A stretch of 64,000 nucleotides of DNA, taken from NCBI GenBank assembly GCA_950295325.1, contig OX485803.1, positions 7,812,001-7,876,000 of the forward strand, in the 5' to 3' direction. A model generated the notes under the pieces. It had not been told where the DNA came from. It worked only from the letters and a program-made list of their open reading frames with translations, and ran no database searches. The DNA comes from Polytrichum commune. Its lineage: Eukaryota; Streptophyta; Polytrichopsida; Polytrichales; Polytrichaceae. Below, in pieces: positions 1 to 64,000 of this stretch (the first letter of the stretch is position 1; every line of letters begins with the position of its first letter). The position numbers and the translations under genes are program-made.

Positions 1-424
1 AGTTAGACACCGTGAAGCTCTGGTCCATAGCCAGGCATCGACAAGTTAATTACAAAGGTGAAAGTGTCTTGTACTGTGATGAATTGAAAAAGAATAAGAA
101 ATGTGGTTCCCTGTGGCCAACTGAGAGCTTGCTCATGGAAAGCAATAACTTGCGTAAGTACGTACCTTACTAGGTGAAAGTGTCTGTATGCCGAATCATG
201 CATGGCCGATTGAAAAAGGAACAAGAGATGTGGTTCCCTCCACTTCTGAACGCCCAAATGGCTGCCAATACTTGAACTTGAGCTTCCTTGATCTGCATGT
301 AATCAATCCTTTCCTCTGTGGCACGAGACCCTTCCTTTAGCATCTCCGGTGGACTAATGTTAGCCGCTTCACATGCACGATCTTAATTAGTGACACAGCC
401 ATCTCGAATTGCCAGGTACTTGAT
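1..424. other. Intergenic, no gene; diverged direct repeat
   Basis: No coding region is recognisable. A segment near 55-113 (GGTGAAAGTGTCT followed by a GATGAATTGAAAAAG stretch and GTGGTTCCCT) recurs in diverged form near 172-240, so this is an old direct duplication with a spacing of about 115 bases. Confidence 0.4.
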
Positions 425-1129
425 TAGGGCCAAGTTCCATGTGCCAGTCCCGGTCCGTTTTTTAAATGGGTGAGAAACAGGTGACATCATCCAAAAAATG
501 GGTGATGTCACCCATTTTATGGAGGGGTACTTCTATGTGGGGTGCCGGTTTATTTCGATTTCCTACTTTCTAACTAAATTTGGTGACTGCTAAGACATGA
601 CACTTTATGAAGGTCACCGACAATGGAGGTCATCATCATTTAATTTTTCATATTTTATTTGCACATCAATTTTCATATATTTATTAAATGAATTCCAAAT
701 TATGTGAAATATATCTATATCTATACATATACATACACATACACATACATACGTACATACGTACATATATATATATTGTTAAGATCTAGATTCTAAAAAC
801 ATCATAAAATACATGTTCCCTAGGAGTACTCCTCAAAAGAAAGAACTTGAAAAACAAAGTGGCCTTTAGTAATCAAGGGTGTACCCTAGGTGACCGGCCG
901 ATCCGGTCACCGGAGCTTTCTAACCAGCACATGTCCTTCTTGTGACCGTTGGGACCGCCGGTCCTTTGGCACCCGTTCTTGCACAACACAAAATGTGGGA
1001 CACCCATCCATGGGGGGTACCGGTCCTTGGGTGAGAGGGATGGGCACATGGCACCACCCTCTTTTCACTGGCCCACCCATTTATTTTGAAAAAAACGGAC
1101 CGGGACCGGCACATGGAACTTGGCCCTTA
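425..1129. mobile_element. Foldback / long-TIR non-autonomous DNA element
   Basis: The left end (TAGGGCCAAGTTCCATGTGC at about 425) is the reverse complement of the right end near 1,129, and the similarity runs inward through CCGGTCCG and an AAATGGGTG stretch for over 50 bases. More scattered inverted similarity (GGGTGATGTCACCC; GGGGGGTACC) continues further in. No transposase is coded. The superfamily is not certain: the ends resemble hAT-type TAGGG termini, but I could not find a clear target duplication. Confidence 0.55.
711..776. repeat. AT/AC-rich simple repeat
   Basis: This is a run of TATC, ATACATAC, CATACGTA and ATATATAT units inside the 425-1129 element. Confidence 0.8.
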
Positions 1130-3089
1130 GAATGTGCTGCTTCTGGATGGGTTCCAGATGCAATATCCAAGGCCACAGGGCCCTCAGAGCTGCTGTTTGG
1201 AAACACAAATTGGCAGTGACTAGTGTACACGGGTCTTAATTTGTCACTTTTCCCTATCCCAATATGAAATGAATTGTGATTGATTTTAAAAGTCCAAGAA
1301 GCTCAAAGGTTTATGGGACTAGAAGTGTATCAAGATGGCATCAAAAAGGTTAATTCCCTAGTGTAATAGAGTGCAATGGCATCATTGAAATAGAGACTAG
1401 TATCAACTTGATGGGCCAATTGGCAAAAAGATTCGGGACTACTTAATATTGCGTACTGTAATAGGGAAGGGAGCCTATCTCTAATGGAAGTTGTAGAGGG
1501 GACACTTCAACACAAAGTGTACTTCATTTTCAACTACATCTTCAAAGCATATTTGCGATTTGTGAACTCTAAAATTTCGTCTAATCCAGGTATGCGGATG
1601 GAGAAGCTCTATCATGCGGCATGAGTATCAAACCATGGCCAACTTGTACGCAAATGTCACTTTTTGGTCCTCGCTGCAACTTTGAATCAAACATACAGCT
1701 TGCAGAGTTTCAGTGCATCACTTATAAGTAACTTATATGCCTGTATATAAGTGCAATGTACCAGAGCAATGTGTATATTGCCAGTACAATGCGCCTATTA
1801 TTGCCAAAGTGATGAGTAGTCGCACCTTCACTACTAGGTAGAAAGCTTCATTAACCGCATGTAATGTTGCCTATCAAAACAATGTCAACTGGCTAAAGAA
1901 GCATGCATTTCCACATGCAAGCAAGTCCCATCAGAAGTTTTGCAAACAATCACTATACAACTCTGAGGTTGACAGAATGAAAACTAACTTTTGCTGCAGA
2001 CATTCAGAACAGCATACATTTTCGGAGATCGTACAATTTTTTTGAAAGTATTAACATTCATTGGAAATAATGTGGCTGATCTTGCAGTGAACTTTCGAGT
2101 GCCTAATTTATGTCTAATTTATTACGCACCACTGCAGCATGAAGTACACGCACGCAGTCTCCAACTTACACAGGGCGAACAGACATAAGTTAGGTATTGC
2201 GGTCGAATATTTGGGGATTTACAACAATTAGAAAGAAAATGTGGTAAGTAAGCTTTATAATCCGTCTAGATATGTGTGTCCAAGGGATCAAAAGGTACAG
2301 GATGCAAGTACGAACCCAATCGACACTCGTGTGGACTTTGTTGGAGGCCAAAAGATCCATGGACCCTACAAGTCCAGGCACAGTCAGTGCAGGAGGTCAA
2401 AATTGAGACCACCCGGGCTCACTCAAAACAGAAAATAATTTCTGGATCATCGAAGGAGGATACTTTAACGCCTTCCAAATGTCACCACATCTGCAGACCC
2501 TGGGGAATCAATGCTTTTCAAGGAACCGTTATATATGCTCGACACTTGTAATGGGACTGAGATTTCACTTGCGACTGGAACAAATCAGTAGGAATCTTGA
2601 ACGACTGGCTTGTGGCTGAAGTCAAGAAATCCAACATCAATCATTGTGGGCAGGTGATGAGGAGACGATGAGGAAGTTTAGTGAAATCCAATCCCAACAA
2701 ATTTTTGGTCAATTCATTTATTTTATCATTTAAAGAGTGTGATTGTGAAGGGCACCTAATGAAGAATCCTGAAACAATTTTTGGATGGCTGACGCAATAG
2801 AGTACATATGTACATTCCTGTGTTGTCTAACCTGTGTAGAATTAGGACTACAATTCAACCTTTCAAAATAATAATAATAATAAAATTATACATAGTTTTG
2901 TCCGTTTTTTTAGGGCAGGAAGTTATAAACAAGAAGTTCTATTATATGGAAAAAAACAATCCATTTTCAAATTAAGGGACAGGATTTGGTATCACTTATA
3001 CCAGTTTTATTGGTAGGAATCATCATGTTTGAATTAGAGGCAAGCCACATATTGAAGAGAGAATCAGCGTAACCTGCGATAGATCAACC
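1130..3089. other. Intergenic, no gene recognised
   Basis: AT-rich sequence with only short open frames and no recognisable domain. It includes a small (ATA)n run near 2,865-2,885. Nothing functional is supported. Confidence 0.5.
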
Positions 3090-3829
3090 CAGTGTTCAAG
3101 TTTGAAGTGTGCACATGCATTTCAATGTGAAGGGCTTCAAAATAATCATACTTCACTTAAACTTTCAAACTGTTTAGCAACACTTCACCCAAAAAAAAAC
3201 TTGATATTGGCTGTTGTGTATTGAATATGAAAATAATATGATCTCTCACTATATTGAAGAAGTACATGCAAAAAAATGATGCACTAAACTTATTTAGGTT
3301 CCCTACATAATGCACTTAATCATCATCCAACTCCAAAGGCAAAGCCCTCCGGATTTTGGTCCATTTCCAAGTGTCAAAATTTCTCGCCCAATTTATATTT
3401 TTCATCAAAAGACCGCATAATGACATTCACATCAATGCATCCAATGTTTCAAGTTTCAATCAACTTCCGCGATCACTCTTCACCCAATTTTGTTTGGGAA
3501 ATCCACGTTCACACATAGCTATGCTTGCCAAGCCAAAGTTGCAGTGTGGGCCGAGTCGAAGTTGCACAATCGAAATTGCAAGAGTTATTGGAATTTGGAA
3601 GTGTCTCCTAAGGTACCAAGATTGGAGCCCAACTATGTTTTTATTTGCAAATTGCAACCACTGTATTTCGTGACAAGCAGTTTTTGGAGAGACGTTCAGT
3701 GTGAAGAGTGGAAACTTTGCTAAACACATTTTTGTGAAGTGCTCAAAAGAAAGAAAAAAAAAAGAAACAACTTATGTAACGGCCAAAATGACATTTGACA
3801 GGTGTTGAGGATGTCAATATTGAACACTG
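3090..3829. mobile_element. Non-autonomous hAT element, copy A, with 8-bp TSD
   Basis: The element begins CAGTGTTCAA and ends TTGAACACTG. It is flanked by a perfect 8-bp duplication, GATCAACC at 3082-3089 and again at 3830-3837, as expected for hAT transposition. The interior holds a decayed minus-strand remnant of an hAT C-terminal (dimerisation) region. A second, diverged copy in the same orientation is at 54,489-55,193. The copy cannot encode a transposase, so mobilisation would need an autonomous relative. Confidence 0.85.
3345..3534 (-). pseudogene. hAT transposase C-terminal remnant
   Basis: On the minus strand the translation reads CERGFPKQNWVKSD, then a stop, then LKLETLDALM. This matches the pattern common in hAT/ZNF862-like C-terminal regions (a CERGFS..N..K...R.RL..E.LDALM pattern). 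An in-frame TGA at 3460-3462 plus further stops show it is dead. Family knowledge: this segment forms the hAT dimerisation domain. It is the only coding trace in the 740-bp element. Confidence 0.65.
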
Positions 3830-4243
3830 GATCAACCTTTCAATATCTTATTAATCTCCAAATGAAATGGCCACCTGTGCAATTCTCATTCTGCATGGAA
3901 GCACTCATGACTCTACTTTTACAATCTTCAAAAGACCCATGCATGAGTCCTTAGAGCTGGCAATAAAGCTCCTTTCTGCCATTCCATTTCAACAACGGAT
4001 TCGATGACAAATCGAATTCGATCCCTTCACAGTTTGATCGGATTGACTCTGATCAAACTTAGGCGGACTGATGTCCAGTTTGCACTGGACACCATACATT
4101 CTTCTACCAATATTAAAAGTGAGTGGCACAGCCTGGCTGCCCAATATAACTTACATGATCTAACTTATGACACCATTGCCCTTAACCAATTATAGCCAAC
4201 CAATTGATATGTTTTACTCAATAAACACACAAAAGAGAGATAT

Positions 4244-4326
4244 GGGCGAACCAACCCACACACTCGCTCCTTGTTGGATGCCTAAACCTTTGCCTCCAAG
4301 GAACCAGTGTGCGGGTTGGTTCGCCC
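4244..4326. repeat. Short inverted repeat (hairpin, 21-bp arms)
   Basis: GGGCGAACCAACCCACACAC at 4244 is followed by its near-perfect reverse complement ending at 4326 (one mismatch), with about 41 bases between the arms. It is probably a tiny MITE or a fragment of one. Confidence 0.7.
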
Positions 4327-5306
4327 TAGCCCAAAAGAGAGCCATAAACAAGTAGACTTGACACAAGGGTCAAGGATGGAAATGTCACTTGGGTGCAAGC
4401 ACGGTAAAGTGGACAGTTCTCGATTCTTGCAAAGATTCAAGTGAAAGTGATTCAAAATTGTATACTAATTTCACATTTTGCAAGGATAAAATTCATGCAC
4501 ATTTAAAAAACATCTTTCTCTACAATGTCGAGAAATTTATATTGATTTTTTTTGAAAGCATGCACATTTTAGAAGATAGTGTAAGTGGTGTGGCAAGTAG
4601 ATGACAGTGATCAAATAAATTGTCTAAGTTTCGCTTTAAATATAAGAAAAGTACATTATTTTGATGAGTTTTCTACTATTTCTTGAAGATGCCCTCAAGG
4701 AATATGTTAAAAGCAAAGTCAAGTTCAAAATATTAAGTTCATGAATTTTATGTTCAAAACCAAATGTAACTAGTATCTTTTGAACATTTCTTTAAATGAT
4801 AAGGTTTGTAGATTTCATCTTGATATTTTCTTTATTTGAGTACTTTACACAATAATAGAGGGCACCATATAAAGTTTTAAATATAAATAACATTTTTCTA
4901 TTCATTTAAGGAAATTGACCAAAAAACAATTGGTTTTAGTTTAATGAATCTTTTTTTTGGGTCCACTTGACTATGCTTGCATCCACATTAAAGCTTTGAA
5001 CTTTTCCCTGATAGGTGAGTGTAAATGACATCGGTGAGAAACATAACTTATGCATTGATATGTATTCGGGATGCATGTTCTGCCATACCAATTGTACTAC
5101 TTATTTCTTATCATGTTATTTCTCTAAATCCCCTTGCCAGGTCCTATGAACATAGTATTCGTGAAAACGTCACATTCACATGTGATGTTATTTTTCCAAG
5201 GCTGACTCAGTTTCTAGTCTTGTGGAGTGCACTTCAACTTTGGGAAATTTTGCATTTTGGAAAAAAAAGTATATGGACACCTATGGTACAAGTTCATAGA
5301 ATAAAG

Positions 5307-5407
5307 AAGAAGTCTTTTTATATCATGTATGTTATGTTTTGATTACTATCAAGAGTGTTCGAAGTAACAATGACGAACATAACATTCATGATATAAAAAG
5401 ACTTCTT
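5307..5407. repeat. Foldback of about 100 bp
   Basis: An arm at 5307-5338 (AAGAAGTCTTTTTATATCAT and onward) is repeated in inverse at 5376-5407 with a single mismatch, leaving a 37-base loop. It may be a small MITE or a hairpin RNA source; no gene was recognised around it. Confidence 0.7.
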
Positions 5408-6318
5408 CCCTCGTTATCACTTGCACTTGCTACTAGCATTTTGTAAATACATCTAGATGTAGTTGGCAAAAGCTACCTCCAAAACTCAATTCAAGGCGGC
5501 CTTCCTTGTATTCGAGAAAATGGCATCTATGACATTTTGCATGCCATGTGATGTTTTCACAAATACCATGATATTATGGTGAGAGTCCCGCCTTGGTGGT
5601 TGTACTTCGGTTACTTCTTGTGATGGAATGCGTTCAATTTGCACCCAAAAAAAATTAAAATACTTATTGCTTAGCATGGCTCGGGCTTCAAGGCGTTAGC
5701 TAGAGGGGAGGGGGGTGTTATATGTATACTCATCCATCATGGATGATGGGTGGACTAGTAGAGATAAGGCCCTTTATAGGTTAGTGGTGCCGATTCATTC
5801 CAACTTATAACCCCACTAGACTAAGGCCCCCTTTGCAATAGAGAGCTGAAGAGTTGTTGAAGAAATGAGCTTGTTCAATGGTAGTGGAGTTTGTTAGGCG
5901 CGTTGCTTGTTCATCCAAGTCCAATTTACATTTTTTACATTCAACTTGAGAGCTTTTGAAAGCCTTTACTGGGCTTACAACAACTAGATGGCACCTTGAT
6001 GGATCCCACATGAATTGATGATGACAAATTCTCAATAAAATTTGACAAGTTTTTGGTCATCCTCATAAGCTACCTCAAGAGTGTCGAGAGTTTGAACGCT
6101 CATTTCGTGGGTCCCAAAGCAACAAACTTCCAAGCATCTTCTTGGCTCCTGTGGACCTCGTTGAATGTTTTGTCGTTTAAAATCACGTGCTATCAAACGT
6201 TCACAAAATCACCAATTGTTTTAGATCAATTTTTAGAACATGTACCAATTTAATGGAGAAGAACCAAAAGATGTCAACATGAAACCAGTTGAACTTTCGA
6301 AACACTAGGAATAGGCAC

Positions 6319-6520
6319 CACGGGCCTTGGCTTGGTGGTTAGGGCTCATGACCCCCAATGAGGAGGTTGTGGGTTCTATCCCCCATGCCGGCGTGGTGCT
6401 CACCACCTTAGTCCACCCAACTATGGTGGGGGGTCCTTGGACCTTGTTGTATGGGTACCTCAAAGCCCTTTGGGGGGATACCATGTCCGGTATCTTCAAG
6501 GCACTAGTGGCTTGCTAGGA
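6319..6520 (+). mobile_element. tRNA-derived SINE (head region)
   Basis: The sequence has a pol III A-box-like TTGGCTTGGTGG at about 6327-6338 and, after the expected gap, a B-box-like GGTTCTATCCC at 6372-6382. The stretch from GGGCCTTGG onwards looks like a degenerate tRNA body followed by a non-tRNA tail. This is the usual layout of plant SINEs. The 3' boundary is approximate because I see no clean A/T tail. Confidence 0.55.
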
Positions 6521-7645
6521 ACTTGTATAGTGTGTCACTATAGTGTCCATCCTCGAAAGGGGAGAGTAGTATTTGTCCCAATGTCCCCTTGTCCAGTGGG
6601 CATCGGGTCATTGGCATTACGAACGGACACTTTATTCACGCCGGCCCCTTGCTTGAAAGGGGTTGGAGTTTCTATCTATCTCAACCGCTTATGCCCAAAA
6701 ACCTCCCGACACTGCTTCATATACATAGAACAATGTCACTGCATTTTATCTTCGTAATGGACGAGTTTCTGTGGTTTTCTCCAGCCATCATCATGTGCAT
6801 TTCCAGGTTTCGTTAAAGGGGGCCATGGAATTTAACTTTCCTTGCAAGTCTGTAACGGAGACCTCGGGGAAGTTAGATCGACCAAAGCGGCCACCAAAAG
6901 AACGGTCGACCCTCGCATGCAATTGGTGATTTGAGATATGCCAGCGAGGCAGTGACACATGGATCGGCAGTGACACGTGGCCACCCTTGGAATACAGCTC
7001 AAAGGGGACACTCATGTCCATGAGTGGGAATTGATACACTCCCCCAACTTATGAAGGGCCCCTTCACACACGAGCCAAGGGCCGTGATCATGAAATTGTG
7101 AGAGCCCAAAGGAAAGTGTCCAAAGGCCATCCCAACACACCTTCAAAATCGTGTAGTGTGGCACGGATCTTCAAGAGTAGTGTGAAGTCATATGTGACCG
7201 GACCCTCAACCGAATTTTATTTCAAGGAATTTCTATTCATGCGGGTCCTCACACATGATAAAATAGAATAAAGCAACGGTTGTGAGTGTTCGGAGTGTTG
7301 TGGTCTCCCGGTTTGGTGTTAGGCTTACCTCCAAGAGGTGGTTTTGGAAAATAGTCCAAGTGACCATGAGACATGATCCATTTGATGCCACGTAGGAACC
7401 CATGTAGACTTCATATCCATCTTGCATCCACATACTCCGTTGGTCTCTCAAGCGTAGTGTGAAACGAACTTGGACCGGCTCTGCCTTTTCTACCAATGAG
7501 AGCGCTTGGAGTGTAATGGTCACGGGCTTTCAGTCTCATGTGTGAAGTGGCCCTAAGAATGTAATGTATGCTGGGCTCTAAGTCATGTGGAACTCACCTG
7601 TCATGCGTTTGCAAGCAATGGCACTATGATCCAGAACTAGGGGAT

Positions 7646-7674
7646 CACTATGCCAAAAACAAGCTTTTTTTACT
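7646..7674 (+). repeat. CACTA left terminal inverted repeat
   Basis: It starts CACTATGCCAAAAACA and pairs with 19841-19869 with two mismatches in 29 bases. It is preceded by GAT. Confidence 0.93.
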
Positions 7675-8003
7675 ACAACAAGTTGACCGAACTAGACTAA
7701 CTAGTCACATGAGGACTACAACTAGTAAAAATAGATTCCCAGAAGATTCCTAGTCAAGTTGTAGTAAAAAATAAGAGGACCTCGAGGGGACCAACTTCGG
7801 GAACAAAATTTTACTCATTGGGTACGACCATGGTGACCAATTTGATTAGTTTTAGTCAACGTTGACTACATCAGTCGACGTCTCAAAAGACCACACTATA
7901 ATCTATCTTCATTGTAATCTGGCTTTTCCTCTCTTTCTTGCATTGCTACATGAACGTCCTCAACTTCTAGTACTGTGCATCCTTCTAGCACAGGTGCACG
8001 AGA

Positions 8004-8765
8004 TTACACATCTTCGTTTAAAATATTAGATCTCAATCCACGGTAGTCTTCATCTCTGCCTAGAACTAAACTGAGTGGCTCAGGTTTCCTCTCGGATGTA
8101 GATGCCACTCTTGCACCTCGAGCTTCTTTCCTCAGCGCAACTTTCCATTCGGGATTCTCTACATCGTCCACAAAAAAGACTTGTTGCACATGGAGGGGAA
8201 ATGCAAAGGAGTCTGCTGAATACGGGATGATACGATCAAATTTGATTAATGTGAAGCCGTAGTCATCACGTTTCATTGTTGCTCCGATACCCCGGAGGTT
8301 AGCTCTCATCCATGTGCAATACAAAACTATCAGCTCAAACTCTCCATAGTCTACCCCTATTATTTCTTCCACCCATCCTATGTATTCTAAATTTGCTGTG
8401 CGTACATTTCGTGAACTGTTGCTCGCACGACATGCTTGCAAAAAGGTAGTTGCCACACCACTATCACACGTATTCATGTTTGATTCTACGCTGCGAACCC
8501 TGATGTGGTTGCCGTACGCATACATAGACTTGTAGGATTTGGTGTTCCTTGAAGGTGGCATTAGCAATGCTTGAACATCCATGGATACATCAATCCATTG
8601 GTTGATGTCATCTTGCACTACAACAGGAAACCAGGTTGTGAAGGCCTCCTTTTGAATGTTGCTTGGGTACTCCAATCTCCTACCCCGGTGTTGACGTCGC
8701 ATGTCTTCCCTTGACCTCTCCCTTCGGGTCAATTCTGTTGTGTGTCGTCTACACCACACACCCAC
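8004..8765 (-). CDS. TNP2 exon 4: DUF4216 region
   Basis: Up to 253 residues are open. The stretch LEYIGWVEEIIGVDYGEFEL, then VLYCTWM, GFTLIKFDRI and PLHVQQVFFVDDVENPEWKV, matches the DUF4216 domain that closes many plant CACTA TNP2 proteins. The upstream exon border is uncertain; a possible acceptor (ACACAACAG) lies a few codons into the open frame. It ends at a normal stop at 8004. Confidence 0.75.
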   Translation of the reverse strand: MGVWCRRHTTELTRRERSREDMRRQHRGRRLEYPSNIQKEAFTTWFPVVVQDDINQWIDVSMDVQALLMPPSRNTKSYKSMYAYGNHIRVRSVESNMNTCDSGVATTFLQACRASNSSRNVRTANLEYIGWVEEIIGVDYGEFELIVLYCTWMRANLRGIGATMKRDDYGFTLIKFDRIIPYSADSFAFPLHVQQVFFVDDVENPEWKVALRKEARGARVASTSERKPEPLSLVLGRDEDYRGLRSNILNEDV

Positions 8766-9221
8766 TTTTTGGTGTCATTATTTACTTGGATTACCACGAC
8801 ACTATAATAGAGCTTCAAAAATGCAATGACTGAAATTAGTCATCCAAATAACAATGATGACTCCATTTAGTTTTGCGAAGCATATCTAGTATTGATGTTA
8901 GTCACACTATGGATGCTTATGACTATGACTAGTCAACAATGTAGTCACACAAGCAAGAACACAGAGTACGTGGTTTTACTCTCTGTAAACTTGCAATGGC
9001 TCCGCATTGTTCAACACAAATTCATGTATCCAAAGACGTAGTTCGTCTGGTTACAACCGATGCCGCCCATTTCCTTCTATGACCTCGCTATTCATTACGG
9101 GTTCTTCTTTGTCATCCCACACACGACGCTCACTTTCACAACATTATTGCATATATTCAGTACAAAATCCCATTGCTTCATCCATGATGTAGCCTTGTGT
9201 CATAGAGCCCTCATGATTGCT

Positions 9222-9878
9222 TCAAAGACGCACGTATCCTTTCAGAGTTTTTAGGTACCGTTCCATTGCGTACATCCACCGGGTGTGCACTGGTCCGCAA
9301 ATGTCTAACTGTTGCACCAAGTGAATAGGCAAGTGGGACATGACATCAAAGAATGCTGGTGGTAAGACCCTTTCCAACATACACATAGTAACGGCTGTCT
9401 CATTGAACAAATCAGTCATGCTTGAAGGATCCACCGACTTCACGCACAAACGGGCAAAGACTCGGCATATCCGTATAATGGCAATTCGGACATCCTTTGG
9501 TAAGAGCGTTCGTAAACACAATGGCAAGATTTGTTGCATTAGAATGTGGTAGTCATGACTCTTCATTCCTCGTAACTCTCCATCTTCTGTGATTCTTTTA
9601 GACAGTTGGCCCACGTACTTGCTAGGAGTCTTCAATCCACGAATGATGTTTGTAAACACAACCTTCTCTGCTCTTGATAGAATATACGGAGCTCTTGGTA
9701 TGAACAAGGTTCCCCTTGCACCGCCATGAACGGCGTGCAATTCCGGCCTAATGTTTGCTTCCGCTAGATCCATCCGTACTTTGAGGTTATCCTTTAAACC
9801 CCAAATTGTCTTCATGATGTTCTCACATAACTTCTTTTCACAGTGCATTGCATCGAACACATGCCTTATTGTAAGAGA
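9222..9878 (-). pseudogene. TNP2 exon 3: DUF4218 region with in-frame stop
   Basis: The acceptor is TATGCAG just before 9878. The frame codes SLTIRHVFDAMHCEKKLCEN, then LRGMKSHDYHILMQQILPL, RIAIIRICRVFARLC and LDICGPVHTRWMYAMERYLK. These are canonical DUF4218 signatures. After KGYVRL a TGA (9222-9224) stops translation where relatives continue. Codons beyond it still read SNHEGSMTQGYIMDEAMGFC, clearly homologous to the normal continuation, so the stop is a mutation and not the natural end. Confidence 0.8.
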
Positions 9879-10133
9879 CTGCATACAAACATTGGCTCCC
9901 ATTAGTGGAATTATATTTGTACTCTTAGTCATCATACAATCACTATTATATTAGCATTGACAATGTGTAGTCAATCATATTTGACTATAGTCAAGTTTGT
10001 ATGGATGTCACTAGAAGTTGACTACTGGTAGTCCTCCAAACCAATTTTTGAAGCTTTCAGTTATTCTTTGACTATTGTTAGTCTTATTTTAAGTCATGAG
10101 GGTATGACAATGGGTTTGGAACTAAACACTCAC

Positions 10134-11570
10134 CTGCCAATATGGAAGTGCAAATAATGCAGACAGTCTTTTCACGCCTGTGTCATGTATTGGATCATTT
10201 AACCCCCCTGGTCTGTTTCGTGGGGAGTCAGCCAACCAATTTTCTCTCCTCATCGCATAACGGACTATGTCACGGCCACTTAGCTGTCTTGGTGGTAGAC
10301 GGGTCTCGGTTGATCCATCAAATGCTCTCTGCAATCTTCGATATGGATGGGTTCGGTTCAAGAAACGACGATGCCCTAAATATACATTCTTCGTTAACGC
10401 TGTAGAACGTCCGGTTGTTACACTAGGACCACATTCGGTGCACCCTCTGTACCCCTTTGTCACTTGCCCTGACACTAAGCCATATGCCGGGAAGTCATGG
10501 ATGCACCACATGAGGATGACCTTCAACGTGAAACTCCTATTCACACTCTCTGCAGATGCATCTACTGCATCAATGCCTTCCCAAAGTTGCTGCAATTCTT
10601 CAATCAATGGAGCAAGGTACACATCCACATTTTTAGATGTGACACTCTCTTTCCCAGGAATGATGAGGGCCAACATTAAGAAAAACCGTTTTGTCACCAA
10701 CCATGGTGGCAGATTGTAGTTCAGTAGTACAACTGGCCAAGTGGAATGACTTAGGGATTGGTTTGAGAATGGATTGACACCGTCTAGAGCAAGTCCTAGT
10801 CGTATGTTCCTTTCCTCCAATGCAAACCCTGGATATACAGAGTCAATGTGTTTCCACGCCTTTGAGTTTGGAATGCATTCCACGTTGCCATTACAGTTCT
10901 TCCGTTCGATATACCACTTATTTAATTTTGCGAGAGATGTACATCGATACATCCTTTGTAGCTGTGGTATGAGTGGAAAATGCCGCAGAACTTTCATTGG
11001 TGTCCTGCTTGACTCGGATTTGTACCTCAATTGTCCACATTTTGGACAATTCATTGCGCCTTCTAGCTCCTTTCGAAATAAACAACACCCATTTATACAG
11101 GCATGTATTGAGACAAATGATAATCTGAGTTGCCTTAGATACTTATGAGCTTCATAGTAAGATTTTGGAAGAGTGTTTTTGATAGGTAATAGCTCCGACA
11201 GCAACTTCAACAATTCTGTAGCGCATGCATTGGAGACTCCAAAGACAACAAAGCAATTTAAAAGGAGAATGACCGCAACTACTCGGCTTGTTTTGCTGCC
11301 CTCATATAGTGGGACTGCAGATTCTTCTAGTAGATCCATTCCTTCCTCAACCATAAATTCCCGTTCATCTTCAAGTATGGTATCCTCCTGGCCATCATTG
11401 TTGTTGTTCTCAAACCGACCAAAACACTCTATTATCATCCGTTGCACTTCAAACTCGCCTTCATCATTCTCATGCTCACTTGCGCCGCTGCTTTCCTCGT
11501 GTTCGGCGTCCATTGTGCTTGGAAGAACGTCATCAATATTTGGTGTTCTTTCTTGGCCAGTAAGACCAAT
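10134..11570 (-). CDS. TNP2 exon 2: transposase core
   Basis: The exon codes 479 residues, with acceptor CTACAG at 11576-11571 and donor GTGAGT from 10133. The start is acidic (DAEHEESSGASEHEND). Then come CINGCCLFRKEL and CPKCGQLRYK, which match the zinc-ribbon part, followed by ERNIRLGLALDGVNPF, WPVVLLNYNLPPWL and CIHDFPAYGLVSG. These are the landmark strings of TNP2/Transposase_21, with acidic residues in LALDG and CIHDFPA as candidate catalytic positions. The end, GVKRLSALFALPYWQ, continues naturally into the next exon (SLTIRHVFDAMHC). Confidence 0.85.
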
Positions 11571-11680
11571 CTGTAGTCACAACATTGACATATGTGACTA
11601 TGGATAGTCAAATACTGACATATGGGGTTAGGGTTTAGATGCACTAATTCCAACCACATTTTAGGAATACAAACACATAC

Positions 11681-11878
11681 CAGTATAGACCTATGGAATT
11701 GTGGATCGCGTTTGTAATGCCTTAGATGCTTGCAAATGGTTTCTCTTGATAGAACCCTCCCACCCATGCAGTTTTTACATGGGCATGGATATGATGACAG
11801 GAACATTCCATTTGCCTCCTTCTCCTCTAGGTCCCACAGTTGTAGGTGCAGGAGTTCGTCTATTGAATTCTTGTCCAT
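11681..11878 (-). CDS. TNP2 exon 1: transposase-associated domain
   Basis: It starts at the ATG at 11878 and codes 66 residues: MDKNSIDELL, then a YPCPCKNCMGGR cysteine motif, RETICKHL and GR/H-rich turns. This is the small zinc-binding-like domain found at the N terminus of plant CACTA TNP2 proteins. The donor is GTATGTG at 11680-11674, leaving phase 0. Confidence 0.8.
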
Positions 11879-12411
11879 CTGTCACATTCAAATCTGTAGC
11901 ACCTATTCACACTTTCCGCAGCAGCAGGTCGAGGAGTCTAGCACATCCTGTAGCAAAAGTAACATCTAAGTCATTAGAGGATCTTGAATATGGACATGGA
12001 TATGATACTTTAAACACAACATGCATCAAGTAGAGAAGATACAAGTGTGTTTCACCTTGTTTGAATTCCCTTGTGAAGTACAGGTTAGTTCATAGGAACA
12101 ATCTCGAAGATCATCCAGTCAAACAAGCAGTTGGATTGATTCCATTGGAAGCAACTTCTAATGTCTTGTTTTCAGCCCTCAAAATTCGAATATCACACAT
12201 GATCAGATGACATGTGATGTTATTCAAATTGAATTCTGAATAGCTCTAACTCATGATGACTGCATCATGTATATCCCCCACAGTCACTCAACTCTGTTGA
12301 GAGTTGGGACTACAATCATACCGGGCCAGGCCATGTTAGTCTAACAGTCTCGGACTTATCATTTGTCAGTCGGTATTCAAAATGTGCAACAGCTGCCCTA
12401 ACGGTCCCAGA

Positions 12412-12433
12412 CCCTAACCTAACCCTAACCCTC
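12412..12433 (+). repeat. Short interstitial telomere-type repeat (CCCTAAA family)
   Basis: The text reads CCCTAACCTAACCCTAACCC, close to the plant telomere unit. It is too short to be a telomere and lies inside the CACTA element. Confidence 0.6.
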
Positions 12434-12913
12434 CCCGCCATCTTCAACACTTATTGCTTCGACGGTTATGTGAGCCCAAAATGGTGCCCACATGTGGTGA
12501 TTAACTCTTCGAAACCAATTTTAGTTTGACTTTGAGGGTTATGATTATTCACAAAACATAAAAAGAGTGAAGTGTGGTGTGGATTTAAGTTTAGGCATTA
12601 GAATGTGTTGAGTGGTTATTTCAAGGTTTGATTTCAATAAGAGGATGCCTTGATTATGTGAGTAGGGGGTAAGGTGAGGCAAGGTGAGCTCCGCGGGTTA
12701 AATGCCCACTTTTGGATCCACCTTGTTAGTTTAGGTAGAAGGAAGCTTGGTGGATGGGGATTAGTCCCTACTTTGGAGGAGAGGGTTAAAGGATTGTGAT
12801 TGGAGGTGCTAATCCTCTCACCCTATCCTCACCTCTCTCTCCCTCTCTCCCTCTCTCCCTCTCTCCCTCTTTGCTACTTAAGGTGTTTTTTCTCTCATTT
12901 ACCTCTCTCTCCA

Positions 12914-13095
12914 TCAAGCGCTCTCAAGGGAGCAAGCTCTTAAGAGCTTGAGCCACGTGTGTGGGTTATTAGTTTTTAGTGAAGTTAATTAGTTAAGCTC
13001 TCTCTCTCAAGTGTTCTAAAGGGGGCTAGCTCTTAGAGCTTGAAAGCCACGTGTGTGGATTAGTTAGTCTTAGTAAGGTTAGGGAGTAATGTTAG
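12914..13095. repeat. Tandem duplication of about 90 bp
   Basis: Two adjacent diverged copies share GCTCT(C/T)AAG, AGCTCTTA(A)GAGCTTG and GCCACGTGTGTGG(G/A)TTA. The G-box core CACGTG in each copy could be regulatory, given the position between the divergent transposase genes; this is inference. Confidence 0.6.
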
Positions 13096-14583
13096 TTGAG
13101 TAGCTAAAGAAACACAAAAAGAAATTAGAAACAAACATCCGATTAGTAGTTAAGGGTGCACATTATAGTGTGACTTAAGGTGTGGTTAGTATGCCCTTGA
13201 TTAGTGTGGGTTGAGGACCTTGCTAGGAGGTCTCAGGGAGTGCACTATTCATTAAAACCAAGCATCACGTGCGTGCATGCCCCTTATTAAAATACCCCTG
13301 TATACATTTTATTTTTGCTAAAATCAAGCAATATGCTTACAAATCTCATTGCTTCAAAATACATTTCCATACATACACAAGGGTCCAAAAACAAATACAA
13401 AAATTGTATATAACATGTGTACAAATGTTTGGAAATGCAAAAACATGGCCCTATTATATGTATAATATCAAATCATGGATTTTTAGTTATAAAGTCGTTA
13501 CTTAGTGGATGAAAAAACACATGATTCTTGGTCCAGGTCTGACTTGAACGCGTAAACGCGTAAATGCGTACTTTACATATATTTTTCTATAGCCTCATGT
13601 ATATCTACTTCTTGCTTAATAGCAATATGTCTCTTGTATGTACATTTTGTACATGCTTGTTTTAAATAATACCCCTTTTGTGCACCCACGTGTATAAATA
13701 CAGTACTTGAACAGTGCACTCCCTGGGTAGGAGGTCCGGGTTAGATTGCGTCTAAATTTGAGCCGAAGGAGGCTAAGCTGCTGGGCAGCCGAAGTTGGCC
13801 AGGCCACCGGGTAACCGGCTGCACCGAGACCGGGTAATCGATCGGCCAAGGGTGGACTAGGTGATTAGCAAGCTAATCCGAAAAGTGGGTATTGGCACAT
13901 GAGGCAGAAACAACATTAGGTTGTGATTAGTGATAGATAAGTAATTAGGCTCATTAAGCTAGTTAAGATTCACGTGTGGCCTTTAAGGCAATTGTATTTT
14001 TAAGTAACCATTGAGGTAGTGTTTTTTAACACTTACGTCCTCTTTGGTAAAAATCAATCACTTGCATTATTAATGGAGAAAGCGGAGGACATCCACATTG
14101 GCGAGACAAAGGAGGTTAGGCCGATGGAGAAAGCGGAAGACTCTAGCAAGGTTCAAGTAACGAAGAGGATAATCAAAGGCCAAAGGGGAATATCCTTGAG
14201 AGCTTGTGTTGCCAAGGCCGCTGGTTGGACCCTTGAGAAGGCCAACGTGGCCCAAAGCCAAGAGGCTACCACTAATAAACAAAGTGATTCAAAATGACAT
14301 GAACGCCTTTGGATGCAAAGAGATCATTCTTTCGATACAAACAATACATGTGATTCTCAACACCATCACCCGGACTAGGACGCTTAAGGGTGGTGGGTTT
14401 GGCCTCACAGGTTACACTCTCCCCGACTGCCACCAAAGTGAACTACTTCTTGTGCATGCAGTGTAGGTGTAGGGTGTAGGTGTAGGTGGTTGGTATAGAA
14501 AACAATCGCTGCAGCAATGGCGTTCCTTTTTTGGGCGGCCGCCACCACCGTGTCCTTCCTCTGCACCTTCGGGTTGTCTGGTC

Positions 14584-16474
14584 ATGGACACGGAAGAGGG
14601 CTTTGAGAATGCTAGCTTCGAGAGTAGTGAAGGCGACACAACGAGCGAGAGTGAGAGTGGACCATGGAGCGAGAGTGAGGGCACCACAACTAGCAGCGGA
14701 GGTGAGGGCGCAGGTACAGGTACTGCAAGTGAGGGCGGCGAGTCACCAAGCAGGGATAGTAGGTGCCGGACAGAGAATTGCTCGCAAAAAGAGTGCGACT
14801 CCCCTCCAGCATTGGACAAGGTTCCCCTAACAGCATATGAGGCGTCTCGGTTGAGGAACATAGAGAGGAACAACAAGAGATTGGAGGACCTAGGCTTACC
14901 TGCGCTTGCATCTGAAGTTTGCAGTCAAGCGAAGGAGGGGAAGGAAAGGCGTGCTTCAAACCCTGGTCGTGGTCCTTTGCAACTACAACCAGAGGAGCAG
15001 GAGGTTACGAGGATTACGAGGTCCAGGAGAGCACCATCCCCGACGCCAGTAATAACTCAATCCCAGACAAAGGTGTGTTTTCCAAAAATTGTGTTCATTT
15101 TGGGGTTTTCTTGCCGCAACTTCCAAGCAGTGTAGATGTGTGAATATTCAAAAGAGTGGGGAGTGTTGATCGATTAACGGGGGGGAAACCTAATTACACA
15201 TATCGTATGAATGTAGACTTAATTCAAGGTATCTGCATCTAAGGGTTGTGTCAAGGAAATTGACTACTAATAGTCAATTCACTGTTAAAGTTGACTATTG
15301 ATAGTCAAGTCACTGGAGAAATTGGCTATGTCTTGTCACATTGTGTACATCACAATCCGGGGAGTTCTGTAGAGAAACCGGCTAATTGCCGAGGTTTCTG
15401 GAGGTGGCTCGGATTTTACAAATTTTACCCGGAAGTGGTGGATGTGTCATGATCATGTAGCGCCCATTGCTTCTTCCACAAAGCAAAGAAGTCTCTTAGT
15501 CATGAAGAAGAACCTCCTGAAAGAAAACATAAATAATAAGGAATTGAAGTACGCCACGCCACGCCCGCGCCCACTCCTTCTCCTTCTCCGTCTTTTTTTT
15601 GCTTTAAGGATGCCTCGTGGGTTTAGGGCAAGGGTTATGGGTTTGACTCCGGCACTTTTCTTTGTAGCACAGACTTCGCCTGCTCAGGCTCATTCCGGCA
15701 CGAACTAAACACTATGTGGAAAAGGATTCAGAGAAGATTGGCAAAACTCAGGTGGAAACAAGGAGGGCTGGTAAAGAGAAGGTTGTGGAGGAGAAGCAAC
15801 CACCTCTGAGAGCCAAGACAGGTGATGTGAAGGCACCCAAAGAGAAGGACGGCAAAGGGGATGATGCAAGAAAGCGCCCCCCCAAAAAAGGTGTAGCCAA
15901 AACCACAAAGGTACGACGTATCTATCACTTTCTCAAATTTTACATAGACATTGTTCTTGGAATTGTGACAGACTAGTCAAGTCTTGGAACAGTGTGACTA
16001 ACTATAGTCACCATGTGGAAATACTGCACTTCATCATAGACACTTTAGTAGTAACTCTAACTATTAATAATCACTCTTGCGGTTTTTGCTTTGCTCGCTG
16101 GTAGTAGTCAGCAAAAGAGAAGTCATGTATCCACGGTCAGAACTATAACTAACCCCTAAAACTCGTCGATGTTTTTGTAGGAAAAAGACACATTGAAGGA
16201 GATAGAAGTAGTGCCACCCTTTGCATCAGGAGACATTGTAAAAATCATGGGAATAGGAGTCGACGAGGAGTCGCTCTTAGTAGGGGACGGGAGGGTCACG
16301 AGTCTTCCGGGGGGGACAATGCATGGAGTAGTCATCTGTGAAGGGACTGTGTCCGTGGAAGTGTTGCGGAGCCACGATGATGCATATGTGTTATATCGGA
16401 GCATAATGTTAGATGATCCACCAGTCACAAAAATTGGCGACGCCGTTGGGCAGTTTATTTTGTGGCCCACATAA
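14584..16474 (+). CDS. TNP1/TNPA-like CACTA accessory protein, three exons
   Basis: Inferred exons are 14584-15072, 15725-15910 and 16181-16474. All join in phase 0 (163 + 62 + 97 residues, 322 in total). The N terminus (MDTEEGFENASFESSEGD) is acidic and Ser/Gly-rich, exon 2 is lysine-rich (KEKVVEEKQPPLRAK; KRPPKKGVAKTTK), and exon 3 is the recognisable part: PPFASGDIVKIM, then VGDGRV, GGTMHGVVICEGTVSVEVL and the end IGDAVGQFILWP. This fits the C-terminal TNP1/EN/SPM (Transposase_23) domain of plant CACTA accessory proteins, thought to bind sub-terminal repeats and regulate excision. Unlike classical En/Spm, it is transcribed opposite to the transposase gene. No stop interrupts it. Confidence 0.72.
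15600..15665 (+). mobile_element. Possible SINE head inside a TNP1-like intron
   Basis: The intron between exons 1 and 2 contains ATGCCTCGTGGGTTTAG (A-box-like) and GGTTTGACTCC (B-box-like, 15640-15650) at tRNA-like spacing. The evidence is weak, since no full element border was found. Confidence 0.3.
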
Positions 16475-19400
16475 TGTTTGCACCACAGTCCGGAAGCTTA
16501 GCTCTTGTTATTCTCTAGGAACCTCAGCTTGCTTATAGGAGGACTATACCCAGAAATTTTTATTGTCAATATACCTTGGTCTTTTTACCCATGTATGGAA
16601 TCCCACCAGTATTCGTTTCTATGGAATGGTTGAGATGCGTAGCTGAGCTTGTTACCACAAATAGTACAGCCAAACATACAAAAATATGCATCTACTTCTA
16701 TCACTAGTTGTAGTTAGTTTTTTCATCCAGGGTTCCAGCTCAAAAAACACCCAGGGAAGACTAAATGAGTGTCAGATGTATCTTTAGTTTGTCACGATAA
16801 GGTCGATTGATAGTTCAAAAGGGTGATGGATTGAGTTTGACACTTAATTATCACAATTAATCCATTCTCATGTGACTTGACTTGTCACATACTTACCATA
16901 AATAAATTTATTCATTACTCAAACAATGACACCTTTCTATACTTGTAAAAATTAGGAATTAGGGAATTTTGGTAAAAATCTAGTTACAAGTGACAGAAAC
17001 CACGAACCGGGAACGAAGAGAGAAGCGTCTAAAGCGGACCAGGTCAGAACAATAACAGTCTAGTGCCAAGCCACAAGTAAACGTCTAGTTCCAAGTTCCA
17101 AGTAAGTGTCTAGTAACCAATGCCAAGTAACTAGTAACCAGTAATCGTCTTAGAGTATCAGAGAAACGTCTAGTCACATTAGACTCACTGGAGGAATAGG
17201 TTTTATACTTACCTCTGCCAGCTATCCCAATCGGTATGGGATAACTGGGCGTTGCTTCCTCACAACAGCTCCTTCGCCTCCTGACTTCGTGATTTCTCTT
17301 CCCATTCAACTTTAACTCAATTCTCTCCTGATATCAGGTTCCATTTCCCGTCTTTTTCTGAGCATGAAACGTAGACAAGCGAATGCGCCTCATTCCACAA
17401 TTAGAGAGATTCTTGGAGTACAGTCAATTAAGATCCTAGAACCTGCAAGCCCCATCAGTTACAGAAGGACCTCCCTCAATTTTCCTCGATTGAGTTGGAG
17501 TGTATTCTGTGAATCTCTCTGAAGCGTTTGATGATTTTCTTGCAGTCTTGAACTTCAACCTGTTATTTCTCAAACTCAACTGGTTCATTCGTAATTCTCT
17601 GCTGGCTCGCCCCGACCATTATTTCCACGATCTCGATCTCTTCTCGAGAATCAAAATGCACAACAAACTGGTTAGGGATCCTCCTTCGGAATCATTCTTC
17701 TTGGCATTTACAGGAATCCTTCACAGCAGACAGGGGACAGTCAATTCTCATCTCCCGACGCACGAGGATGAGTCAGGCTGGGTAAAAGTAACTCCCTTCT
17801 CAGGAGATTCACACTCCAACGAAAACTTGAGGTTTTTCTCTCACTTAGTGGAGAAAGCTTCTCTCATTTAAAGACAATGATTTCATGGTCAAACCCCGAA
17901 CTGAACGTCTAATTCCCTTTCGCAGAAAATTCCCAAAGGCCCCGGATTTCTCACCCGTAGAACTCAACTAGTATTGGGGTACCCAAATAGTAATTATGCC
18001 TCTTAATCAACGAACAGTTACCCCTCTCTCTCTGAGGATTAAGTCGAAGATTATTTCCTACATACTTAAGACGGGAACTCATATCCTTTTACACCGAGAA
18101 TTCTAACATTCCTCATGAAGTAACACTGGGAATAACCATCACACTTTGAGCCTGTGGTAATTTCTGGATTAAGAAGCTTGACTCTCATACACACAGACAG
18201 TTTTTTATTTGATTCCACAAGAATTCACATCAGGACACACACTTACATCAAGCAAGTTACAATTAGGGAATTACAGTTGGACTGAGGCATCCAATGAATT
18301 ATCTTCCCAAGGATTAAACTTATACATCAAATAACTTACTCCCGTCACAGGAATAAGGTAACACACTTCCTCGCTGGATTCTTCCCGAACCAGGGGTGAT
18401 ACAATTTATCTTAATTAATCCATCACACACATCCATACAACAACTTCGTTTTTAGAATTCAGAACCTTAAGAGACTGTCCAAGAAATTCTGTACTAGACG
18501 ATTTACAATGCAAACATAAAACATATATTCTTCCGTTCAAGAATTTCACACTCCTGAAGCAAATTCCACATCGACCACACTGATCACACTTCCCACTTCC
18601 ACAAACAACTTATACACAATGCATATAGCTGAATTTACAATCTGATATATTCAAAAAGTAGGATTTACAATGAAACTTAAGGGTTTCACACCCAGTCATT
18701 GGGAGAGACTACAAAATCACTCTCTTCACGAGAGGAAGGTCCAAAACTCAAGTTCTCTCTCCTTCTGTTCTCTTCCTCCTCCTTCTTATCTTTCTGTCCC
18801 GAAAGGTGGTGACTGCCTCTAGCTAGGATACCAAGTGCTTCTTTTAATTGTCACATGTGAATTTCATGACTCCTGATATCTTTTATACTACGGGCAGCTA
18901 AGTAATATTCTACCACACTTGCCTGTTTCCATTCCTGAGTGACTAATCACCTAGTTTATCACTGTTCTGTGAGTCTTGAGTGTAATTTGTCACTCACCTA
19001 CCCTTCAAAGTCAAAAATCACCTATCCTATCCAAAAAATGGTATCACACTAGTCATATTAATTTGACTACTTATAATAACAATATTAAAAATAAGGACCA
19101 GAACTATTCACATGTAGTGACTAGAATCAGTCACCAATCTGGAATGTACAACTAAAGTGAATTAGTAGAAGTGACTTTGCGTAGTAATTTTCAATTGAAG
19201 TGAATTACTGAAATGATTGTTGGTGGTGGTGGTGATGAAGACTATGTTTGATGACTACTGAATGCCAATAATGTGACTAGTTTTAGCCAAAGTAAACCCT
19301 AGATTGTCCACCATGAACTACAACAACAAAATGCCTTGGGAATTGAACCCTGAATGTAGTAGAGACCACACATAGATATGAGCTTGACTAACCCGTTACT

Positions 19401-19840
19401 AATCCTCAACTACTCTTTGACTAATCCTAGTCCGACTAATGTGACTAAATATAGTGGAATGTTGTACCAAAGATGACTATGTTTTTACGGATCATACACA
19501 TTTATTATAACTGGAGTAATTATTGACATGACTAAGCATTTACTAGGTATAGTCAGTATATCGTGACTATCTTTAGTACAATGGGCACTACTTGTTTACT
19601 AATATTAGTCAACAGTGCATGACTATATGTAGTGAAGACAGACGATGTCCTAAGGGCGGTGCCAATCGAGGTCCCAAAAGGGCCTTGGGAACGCGCATAG
19701 GGAACGAAATGCCAACAGAATAAACCATAGTCAGCTTGTTGCAAGCGATTGGTCCGACCTGACAAGCATTTTACTGACTTTGCGACTACAGTAGTCCTAG
19801 TCAAGTACCTGGTTTTATATGATTTTCAGTCAAAAACCCC
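16475..19840. other. Right non-coding arm of the CACTA element
   Basis: No gene is recognised. At 17.04-17.18 kb there are irregular repeats of GTCTAGT..CAAGT. At 17.54-17.64 kb a segment (CTTGAACTTCAACCTGTTAT and onward) belongs to the dispersed repeat that is also the target of the 17.4-kb element. From 19.05 kb on, many TGACTA/TAGTCA motifs appear in both orientations, forming the sub-terminal repeat zone. Confidence 0.5.
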
Positions 19841-19869
19841 AGTCAAAAAAGCATGTTTTTGGCATAGTG
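19841..19869 (-). repeat. CACTA right terminal inverted repeat
   Basis: It ends in ...TTTTTGGCATAGTG and is followed by GAT (19870-19872), matching the left flank. Confidence 0.93.
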
Positions 19870-19929
19870 GATATTGATGATCACGACCATACAACACAAG
19901 AATCATCCTGTCATATGGCCCCTTCACAC

Positions 19930-21315
19930 TAAGGGCCAATTTGCACCATGGAGTCATGGACCATGAAGTCGGACCATGGAAGATGGTCTTCTTTCATGGT
20001 CCAACTTACATGGTCCGATTTCTTAAAGAATCAATTTACAATGCCTTTGGACCCTTTACTAGATGTAAACTAAATGTGGACCAAGAAGAATGACCACGCA
20101 CCAAAAAGTGAATGTGTTGATTTAAAAAAAAAATTATGCCCAAAAAGGGCCGTCTTAAAAAAAATAAAAATTCAAGTTTGACCATTCTCTCATCTTCTCT
20201 TGATTTCACTTGTCTTCACTTCTTGTTAGATTTGTCGAAGATGTGGCTTGCAAATCTTATCACAACAATTCTTACAAACGAAATGAGTTATTTAATTTGT
20301 ACATGTTCAATGTGATTTACATGTGACTTGTACCTTGTGTTGTACATTGAGCATTATTTGCAACCCGCTTCCTGTCACATGGTCAAGTATGTTCTAATCA
20401 ATGTCTGAGGATATTTTTGGACATAATTTGCAAAGATCCTAGTGTTTCCAAGTGCAATGAGTTACATGTTGACATTTTAAAGTTTTTCTTTGTTAATTTT
20501 AAGAATATTTGAAAAATTTCCCGTAAAATGATTAGTAATGAACCTGATGTCTTGAACCTCAACTAGTTTATCTGTAAGTAGCGGTTGGTTCTCCTTGCTT
20601 AGGGCTTTGGTGAATTAAATTTTCGCTGCATTGTACTACAATCATGTGTACTCGAATTATGGAGTTCTAGATGTGTTGGATTTGTTGGATTCCTGGATCT
20701 GGTGTGTTTCTGAATAATCCATAATTGTAATAGAGATGTGAATACTTTGACATCATGATGGTTTTGATATATTACTATTGTAACTAAATTCATTACATTA
20801 TGTCTACAAATGCGCAAGTAGATTGTCCCACATTGTGTTGGTGGAATAGGTGGGAGCCGGTTCAAGGCGTAGGGCAAGGAAGAAATGATATGTCTCATTG
20901 GCTATGATATGATCAAGCCGCATAGAGGGTAGATCTGATTCTCAAGATTCATTTTAGCACACAAATGCTAAAAAATGTGCCTCGTGAGCCTTTACCTAGC
21001 AAGAAGAGTTGTATCTAAAGCCTCCCCCCCTTTTTTTTCATTAAAAAAGAATTATAACAATATTTCTCTACCATGGGCCCTTGCCTTTTCTACTAGATTA
21101 CCTCTTCTGCTTCTCTCACCGCAAAACCCGTTGGACCATGTCAGTGGATTATGTAGGCCTCTAAATATGTCTTTTGGGGACCTTGACCTCCATGGTCACT
21201 CTGATATTTTTTCCTAGTGTAAACAGAAGTGGTCCCATGACAAGTTTAACAATTACTCAACGCTCTTACATGGCCCTAAAATGACTTCATGGTCTATGGT
21301 GTAAACAACCCCTAA
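19930..21315. mobile_element. Probable non-autonomous inverted-repeat DNA element
   Basis: The left end TAAGGGCCAATTTGCACCAT and the right end (reverse complement TTAGGGGTTGTTTACACCAT) share ACCATGAAGTC and GACCATG stretches, so the arms are diverged terminal repeats of about 40 bases. The interior is AT-rich and non-coding. The hAT-like look of the termini is suggestive only, since no target duplication was found. It contains, at 20,370-20,612, another copy of the dispersed repeat described at 31.4 kb. Confidence 0.4.
20370..20612 (+). repeat. Dispersed repeat, uninterrupted (empty-site) copy
   Basis: It shares TTACATGTTGACAT, then GTCTTGAACCTCAACTAG, TTTATCTGTAAGTAGCGG and GGTTCTCC with the sequence flanking the 17.4-kb element at 31.6 and 49.05 kb. 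Here the GTAA occurs once, without an insertion. Confidence 0.7.
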
Positions 21316-22232
21316 GGTAGAGTATAGGCACCCATAACCAATCACTCAAGAGATTCTCTGCTAGATCTAAAGAAGTACTCCCTCCGTCCCAAAGTTATTG
21401 TCCTACTCCCCGGAGTTTAATATCCCAAAATGTTTGTTTGACAAACATTTTGGGATATTAAACTCCGGGGAGTAGGACAATAACTTTGGGACGGAGCGAG
21501 TATAAGGTGGTGCACCGTTTAGGAAGATAGAAATGAGGAGGTTTGCAAAATTTATGGTAATTTTATTTCTTTAATTAAAAAGATTATGGATTTTTGAAGC
21601 CAAAAATTGGCCTGAACATAATACCATTGTCTAGAGTTTGCCATGACTTTGCTCATTCCTGCTCACTCAAAACCATGACATCTTATCATGGCATTATTGG
21701 TTTTAGCCTGATTGAAATTGAGTCCTAGGTTGATTGAAATTGAGTCCCAATTTGATCGAAATTTCGGTACCTTATAAATTGGTGATGGGGTCTTGATCGA
21801 GAATAGGCATCTCTACTGGAGGAGATGCTAAGGGTGAGTTTCCATGTAGGTTGCGTTCCCACTAGATACTAGATATAAGTAGAGGCGCATATTCCTAATC
21901 AGAATCCCATCAACAATCTATAGGGTACCTCAATTTCGATTAGGTCGGAACCAATAATGCCATGGCACGTGACCTGGTTTTGAGTGCTAAAGTGAGGAGG
22001 ACCGAGTGGTTTAAATGAGCGGCTATGGCAGACTCTAGACATTGGTAATATGTTTGGGCCAACTTTTGGCTTCAAAAATTTGTAATAGTTTTGATTTAAG
22101 GAATAAAATTACCAAAAAAATTATAGGCCTCATGATTTCTAACTTCCTACATGAGAAGATTTTGCACCGCCTTATACTTCTCCAATGCTAGTGCAAAATC
22201 TCTTAAGTGATCAATTATGGGCACCTCTACTC
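21316..22232. mobile_element. Long-TIR (PIF/Harbinger- or Tourist-like) element with nested MITE
   Basis: Sequence inward from GAGTATAGGCACCCATAA (left) is the diverged inverse of sequence inward from the right end (reverse complement GAGTAGAGGTGCCCATAA). The pairing continues for roughly 250-400 bases per arm, including TTGAAGCCAAAA.TTGGCC and GTCTAGAGT.TGCCAT. TAA occurs immediately outside both ends (21313-21315; 22233-22235), fitting a 3-bp TWA duplication. There is no coding capacity. The left arm was later hit by a Stowaway MITE at 21378-21500. Confidence 0.7.
21378..21500. mobile_element. Stowaway MITE
   Basis: It has CTCCCTCCGTCCC ends, is almost entirely one perfect hairpin of 123 bp, and is flanked by TA/TA (21376-21377 and 21501-21502). 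The two arms are nearly identical, suggesting a recent insertion. Stowaway elements are mobilised by mariner-like transposases. Confidence 0.92.
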
Positions 22233-22651
22233 TAATAGTGGGTCCGAGGTATTTGCATGTAGTTAAGTACAAGCCACCATCCAACCACATTATGGTGGTC
22301 CACTAGAATGTGGAGGGTAATGGACATGGATTGGTAGACTTCCATGCACACATTAAATAATCTTTAGCTTACAAGTGCCAGTGACCGAAGGATTAAGACC
22401 CGTTGAAGACTCAAGAGAACCAAACATCATATTAAACATTTTGGGACTTTTGGGAGTCCCAAAATTGCAAAACATGTACATTTTGACCAAAATTCTACGT
22501 GGGAATGTGAATGGGAACGTGCATGGGAACTTGCCAATGCATTCGTTAAAAGGCACGTTAGTTTCGATTGACATATGTCTATTTCGACCTTTTCACCTCC
22601 CCATTTATTTAAAATCGCGTAGTTTTGGGTTCAGGCTCCACAACATTCGAT

Positions 22652-22952
22652 AGTGCCTTTGGATGCGCCTCTACCAAAAGACGTCGTCTATGATAAGCTA
22701 TTTTTTTACGATGACACATACCCAAAGATCAATAGACCTTGCCAAGTTTTCACAAGGGAGATGGGAATCGCGTGTGCTAAAAGACTAATGTCTAAGTATC
22801 CCGAAGATCCTTCCCTAGGGTACTCTGAGCGATGGGAATTCAATCCAATACAGTACGAGGTATTGATCGTGGCCCATTTCTCCCTGTCGTTCGAGTTCGC
22901 CCATACCACACGTGGTTTGGAGGACTACACAATGAACTACTTAATGGTCTAG
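22652..22952 (+). CDS. Unknown exon upstream of the HAD domain
   Basis: This open frame has no ATG at its start, only GTG. It codes VPLDAPLPKDVVYDKLFFYD, then DTYPKINRPCQVFTREMG, RLMSKYPEDPSLGYSERWEF and a final GLEDYTMNYLM. It looks like real protein sequence and is probably an internal exon, with a possible acceptor ATTCGATAG just before it and a possible donor GTATTG at about 22,860. I do not recognise a family. Its position directly 5' of the phosphatase-domain exon and on the same strand suggests the same transcript. Confidence 0.4.
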
Positions 22953-23039
22953 TCCATCATGCCTAGGTTTGCGAGGTCATTCTATGTTTAATTTATATGT
23001 AGCACATGTCAGAAGCTCACAGTGGGTTCATGTCGGCAG

Positions 23040-23825
23040 GCGCCTGCTGCTACACCCAGTCGAAGGTTCATTGTGGTGTTCGATTTAAACGGCATATTTT
23101 GCCACTGTTCCCGACGTAACCCGGGTATGGTGACTGTGCCCACTTGGATAACTTACGATAAAGCACCGGACAAACCTCCGGCCTTGGTAGGGCCCAAGGT
23201 TGTCCTACCTAGACTGGGATACAAGGTGTTTTGGTTGTGGATGTCCTCCATGTTCCATGTTTGCATATGGTCATCCATGAAAAAATCCACTGTAGACCTT
23301 GTGGTGGAGTATCTATTTGCCGGGGGCCCAAAACCCGCATTAGTACTTGGCCAAGAGGATTGCACCTTGTTCAAGGACATGTGGAACAATGTCGTCATGA
23401 ACCCTTTGAAGCCAGAAGCTCCTTTGTTTTTGAAAAGTTTACTCAACAAGTTTTGGTGGCCGCCTGTATCCTTCGATTCTGGAAGGATCACAACTGCACC
23501 CTCCAACACCATTCTAGTAGACGATTGCCCTTACAAATCTGTTTGCAATGCGGACGAGTGTGGTATCTTTCCCAACCCATTCACATCCAATCGGGTGCAA
23601 GACGCAGACATGACAAAGGTCCTCCTTCCTTACTTTCAATCATTGTTCTACTCACCAATGTCTGACGCACGCGACTTTGTGGTCAGCCGTAGATTTGGGC
23701 AACAACCTATACGTCATAACGATGCAGTCAAGGTGGCAGTTTTGAAATCCAACGGGCTCGAAGAAACCGACTCGGAAATTGTAGAAAAGTTGCAAATCGA
23801 TCGAATAGAAGTAGCAAAGAAATAA
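23040..23825 (+). CDS. FCP1/NIF-like HAD phosphatase domain, locus 1
   Basis: The exon opens after an acceptor (ATGTCGGCAG) with APAATPSRRFIVVF, then the nucleophile motif DLNGIF, the motif II region VCIWSSMKK and the motif IV acidic pair NTILVDDCPYKS. This order is that of HAD-superfamily NIF/FCP1 phosphatases, which dephosphorylate proteins such as the RNA polymerase II C-terminal domain. The general-acid position is Asn (DLN instead of DxD), so activity is doubtful; DLNG-type motifs may also be present in host-type plant members (from memory). Its closest relative in this window is the domain at 33,103-33,915. The reading frame ends at TAA 23,823-23,825. Exons at 23,885-26,677 may be alternative or downstream parts of the same transcript. 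Confidence 0.7.
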   Translation, partial: APAATPSRRFIVVFDLNGIFCHCSRRNPGMVTVPTWITYDKAPDKPPALVGPKVVLPRLGYKVFWLWMSSMFHVCIWSSMKKSTVDLVVEYLFAGGPKPALVLGQEDCTLFKDMWNNVVMNPLKPEAPLFLKSLLNKFWWPPVSFDSGRITTAPSNTILVDDCPYKSVCNADECGIFPNPFTSNRVQDADMTKVLLPYFQSLFYSPMSDARDFVVSRRFGQQPIRHNDAVKVAVLKSNGLEETDSEIVEKLQIDRIEVAKK

Positions 23826-23884
23826 GTAGGATTGTATGTCTAGTAACATTGTATTTTATGGTATCTTCAGCTTCCTCCTGCTAG

Positions 23885-24050
23885 GTACACACCATCCAGT
23901 TCCACGCCATCAGCTTTTGCGTGCCCCACTTCGGGGCTCTCACGCGGTCCAATAGAGGCGAAACAAGTTTCAGAGTCGCGGAACCCAATGGAGGTTTCAC
24001 CAGTGAAGAACAACTTGCACCATGTGCAATGGACTGATGGATCAACTCTG
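23885..24050 (+). CDS. Probable small Ser/Pro-rich exon
   Basis: It lies between an acceptor (CTCCTGCTAG) and a donor (CTCTG|GTAATT). The open frame reads TPSSSTPSAFACPTSGLSRG then EAKQVSESRNPMEVSPVKN and HHVQWTDGSTL, and leaves phase 0, which continues correctly into the exon at 24,446. Low-complexity linker; function unknown. Confidence 0.4.
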
Positions 24051-24269
24051 GTAATTTATTATTGTGTCATTTATTATTATTGTGTCATTTATTGTTTCGA
24101 CAACGTTATTGTGTAAAGGTTATTGTAATATTAAACACACATTTCATTACCAATTCAGGGTCATTAGCATAAGTATACTTGAATCTGTATAAATCCAGAC
24201 TCGCTTGAACGTGCATGTGTACGCAATTTTGGTTCAGTTGCTACCGCATATGCGAGTTATGAAATCATG

Positions 24270-24400
24270 ATAAGTTGCAAACATATATATGTATGGGTGT
24301 ATATGTGTATATGTGTATGGGTGTATATGTGTGTATGAGTGTATATGTATGTATGAGTGTATATGTATGCATGAGTGTATATGTATGCACGAGTGTATGT
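24270..24400 (+). repeat. Microsatellite-like TATGTGTATG(A/G)G tract
   Basis: Irregular GTGTATATGTATG(C)ATGA units lie in an intron-like position between the exons at 23,885 and 24,446. The peptide frame through it (many VYVCMS units) is an artefact of the repeat. Confidence 0.8.
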
Positions 24401-24445
24401 AAATTAGTAAGCCAAATAAATGCGTGTCACTTTGTCACCATGCAG

Positions 24446-24832
24446 GGTGTTGATCTCAATATGGAACCCGCAGTGGAAGATTGTGCATCCCCTTGTGAAA
24501 CATTGCCCGTCCTGCGCTCTATCTCTACACGCGACCACCAAATCTCCCTCATTGAATCAAGAGGCCCTAACTCAAGGGGTGTTCACATGTTACGTGCGGG
24601 ATTGGCGAGCATTGGCAAAACTTATGACCCACAACCTATCACGACCACAGTGCCAACGATTCTTTTGAATGCGCAAGGTGCTGACTTCAATATGAAACCA
24701 TTGGGACCACCTTCCACCCGCGAGCATCAAATAGAGCTTATTGAGTCAAGAGGTCCTAATTCAAGAGGCGTCAATCTATTGCATGCGGGGTTGGCTGACC
24801 TCGCGACACACACAGAGCATGGTCCGCAAACG
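24446..24832 (+). CDS. Unknown exon with an internal protein duplication
   Basis: The acceptor is CACCATGCAG and the likely donor GTTAGC at 24,833 (otherwise the frame runs to a stop at 24,919). A unit of about 31 residues occurs twice: STRDHQISLIESRGPNSRG plus VHMLRAGLASI, and STREHQIELIESRGPNSRG plus VNLLHAGLADL, each preceded by a DLNM/DFNM motif. Two near-identical helical-looking repeats separated by about 60 residues suggest a binding module duplicated recently. Family not recognised. Confidence 0.5.
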
Positions 24833-25774
24833 GTTAGCCTCCCCTTGGAAGGCCCAAAACACCACAATCAATGTGATGGACAAATGATTTGTCTGTACCC
24901 TAAATATGCTAGAAGTTAAACACTCCCGTGACCAATTGTGCGGGCATTCATATGTGTACACAAAATTTAGTGCAACACTCAATATATAAAAGTGGCCAGA
25001 CACTCCCAATACCCAACGCATTGTCTTATATCAAGTCGGTTCACATGTCAACCATGCTCTCATTTTGCTTACCATGTCCACTTGCTTGTTTGCACCCAAT
25101 GTATGGTTCTTGTTTGTCCTTAGTAAATCCATCATCGAGCACTCCCCCATATATGGGTGGAACATGTAGTGCATAAACGATACGGCGGAAGCTCCATGTG
25201 AATGTTTTCGTTCTGTCTTGCATAACTGCTTCATGGGAAGCTGCCCCTTCATGTAACCTATTTGTCCTGCCCAAACTCTTATGTGACTGGACACAACGTG
25301 TAGGGCGCCTTTGTCTTGAATGCACACTCCCAGAGGAACAACCCATGTGTGCACCATGTAAATCCGCCCTTAAGGTATAGACACCCTATAACTGATAACG
25401 ATCCCATCACCGACAAGTAGAGTAGCTCATAAACGCGCATGGCTTTACTAGAAGTCGTTATGAATATATATAAAACGCGAGGACAATATGACTGTGGAGG
25501 GGAAGTTGTTTCCCATAGATATTGTCGGTCATGTGTGAAGCTATGTGTTGGTTATGGGCTCTGACCGACTTTCGCACAAAGAAATTTTACACAATCAATT
25601 TTGAAAAAAGGGTCATTATTCATGAACCTTATTTTCCTACGCACAAAAAATAACTCCTCCTTGATATTCCAAGATATGCTATGCTGAAATGCTTAAGTTT
25701 TCGGTTATAGGTATATGTACCTTACATGTTGAAGCGTTATTCACACTTGTTCGTACTATTCAATGCCGTGTCAG

Positions 25775-26677
25775 GATGCCCCTCCCAACCCGGCCAGTTC
25801 CCCCCCAGCTCCCCAGCCAACTGGGTTCGGGGAGGTGATTGCGAGAATGCAAACAGCTGAACTGGAACGCCCGTTAGGCCTCCCAATGGAAAGGATGAGT
25901 ATGGACGACGAGTTTAACAACTTAGCTTCAGATATTGATGTGTGCATGGAACGGTTCATGCAACTACAATCATTTATGACCACTGCTTTAGATAGATATA
26001 AAGGATGCCGCTTGGTTGGAATGGATGCACACATGCTTGGGAGATTGGTGGTATACAGTGCCGATATAGGGCTCACCATCCCACAAGTGGAGGCACTCCA
26101 ACAACGTCTCCCAAAGTTGCACTTAATAGAGAACGATAGGTGGGAAGCTACGCAAGCAATCGAGCCCCATTTAGATGACTTACTCCGCCATGATTCAGAA
26201 GACATGTTGAACCATGTCTATGACAACACGGATGAGAACCTCCCAATCACACCATTGTTGGAAGCCTGTCATATTGCCTATCCACAGAATGATGAAGGAG
26301 ACCCAGTGGAACCCACAATGGGGGAGCGTACCATTGATTACGAGTTTTACTACTTAGCATCGCAGATCCATGACGTAACGCGCGAGTTTATGGGACTACA
26401 GAGGACCATGACAACTGCTCTACAGAGATATACGGGCACTCTTTTGCTCGGCGAACGCATACACCGCCTTTGTATGTTGGTGTTAGCGGCAGAACACATT
26501 GGCTTTGACTCTCAGCAAAAAACCTATCTTGGGAGCAAAATACCGGACTTGGCTTACATGGAGAAAGTTACATGGGAGCAATCTCTGGAAATCAAACCTC
26601 ACTTGCCAAACATCTTTGAGTCCATGGCCAAACATGACTCCACAATTTGCGAAAGCCAAGGCACAAATGTAGAGTAA
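25775..26677 (+). CDS. Unknown alpha-helical protein/exon with duplicated domain
   Basis: The exon follows an acceptor GCCGTGTCAG and keeps phase 0 with the exon at 24,446; an ATG at 25,763 could alternatively be a start (304 residues). After a Pro-rich linker (PPNPASSPPAPQPTGFGEV), two halves share a pattern: MSMDDEFNNLASDIDVCMER, then FMQLQSFMTTALDRYKG, in the first, and TIDYEFYYLASQIHDVTREF, then MGLQRTMTTALQRYTG, in the second. So a roughly 100-residue helical domain is duplicated. No catalytic motif is visible. It ends with its own stop at 26,677. Confidence 0.5.
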   Translation, partial: DAPPNPASSPPAPQPTGFGEVIARMQTAELERPLGLPMERMSMDDEFNNLASDIDVCMERFMQLQSFMTTALDRYKGCRLVGMDAHMLGRLVVYSADIGLTIPQVEALQQRLPKLHLIENDRWEATQAIEPHLDDLLRHDSEDMLNHVYDNTDENLPITPLLEACHIAYPQNDEGDPVEPTMGERTIDYEFYYLASQIHDVTREFMGLQRTMTTALQRYTGTLLLGERIHRLCMLVLAAEHIGFDSQQKTYLGSKIPDLAYMEKVTWEQSLEIKPHLPNIFESMAKHDSTICESQGTNVE

Positions 26678-27053
26678 TTTAAGTTATGGCGTGTTACAGG
26701 CATTTATAGCACAATATTCAATCGAGTGGACGCCTCCTAGCATAGAATTGGTGTTTCAATGAAGAGGATTGTGGGTGCAAACCTCCTGTTGTGTGACAGT
26801 CTATGCAAAAGCCCATTGGAAGCAAAGAGTATTTGTCTCGCATGGGCAGGTCCATCCAAAGTGTCCACGAGTTCCCAATGAGTTCCCAATGAGTTCCCCA
26901 TGAGTTCCCCACATACATCCCAGAAGTCCCAAAATCATCCTAAAGTCCCATAATGTTTAATATCGCGTTACCAATGTTGGTCTAGAACTCCATCCTTGGT
27001 AACTGGGAGGAGGAGGTTAGTAGGTGGGCCCGGATTTGAGAAGATGGGAGTAG

Positions 27054-27356
27054 CTACACTAAATATGATATTTAGTGACACCAATTCTAATTGTCTTGCT
27101 CAATACTAATTGTAAACTACGGTATAGTGTCACCAACACTAAATGTTAACCCAACATTGTTTGTCGTTCCTCCTAAATTTTTTGGGGATTGGAGATTTAC
27201 AGTGTTGCAATTACTATCACTTACCAAGTGAAATGTCATCCAAATTTCAATCATCCATGACAGTATTTCGTTCATTTATTCATAAGAAGTGTCATCTGAA
27301 AAGTTACCATAGTGACATTAGATACCATATGACACTAAATACCATATTTAGTGTAG
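27054..27356. mobile_element. MITE family CTACACTAAATAT, copy 1
   Basis: It begins CTACACTAAATATGATATTT and ends with the inverse. The interior (TCTAATTGTCTTGCTCAATA; CACCAACACTAAATGTTAAC) matches copy 2 at 55,241-55,591 in reverse orientation. 303 bp, non-coding. A target duplication is not clear, so the superfamily is left open. Confidence 0.75.
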
Positions 27357-30300
27357 TTGGCACATACAAACCTTGACCCACCATGTTCCCTCTACATTTA
27401 GGCGGGTTTGTCCTTATTTATAATAGAATGTGGGTGGGCAAGCGGTCTACATGGAAACTCATCCTAATAAGAGCCTCTCCACTCATGGCCCAATGAAGGT
27501 CCTTATAACAGTTGCATATGGAAGCCAAATAGGCACACTTTGTTGCTTTGGAACCCCTTTCACTTACTAACAAGAAACATTTAAATTCTCATTGAGCTAA
27601 TAATAGTATATACTCAACGTTCAAAGTGAAGGTTTTAGTGCCCTCTACCTTAATCAAGCTTCAGTTGAAAGTTGAACTTGCAAAGAGTTTGGTATTTGGA
27701 ATTGATAGGCTTTCATTCATAGCTCAAACTATCAATGACTGTTTCATCAATCCTCAAGCTCTCAATAGTTGGGGCAATAGTGTGAGCAAGTGTAAAATGG
27801 TCAGGTTCAAAGTGAGATATTGAGGGGGAGTGGTTCTACAACGGGCTAGACAAAGACGAAATCATGACCATTTGACACATGCTTGAAACCCTCAAAATGT
27901 TGAGTTCTCAACATTCTTAAGGAACTTCCTTGAGGTACATATCTTATGATTTTGACCAAGAGATTGTCAAACATGATAGAGGGCTTGTTGTAGTCGTTTC
28001 ACATGGGATAAATCAAGGGACCACTTAAGTATTGTAAGTCTAGTAAAAAGTTCAAGCTCTCGAGTTGAAAGCTCAAGTGTAAAGTGGGCTTGCATGAACA
28101 AGCATGCATAAGAGGTTGCCCAACAATGAGGATCTCCTTTCTTCAAGAACTCATTATCTCTAGTGTAAAAGGGGCCTTAGGTGTGTGTGCCTTAATATGT
28201 GGTCACCCTCCATAAATGGCCACATATATTTGAGTACATTGGTATATGGCAAGGCTTGTAATAAGAATTAGTTTGAGCATATGAGACCTAGGCAACTTGT
28301 CTTGCGTGAATGACTTTTCTTGCAAATCTACCAGAGTGGTAAATGAATTTAATGATGCATGACAGTTTTCACCAATGCAAGACGAGTTGCCTAGGACACA
28401 TGCTTGTGGTGAATGGACACCCAAAAGACATTTATTATATTGAGATTGGACTATGTGCTCATCATATATAATAAAAATGACATCAATTTTTGGTGTACAC
28501 CAATGTGAATGGGAGCCCGTTCTTCCTTACCTTGATCATGTTTTGCTAGCAAGCTTCAGGGTAGGGTTACTTCCCCCCTTTCGGGAGGTGGGCTGCATTG
28601 AGCAACATGTGTTACAAGGGAAGACGACACCTAATGGTGGATCCACAAGGGCATTTTTGTTGTTGAGATTTATTTCGTTTAGTAATAAATATGTGAGGTA
28701 TTTTATGACTATGAGGTGTATTTCTTTTATGAATTATGTGTGCTCAAGATATATTAATTATTAATTATTCAAGGTTCAACATGTATCAATATTGATAGAG
28801 CCGGGAGGACCTATGTGATCTACTTATCCCTACTGGTGTTGTATGGTCTTGTTGTTGTTCTCTTGTCACTACATGATTATATATAAAATCTATGGATGCA
28901 GATTAGAATACTTCAACCTACCATAAAACGATCAAGTGGAAGAGAGAAAGAGTGGTATGGTTTGTGATTCCCATAGTGTGCTATTCACCTTGTTTCTCAA
29001 AAACACACAAACACACACACACATGTATTTATTTATATCTCATTGCCAAAATTGCTTGGCCTTACCATAGTTCTCTTCCACTAGATTACAAAATAAGTTA
29101 TGATATTATGAACATGGTTTCAAATTCTATCACCCTAGTAGATTACAAAAACCATAGGTTCTATGATGGAAGTAAACCAACGATAAGACCACATGACCGC
29201 CTAGTGTCAACTCCAGTTCTAAAACTTGACAAAATAACAATCTAATCGCTTTGCAATCACCAACCTCGCCGTGACCAACCACTGCCAAAATTGAAGCCAT
29301 ATTCAACAAACCTCTTCTCTTGCCACTGAGAATTTCGGAGCTCTACCACTTTGATGCGTTCCCAGAGTTTTGAAGTAGCAACGAATGTGTTGTATGGGAC
29401 TCGTACGCTGGAAGTAAACAGACGACGACAACGGTGTGTAAGGAGTTGGAACTTCATGGCCACAAAGAGGGCCGGGCCACATCGCTTTTCTTTTCTCCAT
29501 GAGGTTGATGGGTACGTTCGGCATGGAAAAGCGTCACCGCAACGCCAAACGATTTCCAATCGATAGATAAATGATGGGAATCTGAAAAGGATTTGTGTGT
29601 TCCGTCGCAAAAGAGTGGGCGAGCCTCCAAGTCCTCATCATTGCAACATGCAGTGGTTGGCTGCCTCCACAACTGTGCGAAGAAAAACACTGGCACGGAC
29701 TCATATCGCCGGCCGTGCAAGCTGCCCCACCCCCATCCATTCCGCGGCCACTGATATTCGTGTACGAGAGGAAAAGCCTGCCCTGCTCCTTTCCTTTCCT
29801 TTTCCTTTCCTTTAGGATAAGGACCTGGCCTTGATTTGCAGGGACTGATCAGCTGGCCAGGGCTTCATGTCTTGTCCTTGGCGCTGAGCTCGCTCTCTCT
29901 CACCACTCCGGCACCAAGCTTGCTTGATCCGAAGGCGAGAATGCAGTCACCTAGATTATACATAACAAACGATTCAAAGTCACACACAGTCTAGTGTCAC
30001 GTACACTCTTTTGTGAAGGCCCTCAACTAGATGTCTCGAGTTCTCACAAAGTGTCACGTCTGTTAATTGTCAATATGATGTTCTTCGTCGTCATAAGTTA
30101 CATTATGACATTCAACGTAGCACATTGGATACTTGAGATGATAGTTTTGCGTTTTAGTATGCAAGAGGAAGATATTTCTTGAGTCTACCAATGGCAAGTG
30201 CCATTTGTGTCCTATTTTAGTCAACTTGTGAACCATTGTGTAACACTATTGGACATCCTAGAGGATACCAAGATATTAGTAAGCACACTTGAATGCCAAG

Positions 30301-31399
30301 TGTCATGAGGTGACACTAATGATGAAGTTTTTGATCATTGGTGTAACCTAGCATACGCCTCAATATACGGTAAGTGACACTATGATGCGTATGATACTAA
30401 ATATCATAAACATTGTTGTTGACGTCTTTTTCTTTTTTAATCTTTAGAGGGGGGAGGGGGGTGGATGGCTGTGAGTTTTTATTAGACTCCTTCATCTCAA
30501 TAAGACATGATTCGTACAAAGTGGTGATTGCTTTTTATGGTTAGGTTGTAATTGTAGATAAGTTACAATTGTTCATAACGTTCACACAATTTGGTAAATT
30601 ATCACTTAGATGTGTTGATGGGCGAGGGGGGGGGGGTGAACTCTTCATTGGAAATCTGATTGACGTGCGTGGGTCATTATGAAATTAAATTCCTATATGT
30701 GGGAAATTTATGAAGAAAAATAAATAATGTATACGTACTGATGGTAGGCTAGGTAATGAACTTGTGTATTTTTATTAAGCTTTTCATTTTAATATGATGA
30801 ATGCCTTCACCTGGGGGGTTGGGCTCGTCATTGGATACCTAAATGATGTGCGTGGGTCACTATAAAATGAAACCCCCGACATACAAGAAGTTCTCAAAGA
30901 AAAACAAATTTATATGTATTAGCGGCATACTAGAAATTTCTCTCTAAATCTAGGGGCCCTTTTTTGTACAACTACCTTTACTTCTAGATTTTGATATCTT
31001 GTTTAATTATACACACCAAAGAAAAATAATATCCCTCCCTTATGTATATTATGTACACTAAATACCTCAAATGATACCCCTTTCTACACTCCTGTTAGTT
31101 TATACATGGTATGAAGAGTCCACCTCTGAGGATGTGTTTCAAATTATTGTTTTCATAAATCATAAATTCATCTTCATGACGTATGTGTCAAATTGTCATG
31201 TCTTCAGGATCAACAAGTCTACTCACCACAGTATCATGATGCACATGTTGCTAGATTCACATATTCATCGCAAGTTAAGACATGTTAATACTGTAGTGTA
31301 GTTCAAACAATTTCAAAGCATTGGTTCACATTGGTAATAAATACTGATGGTCGCTTTTCTTTGCGTTTCTTTCAAAGCATTGTTCAACTGCTCAATTGT

Positions 31400-31607
31400 G
31401 TTTTTCCAGCACATTTATGTACGTCCATATCAGTGCCCGGGAAGTCTTTGGGCATAGTTGGTCAAGGTCCTAGTGATTCTAAATCCAGCCGATTACATGT
31501 TGACATCTTCCGGTTCTGTGTTATTCTTTTGAGGTATATATCATAGATTCCTCTACAATGATCGCTAATTCTTTTAAAGTCTCCAACGTCAACCGGTTCA
31601 TCTGTAA
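31400..31607 (+). repeat. Dispersed repeat, left half, interrupted by the 17.4-kb element
   Basis: It shares GGGCATAGTTGGTCAAGG, TTACATGTTGACATC and TCAACCGGTTCATCTGTAA with copies at 20,370-20,612 and 55,195-55,780. The repeat resumes after 49,051 with GTAACTAACCACCGGTTCT. Confidence 0.75.
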
Positions 31608-31635
31608 AACACTATATTCGTTAAATTGAGACTTT
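31608..31635 (+). repeat. Left terminal inverted repeat of the 17.4-kb element
   Basis: 28 bases starting AACACTATATTCGTTAAATT, identical in inverse to 49024-49051, preceded by GTAA. Confidence 0.95.
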
Positions 31636-31739
31636 TTGGGCATTTTGAGACATTCACATAAATAAGAACAAGGATAAATGGAACACATATTGGAGAAAGT
31701 TGTAAGATGCGAACACTTTGTGTCGGGTATTTAGAACAA

Positions 31740-32040
31740 GAACCCCATTAATAACTCATATTTGGGATTGTTTAGGATGCGCAATCCAAACCTTAGGCCA
31801 AATTGAAGGGGAAATCTTAAAACATTCATATTATCGCACACAAAATATGAGATCTTGTATGAATATGTTTTAGGTAGGGCACTCCAAACCCTTAGACCAT
31901 ATTGAAGGGGAACTATGTGAACCAATATAATATAACATACAAAATATTCCAAACTCATATTTGTGATGGTTTAGTTAGGGCAATCCAAACCTTGGACCAT
32001 ATTGAAGGGGAAATCATGTGACACTTATATTATTGCAAAA
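31740..32040 (+). repeat. Three roughly 100-bp tandem units with degenerate palindromes
   Basis: Three diverged units share AACTCATATTTG(G/T)GAT, a quasi-palindrome GTTTAG....CAATCCAAAC (at 31770, 31867 and 31969), then ATTGAAGGGGAA. The palindrome resembles a worn form of the 22-mer found intact further inside. A related unit occurs at 41,565-41,615. Confidence 0.7.
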
Positions 32041-32155
32041 AAAACATACAAAGTATGGCATGTAAAATGCATAGCATGCTAACACCACACATACATTGGA
32101 TAGTGCGACCCAAAATGATGTTGCCTATGGCCCAAAACCCTACGCCTACTATGGC

Positions 32156-32963
32156 CTATCTAGCCTCGGAGATTGCCTCTTTTTCTTTTGCTTTTTTATC
32201 TTTTGCCTCTTTTTCTTTTGCCTCTTTTTCTTTTGCTGCGGCTTCTTTTGCTCGCATTGCTTCAACATTCCTGAAAATCTCCGCCCCGCGACTATAGCCA
32301 TTCTTGGGGTGACCGCCATCCATAAGACATTTTGGAGTCCGTCGGCCGCCCGAAATATACGTCGAAGAATTCGAATACGATGAAGTGGATTGTCTCGCAT
32401 TTCTGGTCATGGCGTACATACGCTCGAACTCGATGGACGCACTAGACCGCATAGGTTTACGGGTGGGAGCAACCTGCAACGCGTCATTGCAAGACCACAT
32501 GTGTTAGTTTAGGGAGGAAGACCCAAACGTGTCACACGATCATTTTTTAAGTGCAAAATGATTGTAATGCGCGGTTAACCATGTTTTAGAGAGGGGGGGG
32601 GGGGTTCACCTTGTCACCGGGGGCGTTCCCATCGGAGTTGGCAAGGAGGGGCAAGGCGTCCCGCAAAGGAATAGGAAGGGTTCCACTCTTCGTTGGCCGT
32701 GCGTCCATCCGCAGCCGCTGTTGAGGTGTAATACTTCCGCCGGGCCGAGAGGGGGATGTCCGGACGCATTTGCGATTTATGCCCTTGAGCGGCGACGGGG
32801 ACGGAGATCGCCGTAAGATTTGCTTGGGTGGGGGGCTATCGACGACGCCGGCGTCAATAGGCTCCTTGGAGTAGTCAATGGTTGACGCGGCGTCGTAAAC
32901 GGTCTCGTAGAAGAAGCTCCCCAACTCTGACTCGCTGACGATGTCAATCGAGGGCTCCAAACG
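32156..32963 (-). CDS. Two cargo exons: acidic/Pro-rich part and Lys/Glu coiled-coil end
   Basis: Inferred exons are 32963-32610 and 32473-32156, joined in phase 0 (K|VAPTRKP). The first codes RLEPSIDIVSESELGSFFYE, TVYDAASTIDYSKEPIDAG and a Ser/Pro/Arg linker. The second has RSSASIEFERMYAMTRN, then MRAKEAAAKEKEAKEKEAK, a typical single-alpha-helix or coiled-coil end. A good pyrimidine-rich acceptor precedes the first exon, so it is not the 5' end; it may continue the HAD exon just upstream, although that exon has its own stop at 33,103. The family is not recognised. It lies inside the 17.4-kb element and is transcribed with the other cargo. Confidence 0.5.
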
Positions 32964-33071
32964 CTCGCGCAAAAAAGGAAACGAAACAAAACCCAAAGGA
33001 AGAGGGTTTGCTAGAGCGCGTGAAAATCAAGATACATATGAAGCATATATTACACAAAGTGGGCGGGCGCA

Positions 33072-33094
33072 TACACACACACACACACACACAC
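33072..33094. repeat. (CA)n microsatellite
   Basis: About eleven CA dinucleotides lie between the HAD exon stop and the next exon. Confidence 0.9.
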
Positions 33095-33102
33095 GTGCTG
33101 CC

Positions 33103-33915
33103 TCAAATGAGCTTGTTAAATTTCGCGTGAGAGAACAACTCTCTGTACAAATGGTCTCGTGGATCCAAGTATCTCTCGCCTATCGGATTATTCCTAACAA
33201 AATTGTTTACAGGTAGTCCGCTTCCCCTGAGCGCCTGGAGGTATTTACTAAGGTCTAACAAAAATCGGTCCCGGACCTTCTCGACCGTCCACGTAGGGCA
33301 AACTATTAAGTTGGCCGTCGGGTTCAACATGTTCTTTGCGGCGCTGTCGTCCACCATGAGCGTGTTCTCCCGGGTGGGACGGACGTCGTAGGGGACACCT
33401 ATCAATGACGGACGCTGGTCCCAAAAAATGGGCTTCAAGACCTTGAGGTATTGGGGGGAAGCGGGGTTGTTTGGTTTTTTGACGACTTTGCCGTCCGGTG
33501 TGTACAATATTCTACAGGCTTCCTGTGCTAGGACCATGCAGGGGGGCTCGATGCCCTTGAAGATGAACTCCACGACTGCATTGGTGTTCTCGGCCTTCAT
33601 GGAGCTCCACACGACCACCCACCATCGTTGTTGGGCGATCTGGAGGAAGGTCCGAAGCCACGGGCGGAGGTGAACTAGCTTGCTCTTTATGAACGTGGGC
33701 GGCCCGTCGTAATTCGCGTCCTCGGGTTTGCAAAAGGCCACTGTGGGGGTCCTCGGGCAATGAACGCATTGGACGAGGACCCCGTTGAGGTCTAACACCA
33801 GGAACCGGGTCTTAGGCGGCAAAGGTGGAACGGGTAAAATGGGGGGGACCATCGCGCTACCTTCCTCGCTTCTTGGAGAGGCCCGGCGGGGAGCCGCGAC
33901 GCTATGCTCCGATCC
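33103..33915 (-). CDS. FCP1/NIF-like HAD phosphatase domain, transposon cargo (locus 2)
   Basis: The frame opens after an acceptor (CTCCACAG at 33,923-33,916) with GSEHSVAAPRRASPRSEEG; an ATG follows at 33,852. Motifs are TRFLVLDLNGVLVQC (nucleophile Asp, Asn in place of the acid/base Asp), VVVWSSMKAENT (motif II) and NTLMVDDSAAKNM (acidic pair). This is the same family and architecture as 23,040-23,825, including FIFKGIEPP versus YLFAGGPKP and a shared C-terminal FV...PI pattern. The loss of the second Asp suggests weak or no phosphatase activity, perhaps a binding role. It lies between the ParB/methyltransferase-like gene and the coiled-coil exons, all on the minus strand. Confidence 0.72.
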   Translation of the reverse strand, partial: GSEHSVAAPRRASPRSEEGSAMVPPILPVPPLPPKTRFLVLDLNGVLVQCVHCPRTPTVAFCKPEDANYDGPPTFIKSKLVHLRPWLRTFLQIAQQRWWVVVWSSMKAENTNAVVEFIFKGIEPPCMVLAQEACRILYTPDGKVVKKPNNPASPQYLKVLKPIFWDQRPSLIGVPYDVRPTRENTLMVDDSAAKNMLNPTANLIVCPTWTVEKVRDRFLLDLSKYLQALRGSGLPVNNFVRNNPIGERYLDPRDHLYRELFSHAKFNKLI

Positions 33916-34361
33916 CTGTGGAGACGAGCGACATAAGGCGGGGGAAGACTATGTCATGCTATGTCCACTTAAAGTGAATACAATATTTTCTGTGAAAAAT
34001 ACAAGAACCACTATGCATAGGCGGCCATACAAATGCAAGAGGGGGCAAGAGGAAAAAATATACATTTGAACACGAAAACAAACATAAGGGCACAAAATAA
34101 TAATTTTATTGTTTGCAATGCTCTATGTACAAAATGCCTAGGGGTGCGAAGCCGCGTTGAACGATCCGTTCAAACTATCCTAATTCAACATCTACAAAAT
34201 TGTGTGCACGCCTCCAAGTTCGAGTAAAATCGTGGGACGGGCGACGTTAGTGATCGTCGGGGGGGGGGGGCTGAAGGGATGCGAGAGCGGATGGACGGGG
34301 TGGGGGCAGTTCCTCCTAGCTAGGGGGGACACGACCACGGCAACAAGACAATAGACCAGGA

Positions 34362-34383
34362 GTTTGGGTCGAGCGACCCAAAC
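34362..34383. repeat. 22-bp palindrome, single copy 3' of the cargo genes
   Basis: Arms GTTTGGGTCG and CGACCCAAAC surround AG. It lies just 3' of the Pro-rich frame. Confidence 0.9.
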
Positions 34384-34393
34384 TGAGGAGGTC

Positions 34394-35050
34394 TCAGTGT
34401 ATTACCTCTCCCTGGTCATGCCTGGACGCCATGGAAGCCTCCACCGCCTCCGCTTGTCGTTCTCTCTTGCCACCGCCTTCTCCGACAATGTCAGCACCCC
34501 TCTCCTGCAAGCGCTCAGTGTCAGGACCTTCTCCTAACCCAACCTCCGCATGTGCATCATGCATAGGTTCATCGATTGGGATAGGAGTAGAGGTATCACC
34601 AGGCCCTCGAGGACCTTCAACATCAGGCATGGGTGTGTCTCTTTCAGACCCATGCTGGTCCATTGAAGACTGAGCGCTAACGGGGTTTGGGTCGGCCGAC
34701 CCAAACTCTCGTGCATCATGAGATTGGCCTTGTTGCACTGTAAGGGGGGGCGGGTTTGGGTCGGACGACCCAAACATGTGGGGGTCGTCCTGCTGATGGG
34801 GCGGGGGGATCACCAGGGGCGGCCGAAGTGGTGGGGGGGTCACAGGTCTAGAAGACCCGGGAAGGCGCCATATATTGGGGTCATCCGCTTGTTGAACCGG
34901 CGGATACGGACGGACGTGGGGGGGAACAATGTGCTGAAAGCTGAAGGAGGATTGCGGCACGGGCTGCGGAGGAATGTTCTGGGGAGGGAAGCCGGGGGGC
35001 AAGTGTGGAAATGAGCCCGGGGGAGCCACCACCAAACCCTGCGCCCACAT
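34394..35050 (-). CDS. Pro-rich C-terminal frame separated by one TGA from the upstream gene
   Basis: The frame is exactly in phase with the methyltransferase-like gene: its last codons are ATT TGA GGC ATG, so only a TGA at 35,054-35,056 separates 283 residues of exon 3 from 218 further open residues. The tail is disordered-looking (FPHLPPGFPPQNIPPQPVP, then acidic and Gly/Arg-rich). Two copies of the 22-bp palindrome lie inside it and are translated as FGSSDPNP and FGSADPNP. Three explanations fit: stop readthrough, a recent nonsense mutation, or an intron removing the stop (a GTGATT donor overlaps it). Confidence 0.5.
   Translation of the reverse strand: MWAQGLVVAPPGSFPHLPPGFPPQNIPPQPVPQSSFSFQHIVPPHVRPYPPVQQADDPNIWRLPGSSRPVTPPPLRPPLVIPPPHQQDDPHMFGSSDPNPPPLTVQQGQSHDAREFGSADPNPVSAQSSMDQHGSERDTPMPDVEGPRGPGDTSTPIPIDEPMHDAHAEVGLGEGPDTERLQERGADIVGEGGGKRERQAEAVEASMASRHDQGEVIH
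34685..34775. repeat. Two 22-bp palindromes inside coding sequence
   Basis: Copies at 34,685-34,706 (centre GC) and 34,754-34,775 (centre AC/GA type) keep both 10-base arms and are read through by the Pro-rich frame on the minus strand. Confidence 0.85.
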
Positions 35051-35053
35051 GCC

Positions 35054-35905
35054 TCAAATCACTTGCGTGATCAAGTCCGCACTAGTTGGAGGTTGCGCCA
35101 ATGCCCGCAGTCGCTCTTGCTCCAATAAGAGAGCCCTTAGCTCTGCCACTTCGTTCCGCACTGAGGGTTCTTCAGCAGCGGCCTTTTGCAAGCGGACGCG
35201 TTGTTCTTCGTCCCTTAACATCTTCTCGTTGGCTTCTTGCACGGTGAGGACTTCCGGCTTCACCTTCACTATCCCTGCGAAGGCACCTGGAGAGGAAGGG
35301 TCCGACCTGAGCTGTTTCGCGAGCTCCATGTCGTCCTCGTCTTCGCTGCTAATGGCAATTGTCTCCTCGATGGCATAGTCGCCATAGAGTTTCTTGCCTT
35401 TTAGTTTCCTCCTCTCCCTGAACGCGGCAGTCGCATCCCTGGAGTACATGTCGCGGGCATCATCAACCGTCAGGACGGGCACCAACTTACTTTGTGGAGT
35501 TGCTACCCGCATTGCCTTCTTTCGTTGAGGGGCTTCAGATTCCTGAGTGAAGCCTGTTCCCCCTTCTTCGACCTCGCCCTCCACTTTAGCCTCTTCTTCC
35601 TCCTCTTCCACCTCCTCATCCTCCTCCTCCTCCTCCCCCTCCTCGTCACGCGGTCGCCGAGAGGATGTGCCTGGATGCACTTGGACCAGAGGCTCTGGTA
35701 CAGCAACTGGAACCTTTATGGCCAATTCTTCAGGGTTGACACGCCTCGCCTTATCCAGCGGGCTCTCACCCCCTTCAACAGTCTCCTCGGCGTAGCTCCC
35801 AGGGATCCAGTCTAGTATATCCATCTTCTTCGCCAATGATTTTTGGGCCTTGTAGAATTGGATGTCATTAAGGTCTACATAGCTGTACACGTTCAGCCCC
35901 AGCAT
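35054..35905 (-). CDS. Exon 3: end of the methyltransferase-like fold and acidic tail
   Basis: The acceptor TTTCTGCAG precedes ATGCTGGGGCTGAACGTG. MLGLNVYSYVDLNDIQFYKA fits the strand/helix after motif I of a class I methyltransferase. EEEEEDEEVEEEEEEAKVEG is a strongly acidic stretch. The frame ends at TGA 35,054-35,056. Confidence 0.6.
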   Translation of the reverse strand: MLGLNVYSYVDLNDIQFYKAQKSLAKKMDILDWIPGSYAEETVEGGESPLDKARRVNPEELAIKVPVAVPEPLVQVHPGTSSRRPRDEEGEEEEEDEEVEEEEEEAKVEGEVEEGGTGFTQESEAPQRKKAMRVATPQSKLVPVLTVDDARDMYSRDATAAFRERRKLKGKKLYGDYAIEETIAISSEDEDDMELAKQLRSDPSSPGAFAGIVKVKPEVLTVQEANEKMLRDEEQRVRLQKAAAEEPSVRNEVAELRALLLEQERLRALAQPPTSADLITQVI

Positions 35906-38900
35906 CTGCAGAAATCCCACCAGATGTTATTATATGGCATAACATGTGATTCCACCGAAAAGGGGAAGTACATACAAGACCTAATATCAATTGCAAAGGT
36001 TATAGTTTGGGTCGAGCGACCCAAACTAGCATCAGTGTTAGTTTGGGTCGAGCGACCCAAACTAGCATCGGTGTTAGTTTGGGTCGCTCGACCCAAACTA
36101 GCATCGGTGTTAGTTTGGGTCGCTCGACCCAAACTATGAAAACAATTATGGTAAGGAGCTTACCATGCCAGCGAAGACGGGCTTGGTGCCGCCGAAGACG
36201 TTGAATATACAGTCCCCTCTTCTCGTCAAGGCCCTCATTATTCGGAGATAGAATTCCATCCGCAACTCGTCCGAATGGTATATGGCATATTTTGCCTCGT
36301 CGTAGAGGGACTTACTTGCGCCCAGGCCTTCTGGAACTTGGAATAGTTTCTGCATCCGGGTTATGGGGTGGTTCTCCACCTTCAGCAAGGTTGCTTTGAA
36401 CACAAAGTACAAGCACAACAAATTCATGACTTTGGTTTTCTTGTCCTTTAGTGTCGTGTACACCCCCTCCGCCGGTGCAGCAATGTAGTGAGACTTAGAC
36501 ACCGCATACTCAGGCTGCAATTTCCTCACAATTTCATACACCTGCTCTGCTCTCCTATCCTCTACTATCCACAGCCACATATCGACCTCCCTAAGCTTAG
36601 GGCTTGCATACTCCACGAACTTCGACATGAAGGGCTCGTAGAAGGGTGTACCCATTGTGCCCTCAAACGTACTCCCAGGAATGCTCCGGAAGTCTATTAT
36701 ACCAAAGGGGAACCGGTCCGCTGCTCTTACTCGTATTTCTTTCCTGGAATCAAGGCCGGGCCATCCCTGGATTTTAATAGGGTCAAAAGCGACAAGGTTG
36801 AAATGCGCATCCCCCTCAAAACTTACAATCTTCTTCTCCTTTATAAAGTTTGAGAAGGCACGCGTCGAGTGTTCTGGAAGAGCCAGGTTCTTCCCACCCT
36901 TCACCAGTTTTGACTTTAGGAAGTCTTCTCCTGCCTCCCTGATCAGAGCTGCCATGGATGCACTGGTGAAGTTGTATTCAGCCTTGAACGCTCTCCAGTT
37001 CACCTCGTTCACCTCGTCATCGACAAAAATGTTCTTTTCCGGGATTAGCTTCTGCAGCTCCTGGACGATCGTTGTTTTCTTCTTCCTATTCTCCGCCCAT
37101 TCCTTCATTGTGTAGCATGAAGGAACAAAGGATTTCGGCTTGGTGAAGACTATTTTGGGGTACACCCAAAATCTCTTAGGGGTCGGGTTGTTGTGCAAGA
37201 TGTGCATTGCCGCCTTCCCCATTTCCGCCTCCGAAAGACCCTGCAGACTTCTAAAGAATTCTCTCATGAGAGGCTTCATCGCCTTGAATCGAGAGGACGA
37301 GTTGAAGAGGTTGCATGTGTCAGGATCCATGAGATCCCCTGTCTCGTGTTTCTCAAACACTGTCTTCCACTTCTGCCAAACCATGTCGGATGATGTAATC
37401 AAGTAGATCTCTCCTCTTAGCTCATTGTACTTCTTTTGCTTGTGACTTGAATTGTCAATTGAGGAGAACTTGTTTATCATTTGGTATTTGAAAAGCTGCA
37501 CAAGAGCATAGAATGCGTGTTAATTCTCAATATGTTGTTTCCAAACAAAGAAGAAAAATGATGAACAACAAACTGCGTAGACAAACACAAACTAAAACAC
37601 AAGGTTTGGGTCGAGCGACCCAAACTGTATGAAGAAACACAAGGTTTGGGTCGAGCGACCCAAACTGTATGAAGAAACACAAGGTTTGGGTCGAGCGACC
37701 CAAACTGTATGAAGAAACGCAAAGTTTGGGTCGAGCGACCCAAACTGTATGAAGAAACGCAAAGTTTGGGTCGAGCGACCCAAACTGTATGAAGAAACCC
37801 AAAGTTTGGGTCGAGTGACCCAAACTCTGTTTGAGAAACAATGCTCACCTCCCACTTTGGATTCTTGTCTTTTGCATTCTCCCTTTCCTTGGGAGGCCGG
37901 CCGTAGAACTCCCACACATCCCGCGATGCCATAATGTTCCTAATCCAAGAAGCTTGATATGCCCGCTTCTTGTTATTCATGTTGAAATAGCGGGAGATAT
38001 CGCTCAGCCGGGTTTCGTCGTCCGACCACACGACCAATGCCTTCCATACCTTCAATTTTTCCTTTAGACCATTAGGATCATTCCACTCCGTCATCAGTTG
38101 AAGTTTCTTTGAAGCTTCAACACTGTGCTGACCGTCAATCAGCCAAAAATCGCCTTTCTCTATAGAAGGCCACATATCCGGTGTAGGCATTCTTTTGTGT
38201 CCCTGAGGCATGACAACAATAGTCTGCCTATCATGTTTAAACTGGTCGCTCACCATCTGGGCGATTAACCAATCAACATACGCATCTTCCTTTGCCCGAA
38301 CGCACTTCTCTGGTGGCGCTAGGTGGCATTGTGCGATGTTGACATCAAACTTGAATTCTCTGCCCATGAAAAAACAATGTAAACACTTGGTGTCGAAATT
38401 GTTGAGTATTTTCTGGATCTCCGATGGCTCCACTCCTTCCCCGGGCTTGGGCATACGTAGCTCCGGTGAAACAGGCTCATCTGTCATGGCAGATACTGAC
38501 TCTCTCGGCCTCTTAGATGGTGTCGTCTGCCGGCTTTGTGATGGCGTCGGTGTTTCACTATCAGCAGGAGTTGTCGTAGATGTTGTTCTCCTCGAGTCAG
38601 CTGGAACCGGTCGGGGCTTCCTCACTGTTTGAGGTCTTGACGACCCTGCGCCCTCTTCAGCAGTCGCCTTGCGCCTCACAGCTTGTTGAGATTTTGACTT
38701 GCTTTGCTGGGTCTTGTTTATTGCGTTGATTGCCTGCTTAAGTTTAGTGAACCTGGTTGCAACCTTCGTGTTTGAAATGATCGCATCTATGAAGATTGTA
38801 TCCGGTTTAACAATGTCTGGCTCAGCGCAGGATTCCTTCACGTATACCGGATCGAATGGCTCGGCTTGCTCATGCATGAACATGTGCACATTTTCCAGAG

Positions 38901-39177
38901 AAGAGTTTTCCAGGATGACGTCAACGTGCTCTCCTAGAGCATGAACTGATGCCACCTCCCATCCCGTCAAAGCATCCCATGTGTGTTGCTCCTCCGTGCC
39001 AACCTTCAAAACAAGGAGGATTTTGAATTGAACTGCCTTTACTACAAGAAAGGACCATGCAATTACAAGGTCTTCTTTTGCTACGTAGGATTGGTTTTTA
39101 GGAGTTTCGTGCTCCTGCCAGATCGCGTCTGGTGCCGGCTTGAACCATCGTTCTCCAGGTCTTTTCTTGGGGGGCAT
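35054..39177 (-). CDS. ParB/DGQHR-like plus degenerate DNA methyltransferase-like protein
   Basis: Inferred exons are 39177-37849 (443 aa), 37495-36164 (444 aa) and 35905-35054 (283 aa), all joined in phase 0 at clean GT-AG sites. The start ATG follows a TTGCAG acceptor, so a 5' UTR intron is likely. Residues about 330-430 read IVVMPQG, GDFWLIDGQHSVEASKKL, VWKALVVWSDDETR and ISRYFNMNNK, the layout of ParB/DGQHR-type domains. Exon 2 has FGIIDFRSIPG where beta-class amino-methyltransferases have DPPY, then WLWIVEDRRAEQVYEIVRKL. The exon 2/3 junction reads GDCIFNVFGGTKPVFAGM plus MLGLNVYSYVDLN, like motif I (DPFxGSGT). Key residues are altered, so catalysis is doubtful. Exon 3 adds an acidic Glu-rich stretch. 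ParB-methyltransferase fusions are known in phages and bacterial mobile elements; here it is eukaryotic transposon cargo. Confidence 0.6.
36005..36134. repeat. Array of four 22-bp palindromes in intron 2
   Basis: Copies are at 36005, 36041, 36077 and 36113, a 36-bp period with spacer TAGCATC(A/G)GTGTTA. The first two have centre AG and the last two CT. They sit about 30 bases from the GTAAGC donor of exon 2. Confidence 0.92.
36164..37495 (-). CDS. Exon 2: methyltransferase-like core
   Basis: The acceptor is CTTGTGCAG at 37,504-37,496. It opens LFKYQMINKFSSIDNSSHKQ, holds a conserved-looking WVYPKIVFTKPKSFV, ends GDCIFNVFGGTKPVFAGM, and has donor GTAAGC at 36,163. Confidence 0.65.
37604..37825. 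repeat. Array of six 22-bp palindromes in intron 1
   Basis: There is an exact 40-bp period from 37604 to 37804 with spacer TGTATGAAGAAAC(A/G)CAA(G/A). All have centre AG except the last, which has one arm change (GAGTGACC). The array fills most of the intron between the ParB-like and methyltransferase-like exons. Confidence 0.93.
37849..39177 (-). CDS. Exon 1: N-terminal region and ParB/DGQHR-like domain
   Basis: MPPKKRPGERWFKPAP opens the exon; a basic Ser/Thr/Pro linker (about residues 150-240) separates an unknown N-terminal domain from the ParB-like part. The donor is GTGAGC after AAG TGG GAG. In DGQHSVEAS the Arg common in DGQHR motifs is Ser. Confidence 0.65.
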
Positions 39178-39201
39178 CTGCAAGTAGAAATACATATGTT
39201 A

Positions 39202-39957
39202 GTTTTGGTCGGGCGACCCAAACTCTTTCAAATCATATAGGCTTATGTCTGGGTTTAGTAACATTTATATATGGGGTTACTTTTCACAGGTTTGGGTTGA
39301 ACGACCCAAACCTGTGCCTACAATGGCTAATGAATAATATATTATTTGGCTACGAAAACCAATCTTTAAGTTCATGGATACAACAATCATCACGAGCTAC
39401 TGTTCTAGTTGTGGGTCATTTCATTATTGCTTGGGTGTTTGAGTTGTTGTTTATAAGTGTAAGTATTGTTTGTAAGCAGTAAAAATTTACGCAAAGTTTG
39501 GGTCGTTCGACCCAAACTTTGTAGCGGTATGGAATGATCGGCTATGGCCTTAGATCATACCCAAGATGATGATTACCTAAATTATGAATTACCATTTCAT
39601 GCGCTGTTTGGGTCGAACGACCCAAACTCTGCAGATGGATTGGGTCGAGTGACCCAAAGCATGTGCTAGTTTGGGTCGAGCGACCCAAACTCTGCAGATG
39701 GATTGGGTCGATAGGGTTAGATATTCACCCAAGATGATGATTAAATTAATTATAAATAAACATTTGATGCGGAGTTTGGCTAAACCCTAGACCCAAACAA
39801 TGCTTATGGTTTGGGTCGAGCGACCCAAACTCTGCAGATGGATTGGCGCCCACGACCCAGAGCATCTGCTAGTTTGGGTCGAACGACCCAAACCATCTTT
39901 AGAGTTTGGGTCGAACGATCCAAACCAGCTGGAGAGTTTGGGTCGCTCTACCCAAAC
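39202..39957. repeat. Loose cluster of about nine 22-bp palindromes in the 5' region
   Basis: Copies are at 39202 (degenerate), 39290, 39496, 39606, 39669, 39809, 39872, 39904 and 39936, plus half-copies. Centres vary (GG, AA, TT, AG, CT). They lie upstream of the ATG of the minus-strand gene, probably in a 5' UTR intron or promoter. Confidence 0.85.
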
Positions 39958-40589
39958 CAGCTGCAGAGTTTAGTGTTTTAGGGTTTCAAACTGAAGTTTG
40001 GGTCGTCTCTCGAAACACTTTTGATTCCAGAGACCTTTATAATGTGTTTACGCAGCATATACAATGCTTATGCATTGTAGATGCTGCGAAACTCTAAAGA
40101 AATTGACACACATAAAGAAGTTGAAGAAATCACCTTGCTTTGCAAACTACACAACAAGCTGCTGTTGGAAGCAGTTCTAACAAGCTAGTCTTGGAAGCTG
40201 ATTCTAGAAAGGATTGGATATCAGAAAACTAAGAACGCCTCACAAACATTCACTCTGAATTGAAGAAGCTTTCACAAACATTCACTCTGAATTAAACAAT
40301 CCCTCACAAACATTCACTCTGAATGTAACAAGTGTTTACAAACATGAACAAAGAAGCTATCTGAAGGCCACACATGCATCCTGATTTTCGAACAATCATT
40401 CTAATTCCGAAATCACTCTACACTCACACATGAATGTTTCTAAGACCAGGAGGAACTGACACAACCACTTTGAAACAACACTCACACTCCAAAACAACAA
40501 AGACGTTCTGAAATGGCTAAAATGTATAGACTTTAATACAAAAACAAACCCTAAACTCATACTACACTCAGAACTCGGTCAATGCGCAC

Positions 40590-40830
40590 TCAATGAACAA
40601 CAAAATAGATCAAAAGAAGAGGAGGAGTGAAAGAGAGAATGAGATAATGATGAAGAGGGAAGGAGAGAGGGAATGCGAGTTCGACAAGGAGAGAGAGAAT
40701 GCAAGGGAGGAGGCGGCGCTTTCAAGAGCGGCGGCGCCTCCAGAAAGTATGAGGAACGTACAAAGGAGGAGGAGCTTGGAGCGGAGGAGAGAGAAGGAGA
40801 AAGTGCGGAGGGGAGAGTGAAAGGGGGAAG
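40590..40830. promoter_or_regulatory. Purine-rich (GA) tract, possible CT-rich leader of the minus-strand gene
   Basis: On the minus strand this is a pyrimidine-rich TCTCTCCCTT tract such as often marks plant 5' UTRs. The GC content rises upstream to 40,975. Start site and promoter are inferred from position only; peptide frames on both strands are low complexity. Confidence 0.3.
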
Positions 40831-41656
40831 GTCACTCAAGGGCGGGACCCATTCGGGCCGGCGCCTTTCGTGTCCGTTCGGCTCATGGCCGCCACGTGTC
40901 ACGGGGCGCTCCATGGCCCAAACGAATACACAATCTGAGCCATTGGAGAGCCCCAAGCCCATCGACGGTCGATAGGCCTCGCAGGTGGGTATCCTTTAGC
41001 CACCTATCCCATACCATCCTTGAGGATACTAAAAAACCTTTATAGCCTAAGGTTTTTAATTTAATGGTCCCCCGATGGATTTGCTAATATCAAATAATGA
41101 AACTGTATTGGTTTTGTAATTTTAGTAATCTACACATATGCATGAATCGAGAATGATAGATACTAGACTAAGAGGAGTATTTAATAATTATATTGCAATC
41201 CTCGTAGGCAATTACATAATGGAATAATATAACTATGGTAACCATTTACACAATGAATGGTTTCGAGTTATATATTGTAATTATCTATGAAGGTTGTTGG
41301 TAAAGGACAATGCTATAGCCTACGATGGATCCGTTAACACATACCATTGAACTAAATCTAATTATACAAGTTTATGTAGTGTCATTCATTATAATATGGA
41401 ATTATGCAATATTAAGTGTTGACAACTTAATATCATTGTTGTTTGCGAAAAGCAACAAAGATGTTGTTTGATTTATAGCATGATGGAACATTAACATACT
41501 TATTTACAAGTTTACATATTTATGAGATACAAATATATTGAAGCGGGTGTTTTTGCTGAAGAACCCAATTAAGAACTCATATGAAGATGGTTTAGGTAGG
41601 ACGACCCAAACATTAGACAATGTTGTTGTTGTTCATATATTTAGTTGAGACAAGAT

Positions 41657-41684
41657 AAAGTCTACAAATATTGAATATAGTGAT
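41657..41684 (-). repeat. Internal sequence resembling the element's right terminus
   Basis: AAAGTCTACAAATATTGAAT followed by ATAGTGAT matches the right terminal repeat at most positions. The preceding bases (TTGAGACAAGATAAAGTCT) also parallel the right end (TTGAGACTAGAGAAAGTCT). It suggests a nested or composite origin. Confidence 0.55.
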
Positions 41685-42446
41685 AGTAAATGAGAGAAGC
41701 ACCATGTATACAAATATGAAGCTATCAAATACTAATATGTGGAGTTCAACATTATATGAAGCCATTTAAGCAATCACTTTGTTGTTGGATGATCCCTCCA
41801 CATATATTAAACAACATATCTTATTAGGAAATGAGGCACAAATTACAGTAGATGGTGTTCTATATGGAAGCCACACGGGTAGGTCACTCTAAGGCATTTT
41901 TGTGCACCACGTGCGGCTCAGGGTTTTTTGTTTTGGGGCTATTTACCTTCAAGGGTTGAATTAAAGCCTCCCTATAATTACTTGAATTTCAAAAATGGCC
42001 CATTTGTTTGCACCCTTCCATTACTTATATTGTCCAAGTCACTGCAATTTTTTGTACTCTATATTCCTTTTAAGTAATAAAAGCTAATCTACTTCATGTT
42101 AAGGGAAACCATGGAAACAAAGAAGGGTGCAAACAATAATATCATTGCAAACAAAGTTATGAAGAAAACACATAGGAGACCATAGCAAACATTATACTAA
42201 ACATACCTTCTAGGAACCTTATCTTCAGCCCCTATATTAATTTTACAAAAAAATAATGGCCCACATTTTATGTCCATCTAACTTACTTATAATGGGATTG
42301 TCTACATTTAATGGCCCCTTCATTATTTGGAATTCCTTTATAATTTTTATTTCAAATGATTTCAATCCTCTCTATATTATGCCGCACGTCGTTTTTAAAA
42401 TGCACTAAGTGACCTACCCGTGGGAAGCAACCCTGAACAACTACGA

Positions 42447-42479
42447 GGGTGTAGGGTGTAGGGTTTAGGGTTTAGGGTA
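42447..42479 (+). repeat. Short interstitial TTTAGGG run
   Basis: GTGTAGGGTGTAGGG is followed by TTTAGGGTTTAGGG, the plant telomere unit. Confidence 0.75.
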
Positions 42480-43591
42480 TATAAATGTGTCTTGTTGCAC
42501 TCGAAGCCATAAATGAATGGCGCATAGGTCAAATGAGGGGGCCAAGTCGCTTGTGGTTCTAAAAACAAATGTATATAGATATCACAATAGTCTAATTCAT
42601 GAACATGAACGTTGGTTACATTTCATGTTATGTTTGTTATGTATGTTATGTTACGTCGTAGATGCGTTCATATTTAGTGTATAAATCTCTAAATATCTTA
42701 TTTAGTGTAGTGACACTAGAACACACCAACATGTATTTAAGGACATGTTCTGCTCAACTTGCATTGAATAGATACAACTATATATGTTTAGATTTTTCAT
42801 CAAACATTTGTTAAAACAAATAAAGTTGATTACATTTTTTTTGGTAAGCCAAATCAATAAAAACTATAGGTACAAAACACAACTACAATAAGTATGATAT
42901 TTAGTGTTTGATACACTAAATACAAGTGAATACACAATATATCAATAACCATATGAAAGTAATAAACATTAAATATAAGCTATAGTAATATGTGGCATTG
43001 ACATGTTTGAATTTAGTGTTAGTAAGGATGTGAAAAGAAGAAATATACGTGAGAGTAGAAGGTAGCAACACATTTACTTCTAACACTAACTGTCATAGGA
43101 TTGAAAATTAATGTTGAGCATGTAAGGGTGGTAACCATAGTCCGCCAAGAGCCTAAGGCTAGTGTAAATGCAGCCTACAAAATTTGTGACTTAGCCTATA
43201 AAATTTTGAAAGTGTAGGACAAAGAGCCTATGGACAATTTTAAAACATAGGATATCAACCTATGTGGTAAAAAACATGTAGGAAATTTTGCCTACAAAGT
43301 TTTTAAAAGAGCGGATTTTAGCCATTCATCCTTCTTCAAATTGGGAAATTAGTTGGCCTAAGTACATATCTTTAGGCTAATACTCGGGGCTCTTGAGTGG
43401 CACATAGGCGGATATCAATAATAGCCCTGACTCCCTCCCCGTCGATCTTTACAAATACCACAGCCCAAGCCCCATCACCGCATAGAGGTTGAATCAGAAG
43501 ATGGTGAGGACTTTCACCCTTAAACTCATTTGAATTTTAGCAACCTTTCATAACTTATAATCAACTCTTTAAAAAGGAGTTGGTTAATCCT

Positions 43592-43660
43592 TGGCCTTCA
43601 AACGTGGTGAAGGGCTTAGCCAGGTTCAATTCCTGCCAAGGATACCACTTAGTACTCAAA
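43592..43660 (+). mobile_element. Possible tRNA-like SINE head
   Basis: GGTTCAATTCC (B-box-like) at 43,623-43,633 lies downstream of TGGCCTTCAAACGTGG. The A box is poor and no borders are seen, so this is weak. Confidence 0.25.
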
Positions 43661-44129
43661 TTTTGAATTTAAAGCCTACAACATTAAAAGATATGAAGGA
43701 TTTTAACCTACTAAAAATTAGTTTTAAAGGCAATTGGCAGGTAACTTAAAAACTCAAAAGGTTTTCAACTTACAAAAATTTGATATTGTAGGATGCAACC
43801 TATGCCATGAGGGAAATAGCCTATGCCCTTTTAAAGAGGTAGGCAATTAACCTCAATAACTTCAAAAACTTTTCGGACACTGGTGGTAACAACACTACAT
43901 ATAATCAAATCCACACATCATATTTTGTGTAGTTATTTAATAGCGGAATTAGGAGGTTAGTTGTCCAAGGTCATTTGATGGTTGGCGCCACGAAGAGGCA
44001 AGCTAAATATGGATGCTCTATTACCAACAAGAAGCGGGAAATTCTGTCAGAAGGTTTGAACTTAGGTTTAGGGTTTACGTTCGGGCGGGAAAGGGATCCA
44101 AAGAGGAAGGCCAAGGCGGAGGCGGGTAG

Positions 44130-44136
44130 TATAAAG
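44130..44136 (+). promoter_or_regulatory. TATA-box candidate for the DUF7869-like gene
   Basis: TATAAAG lies in GGCGGGTAGTATAAAGTACC, a GC-rich upstream context, about 1.3 kb before the start codon. The leader would then include the 17-copy palindrome array, likely within a 5' UTR intron ending at the GTGTGTAG acceptor before 45,450. Confidence 0.45.
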
Positions 44137-44350
44137 TACCAAACCCCCCAAACTTTGCTCCTTTTTTCTCATCTCTCCATTCTGAAATGGTTGCAAGCTC
44201 TCTCAAGTAGTGGTGGAGTGCAAGGTTCGTGTATGCATCCGTTGATGAGTAGCTAATTACAACAGCCATGCACGGCCTGAATTCTTCCAATTAGTATCCA
44301 CGTAGCTGAATATGGAAGATTACCGCAATTTAAGGCATAATTTGCGGAAT

Positions 44351-45261
44351 GTTTGGGTCGCTCGACCCAAACCCACCCCCATAGTGAGGTTTGGGTCGAG
44401 CGACCCAAACCCACCCCCATAGTGAGGTTTGGGTCGAGCGACCCAAACCCACCCCTATCACGGGCTGGGCCTGGATTAGCAAGCCCATCCTATCACGAGG
44501 TTTGGGTCGCTCGACCCAAACCCACCCCCTCTCACGGGTTGGGCCTGGATTAGCAGGCCCATCCTGTAACGAGGTTTGGGTCGCTCGACCCAAACACACC
44601 TCCATTGTGAGGTTTGGGTCGAGCGACCCAAACCCACCCCTGTCACGGGTTGGGCCTGGATTAGCAGGCCCATCCTGTCACGAGGTTTGGGTCGCTCGAC
44701 CCAAACCCACCTCCATTATGAGGTTTGGGTCGCTCGACCCAAACCCACCTCCATTATGAGGTTTGGGTCGAGCGACCCAAACCCACCGCTATCACGCGCT
44801 GGGCCTGGATTGCCAGGCCCATCCTGTCATGAGGTTTGGGTCGCACGACCCAAACACACCTCCATTGTGAGGTTTGGGGCGAGCGACCCAAACCCACCCC
44901 TGTCAGGGGTTGGGCCTGGATTAGCAGGCCCATCCTGTCACGAGGTTTGGGTCGAGCGACCCAAACCCACCCCTATCAAGGGCTGGGTCTGGATTACCAG
45001 GCCCATCCTGTCACGAGGTTTGGGTCGAGCAACCCAAACCCACCCCTATCAAGGGCTGGGTCTGGATTACCAGGCCCATCCTGTCACGAGGTTTGGGTCG
45101 CTCGACCCAAACACACCTCCATTGTGAGGTTTGGGTCGAGCGACCCAAACCCACCTCCATTGTGAGGTTTGGGTCGAGCGACCCAAACCCACCCCTGTCA
45201 CGGGTTGGGCCTGGATTAGCAGGCCCATCCTATCACGAGGTTTGGGTTGCTCGACCCAAAC
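44351..45261. repeat. Array of seventeen 22-bp palindromes upstream of the DUF7869-like gene
   Basis: Starts are 44351, 44389, 44427, 44500, 44574, 44612, 44685, 44723, 44761, 44834, 44872, 44945, 45018, 45091, 45129, 45167 and 45240. Two spacers alternate: about 16 bases (CCACC..CCATTGTGAG type) giving 38-bp steps, and about 51 bases giving 73-bp steps. The long spacer contains a second inverted repeat, GGGCCTG....CAGGCCC. Centres are mostly AG or CT. Peptide frames with WVARPKP or GRSTQT units are only translations of the repeat. Confidence 0.95.
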
Positions 45262-45453
45262 CCACCCTCATGCACACAATGGGGATGTGCATAGACGGAT
45301 CCTGAATAAACTGTTGTGCGCTCCATCTTTTTGGAACCCATCGATATAATATTCATACAACATGTGTTATGATAAGGTTTCTGTGTTTTTCTATTGGACC
45401 CTATAGCTTTTGTCAATTCTTTACAAGGTTCCATGTTCATGTGTGTAGGCAAA

Positions 45454-46951
45454 ATGGATGGGTATACTGGAAGAGGGTATTCGTCTGGAGAAGACATGGC
45501 CACTTGGCCATCTGCATCTGAGGAAGAGCTAGACATTGTCGGGGAGGCTACTATGGATGAGAGTTCAGATGAAGAGCATTTCGATATACCTTCGCGTTCC
45601 GTACCGGACTGTCCCATTCCAGAGTGTGCCGTGCTTTCAAGAGCTTCATGGGTGAATTTGGATGTGTTACTTCTTAATGACAATGGGGTTGTTGTGGCGG
45701 AGGGTATCTGTCGTAACACCCATCCACAAGATTGCATTGATCAAAATCCGCTTGGCACCGAGGACGTTGGGATTGTCATATTGGAGTCACTCGTTCCTTC
45801 TGAGGTGGATCCCACTCATAGGTTCTCCCTCCGCAGGTGGCCATTGAGGAATGTCACGACTGATGGAGTTAGCTTGCGTGAACATGAGCAACGACACATG
45901 CAACTCGAAAAGGAAATGCAATCAAACATGCGGCCACGCAAGGGTCAAAGAAAGTACGATACTGTGGCACGTCCTTCTCCATCTGCAACTGATTGTAAAC
46001 GTCAAAGGCTGCTTGGGGAGGAGTCCATAAGAGAAGTTGTCACAAAGGATTGTTGTGTGCATTGTTGTTGCCAATTGTTTCCAAGGGATAAATTGAAGGC
46101 CATCCGTGAAGAAATGTGGCTTGGAGATTTTCGTCTAAGATCCACAAAAAAACTTGATGTCCATAGGGCAATACATGTGAATGGGACGGGTCGCAAGGTA
46201 ATCACCATTGAAAGCATAGACGTGTGTTGTAAGGCATGGTACACCATTTACGGTGTGTCGAAGGCGGACTTCTATAGACAAGCTGCTTATGCCAAGGAAG
46301 GCCGCCGGTCCCGTCACCATGGGAACGTGGGTTTAAAGAAACCTAGGGAAGCAACAAGGCAAGCAACGGCAACTCTAGCAACCATCATTGTCCCCCTTGC
46401 TGATGCAATGCCGCACAAAACACGCACACTCACAACTGGTGAAAAGGTTGTGGAGAAAGTTCTTCCCACAGGCACAAAATGGAAAGACATATTGTTGGAC
46501 GTTAATGCAGTTGGCGAGAAGATTGGGTTGGAGCCAATTTCATTGTCAAAATTAAGTGCAATCAAGAAACAAAACTTTAGCGAATACATTACAAAAAGAC
46601 GAGGGGACAAATTTGCCAGGTGCTCTAATTGCGAGAAGTTGAAGCGCCTCCGGGATGCACACACGATGGGTACCGAGTCATATGCAGCGCATCAATTGAA
46701 CTATTTCAAGCACGTAAACATGCAAGAGGCACACCGTAATGATTACTACACAAATAGAGCTTTGTCCATCTCCAGGCCCTTGGAGGTTCTTACGGTCATC
46801 CATGACAAAATGGACCATGCCAAAACAGCCTCCCCATGTTTTGCAAATCGAATCAAGGCCACGGATGGGTTTTTTAAGTTGCCTGTATCGGTTACAGGTG
46901 AACTTCGAAACAATGTCATGACATACCCTAAATGTTGTGGTTTTTTATTCC
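45454..46951 (+). CDS. DUF7869-like gene, exon 1
   Basis: It codes about 499 residues up to KCCGFLFR and carries the zinc-type cysteines and the first acidic motif (VIHDKMDHAKTA). The donor choice (C|GTGATG) is the one that preserves the frame; an alternative donor (G|GTTTTT) 15 bases upstream also works. Confidence 0.7.
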
Positions 46952-48518
46952 GTGATGTACTGGAGAACATGGATTCCTTCATAATGGTTTATTCATACAT
47001 AGATGCTAATCACGTTGGGTTGGCATTGCAGGAATGATTGCACATGGACACGGTGATGTCAAGTTTGCTCATTATGCTCTTGATTTGTATCCAGCGGATT
47101 CAAACCACACGATAGGATCATTTGCAAGGCTTTTACGTGATTTAGAGAAACCACCAGCCTATTCTTCAGGATTGTTATTTGAGAACACGGGTTCAACACC
47201 TTTATATGAAGCGGTGTTGGATGGAAAAGATGTATGCTTGCATTCGTTGCCCGAGCCACCCAATGAACCCGTGATTGCCAAGAAGTTGCCTCCAACTTTG
47301 CGTGTCCAATTGGACAATTGTGCCAAGGACAATAAAAGCAGATATGTATTTGCATATTGGTCGTTGTTGGTTGCGAAAGGCATTTTCAAGGAGGTTTTTG
47401 TGTCCTTCCTATTGGTAGGCCACACGCACGATGATATTGATGCATCTTTTGGGCGGTGGAGCATGAAGTTGCGGGAGGAGGATTTTCCTACAATCCCATT
47501 ATTGATGAAGTCGTACATGGATTTGGAGAACGTTCCCGTCATCCCCCATATGATTGAGGAGGTGCCAGACTTCAAGGCATTTATAGAACCTTATATTCGA
47601 AGTGGAGCTCACCGATTGATCGGGCATACGAAGGCACAACAATTCCGGTTCTACATGCGTGACGATGGTGTCCCGGCCATGCAATACAAGTTGTTGTGCA
47701 CGACACAAGACTGGAGCCCGCCGGAGGGTCTTCTTGTGTGGCGCGTGGATGCGGATGGGAAGACCATGTTACCGGATGGGGAGCCTAGCCCTTGTAAGCC
47801 AATAGCCATGAAGAATTTGGAGGATATTTTGAAAGGTATATCAGGCTTCATACAATATTGGGAGAGTTTGAAGATAGCGGATGTTGGCGGATCATGTTGG
47901 CATCGTTATGGGAGTTGGATACATTATTGGACACGTGTTCGTGCCGCCTTGGTAGACCTCCACCAAGATAGCCCTCATACTTTGAGGCATGGATTTTGGC
48001 CACAAACACGAGTCGATGTACAAGCTTCAGAGGCTAGTCTTTTGGGAAATGGAGAGGTTCGAGAGGAGTTTGATGTGGACGACCATTACGTGGGGCCTGC
48101 TAGTAGTCGTCCGCCACCATCTTTCCGCATTGCAGTGGATTGTCATGAAGGATATATGCTCATTTTGCGTCCTGGAGACGAGACATATGTGAAGCCAGTG
48201 TGGGTGGCAAGAGCTTTGTCCAAACCCAATTTTGTAACTTCCAGCCCTCATTTTCGACAAATACAAGTGGAGTACTACCGACCGACGGCAAGGAATGAAG
48301 ATGTGATTCGGCATTATACAGGCTGGGATACAAACCCTAACTTTCGGTGGAAGGTGGATTCTGAGCACGGTCCATCTTGGGTAGATACAGATTCCATATT
48401 CATAGCATATAAACCACGGAAAAATCATAGTGGATCAGTGTCCATCCCTCAAAAGTACATAACTTTTGCAAAAGACAACCTTGCTCGGATCGCAGAAGAA
48501 GCAACCCACGTTGAATGA
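45454..48518 (+). CDS. DUF7869-like protein, putative DDE transposase (994 aa)
   Basis: Inferred exons are 45454-46951 and 47032-48518. An 80-bp GT-AG intron restores the frame (FLFR|MIAHGHGDVK). The ATG follows a likely UTR acceptor. The N-terminal third is acidic (MDESSDEEHFD), then come zinc-type cysteines (CCVHCCCQLF; CCKAWYTIYGVS; RCSNCEKLKRL). The core has acidic clusters VIHDKMDHAK, VQLDNCAKDNKSRY and VGHTHDDIDASFGRW, spaced like a DDE/RNase H-fold catalytic triad, with ALDLYPADSNHTIGSF between. I recognise this as the DUF7869 family pattern, seen as multi-copy genes in several eukaryotes. It sits inside perfect inverted repeats with a 4-bp duplication, so a transposase role is the best inference. 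There is no stop within the exons, so it may be intact. Confidence 0.78.
47032..48518 (+). CDS. DUF7869-like gene, exon 2
   Basis: The acceptor TTGGCATTGCAG precedes GAATGATTGCACATGG. It codes the second and third acidic motifs and a C-terminal region ending PQKYITFAKDNLARIAEEAT, with its own stop at 48,518. Confidence 0.8.
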
Positions 48519-49023
48519 GAAGTTGGTAGGATTGTGTTAGCATGATTATAGTGTAAACAGTAATTCTACGAACATATATTACTCATATGTGTGCTCTTCA
48601 AAATTGGGGCAGAGTTTGGGTAGAACTTACGAATACTATATTGTTTTGGAGTTGGATGAATATCCATTTACTATATTTCAATACAAATGTGAAGTTCATT
48701 TTTTTATTAAGTTTGGGACTAAATTGTCCATTGAAAAAATATGCATTTATTACATGCACTTTGTATGTTGCAATGTCTATATTCTATGGAGCATGCTAAT
48801 AATAGAAATCATTATATATATATATTTGGGTGAAACTTGTTTGGAGTGCTCTACCCAATGTGTTTTTGTTGATGAAATTGGTGTTGAGTGCTCTACCATA
48901 TGTGCTTATGTCCGCACATCATAGGTGTGGGATATTAGAACATTTAATATATTTGAGATTGTTGACAATATAGTTTTAGGCATCTTCATGTTGTTTGATC
49001 CATATATTAATTTGAGACTAGAG
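48519..49023. other. 3' non-coding arm of the 17.4-kb element
   Basis: AT-rich. Worn palindrome-like TTTGGGTGAAAC....GTGCTCTACCCA occurs near 48,826. No gene. Confidence 0.5.
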
Positions 49024-49051
49024 AAAGTCTCAATTTAACGAATATAGTGTT
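49024..49051 (-). repeat. Right terminal inverted repeat of the 17.4-kb element
   Basis: 28 bases ending AACGAATATAGTGTT, followed by GTAA (49052-49055). Confidence 0.95.
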
Positions 49052-49055
49052 GTAA

Positions 49056-52000
49056 CTAACCACCGGTTCTTCCCGGACATAGGTCCATGTTACTATGAAA
49101 TGGAAACTGTGTTCTAAAATGGAAAATTAATTTATCATTGTTGTATGTTTACGAAGTTGGAGCGTGTGTGTCTTTTTTTTGTTTGTTTGTCTATGGCGAA
49201 GTTGAAGTTCTACTATGAGCATGTATCCAAAGCCGGAGCTTTCAGTTATTACTCAAGATGACGTCAAATAGAGCAGTAAGTTTTTCCCTGCAACATGGGG
49301 AGGCGGTTAACCCTCCACCTCCTAATTTATGACCATGTCACCAGTGGGAAGGGTAAGGTCTGATGGTAGGTTACCCTAATGCTAACATTGTTGTTGAGTT
49401 GGCTTTACCGGTAAATCAAAAGTGGTCTAAGTGTGACTATAGAGAGGGATTTGTTACATATGAGCATACTTCTCGTCCACCATGTGAAAGAAAAATCTAC
49501 GTATGTTTCAAATTCATCATGCTAGACTAATTTGGGGTTTTTGAAACCGACTCTAATTTCAAATTATTTTAAAGAATAGTCTTAAACCTTTTGCATTTTG
49601 TTTTGAAAGGTTCTCGTTGGATAAACGAGAGGGTACTCTTGTATGCAATAATTCCCCTCCGCTGGTGTGAACCAAGGTGAAGTTACCTACAAAGTTAAAA
49701 GTTACCTTTCAAAAGATACCACTATATGCCCTACCTATAAGATTGGTGGGGACCCAACTCAAAGAGCAAGACATCTAGCCCCACTCCATGGACTTGTGGG
49801 TAACTTGTGTAGTTGAATAGAAGCCTCCACACCCGCTTGATATTTTTGCAGAGCGGGAACCTGATTGGTGGAACATGGGCGTTAGGCAGCCAACATCACC
49901 TCCCTCTTACAAAATGATGTCCCCGAGTACAGGAGTGTTCCATTCACACGGCAACGCATGTATTGGCTACCATATATACCCAGATCAACCACTTTTGTCA
50001 AAGGCACCTCCCGACATCAGCGGAGGTGAAAACAACAATCTCCAAGGTTTTGGCGATGCCAATGGAGGCAAAGTTAAGTTATGGCAACAAGGAGGGGACC
50101 TGCAGCCATGCAATGTTGCCAAAACGGAGTCGGAGATTTTGGATTCTTTTTCTTTTTCTTTTCTCTTTTGTTTTCCTCTCTCTCGTTTGGTGTGCGCAAA
50201 CTTATGTTGGAGATACCCAATTTGTCATAGCTGTTGATATGGTTTACAGCCTGTGTGAATACATGTAATATTACTGGCCAACAAACAAAGCGCCATTAGT
50301 AGTAGTACGTCCCAGAGGGCTCCATGACTTATAAACATGATTGCATTGCCTCTAGGTAGTTTTGGATCGAGTACCTCGATTCAGCTGTACCTACAGTTTG
50401 CAGCAAGCAACCGCTAAGTAGTGGTAGCATTCAGAGCCATCTTTCAATCATGCCTACCGATGATATCTCTAGCCAACGAAAAAATCCTCCTTTACAGCTC
50501 GCTGAGTTACGGGAAGTAGTACACCTAATTATGTACCAGGTGGAGCTCCAACTCATATACGGCCGTAGTTTCCTAGCAGCTTGGGCACAAAACATATGAA
50601 TAGAAAGGGTGTCTAAATTTTCTAGGGAATTATTGACTTGGTTTGTCTAATTTAGAATAAATGAATAAGAATAATTATCAAATTATAGAAGTTCAGCTCA
50701 CATGTGTTGTGTTTCAATAAATTAGTCATTCTAGCACTTCTAATTCATCATCTTTCACAAATGCAAGATATCCTTCACACATAACAAGCCATGTCACATA
50801 ATAAGCTAGGTGCAACTAATGTGTAGCTTCGGAGGTGAAGGTAAAGGTTTAGGGCAAATCAACCGTCTTAGGTGGAATTAGTAATAGCCATCTTAAAACC
50901 ATAAGAAAAACTTGGACGAACGTCTAACTTATCTTAATTTAATTTTGAGATTACCTGATTTTGATATATTTATTATTTTCCAAGCCGCCTAATTGTTTTT
51001 GTCACTTTAATTAATTAGTAGGCATACACCCGCCCAAGAGGGTAGAAATCTACAGTAACATGTTCAAATTTGTTCACGTTTAGTTTTGAAACATTGGATT
51101 AATATACACGATGGAGCTAATCTATAGATGTATGTGGAAATAAAGGAATTTCTATTCCCATTCACCCATCCATTCATCCATAGTTGTATCCTGTTGTATA
51201 CAACTACTACTAATCTACTTGTATGGAGAATCAAGATTAGATGTTAAAATCATGTGAGTAGGGCTCGAAGTATACAAAACTGAGGCAGATTACTGAGGTG
51301 CACAATAATCACCGACATTTTCCATCCCCAGCCAGATCCCTCAAAAAATCTGTGTTGTTGTGGGGGTCATAATGTTGGAGGATACGATGCGATACGATAC
51401 GAGCTGGATGTGTTGAGTATATTCTGCCCACGGACGTACTAGCGAGTCCAAATGCGATTTTATTTCTTTGAATCAACCAATTTCTGAAGTCTGCAAAACC
51501 AGTGCTTTCGTAGCCTGCATGAATATATTCTATTCCCCTGCTTGTCGAGACTGCATGTCAGGCAATCAAGGGCCTGGCATGGGAAAAAGGGTAGGGAGCC
51601 TTTTAGGTTAAGTTAACATTACTTACACGAGCTCCGAAAGTGCAGGCGCTGTGCATCCCACTGATTACTTAGAGTCGGCTGGCACGTACGAAAGGCCGCC
51701 TTTAACTGAAGGAATTGATCTTCTTCAAGGTATGTCGTCGGCTGCTCCGTCATCTAAGTTGGCAGCCTCGATTCAAAGACACGGCGAATCTGCTTGCACG
51801 ACTAAGGCCTTATGTGAGTGGTATGTATATGGGATGGCTTTTCGTTAAGAACAGACGCCAAAAAGACATCGTATTTCACAATGAAATTGGCCTATGTGCT
51901 CGACGGTTGTAATTATTCTAGGTTCACTTGATAACACAATCGGGAGGGGCCTATGTGGATCATCCTTGAAAAGAAAACCAGAATCTGCACTTTGGACTCT

Positions 52001-54480
52001 TCCAACTTTTGTATTTCCACTCTGATTCTGAAACTTTAAATGCCAATCTCTGCTGTTGGCGATTGCTAACTGAGTAAGACAGTTCACAAGCCAATCCAAC
52101 GTTCATAATTGCATGTGAAGTTGGAAATGCTCACAATAGGGCCACATATCTTAAATGTGGCGAGAGGCATTGAACCTTTAAAGTCATATCCCTTCTCCAA
52201 GAGGTTTGTAGGTATAATTCTGAAGAAATAAATCAAGCATGATTGAAAAAGCCACATATTCTGTGAAGATCATTGGCACTTGCCAAGAAATTGTAGAGTA
52301 TTCCACCTCCATAGGAATAGTGTACGATTACATTCCATGCAGATAGATGCGGAGGTTGCACACTGTGCAACAGGACAATATTATTTCATAACTGCATATG
52401 GAATAGAATTTTCTCGCCTCGTGTGCACACCGTAGGAAGGGCACAAAAATAAATGGCATGTGGTCGGCAGGGTCTGCACTCTTGGTTAGAAGCAGAGTTT
52501 AGGTGATAAATGTAGTTAGAGTGCGTCAAACATACAATTATACACGACAATGAAGTAGTCAAGCAAATTGGAAAAGTCGCGGTGCTTTAATGGACAGCCA
52601 CGTGAGGGGACAACTGCATGTTCTAAAAGATCAGTGGGTTGGCAAGGAGTACCTTGTGGTCCGCTGGTCCCTTGCTCTGAAGAAAGTTACCAATTATTAT
52701 TCATGGTTGTAAAGCTTCCTGCATGATTAGGTAACTGACTCACGCCTTACCTCGATGAATGGATTGGTAGTACAAAGTAGAGAATTATGATGTGGACTCA
52801 CATTTTGGGAGATTTAATGCCGACATACATTCAGGTCCCATACTTGGCAAGTTGAGGAGTCCATCCACTGGAGCCATGCAATTTTTCAACTCTTTGTCCT
52901 TGATGATTCATGATTCTGCACCTCTTCTGCAAACTGCACAAAAGACTGCAGAACCACAAAATTGTGCAGACACATTGTCAGGGTTTGGCTTGTATTCATG
53001 AGCACTTAAATTTGCAGAAATGGAAAATTCAGGCTTGTTCTAAGTACCGGTATAGCTTAATTGAATTTAGAGTGGCGTCAGCCAATTGACTGCTTGCAAT
53101 CTATTGGAGGCTAAATTTGAACAGACTTTGGACTGTGTGAAATGTGATGAGACACTCTGCTGTGTATGCCTTCAACAAATCAGTCAATGCTTGATTGGGA
53201 ATACCTTAATTGTGAGCTGCTGCACGTATGAGACATGGTGCTAGCTTCTGTGGTACTGTTTTCAGCAATATCATAAAGATATGCACAGAAGACAATCTGT
53301 TTCATTGATTATTATTAATCGTCCAATTCATTTCGAACGCAGAACTGGCATAGGGATATTACATTAGTGTCAATTGCCATGGTGGGGTTGCATGTGGGCT
53401 CAGCTATGGTGAGGAGGTTAATTGTGTAACCAGGTGAAACACACGACACCCTCCAGGTCAATTAACAGTAGGACATATCATTACTTCGCTGATGAGTTGT
53501 GTTCAATTGTCCTAGCTTCACATTAAGTTTGGAGCAGTGGGATGGCATCCGGAATCCTTATTCTTAAATCTACTATTGGGCCCATGAATATAGCTCATGG
53601 AACATGACTTCTCTTGAATAATTAATTTTGATAGTTTGTGATATATAACTCATGCCTAGTGAGCAAGGTTGGCTATAGCAAGGTTAATAAAGGTATATGG
53701 ATCTTTTTTGGGGTTGTTTGCCGCCTTATTCTACTTGGATTTGTGAGGTTGAAATTTATGTATTTGAAGAAGCTAGCTTTGGGTCAAAACTCTTGAAAAA
53801 ACTCAAATTCGTATCTTATTGTTATGAATTATCAAAGTCCATAGATAGTGAGCCATAAGAAGATGCCATAGGTCCCCCAATTATATTGACTATTGAGCCT
53901 AGGATGATGAACAAATTTTGAGCACGTAGTTGAACTTCTTCGAACATGTGTGTTTTTTGTGTCCATGCAACTTAGATGTCCATTTCACCATCCCCCCCTT
54001 CAAGAATAGGTGTCCAATTAAGATAAGTAAGTTTGTATTAGGCCCGCTCACCTTATGTGCAAAATGAATGCAATTCTAGCCATAATAAGGTCGTATACCT
54101 AAAGCATTGGACTTGCCATTGAAACTGGACGGTGGTCGACCATGATAACAAATTAGGTCATTTTTAATCTTATAATGTCACTCCATTAAAAATTAGTTAT
54201 TATCATTATTTGAGAAGGGAGTATTAGGAAGTCTCAAGTCTTTCTTTCAATTGAATTATGAAGTCAATATTAGCCTCTATCTCACGGAAACTATTGCACT
54301 CCGCCACTCTAGGGAATTAATCTGTGTGACATTGTCTTGGTATACTTTGTGTCCCATAAGCCTTTTGGCTCTTTGGACTTTAAAACCAATTTCACCTCTT
54401 TTCATTAGAAACACATATATATAATTAGTTGCGACCAGTTTAGACAATGATGGCCTGTGTATAAGATTCCTACCTTGACT
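49056..54480. other. Intergenic, no convincing gene
   Basis: The first bases complete the interrupted dispersed repeat (CTAACCACCGGTTCTTCCCG). Short frames at 49,875-50,268 (MATIYTQINHFCQRHLPTSA on the plus strand) and 51,640-51,848 (HPTDYLESAGTYERPPLTEG, after an acceptor-like AAAGTGCAG) look protein-like but are isolated and unrecognised. A copy of the dispersed repeat seen in the hydrolase intron is at 51,860-52,110. Confidence 0.4.
51860..52110 (+). repeat. Dispersed repeat family shared with the hydrolase intron
   Basis: TTCTAGGTTCACTTGATAAC, then ACAATCGGGAGGGGCCTA and CCACTCTGATTCTGAAACTT, are diverged matches of 57,500-57,720 and 57,955-58,180. The leading part (GAATGGACACC.AAAAGACAT..TGAGATTGG.CTATGTGCTC) is also at 28,400-28,480. 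Confidence 0.6.
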
Positions 54481-54488
54481 CCGACCGG

Positions 54489-55193
54489 CAGTGTTCAAGG
54501 TTGATGTGTGCAGATGCACTTCAATGTGAAGGGCTTCAAAATAATCACACTTCACTCAACCTTTCAAACTTTTTGCAACACTTCACCAAAAAAAACTTGA
54601 TATTGGCCGTTTTGTATTGAACATGAAAATAATATGATGTCTCACTATATTGAAGAAGTACAAGCAATAAAATGATGCACTAAAATTACTTAGATTCCCT
54701 ACATAATGCACTTAATCATCATCCAATTCCAAAGGCAATGCCCTTTGGGTTTTGGTTGATTTCCAATTGTTAAAAGTTCTAGCCCAATCCATATTTTCCA
54801 TAATGGAAGACCGCATAATAACACTTGCATCAATGCATCCAATGTTCCAAGTTTCAATCGACTTCTGCAATCACTCTTCACGCAATTATGTTTGGAAAAT
54901 CCACATTCACATATAGTTGTGCTTGGCAAGCCAAAGTTGTAGAGTCGAATTTACAAGATTTATTGGAATTTGGAAATGTCTGCTAGAGTGCCAAGATTGG
55001 AGTCTAACTATGTCTCTATTTGCAAATTGCAACCACTAGATTTTGTGACAAGCAATTTTTGGAGAGGTCTTCACTGTGAAGGGTGGAAACTTTGCAAAGC
55101 AAATTTTTGCGAAGTGAAAAAAAAAAAAACAAAAAACTTTTTTGATAGCCAAAATGGCATTTGACAGGTGTTGAAGACTTCAATATTGAACAC
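54489..55193. mobile_element. Non-autonomous hAT element, copy B
   Basis: It begins CAGTGTTCAAGG and ends ATATTGAACAC (last bases eroded). It is colinear with copy A (3090-3829) over about 700 bases with scattered differences. Flanks share CGACC, a worn target duplication. It is inserted next to another copy of the dispersed repeat (55,195-55,780). Confidence 0.75.
54700..54930 (-). pseudogene. hAT transposase C-terminal remnant, copy B
   Basis: The open 76-residue minus frame includes ICECGFSKHNCVKSDCRSRL then KLGTLDALMQVLLCG, matching the hAT C-terminal pattern. Unlike copy A, the frame is not interrupted across this motif, but there is no start or catalytic part. Confidence 0.65.
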
Positions 55194-55194
55194 G

Positions 55195-55780
55195 ACCAAC
55201 CACTGTCCAGGGAGATTTTGGGGCATAATCGGTCAATATACTACACTAAATATGACATTTAGTGTCACAATGGTAACTTTTCCAATGACACTTCTTATGA
55301 ATTAGTGAACAAATGTTGTCATGGATGATGGATGAGTTCATCCATTGGCCAAAACCCTACCTTCTCCTATCAGCAACTTCTGGGTGAAATATTGTCATGG
55401 ATGATTGAAATTTGGATGAAAAATCACTTGGTAAGTGAGAGTAATTGCAACACTATATATTTGTTTTCCCCAGAGGATTGAAAAATAATGTTGGGTTAAC
55501 ATTTATTGTTGGTGACACTATACTGTGGTTTACAAATAGTATTGAGCAAGACAATTAGAATTGGTGACACCAAATATCATATTTAGTGTAGTTTTTTCAA
55601 GTCTAATTAATCAGTTACATGTTGAAATCCTTTGGTTTTTCTTCATTAAATTCCAGTACATCCATAGATTCCCCTAAAATAATGGGTAATGTTCCTGAAG
55701 TCTTGAACTTCAACCGGTTATTTCTCAAACTCAACCAAGTCATCTGTATCCAGCAGCCGGTTCTCCCCGTTCATTGACTC
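55195..55780 (+). repeat. Dispersed repeat, copy with a MITE inserted
   Basis: Left part GGGCATAATCGGTCAATA, right part CAGTTACATGTTGAAATCC, CTTGAACTTCAACCGGTTAT and AAGTCATCTGTATCCAGC. Compared with 31,400-31,607, this copy lacks the 17.4-kb element but is split by MITE copy 2. Confidence 0.7.
55241..55591. mobile_element. MITE family CTACACTAAATAT, copy 2
   Basis: Ends CTACACTAAATATGACATTT and ATCATATTTAGTGTAG are inverse. The interior matches copy 1 (27,054-27,356) in reverse orientation with an extra 50 or so bases. Non-coding. Confidence 0.75.
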
Positions 55781-56480
55781 TGGCTGATGCAGCTCATGAA
55801 ATTGACAGGATGAGCATTGAATAAGTTGGTTCGGACACCATTTTGCAGCAAACTCTGTGCTAGTCCCAAGAAAACCTTGGACGGTTGTGCAGTCAGGTAG
55901 TGAGCATGTGCATGTGAGGCTGTGTCCTCGAAACTAACCTGGTCGTGATGTCGAGGCTGCAAGTGGTTAGATCAATTTGTAAACTGGACAAGGCCCGAAT
56001 ATCATACGAAAGGATTCAGAAGGACATCCATAGTTTTTCTACATCACTTAATTTTTTTAGTTTGGGTCAGAGCATAATGTAAGGTGTATGAAAGACTATC
56101 ATTTTCATATACTATTTACAATTAGGTGTATTTCATATATAAGCTACGTCAAAGTGTTCACAAATTGATAGCTTAGTGTGTGATATTCATTTTCGTATCT
56201 AATTGTTGATTATTGTCCCCATGGAGAATACATTGGATCAAGGTCGATGCGAACATGGAGTCGAGCCAGTTGAAGGTTTCCTGGTCGTGAAGACTAGTAA
56301 TGGCTTGTTCAATATACAAGAGGGCAAGCTCCTCCAGCTTGACACGCCCATCCAGCCACAATCATCGAGTGCAATCAAACAGTGCGTTGGCATCCAGAAT
56401 AGCAACAACCCACAAGTTGTCGCGTGGGGTTTATTATTAGAAGTGACGTGCATTGACACATGAAAGACTGTCATTTTCAA
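55760..56480 (-). pseudogene. Two decayed duplicates of the hydrolase last exon
   Basis: At 56,203-56,480 the minus strand reads ELALLYIEQAITSLHDQETF, a damaged version of ELALAYAEHAITSLHNQQIF in the intact exon. At 55,760-55,975 a further worn copy retains GACGGTTGTGCAGTCAGG and flanks. Both lie directly 3' of the gene in the same orientation, so exon 2 was tandemly duplicated and the copies decayed. Confidence 0.65.
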
Positions 56481-56600
56481 TTTTTTACAACTATGTGTGT
56501 AAGGTGAGTTACCTTGAAGTTGTTAAATTTTTTATCTTTTTCATGTGTGACATTCTTTTGGACACCCCAACTGTGATTAGTTTCCCCTTGGGAGAATAAT

Positions 56601-57113
56601 TCATTCATTTGAGATTGGTGCAAACAATGTGGAGTCGAACCAATCAAATATTTGTTGGTTGTGAAGACTGGTAATGGCATGCTCAGCGTACGCAAGGGCG
56701 AGCTCCTCCCGAACATGCTCCTCGAGGCACAACCGTCCAGGTGTGCAGTCAGGCAGTGCACCCGCGTCTCGGATGGCAACGATCCATGAAAGGTCGTCCT
56801 TGGGATTTGTTTTAAGAAAATGGCGCGCATTGAGACACCCATGTCTTTGCAGAGCCTGGACCATTCTCCTGGAGGTTTCGCAGCAGAGGCATGGTATGCG
56901 CTCGTTAAAGAAAAGAGGATGAATGCAGAGCTCAAGACTCGCAAGGATGCGGACACGCACACCTTTCTTCTTCAATACATCATAGTTTCGTTCTATGGGC
57001 AGTGCAAATCCACTGGGTCCATTATCTTTGGGCATGTAGCTGAAGAAAGTGGGTGGGAAGCTTGCGTCTGCTCGCATAATTGCGGAGTGTTCTCCAGGAG
57101 CGTTCATGAGAGC
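56601..57113 (-). CDS. Hydrolase exon 2: C-terminal half
   Basis: It begins ALMNAPGEHSAIMRADASFP and ends ITSLHNQQIFDWFDSTLF plus a short tail, with a stop at 56,601. Helical residues LCCETSRRMVQALQ and the HVREELALAYAEHA region fit a lid/C-terminal helix. Confidence 0.75.
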   Translation of the reverse strand, partial: ALMNAPGEHSAIMRADASFPPTFFSYMPKDNGPSGFALPIERNYDVLKKKGVRVRILASLELCIHPLFFNERIPCLCCETSRRMVQALQRHGCLNARHFLKTNPKDDLSWIVAIRDAGALPDCTPGRLCLEEHVREELALAYAEHAITSLHNQQIFDWFDSTLFAPISNE

Positions 57114-59005
57114 CTGCCGCCATCACAAATGTTGCAGGAAGATTGTGAGCAACTTTGTTTTTTGACTTACCAGGGACTTTGATGTGCGATATATATGTAT
57201 CACAAATGCTCAAGAAAGATCAAGTAAATCAACTATGAGATTGTCACAAATGCTGGAGAAAGATTTCGCAAGTAGTTTTGTGCAGACAAGAATTTTAACT
57301 GAGAACCTGCTGATGTGGAAGGTGTGTCACACACTGTCAAAAAAGCAATGACGAAATTTCCAGAAAGATCAAAATAATTTACAAGTGGGATTGTCATAAG
57401 GTAGTATGTGAGCCTCATGTAATAACGCTTCTTAATTGAACACCCATATTTGAATGGCAGTTGAATGGTGTATGGCAAAGGTTTGTAATTAGGAATGGAC
57501 ACCAACAAGACATATGTTATGATGAGATTGGAGTATGTGACCAAAATAGAAACACCATCCTAGGTTCAATTGTTAACACAATTGAGTGGGCCTAAGTGAT
57601 CAATTAAATTGAATGAGAAACTCCACTTTGACCTCTTATAACTTTTGCATCTCATCATTTATTCTGAAACTTGAAATGACAGTCTTTGCAATTGCTAACC
57701 GAATGAAACAGCGCCCAGCTGAGAACAATTTCAGAGGTGGACATGCCCACAACAGGACCGCATTCTAACTTTTTAGATGCTTAAGAAATACTTGTATGTG
57801 ATTTTGAGCAGGTAAGATTTCTAAGCAGGGATTCGATGTGCAAGCTGTGTCACAAATGTTGGAAGAAGAATTGTAATGCATGTGTGCGTTATGTGATCAT
57901 TCTCCTTAACTGGAACCTATATTTGAGTGGTACATGGCGCGACTTGAAGTTAAGAAAGGACCCCAAAACGTCAGTCACAATGAGATTAAACTATGTGCTC
58001 AAAATGTGGTCACCATTCTAGGTTCAATAGTGAGCACAATTGGCAGGGCCCATACGATCATTGAAAGGTAAGAGAATCTTCACTTTGGTCTTTTGCATCT
58101 CAACTTATTTTTAAAACCTGGAAAGATAGTGTTCTTGATTCATCGCAATTCCCAATCCGACCCAAGAGCCTAAAGTGTCTGTGGAGTTCGAAGTACCCCA
58201 CAATAGGGCCACATACTTAATACGTTTAAGCAAATTTTAAGCAGATGAGATTTTCTAGCCAGGGACTTGATGGGCAAGTTGCAAGACGAATGTTGAAAGA
58301 ACGATTAAGTTACGACACAGATTGTGCAGAATTTTATCACCAGGGACTTTAATGTGAATGATGTCACAATTCTTCAAGAAAGACTGACTCGCTAATTGCA
58401 ACGAGAATGATATAATTGTTGATTTGGAGTGCAGGTGAGGAGTTGCTCACCAGGGATTTGATGTCCAAGACATCGACGACCATGGTGGAGAAGTTCCCGC
58501 CGGCCGAGTTGCCCAGCGCCGCCAGTGGCAGTCCTTGCAAGCACTGCTCCTCGATCCATTCCTCCATGATGGTGCGCACGTTCAGCACATCCTTGGAGTC
58601 TTGGGGTGGCCAGATATCCCAACTCTCGTACTTGGCGCTCTGGATGGCAATGGTGGCGTAGCCGCGCCGCAATCCCTCCAGCGTCTGCCGCCGGTCCTCG
58701 GGGAGGCCGTAGCAGAGGTGGCAACCCTCGGAGCGGTCGAAGTAGCTTAAGGCGGAGCGTGTCCTCCCGTGCACCAGCAGCAGAATGGCTCTGGGATTCA
58801 GCGGGACCTGGTACACCACATTCACGCCACATCGCACCTGGTGCACTGGGTCGAACTCTTTGTCCTTGGGGCAATGCCTGCCACCGTGGGACGGCTGCAA
58901 TAGCTTGTTGCCATCCTCCAGCGTCTTTGGAGATGACGCAATGATCGCTCTCACGAAGAGGTGAGCGAAGGTGGGGAGGAGGAGGAGGATGACAGTCTTG
59001 GCCAT
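56601..59005 (-). CDS. Alpha/beta-hydrolase-type protein, two exons (355 aa)
   Basis: Exons are 59005-58451 (185 aa) and 57113-56601 (170 aa), phase 0 at GTGAGC and CGGCAG (DIKSL|ALMNAPGEH). The N terminus MAKTVILLLLPTFAHLFVRA is a likely signal peptide or membrane anchor. NPRAILLLVHGRTRSALSYF fits the HG oxyanion region, and LAALGNSAGGNF is the G-x-S-x-G nucleophile elbow. In exon 2, SFPPTFFSYMPKDNG and ELCIHPLFF follow the fold, the His being a candidate third triad member. Substrate unknown; an esterase-like role in the secretory path is inference. The 1.3-kb intron is packed with diverged repeats, including copies resembling the exon 1 border. GC is higher in exon 1 than around it. Confidence 0.78.
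57180..58440. repeat. Diverged repeats filling the hydrolase intron
   Basis: Units beginning CAGGGA(C/T)TT(T/C/G)GATG followed by GTCACAAATG(T/C)T..A(A/G)AA occur near 57,172, 57,827, 58,259 and 58,342, echoing the exon 1 border (CAGGGATTTGATGTCC). Two copies of the dispersed repeat (57,500-57,720; 57,955-58,180) are interleaved, giving a period of roughly 430 bases. Confidence 0.6.
58451..59005 (-). CDS. Hydrolase exon 1: signal peptide and nucleophile elbow
   Basis: The ATG at 59,005 is preferred over upstream non-ATG codons. It carries HGRTRS, CHLCYGLPEDRRQTLEG and GNSAGG. The donor GTGAGC is at 58,450. Confidence 0.8.
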
Positions 59006-59019
59006 TTTTGGCAAGGAGA

Positions 59020-59990
59020 AACTCTACTCAGGAATTCTGTTGAATCTCAGAAGATCTCACCACCAATGGTGTCGTGATCATACTACATGAAAGTTTGCAA
59101 TGTGATGAGAATGCCGGGGAAGTACATACAGGTGCAATGACACAGGTGAGAAGCCTCGTAATGCCCCAAATTCTCCCGTCTGCAAGGGACAAATTAAGAT
59201 ATCTGCAACTCATCAGAGAGAATTTTAGCTGCGTTTGCAAGATTCATTGCTGATATTGTGATTTCACTACATGAATGTGTGACCTGATTAAGAGGATGAT
59301 GGAGTAGGACAGTTTTAACAAGAAAGCACACATACCCCACAGGAGAAATCCTCATGAGCACACCGTCACGCTTCAAACCCTCCTGTCCGCAAATTAAGGA
59401 CAAATTAAGAGCTCTGAAACTCTTAAAAGAGAATTGCAGTTGGGTTTGCAAGATTCATCGCTAATATTATGATTTCACTCCCTGAATGTATGACCTGGCA
59501 AAGGGGGTGATGGAGGAGAACATAAAGGTGCAATAACACAGCAGCACACACCACCCACAGGAGAAAATCCTCGTGCGAACACTAATGCTCCATGTCTGCA
59601 AGGAGCAGATTAAGATTTCTGAAACTTATCAGTCGTGAGTGCATATGCGTTTAAGATTCAAGCTGATATAGTGAATTCACCACCTGAATGTAAACACCTG
59701 GTAAAGAGGATGATGGAGGACAGATGCATTAACACAGCACACTTGACCCAGGGGAGAAAGTCCGTGTGAGCACACTGTAATGCTCCAAATCCTCCTGTAT
59801 GCAAGGGACAAACTAAAGTATTTGAAACTCAGAAAATAGAATTTCAGTTGTGTTCACAAGATCCATTGCTAATATTGCGATTACATGACGTGAATATACG
59901 ACCTGGTAAAGAGGATGATGGAGGAGGACAGGTGCAACAACAAAGCACACACGACCAAAAGAAGAATCCTCGTGGACATATTGTATACTC
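59020..59990. repeat. Tandem repeat, 4-5 diverged units of 200-220 bp, upstream of the hydrolase
   Basis: Units share CAAGATTCATCGCTAATATT, GTGATTTCAC..C.TGAATGT, GACCTGGTAAAGAGGATGATGG, CACACCC..AGGAGAAATCCTC and TGCAAGG.ACAAATTAAGAT(C/A). Recognisable starts are near 59,229, 59,449, 59,655 and 59,853. No gene. Confidence 0.75.
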
Positions 59991-59994
59991 CAAA

Positions 59995-60717
59995 TAAGGT
60001 AGAGGGTGCTAAAGCCAACACCCCATCCAGAACCAACACCTATAAACGCCTCCCAATTGCCAACACTCTACAACCTTGAACTGTACCGGCGGTGTACGAG
60101 TGTCTAGGCCCACAGAGTGACGGTTTTAGGTGTCATTAGTGGTGCCACCTCATAGCGGCCTCCATGACCTTCATGTAGGGTATGTAACGGGCTCCACTCT
60201 ATCTCGGGTTGGTTCAAGGTGGGATTAGGGTGGCTTGTCAATGCCTATTCTAGTCATTCTATTCACAATGCCAAGGAGGTAGGCCCACAAAGCACAAAAG
60301 GGTCATTTCCCGGGATGCAAAGGGGGTCGGTTCCCGGGATGCAAGGTGATGGTTTTGCAAGCGAACCGGGAGGGATCATGGAGGTAGCCGTGTGGCTTTG
60401 CATACCATTACTACTTGGGCTTTGATGTAGTTTGGGTCTAGTACCCAGCTATGTTGTGTTGGTTATAGGCAATGAAGGTGGGGGTCCTCATTATATGCGA
60501 GGTTGCCATACATGGGGCCTATGGATTGGTATAAGGAAGCTAGTAGTTTTGACTTTGAATATTCATCAAATATTCAATTGAGACTAAAAATATTTGTTCT
60601 TTCTTGATTCCTATGTTTAGCCCAAAGGCTAATATGAATATATATTCTATATATCAACCACATAGCCATATGTATGTGCAATAGCTTAAAGTGTTGGTTT
60701 AAGCACCCTCTACCTTA
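59995..60717. mobile_element. Inverted-repeat element with TAAGGTAGAGGGTGCT ends
   Basis: The left end TAAGGTAGAGGGTGCTAAAG, then CCAACAC, and the right end (GTGTTGGTTTAAGCACCCTC then TACCTTA) pair over about 27 bases with one indel. Ends resemble those of the 21.3-kb element and a single end near 27,635-27,656, suggesting one family (possibly PIF/Harbinger-like). No transposase inside; a 68-residue frame at 60,219 has no motif. Confidence 0.6.
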
Positions 60718-62439
60718 CCGTGTGCAGTGAAAAAATTCGTAGTTATGAACCTCATCAAATGACAGTCAGATATATGAGGACGTAGCTTAGTCCAAGCACG
60801 AAGTGTAGCGTATTTTTAGGCAGACTCCATCCTTACTTCAAGGTGCATGAATATGGCATCTGCAGGAAGGATGTAGTCAGACGATAATCATATCAGATAC
60901 ATATAGCGTGTAATCGATTTGTTGCGATTTGTAAGCAATCTGAATGCACAAATTTCGTACCTGATGTGGTAATGATTTCCCGAGTTGAAAATTAATAATG
61001 ACAGACGCAAGTCCTAGGGGCGTGACCACCAATAATGTTCCTGCCAGAGCTATTTACAGGCTGCGATGGGAAAATTGCTAATATAATGTGATGAATAATA
61101 AAGTGTGAAACTCAAAATCCAAAGAAGTTCATGTAATTTTAGACGTCACGAGTGGACTAGACAAATTGGTCACCATTAGAGATCATCGCCAAAGCTCTAC
61201 TTGGTCGAAGTGAAAGATACCCCCTTATGTAACATGGAATTCTATATTTGTGAGGAAATTCATATTTTCCTCCTGAAACCTTCAAAGCTTACGATTTTGA
61301 CCGAGGTGAGCATAATACTGTATCAAGAAAATTTTCTGGTTAGGGTATGTTTTCTGATTAGGGTATGATGGCTTTAGAAAGTTAGCGCCAATTAAGTGAA
61401 GTTAAATTTTCATGACACGTTTCTCTTATTCCAATGAAAACTCAAGAAAGATGGTGACATTTTTGCAGTCAAATGTGATGAGTTCATACCTTGAGCCAGT
61501 GAGTGAAGATAGTTCTTTCCAGTTTTTAAGCCAGCAGCTGTAAGACCACTATGAGGACATACCTACGAATGCTTTCTGCTGGGAAAGGAAAATTTGGAAA
61601 CTACGATATTGATCAACGCAATTCTATTCTGAAGGCCAAGGAACAATCGTAAATTTTGTACTCCCAGTTCCCGCTGCGAACAAAGCATGTAAACAGCAAA
61701 ATGTGGGGAAGTGGTAGCAATGGGAACCAAAATCTGAGATCAGACAGTAAACGTAAGCGGATCAAACCAATTAGTGTGAATAACTGAAGACAAATTTTGC
61801 AGGCCCAACAATTGCTTAATCTGTGAGATATCTAAAGTCTAAAGTAATTTCATGAAATGTCAGGCAAATGCCGGGCAAAGTGGATACATAAATTGTCATA
61901 AACTCAAATCTTACAGAAAATGATCCAATTTCTTTTCTCTCTTGGCCTATGTTACAAACCATGAATCTTCCCCCAAGAATCCCCTCACCCTTAACTTTGT
62001 CCTCCCATTATCTATACACAAGGAGAGGGGAAATCCAAGTCGTCTTGAATTCAAGTTCCCCAACCTTCTCAGACCAACCTCAATCTCATTCTTTACTACT
62101 GTACAGTTGCACCAGCAGATCTTCTAAACAAAGGGCAACACAATTCGAATGTGTGGAATACCCTTTTCCTATCAAAGACACGAGTTTATACCTGCCATTT
62201 GATGCCATATTCAGCTGCATCTGCATAAACCCATCTCTACAAGACTGGATTTGGCCATATCAAATTTTGTTGATGGCAGGTGGATCTGGATGAGGACGAC
62301 AGCAAAGGAAAAGGATAGTGACCTCAACTTAAAGGAAGGGAAGATAGGCACCGGAGATTGGGCCTTTTTGGAAGCTGCATGTAGACGTAAAGGTCACTTG
62401 TAATGAACTGCACAGGTTTGATCATTTAGACTGAGCTGT
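60718..62439. other. Intergenic between inverted-repeat element and VASt gene
   Basis: No gene recognised. The part just below 62,440 must include the 3' UTR of the minus-strand VASt-type gene. Confidence 0.5.
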
Positions 62440-62667
62440 TCATACTCCAGTCGTTCTTTTGTCATCCTTGCCACTACTGTGATGGACTTCTTGAACAGTA
62501 AATCTTAAGAGTTGATGTGCTTGATCAGTCATATAATCTACAATGTTTTTCGTGATTTTCTTCTGATCTAATTCTGTGCTTTTGTGCCATGCAACTCCCA
62601 CGAAGACCTTCACATGCGTGGTGATTGGCTCCAACGATAATGTTTCATGTTCCCTTCTAACCTGTAC
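62440..62667 (-). CDS. VASt last exon
   Basis: The acceptor CTGCACAG precedes GTACAGGTTAGAAGG. It codes VQVRREHETLSLEPITTHVK onwards and ends at TGA 62,440-62,442. Confidence 0.85.
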   Translation of the reverse strand, partial: VQVRREHETLSLEPITTHVKVFVGVAWHKSTELDQKKITKNIVDYMTDQAHQLLRFTVQEVHHSSGKDDKRTTGV

Positions 62668-64000
62668 CTGTGCAGCATGAATGAAATTCTCACATATCTA
62701 TCATATCTTTGAAAGGAGAAATTTCTTTCAGAGCCACAAACACATCACGTATATTAGGTCGGGGACAATCTAGGAAAGTCAGACTTTCATCAATAACAAC
62801 AACGAGGCCTAAGTAGTGTCGATGATAATTAAGAAAAAGAGGACTCACCTGAAAATGATCACCAAATGGCACATCGTGAAGTGTGAGGATCTCATCAATA
62901 GTCAGCTTCTTCTTATCATCAGAGGCTGTTTGTTGCTGGATACATGAAACCTTGCTCCCAAATTGACTCAACTTCTTGTTGAGATTGTAGCTGATCTGTC
63001 GCCGTTGAACCCCAGATTTTTTCTCCACAAGCTCCCAAGGTGTACTACTGTAATTAACGATTCCCAGTTTTTCATTTACGGACTTATCCATCCTGTCATC
63101 ATTCAGAACTGCTAGAACTGATTCAACCTGCAACATAAAAACATCAATGTCAGTCGAGTCATTATAGCTTTAGAGCTCTTGAGATACCTGTGGCTTTTCA
63201 AATGATGCAGAAGGCGCAAAATCCCGTAATGAAGACGAGATGCTCTATGTAGGCACTTGAAATCAATAGAGGTCCAAGAATTGATTTTGCTTCAAGCCCT
63301 TGTGGGAAGCAGGCTTGCTTCGAGATACATGTTGGAACTTGATTCTCTGTCCAAACGTCATAACTTCCATGTGGATCTCTTCTCAAAATAGACTTAAAAT
63401 TTTCTATAGTTTGGCCCTTAGATTTCTTATTCAGATCAGAGGAGAACAACCTAGATATATCAAATCGACATACTACTATGCATGCACCAGACTGCAGAAC
63501 ACCAAACTAAAATTCAACCCACCTGGAGTGTTATATGCAGATGATGAGAGGTTTAGTAGAATCCTGGGCAGTATCACAATGCTTTGTTCATAACTAGGAA
63601 TAGGCCACATAGTCATATGCACTGAAGAACAGAGAATCCGCATATTATACTACCTGACATTGACGCAATTCCTATCATCGACTGTCCCTTCCAATCAAGA
63701 GAGACCTTCTAAAGTAGAGATTTGAAGATACTGACTGCCAAGTCGGGAGGTATTTCAAAAATTCGACACTTTTGTGTAATTCTCACATGAGTAATTAATT
63801 AGCAGAGTGTGGTTATGCACCTGAGAGAATAAATTACCCTGCAGCTACATGACTGGGATTTCATAATATTCTCAGAGGTGATTTAAAGATTCACCAAATA
63901 GAAAAATCTGACAGAGGAGCAAGAGCAGAGGAGTAGAGTGTAGACGATGCTCACAGTAATGGGAATCTCAAGAGAATCCACCTCAGGCATAGTGGCCTCT
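62440..64000 (-). CDS. C-terminal VASt-domain part of a C2/GRAM/VASt-type protein (partial)
   Basis: Three exons are visible: 64000-63955 (continues off the window), 63127-62849 and 62667-62440. All are phase 0. They read ATMPEVDSLEIPI(T), then VESVLAVLNDDRMDKSVNEK and TPWELVEKKSGVQRRQISYN, then TLHDVPFGDHFQ, and in the last exon LEPITTHVKVFVGVAWHKST and KITKNIVDYMT. The order matches the C-terminal VASt (StART-like) domain of plant C2/GRAM proteins such as the Arabidopsis At1g03370 type, implicated in lipid or sterol handling at membranes. Expected C2 and GRAM domains would be beyond 64,000. No damage is seen, and it looks like a normal host gene. Confidence 0.85.
62849..63127 (-). CDS. VASt exon (core)
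   Basis: The acceptor TATGTTGCAG precedes GTTGAATCAG, and the donor is GTGAGT at 62,848. 93 codons. Confidence 0.88.
63955..64000 (-). CDS. VASt gene upstream exon (cut by window edge)
   Basis: Fifteen codons ending IPIT precede the donor GTGAGC at 63,954. The 827-base intron between this and 63,127 holds no further exon in frame. Confidence 0.75.

Follow-up and report, generated by a model that had tools for sequence, protein, structure and literature searches.

The 64-kb stretch of Polytrichum commune DNA analysed here (the window) contains a segment bounded by inverted repeats, which raises the question whether this segment is a single mobile element, which protein moves it and what its other genes and repeats do. 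The segment is a DNA transposon at window 31608–49051 (17,444 bp), whose 28-bp inverted ends are perfectly complementary. The initial annotation had delimited one element by these termini and by GTAA on either flank, and both can be read in the window:

31604–31607, no strand: left copy of the target site duplication, GTAA, read from the sequence
31608–31635, plus strand: left terminal inverted repeat, 28 bp, AACACTATATTCGTTAAATTGAGACTTT
49024–49051, minus strand: right terminal inverted repeat, 28 bp
49052–49055, no strand: right copy of the target site duplication, GTAA, read from the sequence

A 23-bp part of the end, with up to three mismatches allowed, occurs at only two places in the 64-kb window, both of them element ends, and gives no match in 100 shuffled sequences. 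The genome consists of 407.8 Mb in 64 contigs. Seven of these are large (42–78 Mb), which would fit a haploid number of 7, as we take to be the case in Polytrichaceae mosses. Searching the genome for paired termini, as proposed earlier, bore out the prediction: the 28-mer, at three or fewer mismatches, has 1,029 forward and 1,031 reverse occurrences, against 0 and 0 for a reversed-pattern control, and of the 23 insertions that were read at both ends, 20 are flanked by a perfect 4-bp duplication. As the chance of a 4-bp match in such flanks is only 0.0049 per locus, the duplications are not accidental. We conclude that window 31608–49051 is one mobile element with defined ends.

Copies were sought with the right-hand gene region (window 45300–48600; 3.3 kb) as probe, which yielded 40 scored matches among 1,238 candidates: 29 at full length with 98–100% identity, two partial at 100% and nine at 96%. 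Ends were fetched for 21 of the 29 full-length matches (c1–c21). Both ends lie within the fetched stretch in 13 copies, at sizes of 16,639–17,444 bp, and 11 of these have a perfect 4-bp duplication (GTAA, AATT, ATAG, ACAT, AGTA, AAAT, TCAC, ATGT, TAGT, ATAG and CAAG). The other eight have no left end inside the stretch fetched. Two of them, c3 and c9, lack it within 20 kb, without matches to the element's first 5.3 kb and 0.7 kb, respectively; for c10 a perfect end is listed just beyond the limit of its stretch; and for c12–c15 and c21 1.1 kb was examined each, with a perfect end of c12 listed outside that 1.1 kb. Seven of ten copies compared over 20 kb (c2, c4–c8 and c11) align with the window copy along its entire length, apart from internal gaps, and their identity is mostly 97–99.7%. 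Other copies carry the same gene set, complete or in part. Two copies on contig C4, c7 near 5.136 Mb and c8 near 4.510 Mb, are about 626 kb apart in opposite orientation, and their flanks, CAAG/ACTA and ACTA/CAAG, are 4-bp duplications that have been exchanged. This is the pattern expected after recombination between two inverted copies, and therefore points to an inversion of about 626 kb by that route, or to an assembly error.

Contig C1 contains 90 perfect ends, including 34 adjacent converging pairs. Of these pairs, 19 span 16.0–18.5 kb, two about 14.5 kb and one 4.8 kb; the remaining 12 exceed 20 kb. Ten of these 12 long pairs, 26.6–44.1 kb apart, were read at their ends. A perfect 4-bp duplication flanks nine of the ten, and AGTA/ACTA the tenth. 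Most of the long pairs therefore represent one insertion each, either of an element of greater size or of an element that later received nested insertions. The sole long pair read internally, over all but its first 10 kb, is C1:71171587-71215640, with the duplication CAAT. This 44-kb relative contains a block homologous to the window element at 77–88% DNA identity and at least 13 kb of extra DNA at its left, which could be a nested element. Within the extra DNA, a second ORF (L069:4703-5455) includes a DGNHR stretch that appears ParB-like by eye; it has no match in Pfam and adjoins tandem repeats with a unit of about 75 bp or a multiple of it. The ORF and these arrays are possibly a second protein-and-array pair.

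Which protein moves the element? The plus strand carries a DUF7869-like gene, as the initial annotation stated:

45433–46897, plus strand: first exon of the DUF7869 protein, start codon inferred
46898–47031, plus strand: intron of 134 bp, GT-AG (inferred)
47032–48518, plus strand: second exon of the DUF7869 protein, Pfam PF25273, E = 8.8e-41

The Pfam match covers about 47277–47702 within the second exon. A frameshift in this gene was considered and rejected: the two overlapping ORFs are joined by the 134-bp GT-AG intron, and relatives read VSVTG-MIAHGHGD unbroken across the intron point, so that none is needed. The protein has invariant aspartates, among which a triad was tentatively assigned, and its predicted fold weakly matches DDE transposases. 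We regard the protein as a probable DDD-type transposase with an RNase H-like core. In the structural model (P0021), residues at about 693–808 resemble MazF and BAH (chromatin reader) domains; the protein possibly has a BAH-like C-terminal domain, and this part, if modelled correctly, could steer insertion. Close relatives of the gene that carry a species name come from two mosses, Ceratodon and Physcomitrium. No relative turned up in viral contigs, whether searched with the end sequence, with the DUF7869 protein or with the ParB protein described below, and PDB sequence searches with both alignments returned nothing useful. No paper in the literature searched, which includes few subscription papers, names DUF7869, a Pfam family without known function. 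With the gene placed within defined ends at 14 loci (the 13 copies read at both ends, and the 44-kb relative), a transposase role for the family becomes testable.

On the minus strand, the initial annotation had placed separate genes for a ParB/methyltransferase-like and an HAD phosphatase-like protein. The ORFs stand, but their separateness is doubtful: they have the appearance of exons belonging to a single gene, with phase-0 introns between them.

37849–39177, minus strand: probable first exon, PH-like domain followed by ParB CTPase-type domain, start codon inferred
36164–37495, minus strand: probable second exon, conserved domain of unknown fold (splice sites, 49 relatives, dN/dS 0.09)
34406–35905, minus strand: probable third exon, coil/low-complexity (splice sites)
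33103–33915, minus strand: NIF (HAD-type phosphatase-like) domain, probably the last exon, Pfam NIF, E = 7.5e-16

The start of the last exon at 33915 is taken from an acceptor seen in the 44-kb relative. The product would be a PH-ParB-unknown-coil-NIF protein of roughly 1,650 residues. The ParB label is upheld by fold, as the predicted structure of this part of the first exon matches the ParB CTPase-type fold; its conserved motif is GQHS, where classical ParB has GERR. The methyltransferase label found no such backing: the second exon matches no family above cut-off in Pfam and none in NCBIfam or PHROGs, and its fold was modelled too badly for a fold check of that label. The phosphatase label is supported by the Pfam NIF match, in which the motif reads DLNG; HAD-type phosphatases usually have DxD at that place. 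No other minus-strand ORF has a Pfam match above cut-off. No DNA-binding domain was recognised in the ParB-like protein, the second half of which is modelled badly, and a Pfam scan of ten element ORFs detected no ParA-like protein. The third exon of the window copy has one internal stop, missing from eight of ten other copies, and stops occur in minus-strand exons of several copies; the gene is present, at least in part, in all ten other copies compared. Outside the element, the window contains a second NIF-like gene (22992–23825) that likewise reads DLNG; it is flanked by imperfect inverted repeats (22429 and 26963) that lack a clear duplication.

The element also contains arrays of a 22-bp palindrome, GTTTGGGTCGnnCGACCCAAAC, which were absent from the initial annotation. 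With three or fewer mismatches the palindrome occurs 41 times in the 64-kb window, every time within the element, and not at all in shuffled sequences:

34362–34775, no strand: three palindromes, the third intron holding one and the third exon two
36005–36134, no strand: four palindromes in the second intron, 36-bp period
37604–37825, no strand: six palindromes in the first intron, 40-bp period
39202–39957, no strand: ten palindromes upstream of the ParB-like gene
41590–41611, no strand: a single palindrome with two mismatches
44351–45261, no strand: 17 palindromes directly upstream of the DUF7869 gene

By place, 11 are in introns, two in the third exon, ten upstream of the ParB-like gene, one alone and 17 upstream of the transposase gene. 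Coding spans contain two of the 31 perfect palindromes, compared with 14.3 expected. The number of perfect palindromes varies among copies, from 18 to 35 per 20-kb stretch in c1–c11. Genome-wide there are 9,231 perfect palindromes, and none for the control. Among the first 100 of these sites, 61 fall in two perfect end pairs, another 16 have one perfect end at a distance of up to 16 kb, and the other 23 are near no perfect end; nearness was judged against perfect ends, with mismatched ends outside that listing. Clusters with no perfect end nearby are found at C1:438279-478028 and C1:2154319-2159887.

Comparison with the 44-kb relative indicates which of these parts are maintained. The minus-strand gene is kept with low dN/dS (0.09 for the second exon), a pairwise Nei-Gojobori estimate from one relative over spans that may include a few intron codons. 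The dS values are uneven along the element, from 0.29 to 1.7 and above 1 in three segments; this unevenness suggests that modules may have been exchanged between lineages. The 22-bp unit is kept, whereas spacers and periods differ. The palindrome arms are retained (1.85 bits versus 1.87), and the favoured centre changes from AG/CT (31 of 42) to GT/AC in the relative (21 of 28). With palindromes masked, two of four paired non-coding regions have no match between the two elements; the other two match over 30 bp only, at an exon edge, and, with 68% identity, over 239 bp. Distant relatives were also examined for motif switching of the kind seen in VANDALs. Of five relatives of the second exon (37–39% identity), two seem by eye to have a different repeated motif in the next intron, too weak an observation to build on.

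How might these parts work together? We consider it fairly probable that this is a large autonomous cut-and-paste transposon with a DUF7869 transposase and a spliced PH-ParB-NIF protein that regulates it through the palindromes. The anatomy strongly supports the first part, in which the DUF7869 enzyme would cut and paste the element by acting on the 28-bp ends. The minus-strand ORFs would be spliced into one PH-ParB-unknown-coil-NIF protein, whose ParB-like part would recognise the palindromes upstream of both genes and in the introns. Bound at the arrays, the protein would control or un-silence the element, as VANC does for VANDAL transposons. This putative element-encoded regulator is the less certain part; we argue for palindrome binding and regulation by analogy, because the location of the sites, their tandem gain and loss and the dedicated gene match VANC21/VANDAL21.

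The palindromes could instead be binding sites of the DUF7869 transposase itself, much as Spm has TnpA sites, with the ParB-like gene serving another role. The largest array does lie directly upstream of the transposase gene, but palindromes are absent within 2.7 kb of the left end and 3.7 kb of the right end. Proteins from other sources in which introns are read through point the same way: peptides encoded by palindromes, which overall occur in all three frames, lie beside the ParB coding part in 17 of 37 relatives and beside the second-exon part in 13 of 49, and occur in none of the 120 listed of 197 DUF7869 relatives, where the array lies outside the reading frame and read-through would mostly miss such peptides. 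We regard this alternative as unlikely. We think it improbable, too, that the element houses a true ParB/parS-like system, in which CTP-gated clamps would load at palindromes and spread, for synapsis of the ends or segregation of an excised form. The combination of a ParB CTPase-type fold with arrays of palindromic sites in one element favours it; the lack of a ParA-like protein among the ten ORFs scanned and of a recognised DNA-binding domain, and GQHS in place of GERR, argue against it.

The least probable account, and a very unlikely one, is that the minus-strand genes are captured host passengers and the palindromes an ordinary minisatellite. A NIF-like gene does exist elsewhere in the window (22992–23825), several copies have stops in minus-strand exons, and capture of gene pieces is common in plant transposons, as described for Pack-MULEs in the available text of PMC6431247. 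Against it stand the low dN/dS between two lineages at dS of up to 1.7, the presence of the gene, at least in part, in ten other copies, and the 22-bp unit, kept although spacers and periods differ. A more far-reaching but doubtful reading is that ParB/parS-type nucleation was adopted by the element: the protein would load at the arrays, spread over 17–44 kb and keep the element active or join its ends, with the centre AG/CT or GT/AC depending on lineage.

Among known systems, CACTA (En/Spm) elements resemble this one in that the inverted ends contain CACTA and large multi-gene forms exist, such as those of 16–20 kb in Chondrus (PMC6431247, available text). CACTA elements, however, have a 3-bp duplication and CACTA at the extreme terminus; here the termini start AACACTA and the duplication is 4 bp, lying outside AACACTA in 20 of 23 insertions, and Pfam finds no Transposase_21 (tnp2) match in ten element ORFs. 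Membership was rejected on duplication length and the missing tnp2 domain. A CACTA (En/Spm) element of 12.2 kb with a GAT/GAT duplication and a tnp2 transposase is present separately at window 7646–19869. Bacterial ParB/parS shares the ParB CTPase-type fold, here predicted, and a repeated palindromic site; it differs from this eukaryotic transposon with its unusual motif, attached PH-like and NIF-like parts and no ParA seen. In the literature covered, which includes few subscription papers, nothing relevant by title and opening of the abstract links ParB to transposons, eukaryotes, palindromes or moss, and a term search of the available text of a review of giant eukaryotic transposons found neither ParB nor Sola.

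The suggestion that the 4-bp duplication fits the Sola superfamily holds up, by description rather than by sequence, for duplication length, size and moss occurrence. In the accessible portions of PMC10741241 and PMC9033089, Sola elements can exceed 15 kb and are reported from Physcomitrella, and their terminal inverted repeats of 11–1124 bp (PMC10741241) include the perfect 28 bp seen here. Sola (Sola1) and the window element both have 4-bp duplications and inverted ends, and a DDD-type transposase would be a further likeness; a ParB-like gene or palindrome arrays are not reported for Sola in the texts searched. The accessory system is closest to that of VANDAL21 in Arabidopsis, where, in the available text of PMC5735166, an element-encoded protein, VANC21, is paired with a short motif that is dense in the introns of two genes, VANC21 and VANB21, and upstream of a third, VANA21. 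Motif copy number varies between copies in VANDAL21 (PMC5735166), as it does here. VANC21 has been shown to bind its 9-base motif, which stands in one orientation, whereas the 22-bp palindrome is a candidate site. Apart from NIF, the minus-strand ORFs have no Pfam match above cut-off that would relate the ParB-like protein to VANC, and the likeness proposed is one of working. What we rate as new is the combination of a Sola-like transposon with its own accessory system. If our reading is correct, the ParB-like protein and the conserved palindrome arrays would mean that sequence-specific self-regulation arose independently in a plant transposon, and their pairing would offer a system for studying how long transposons avoid silencing.
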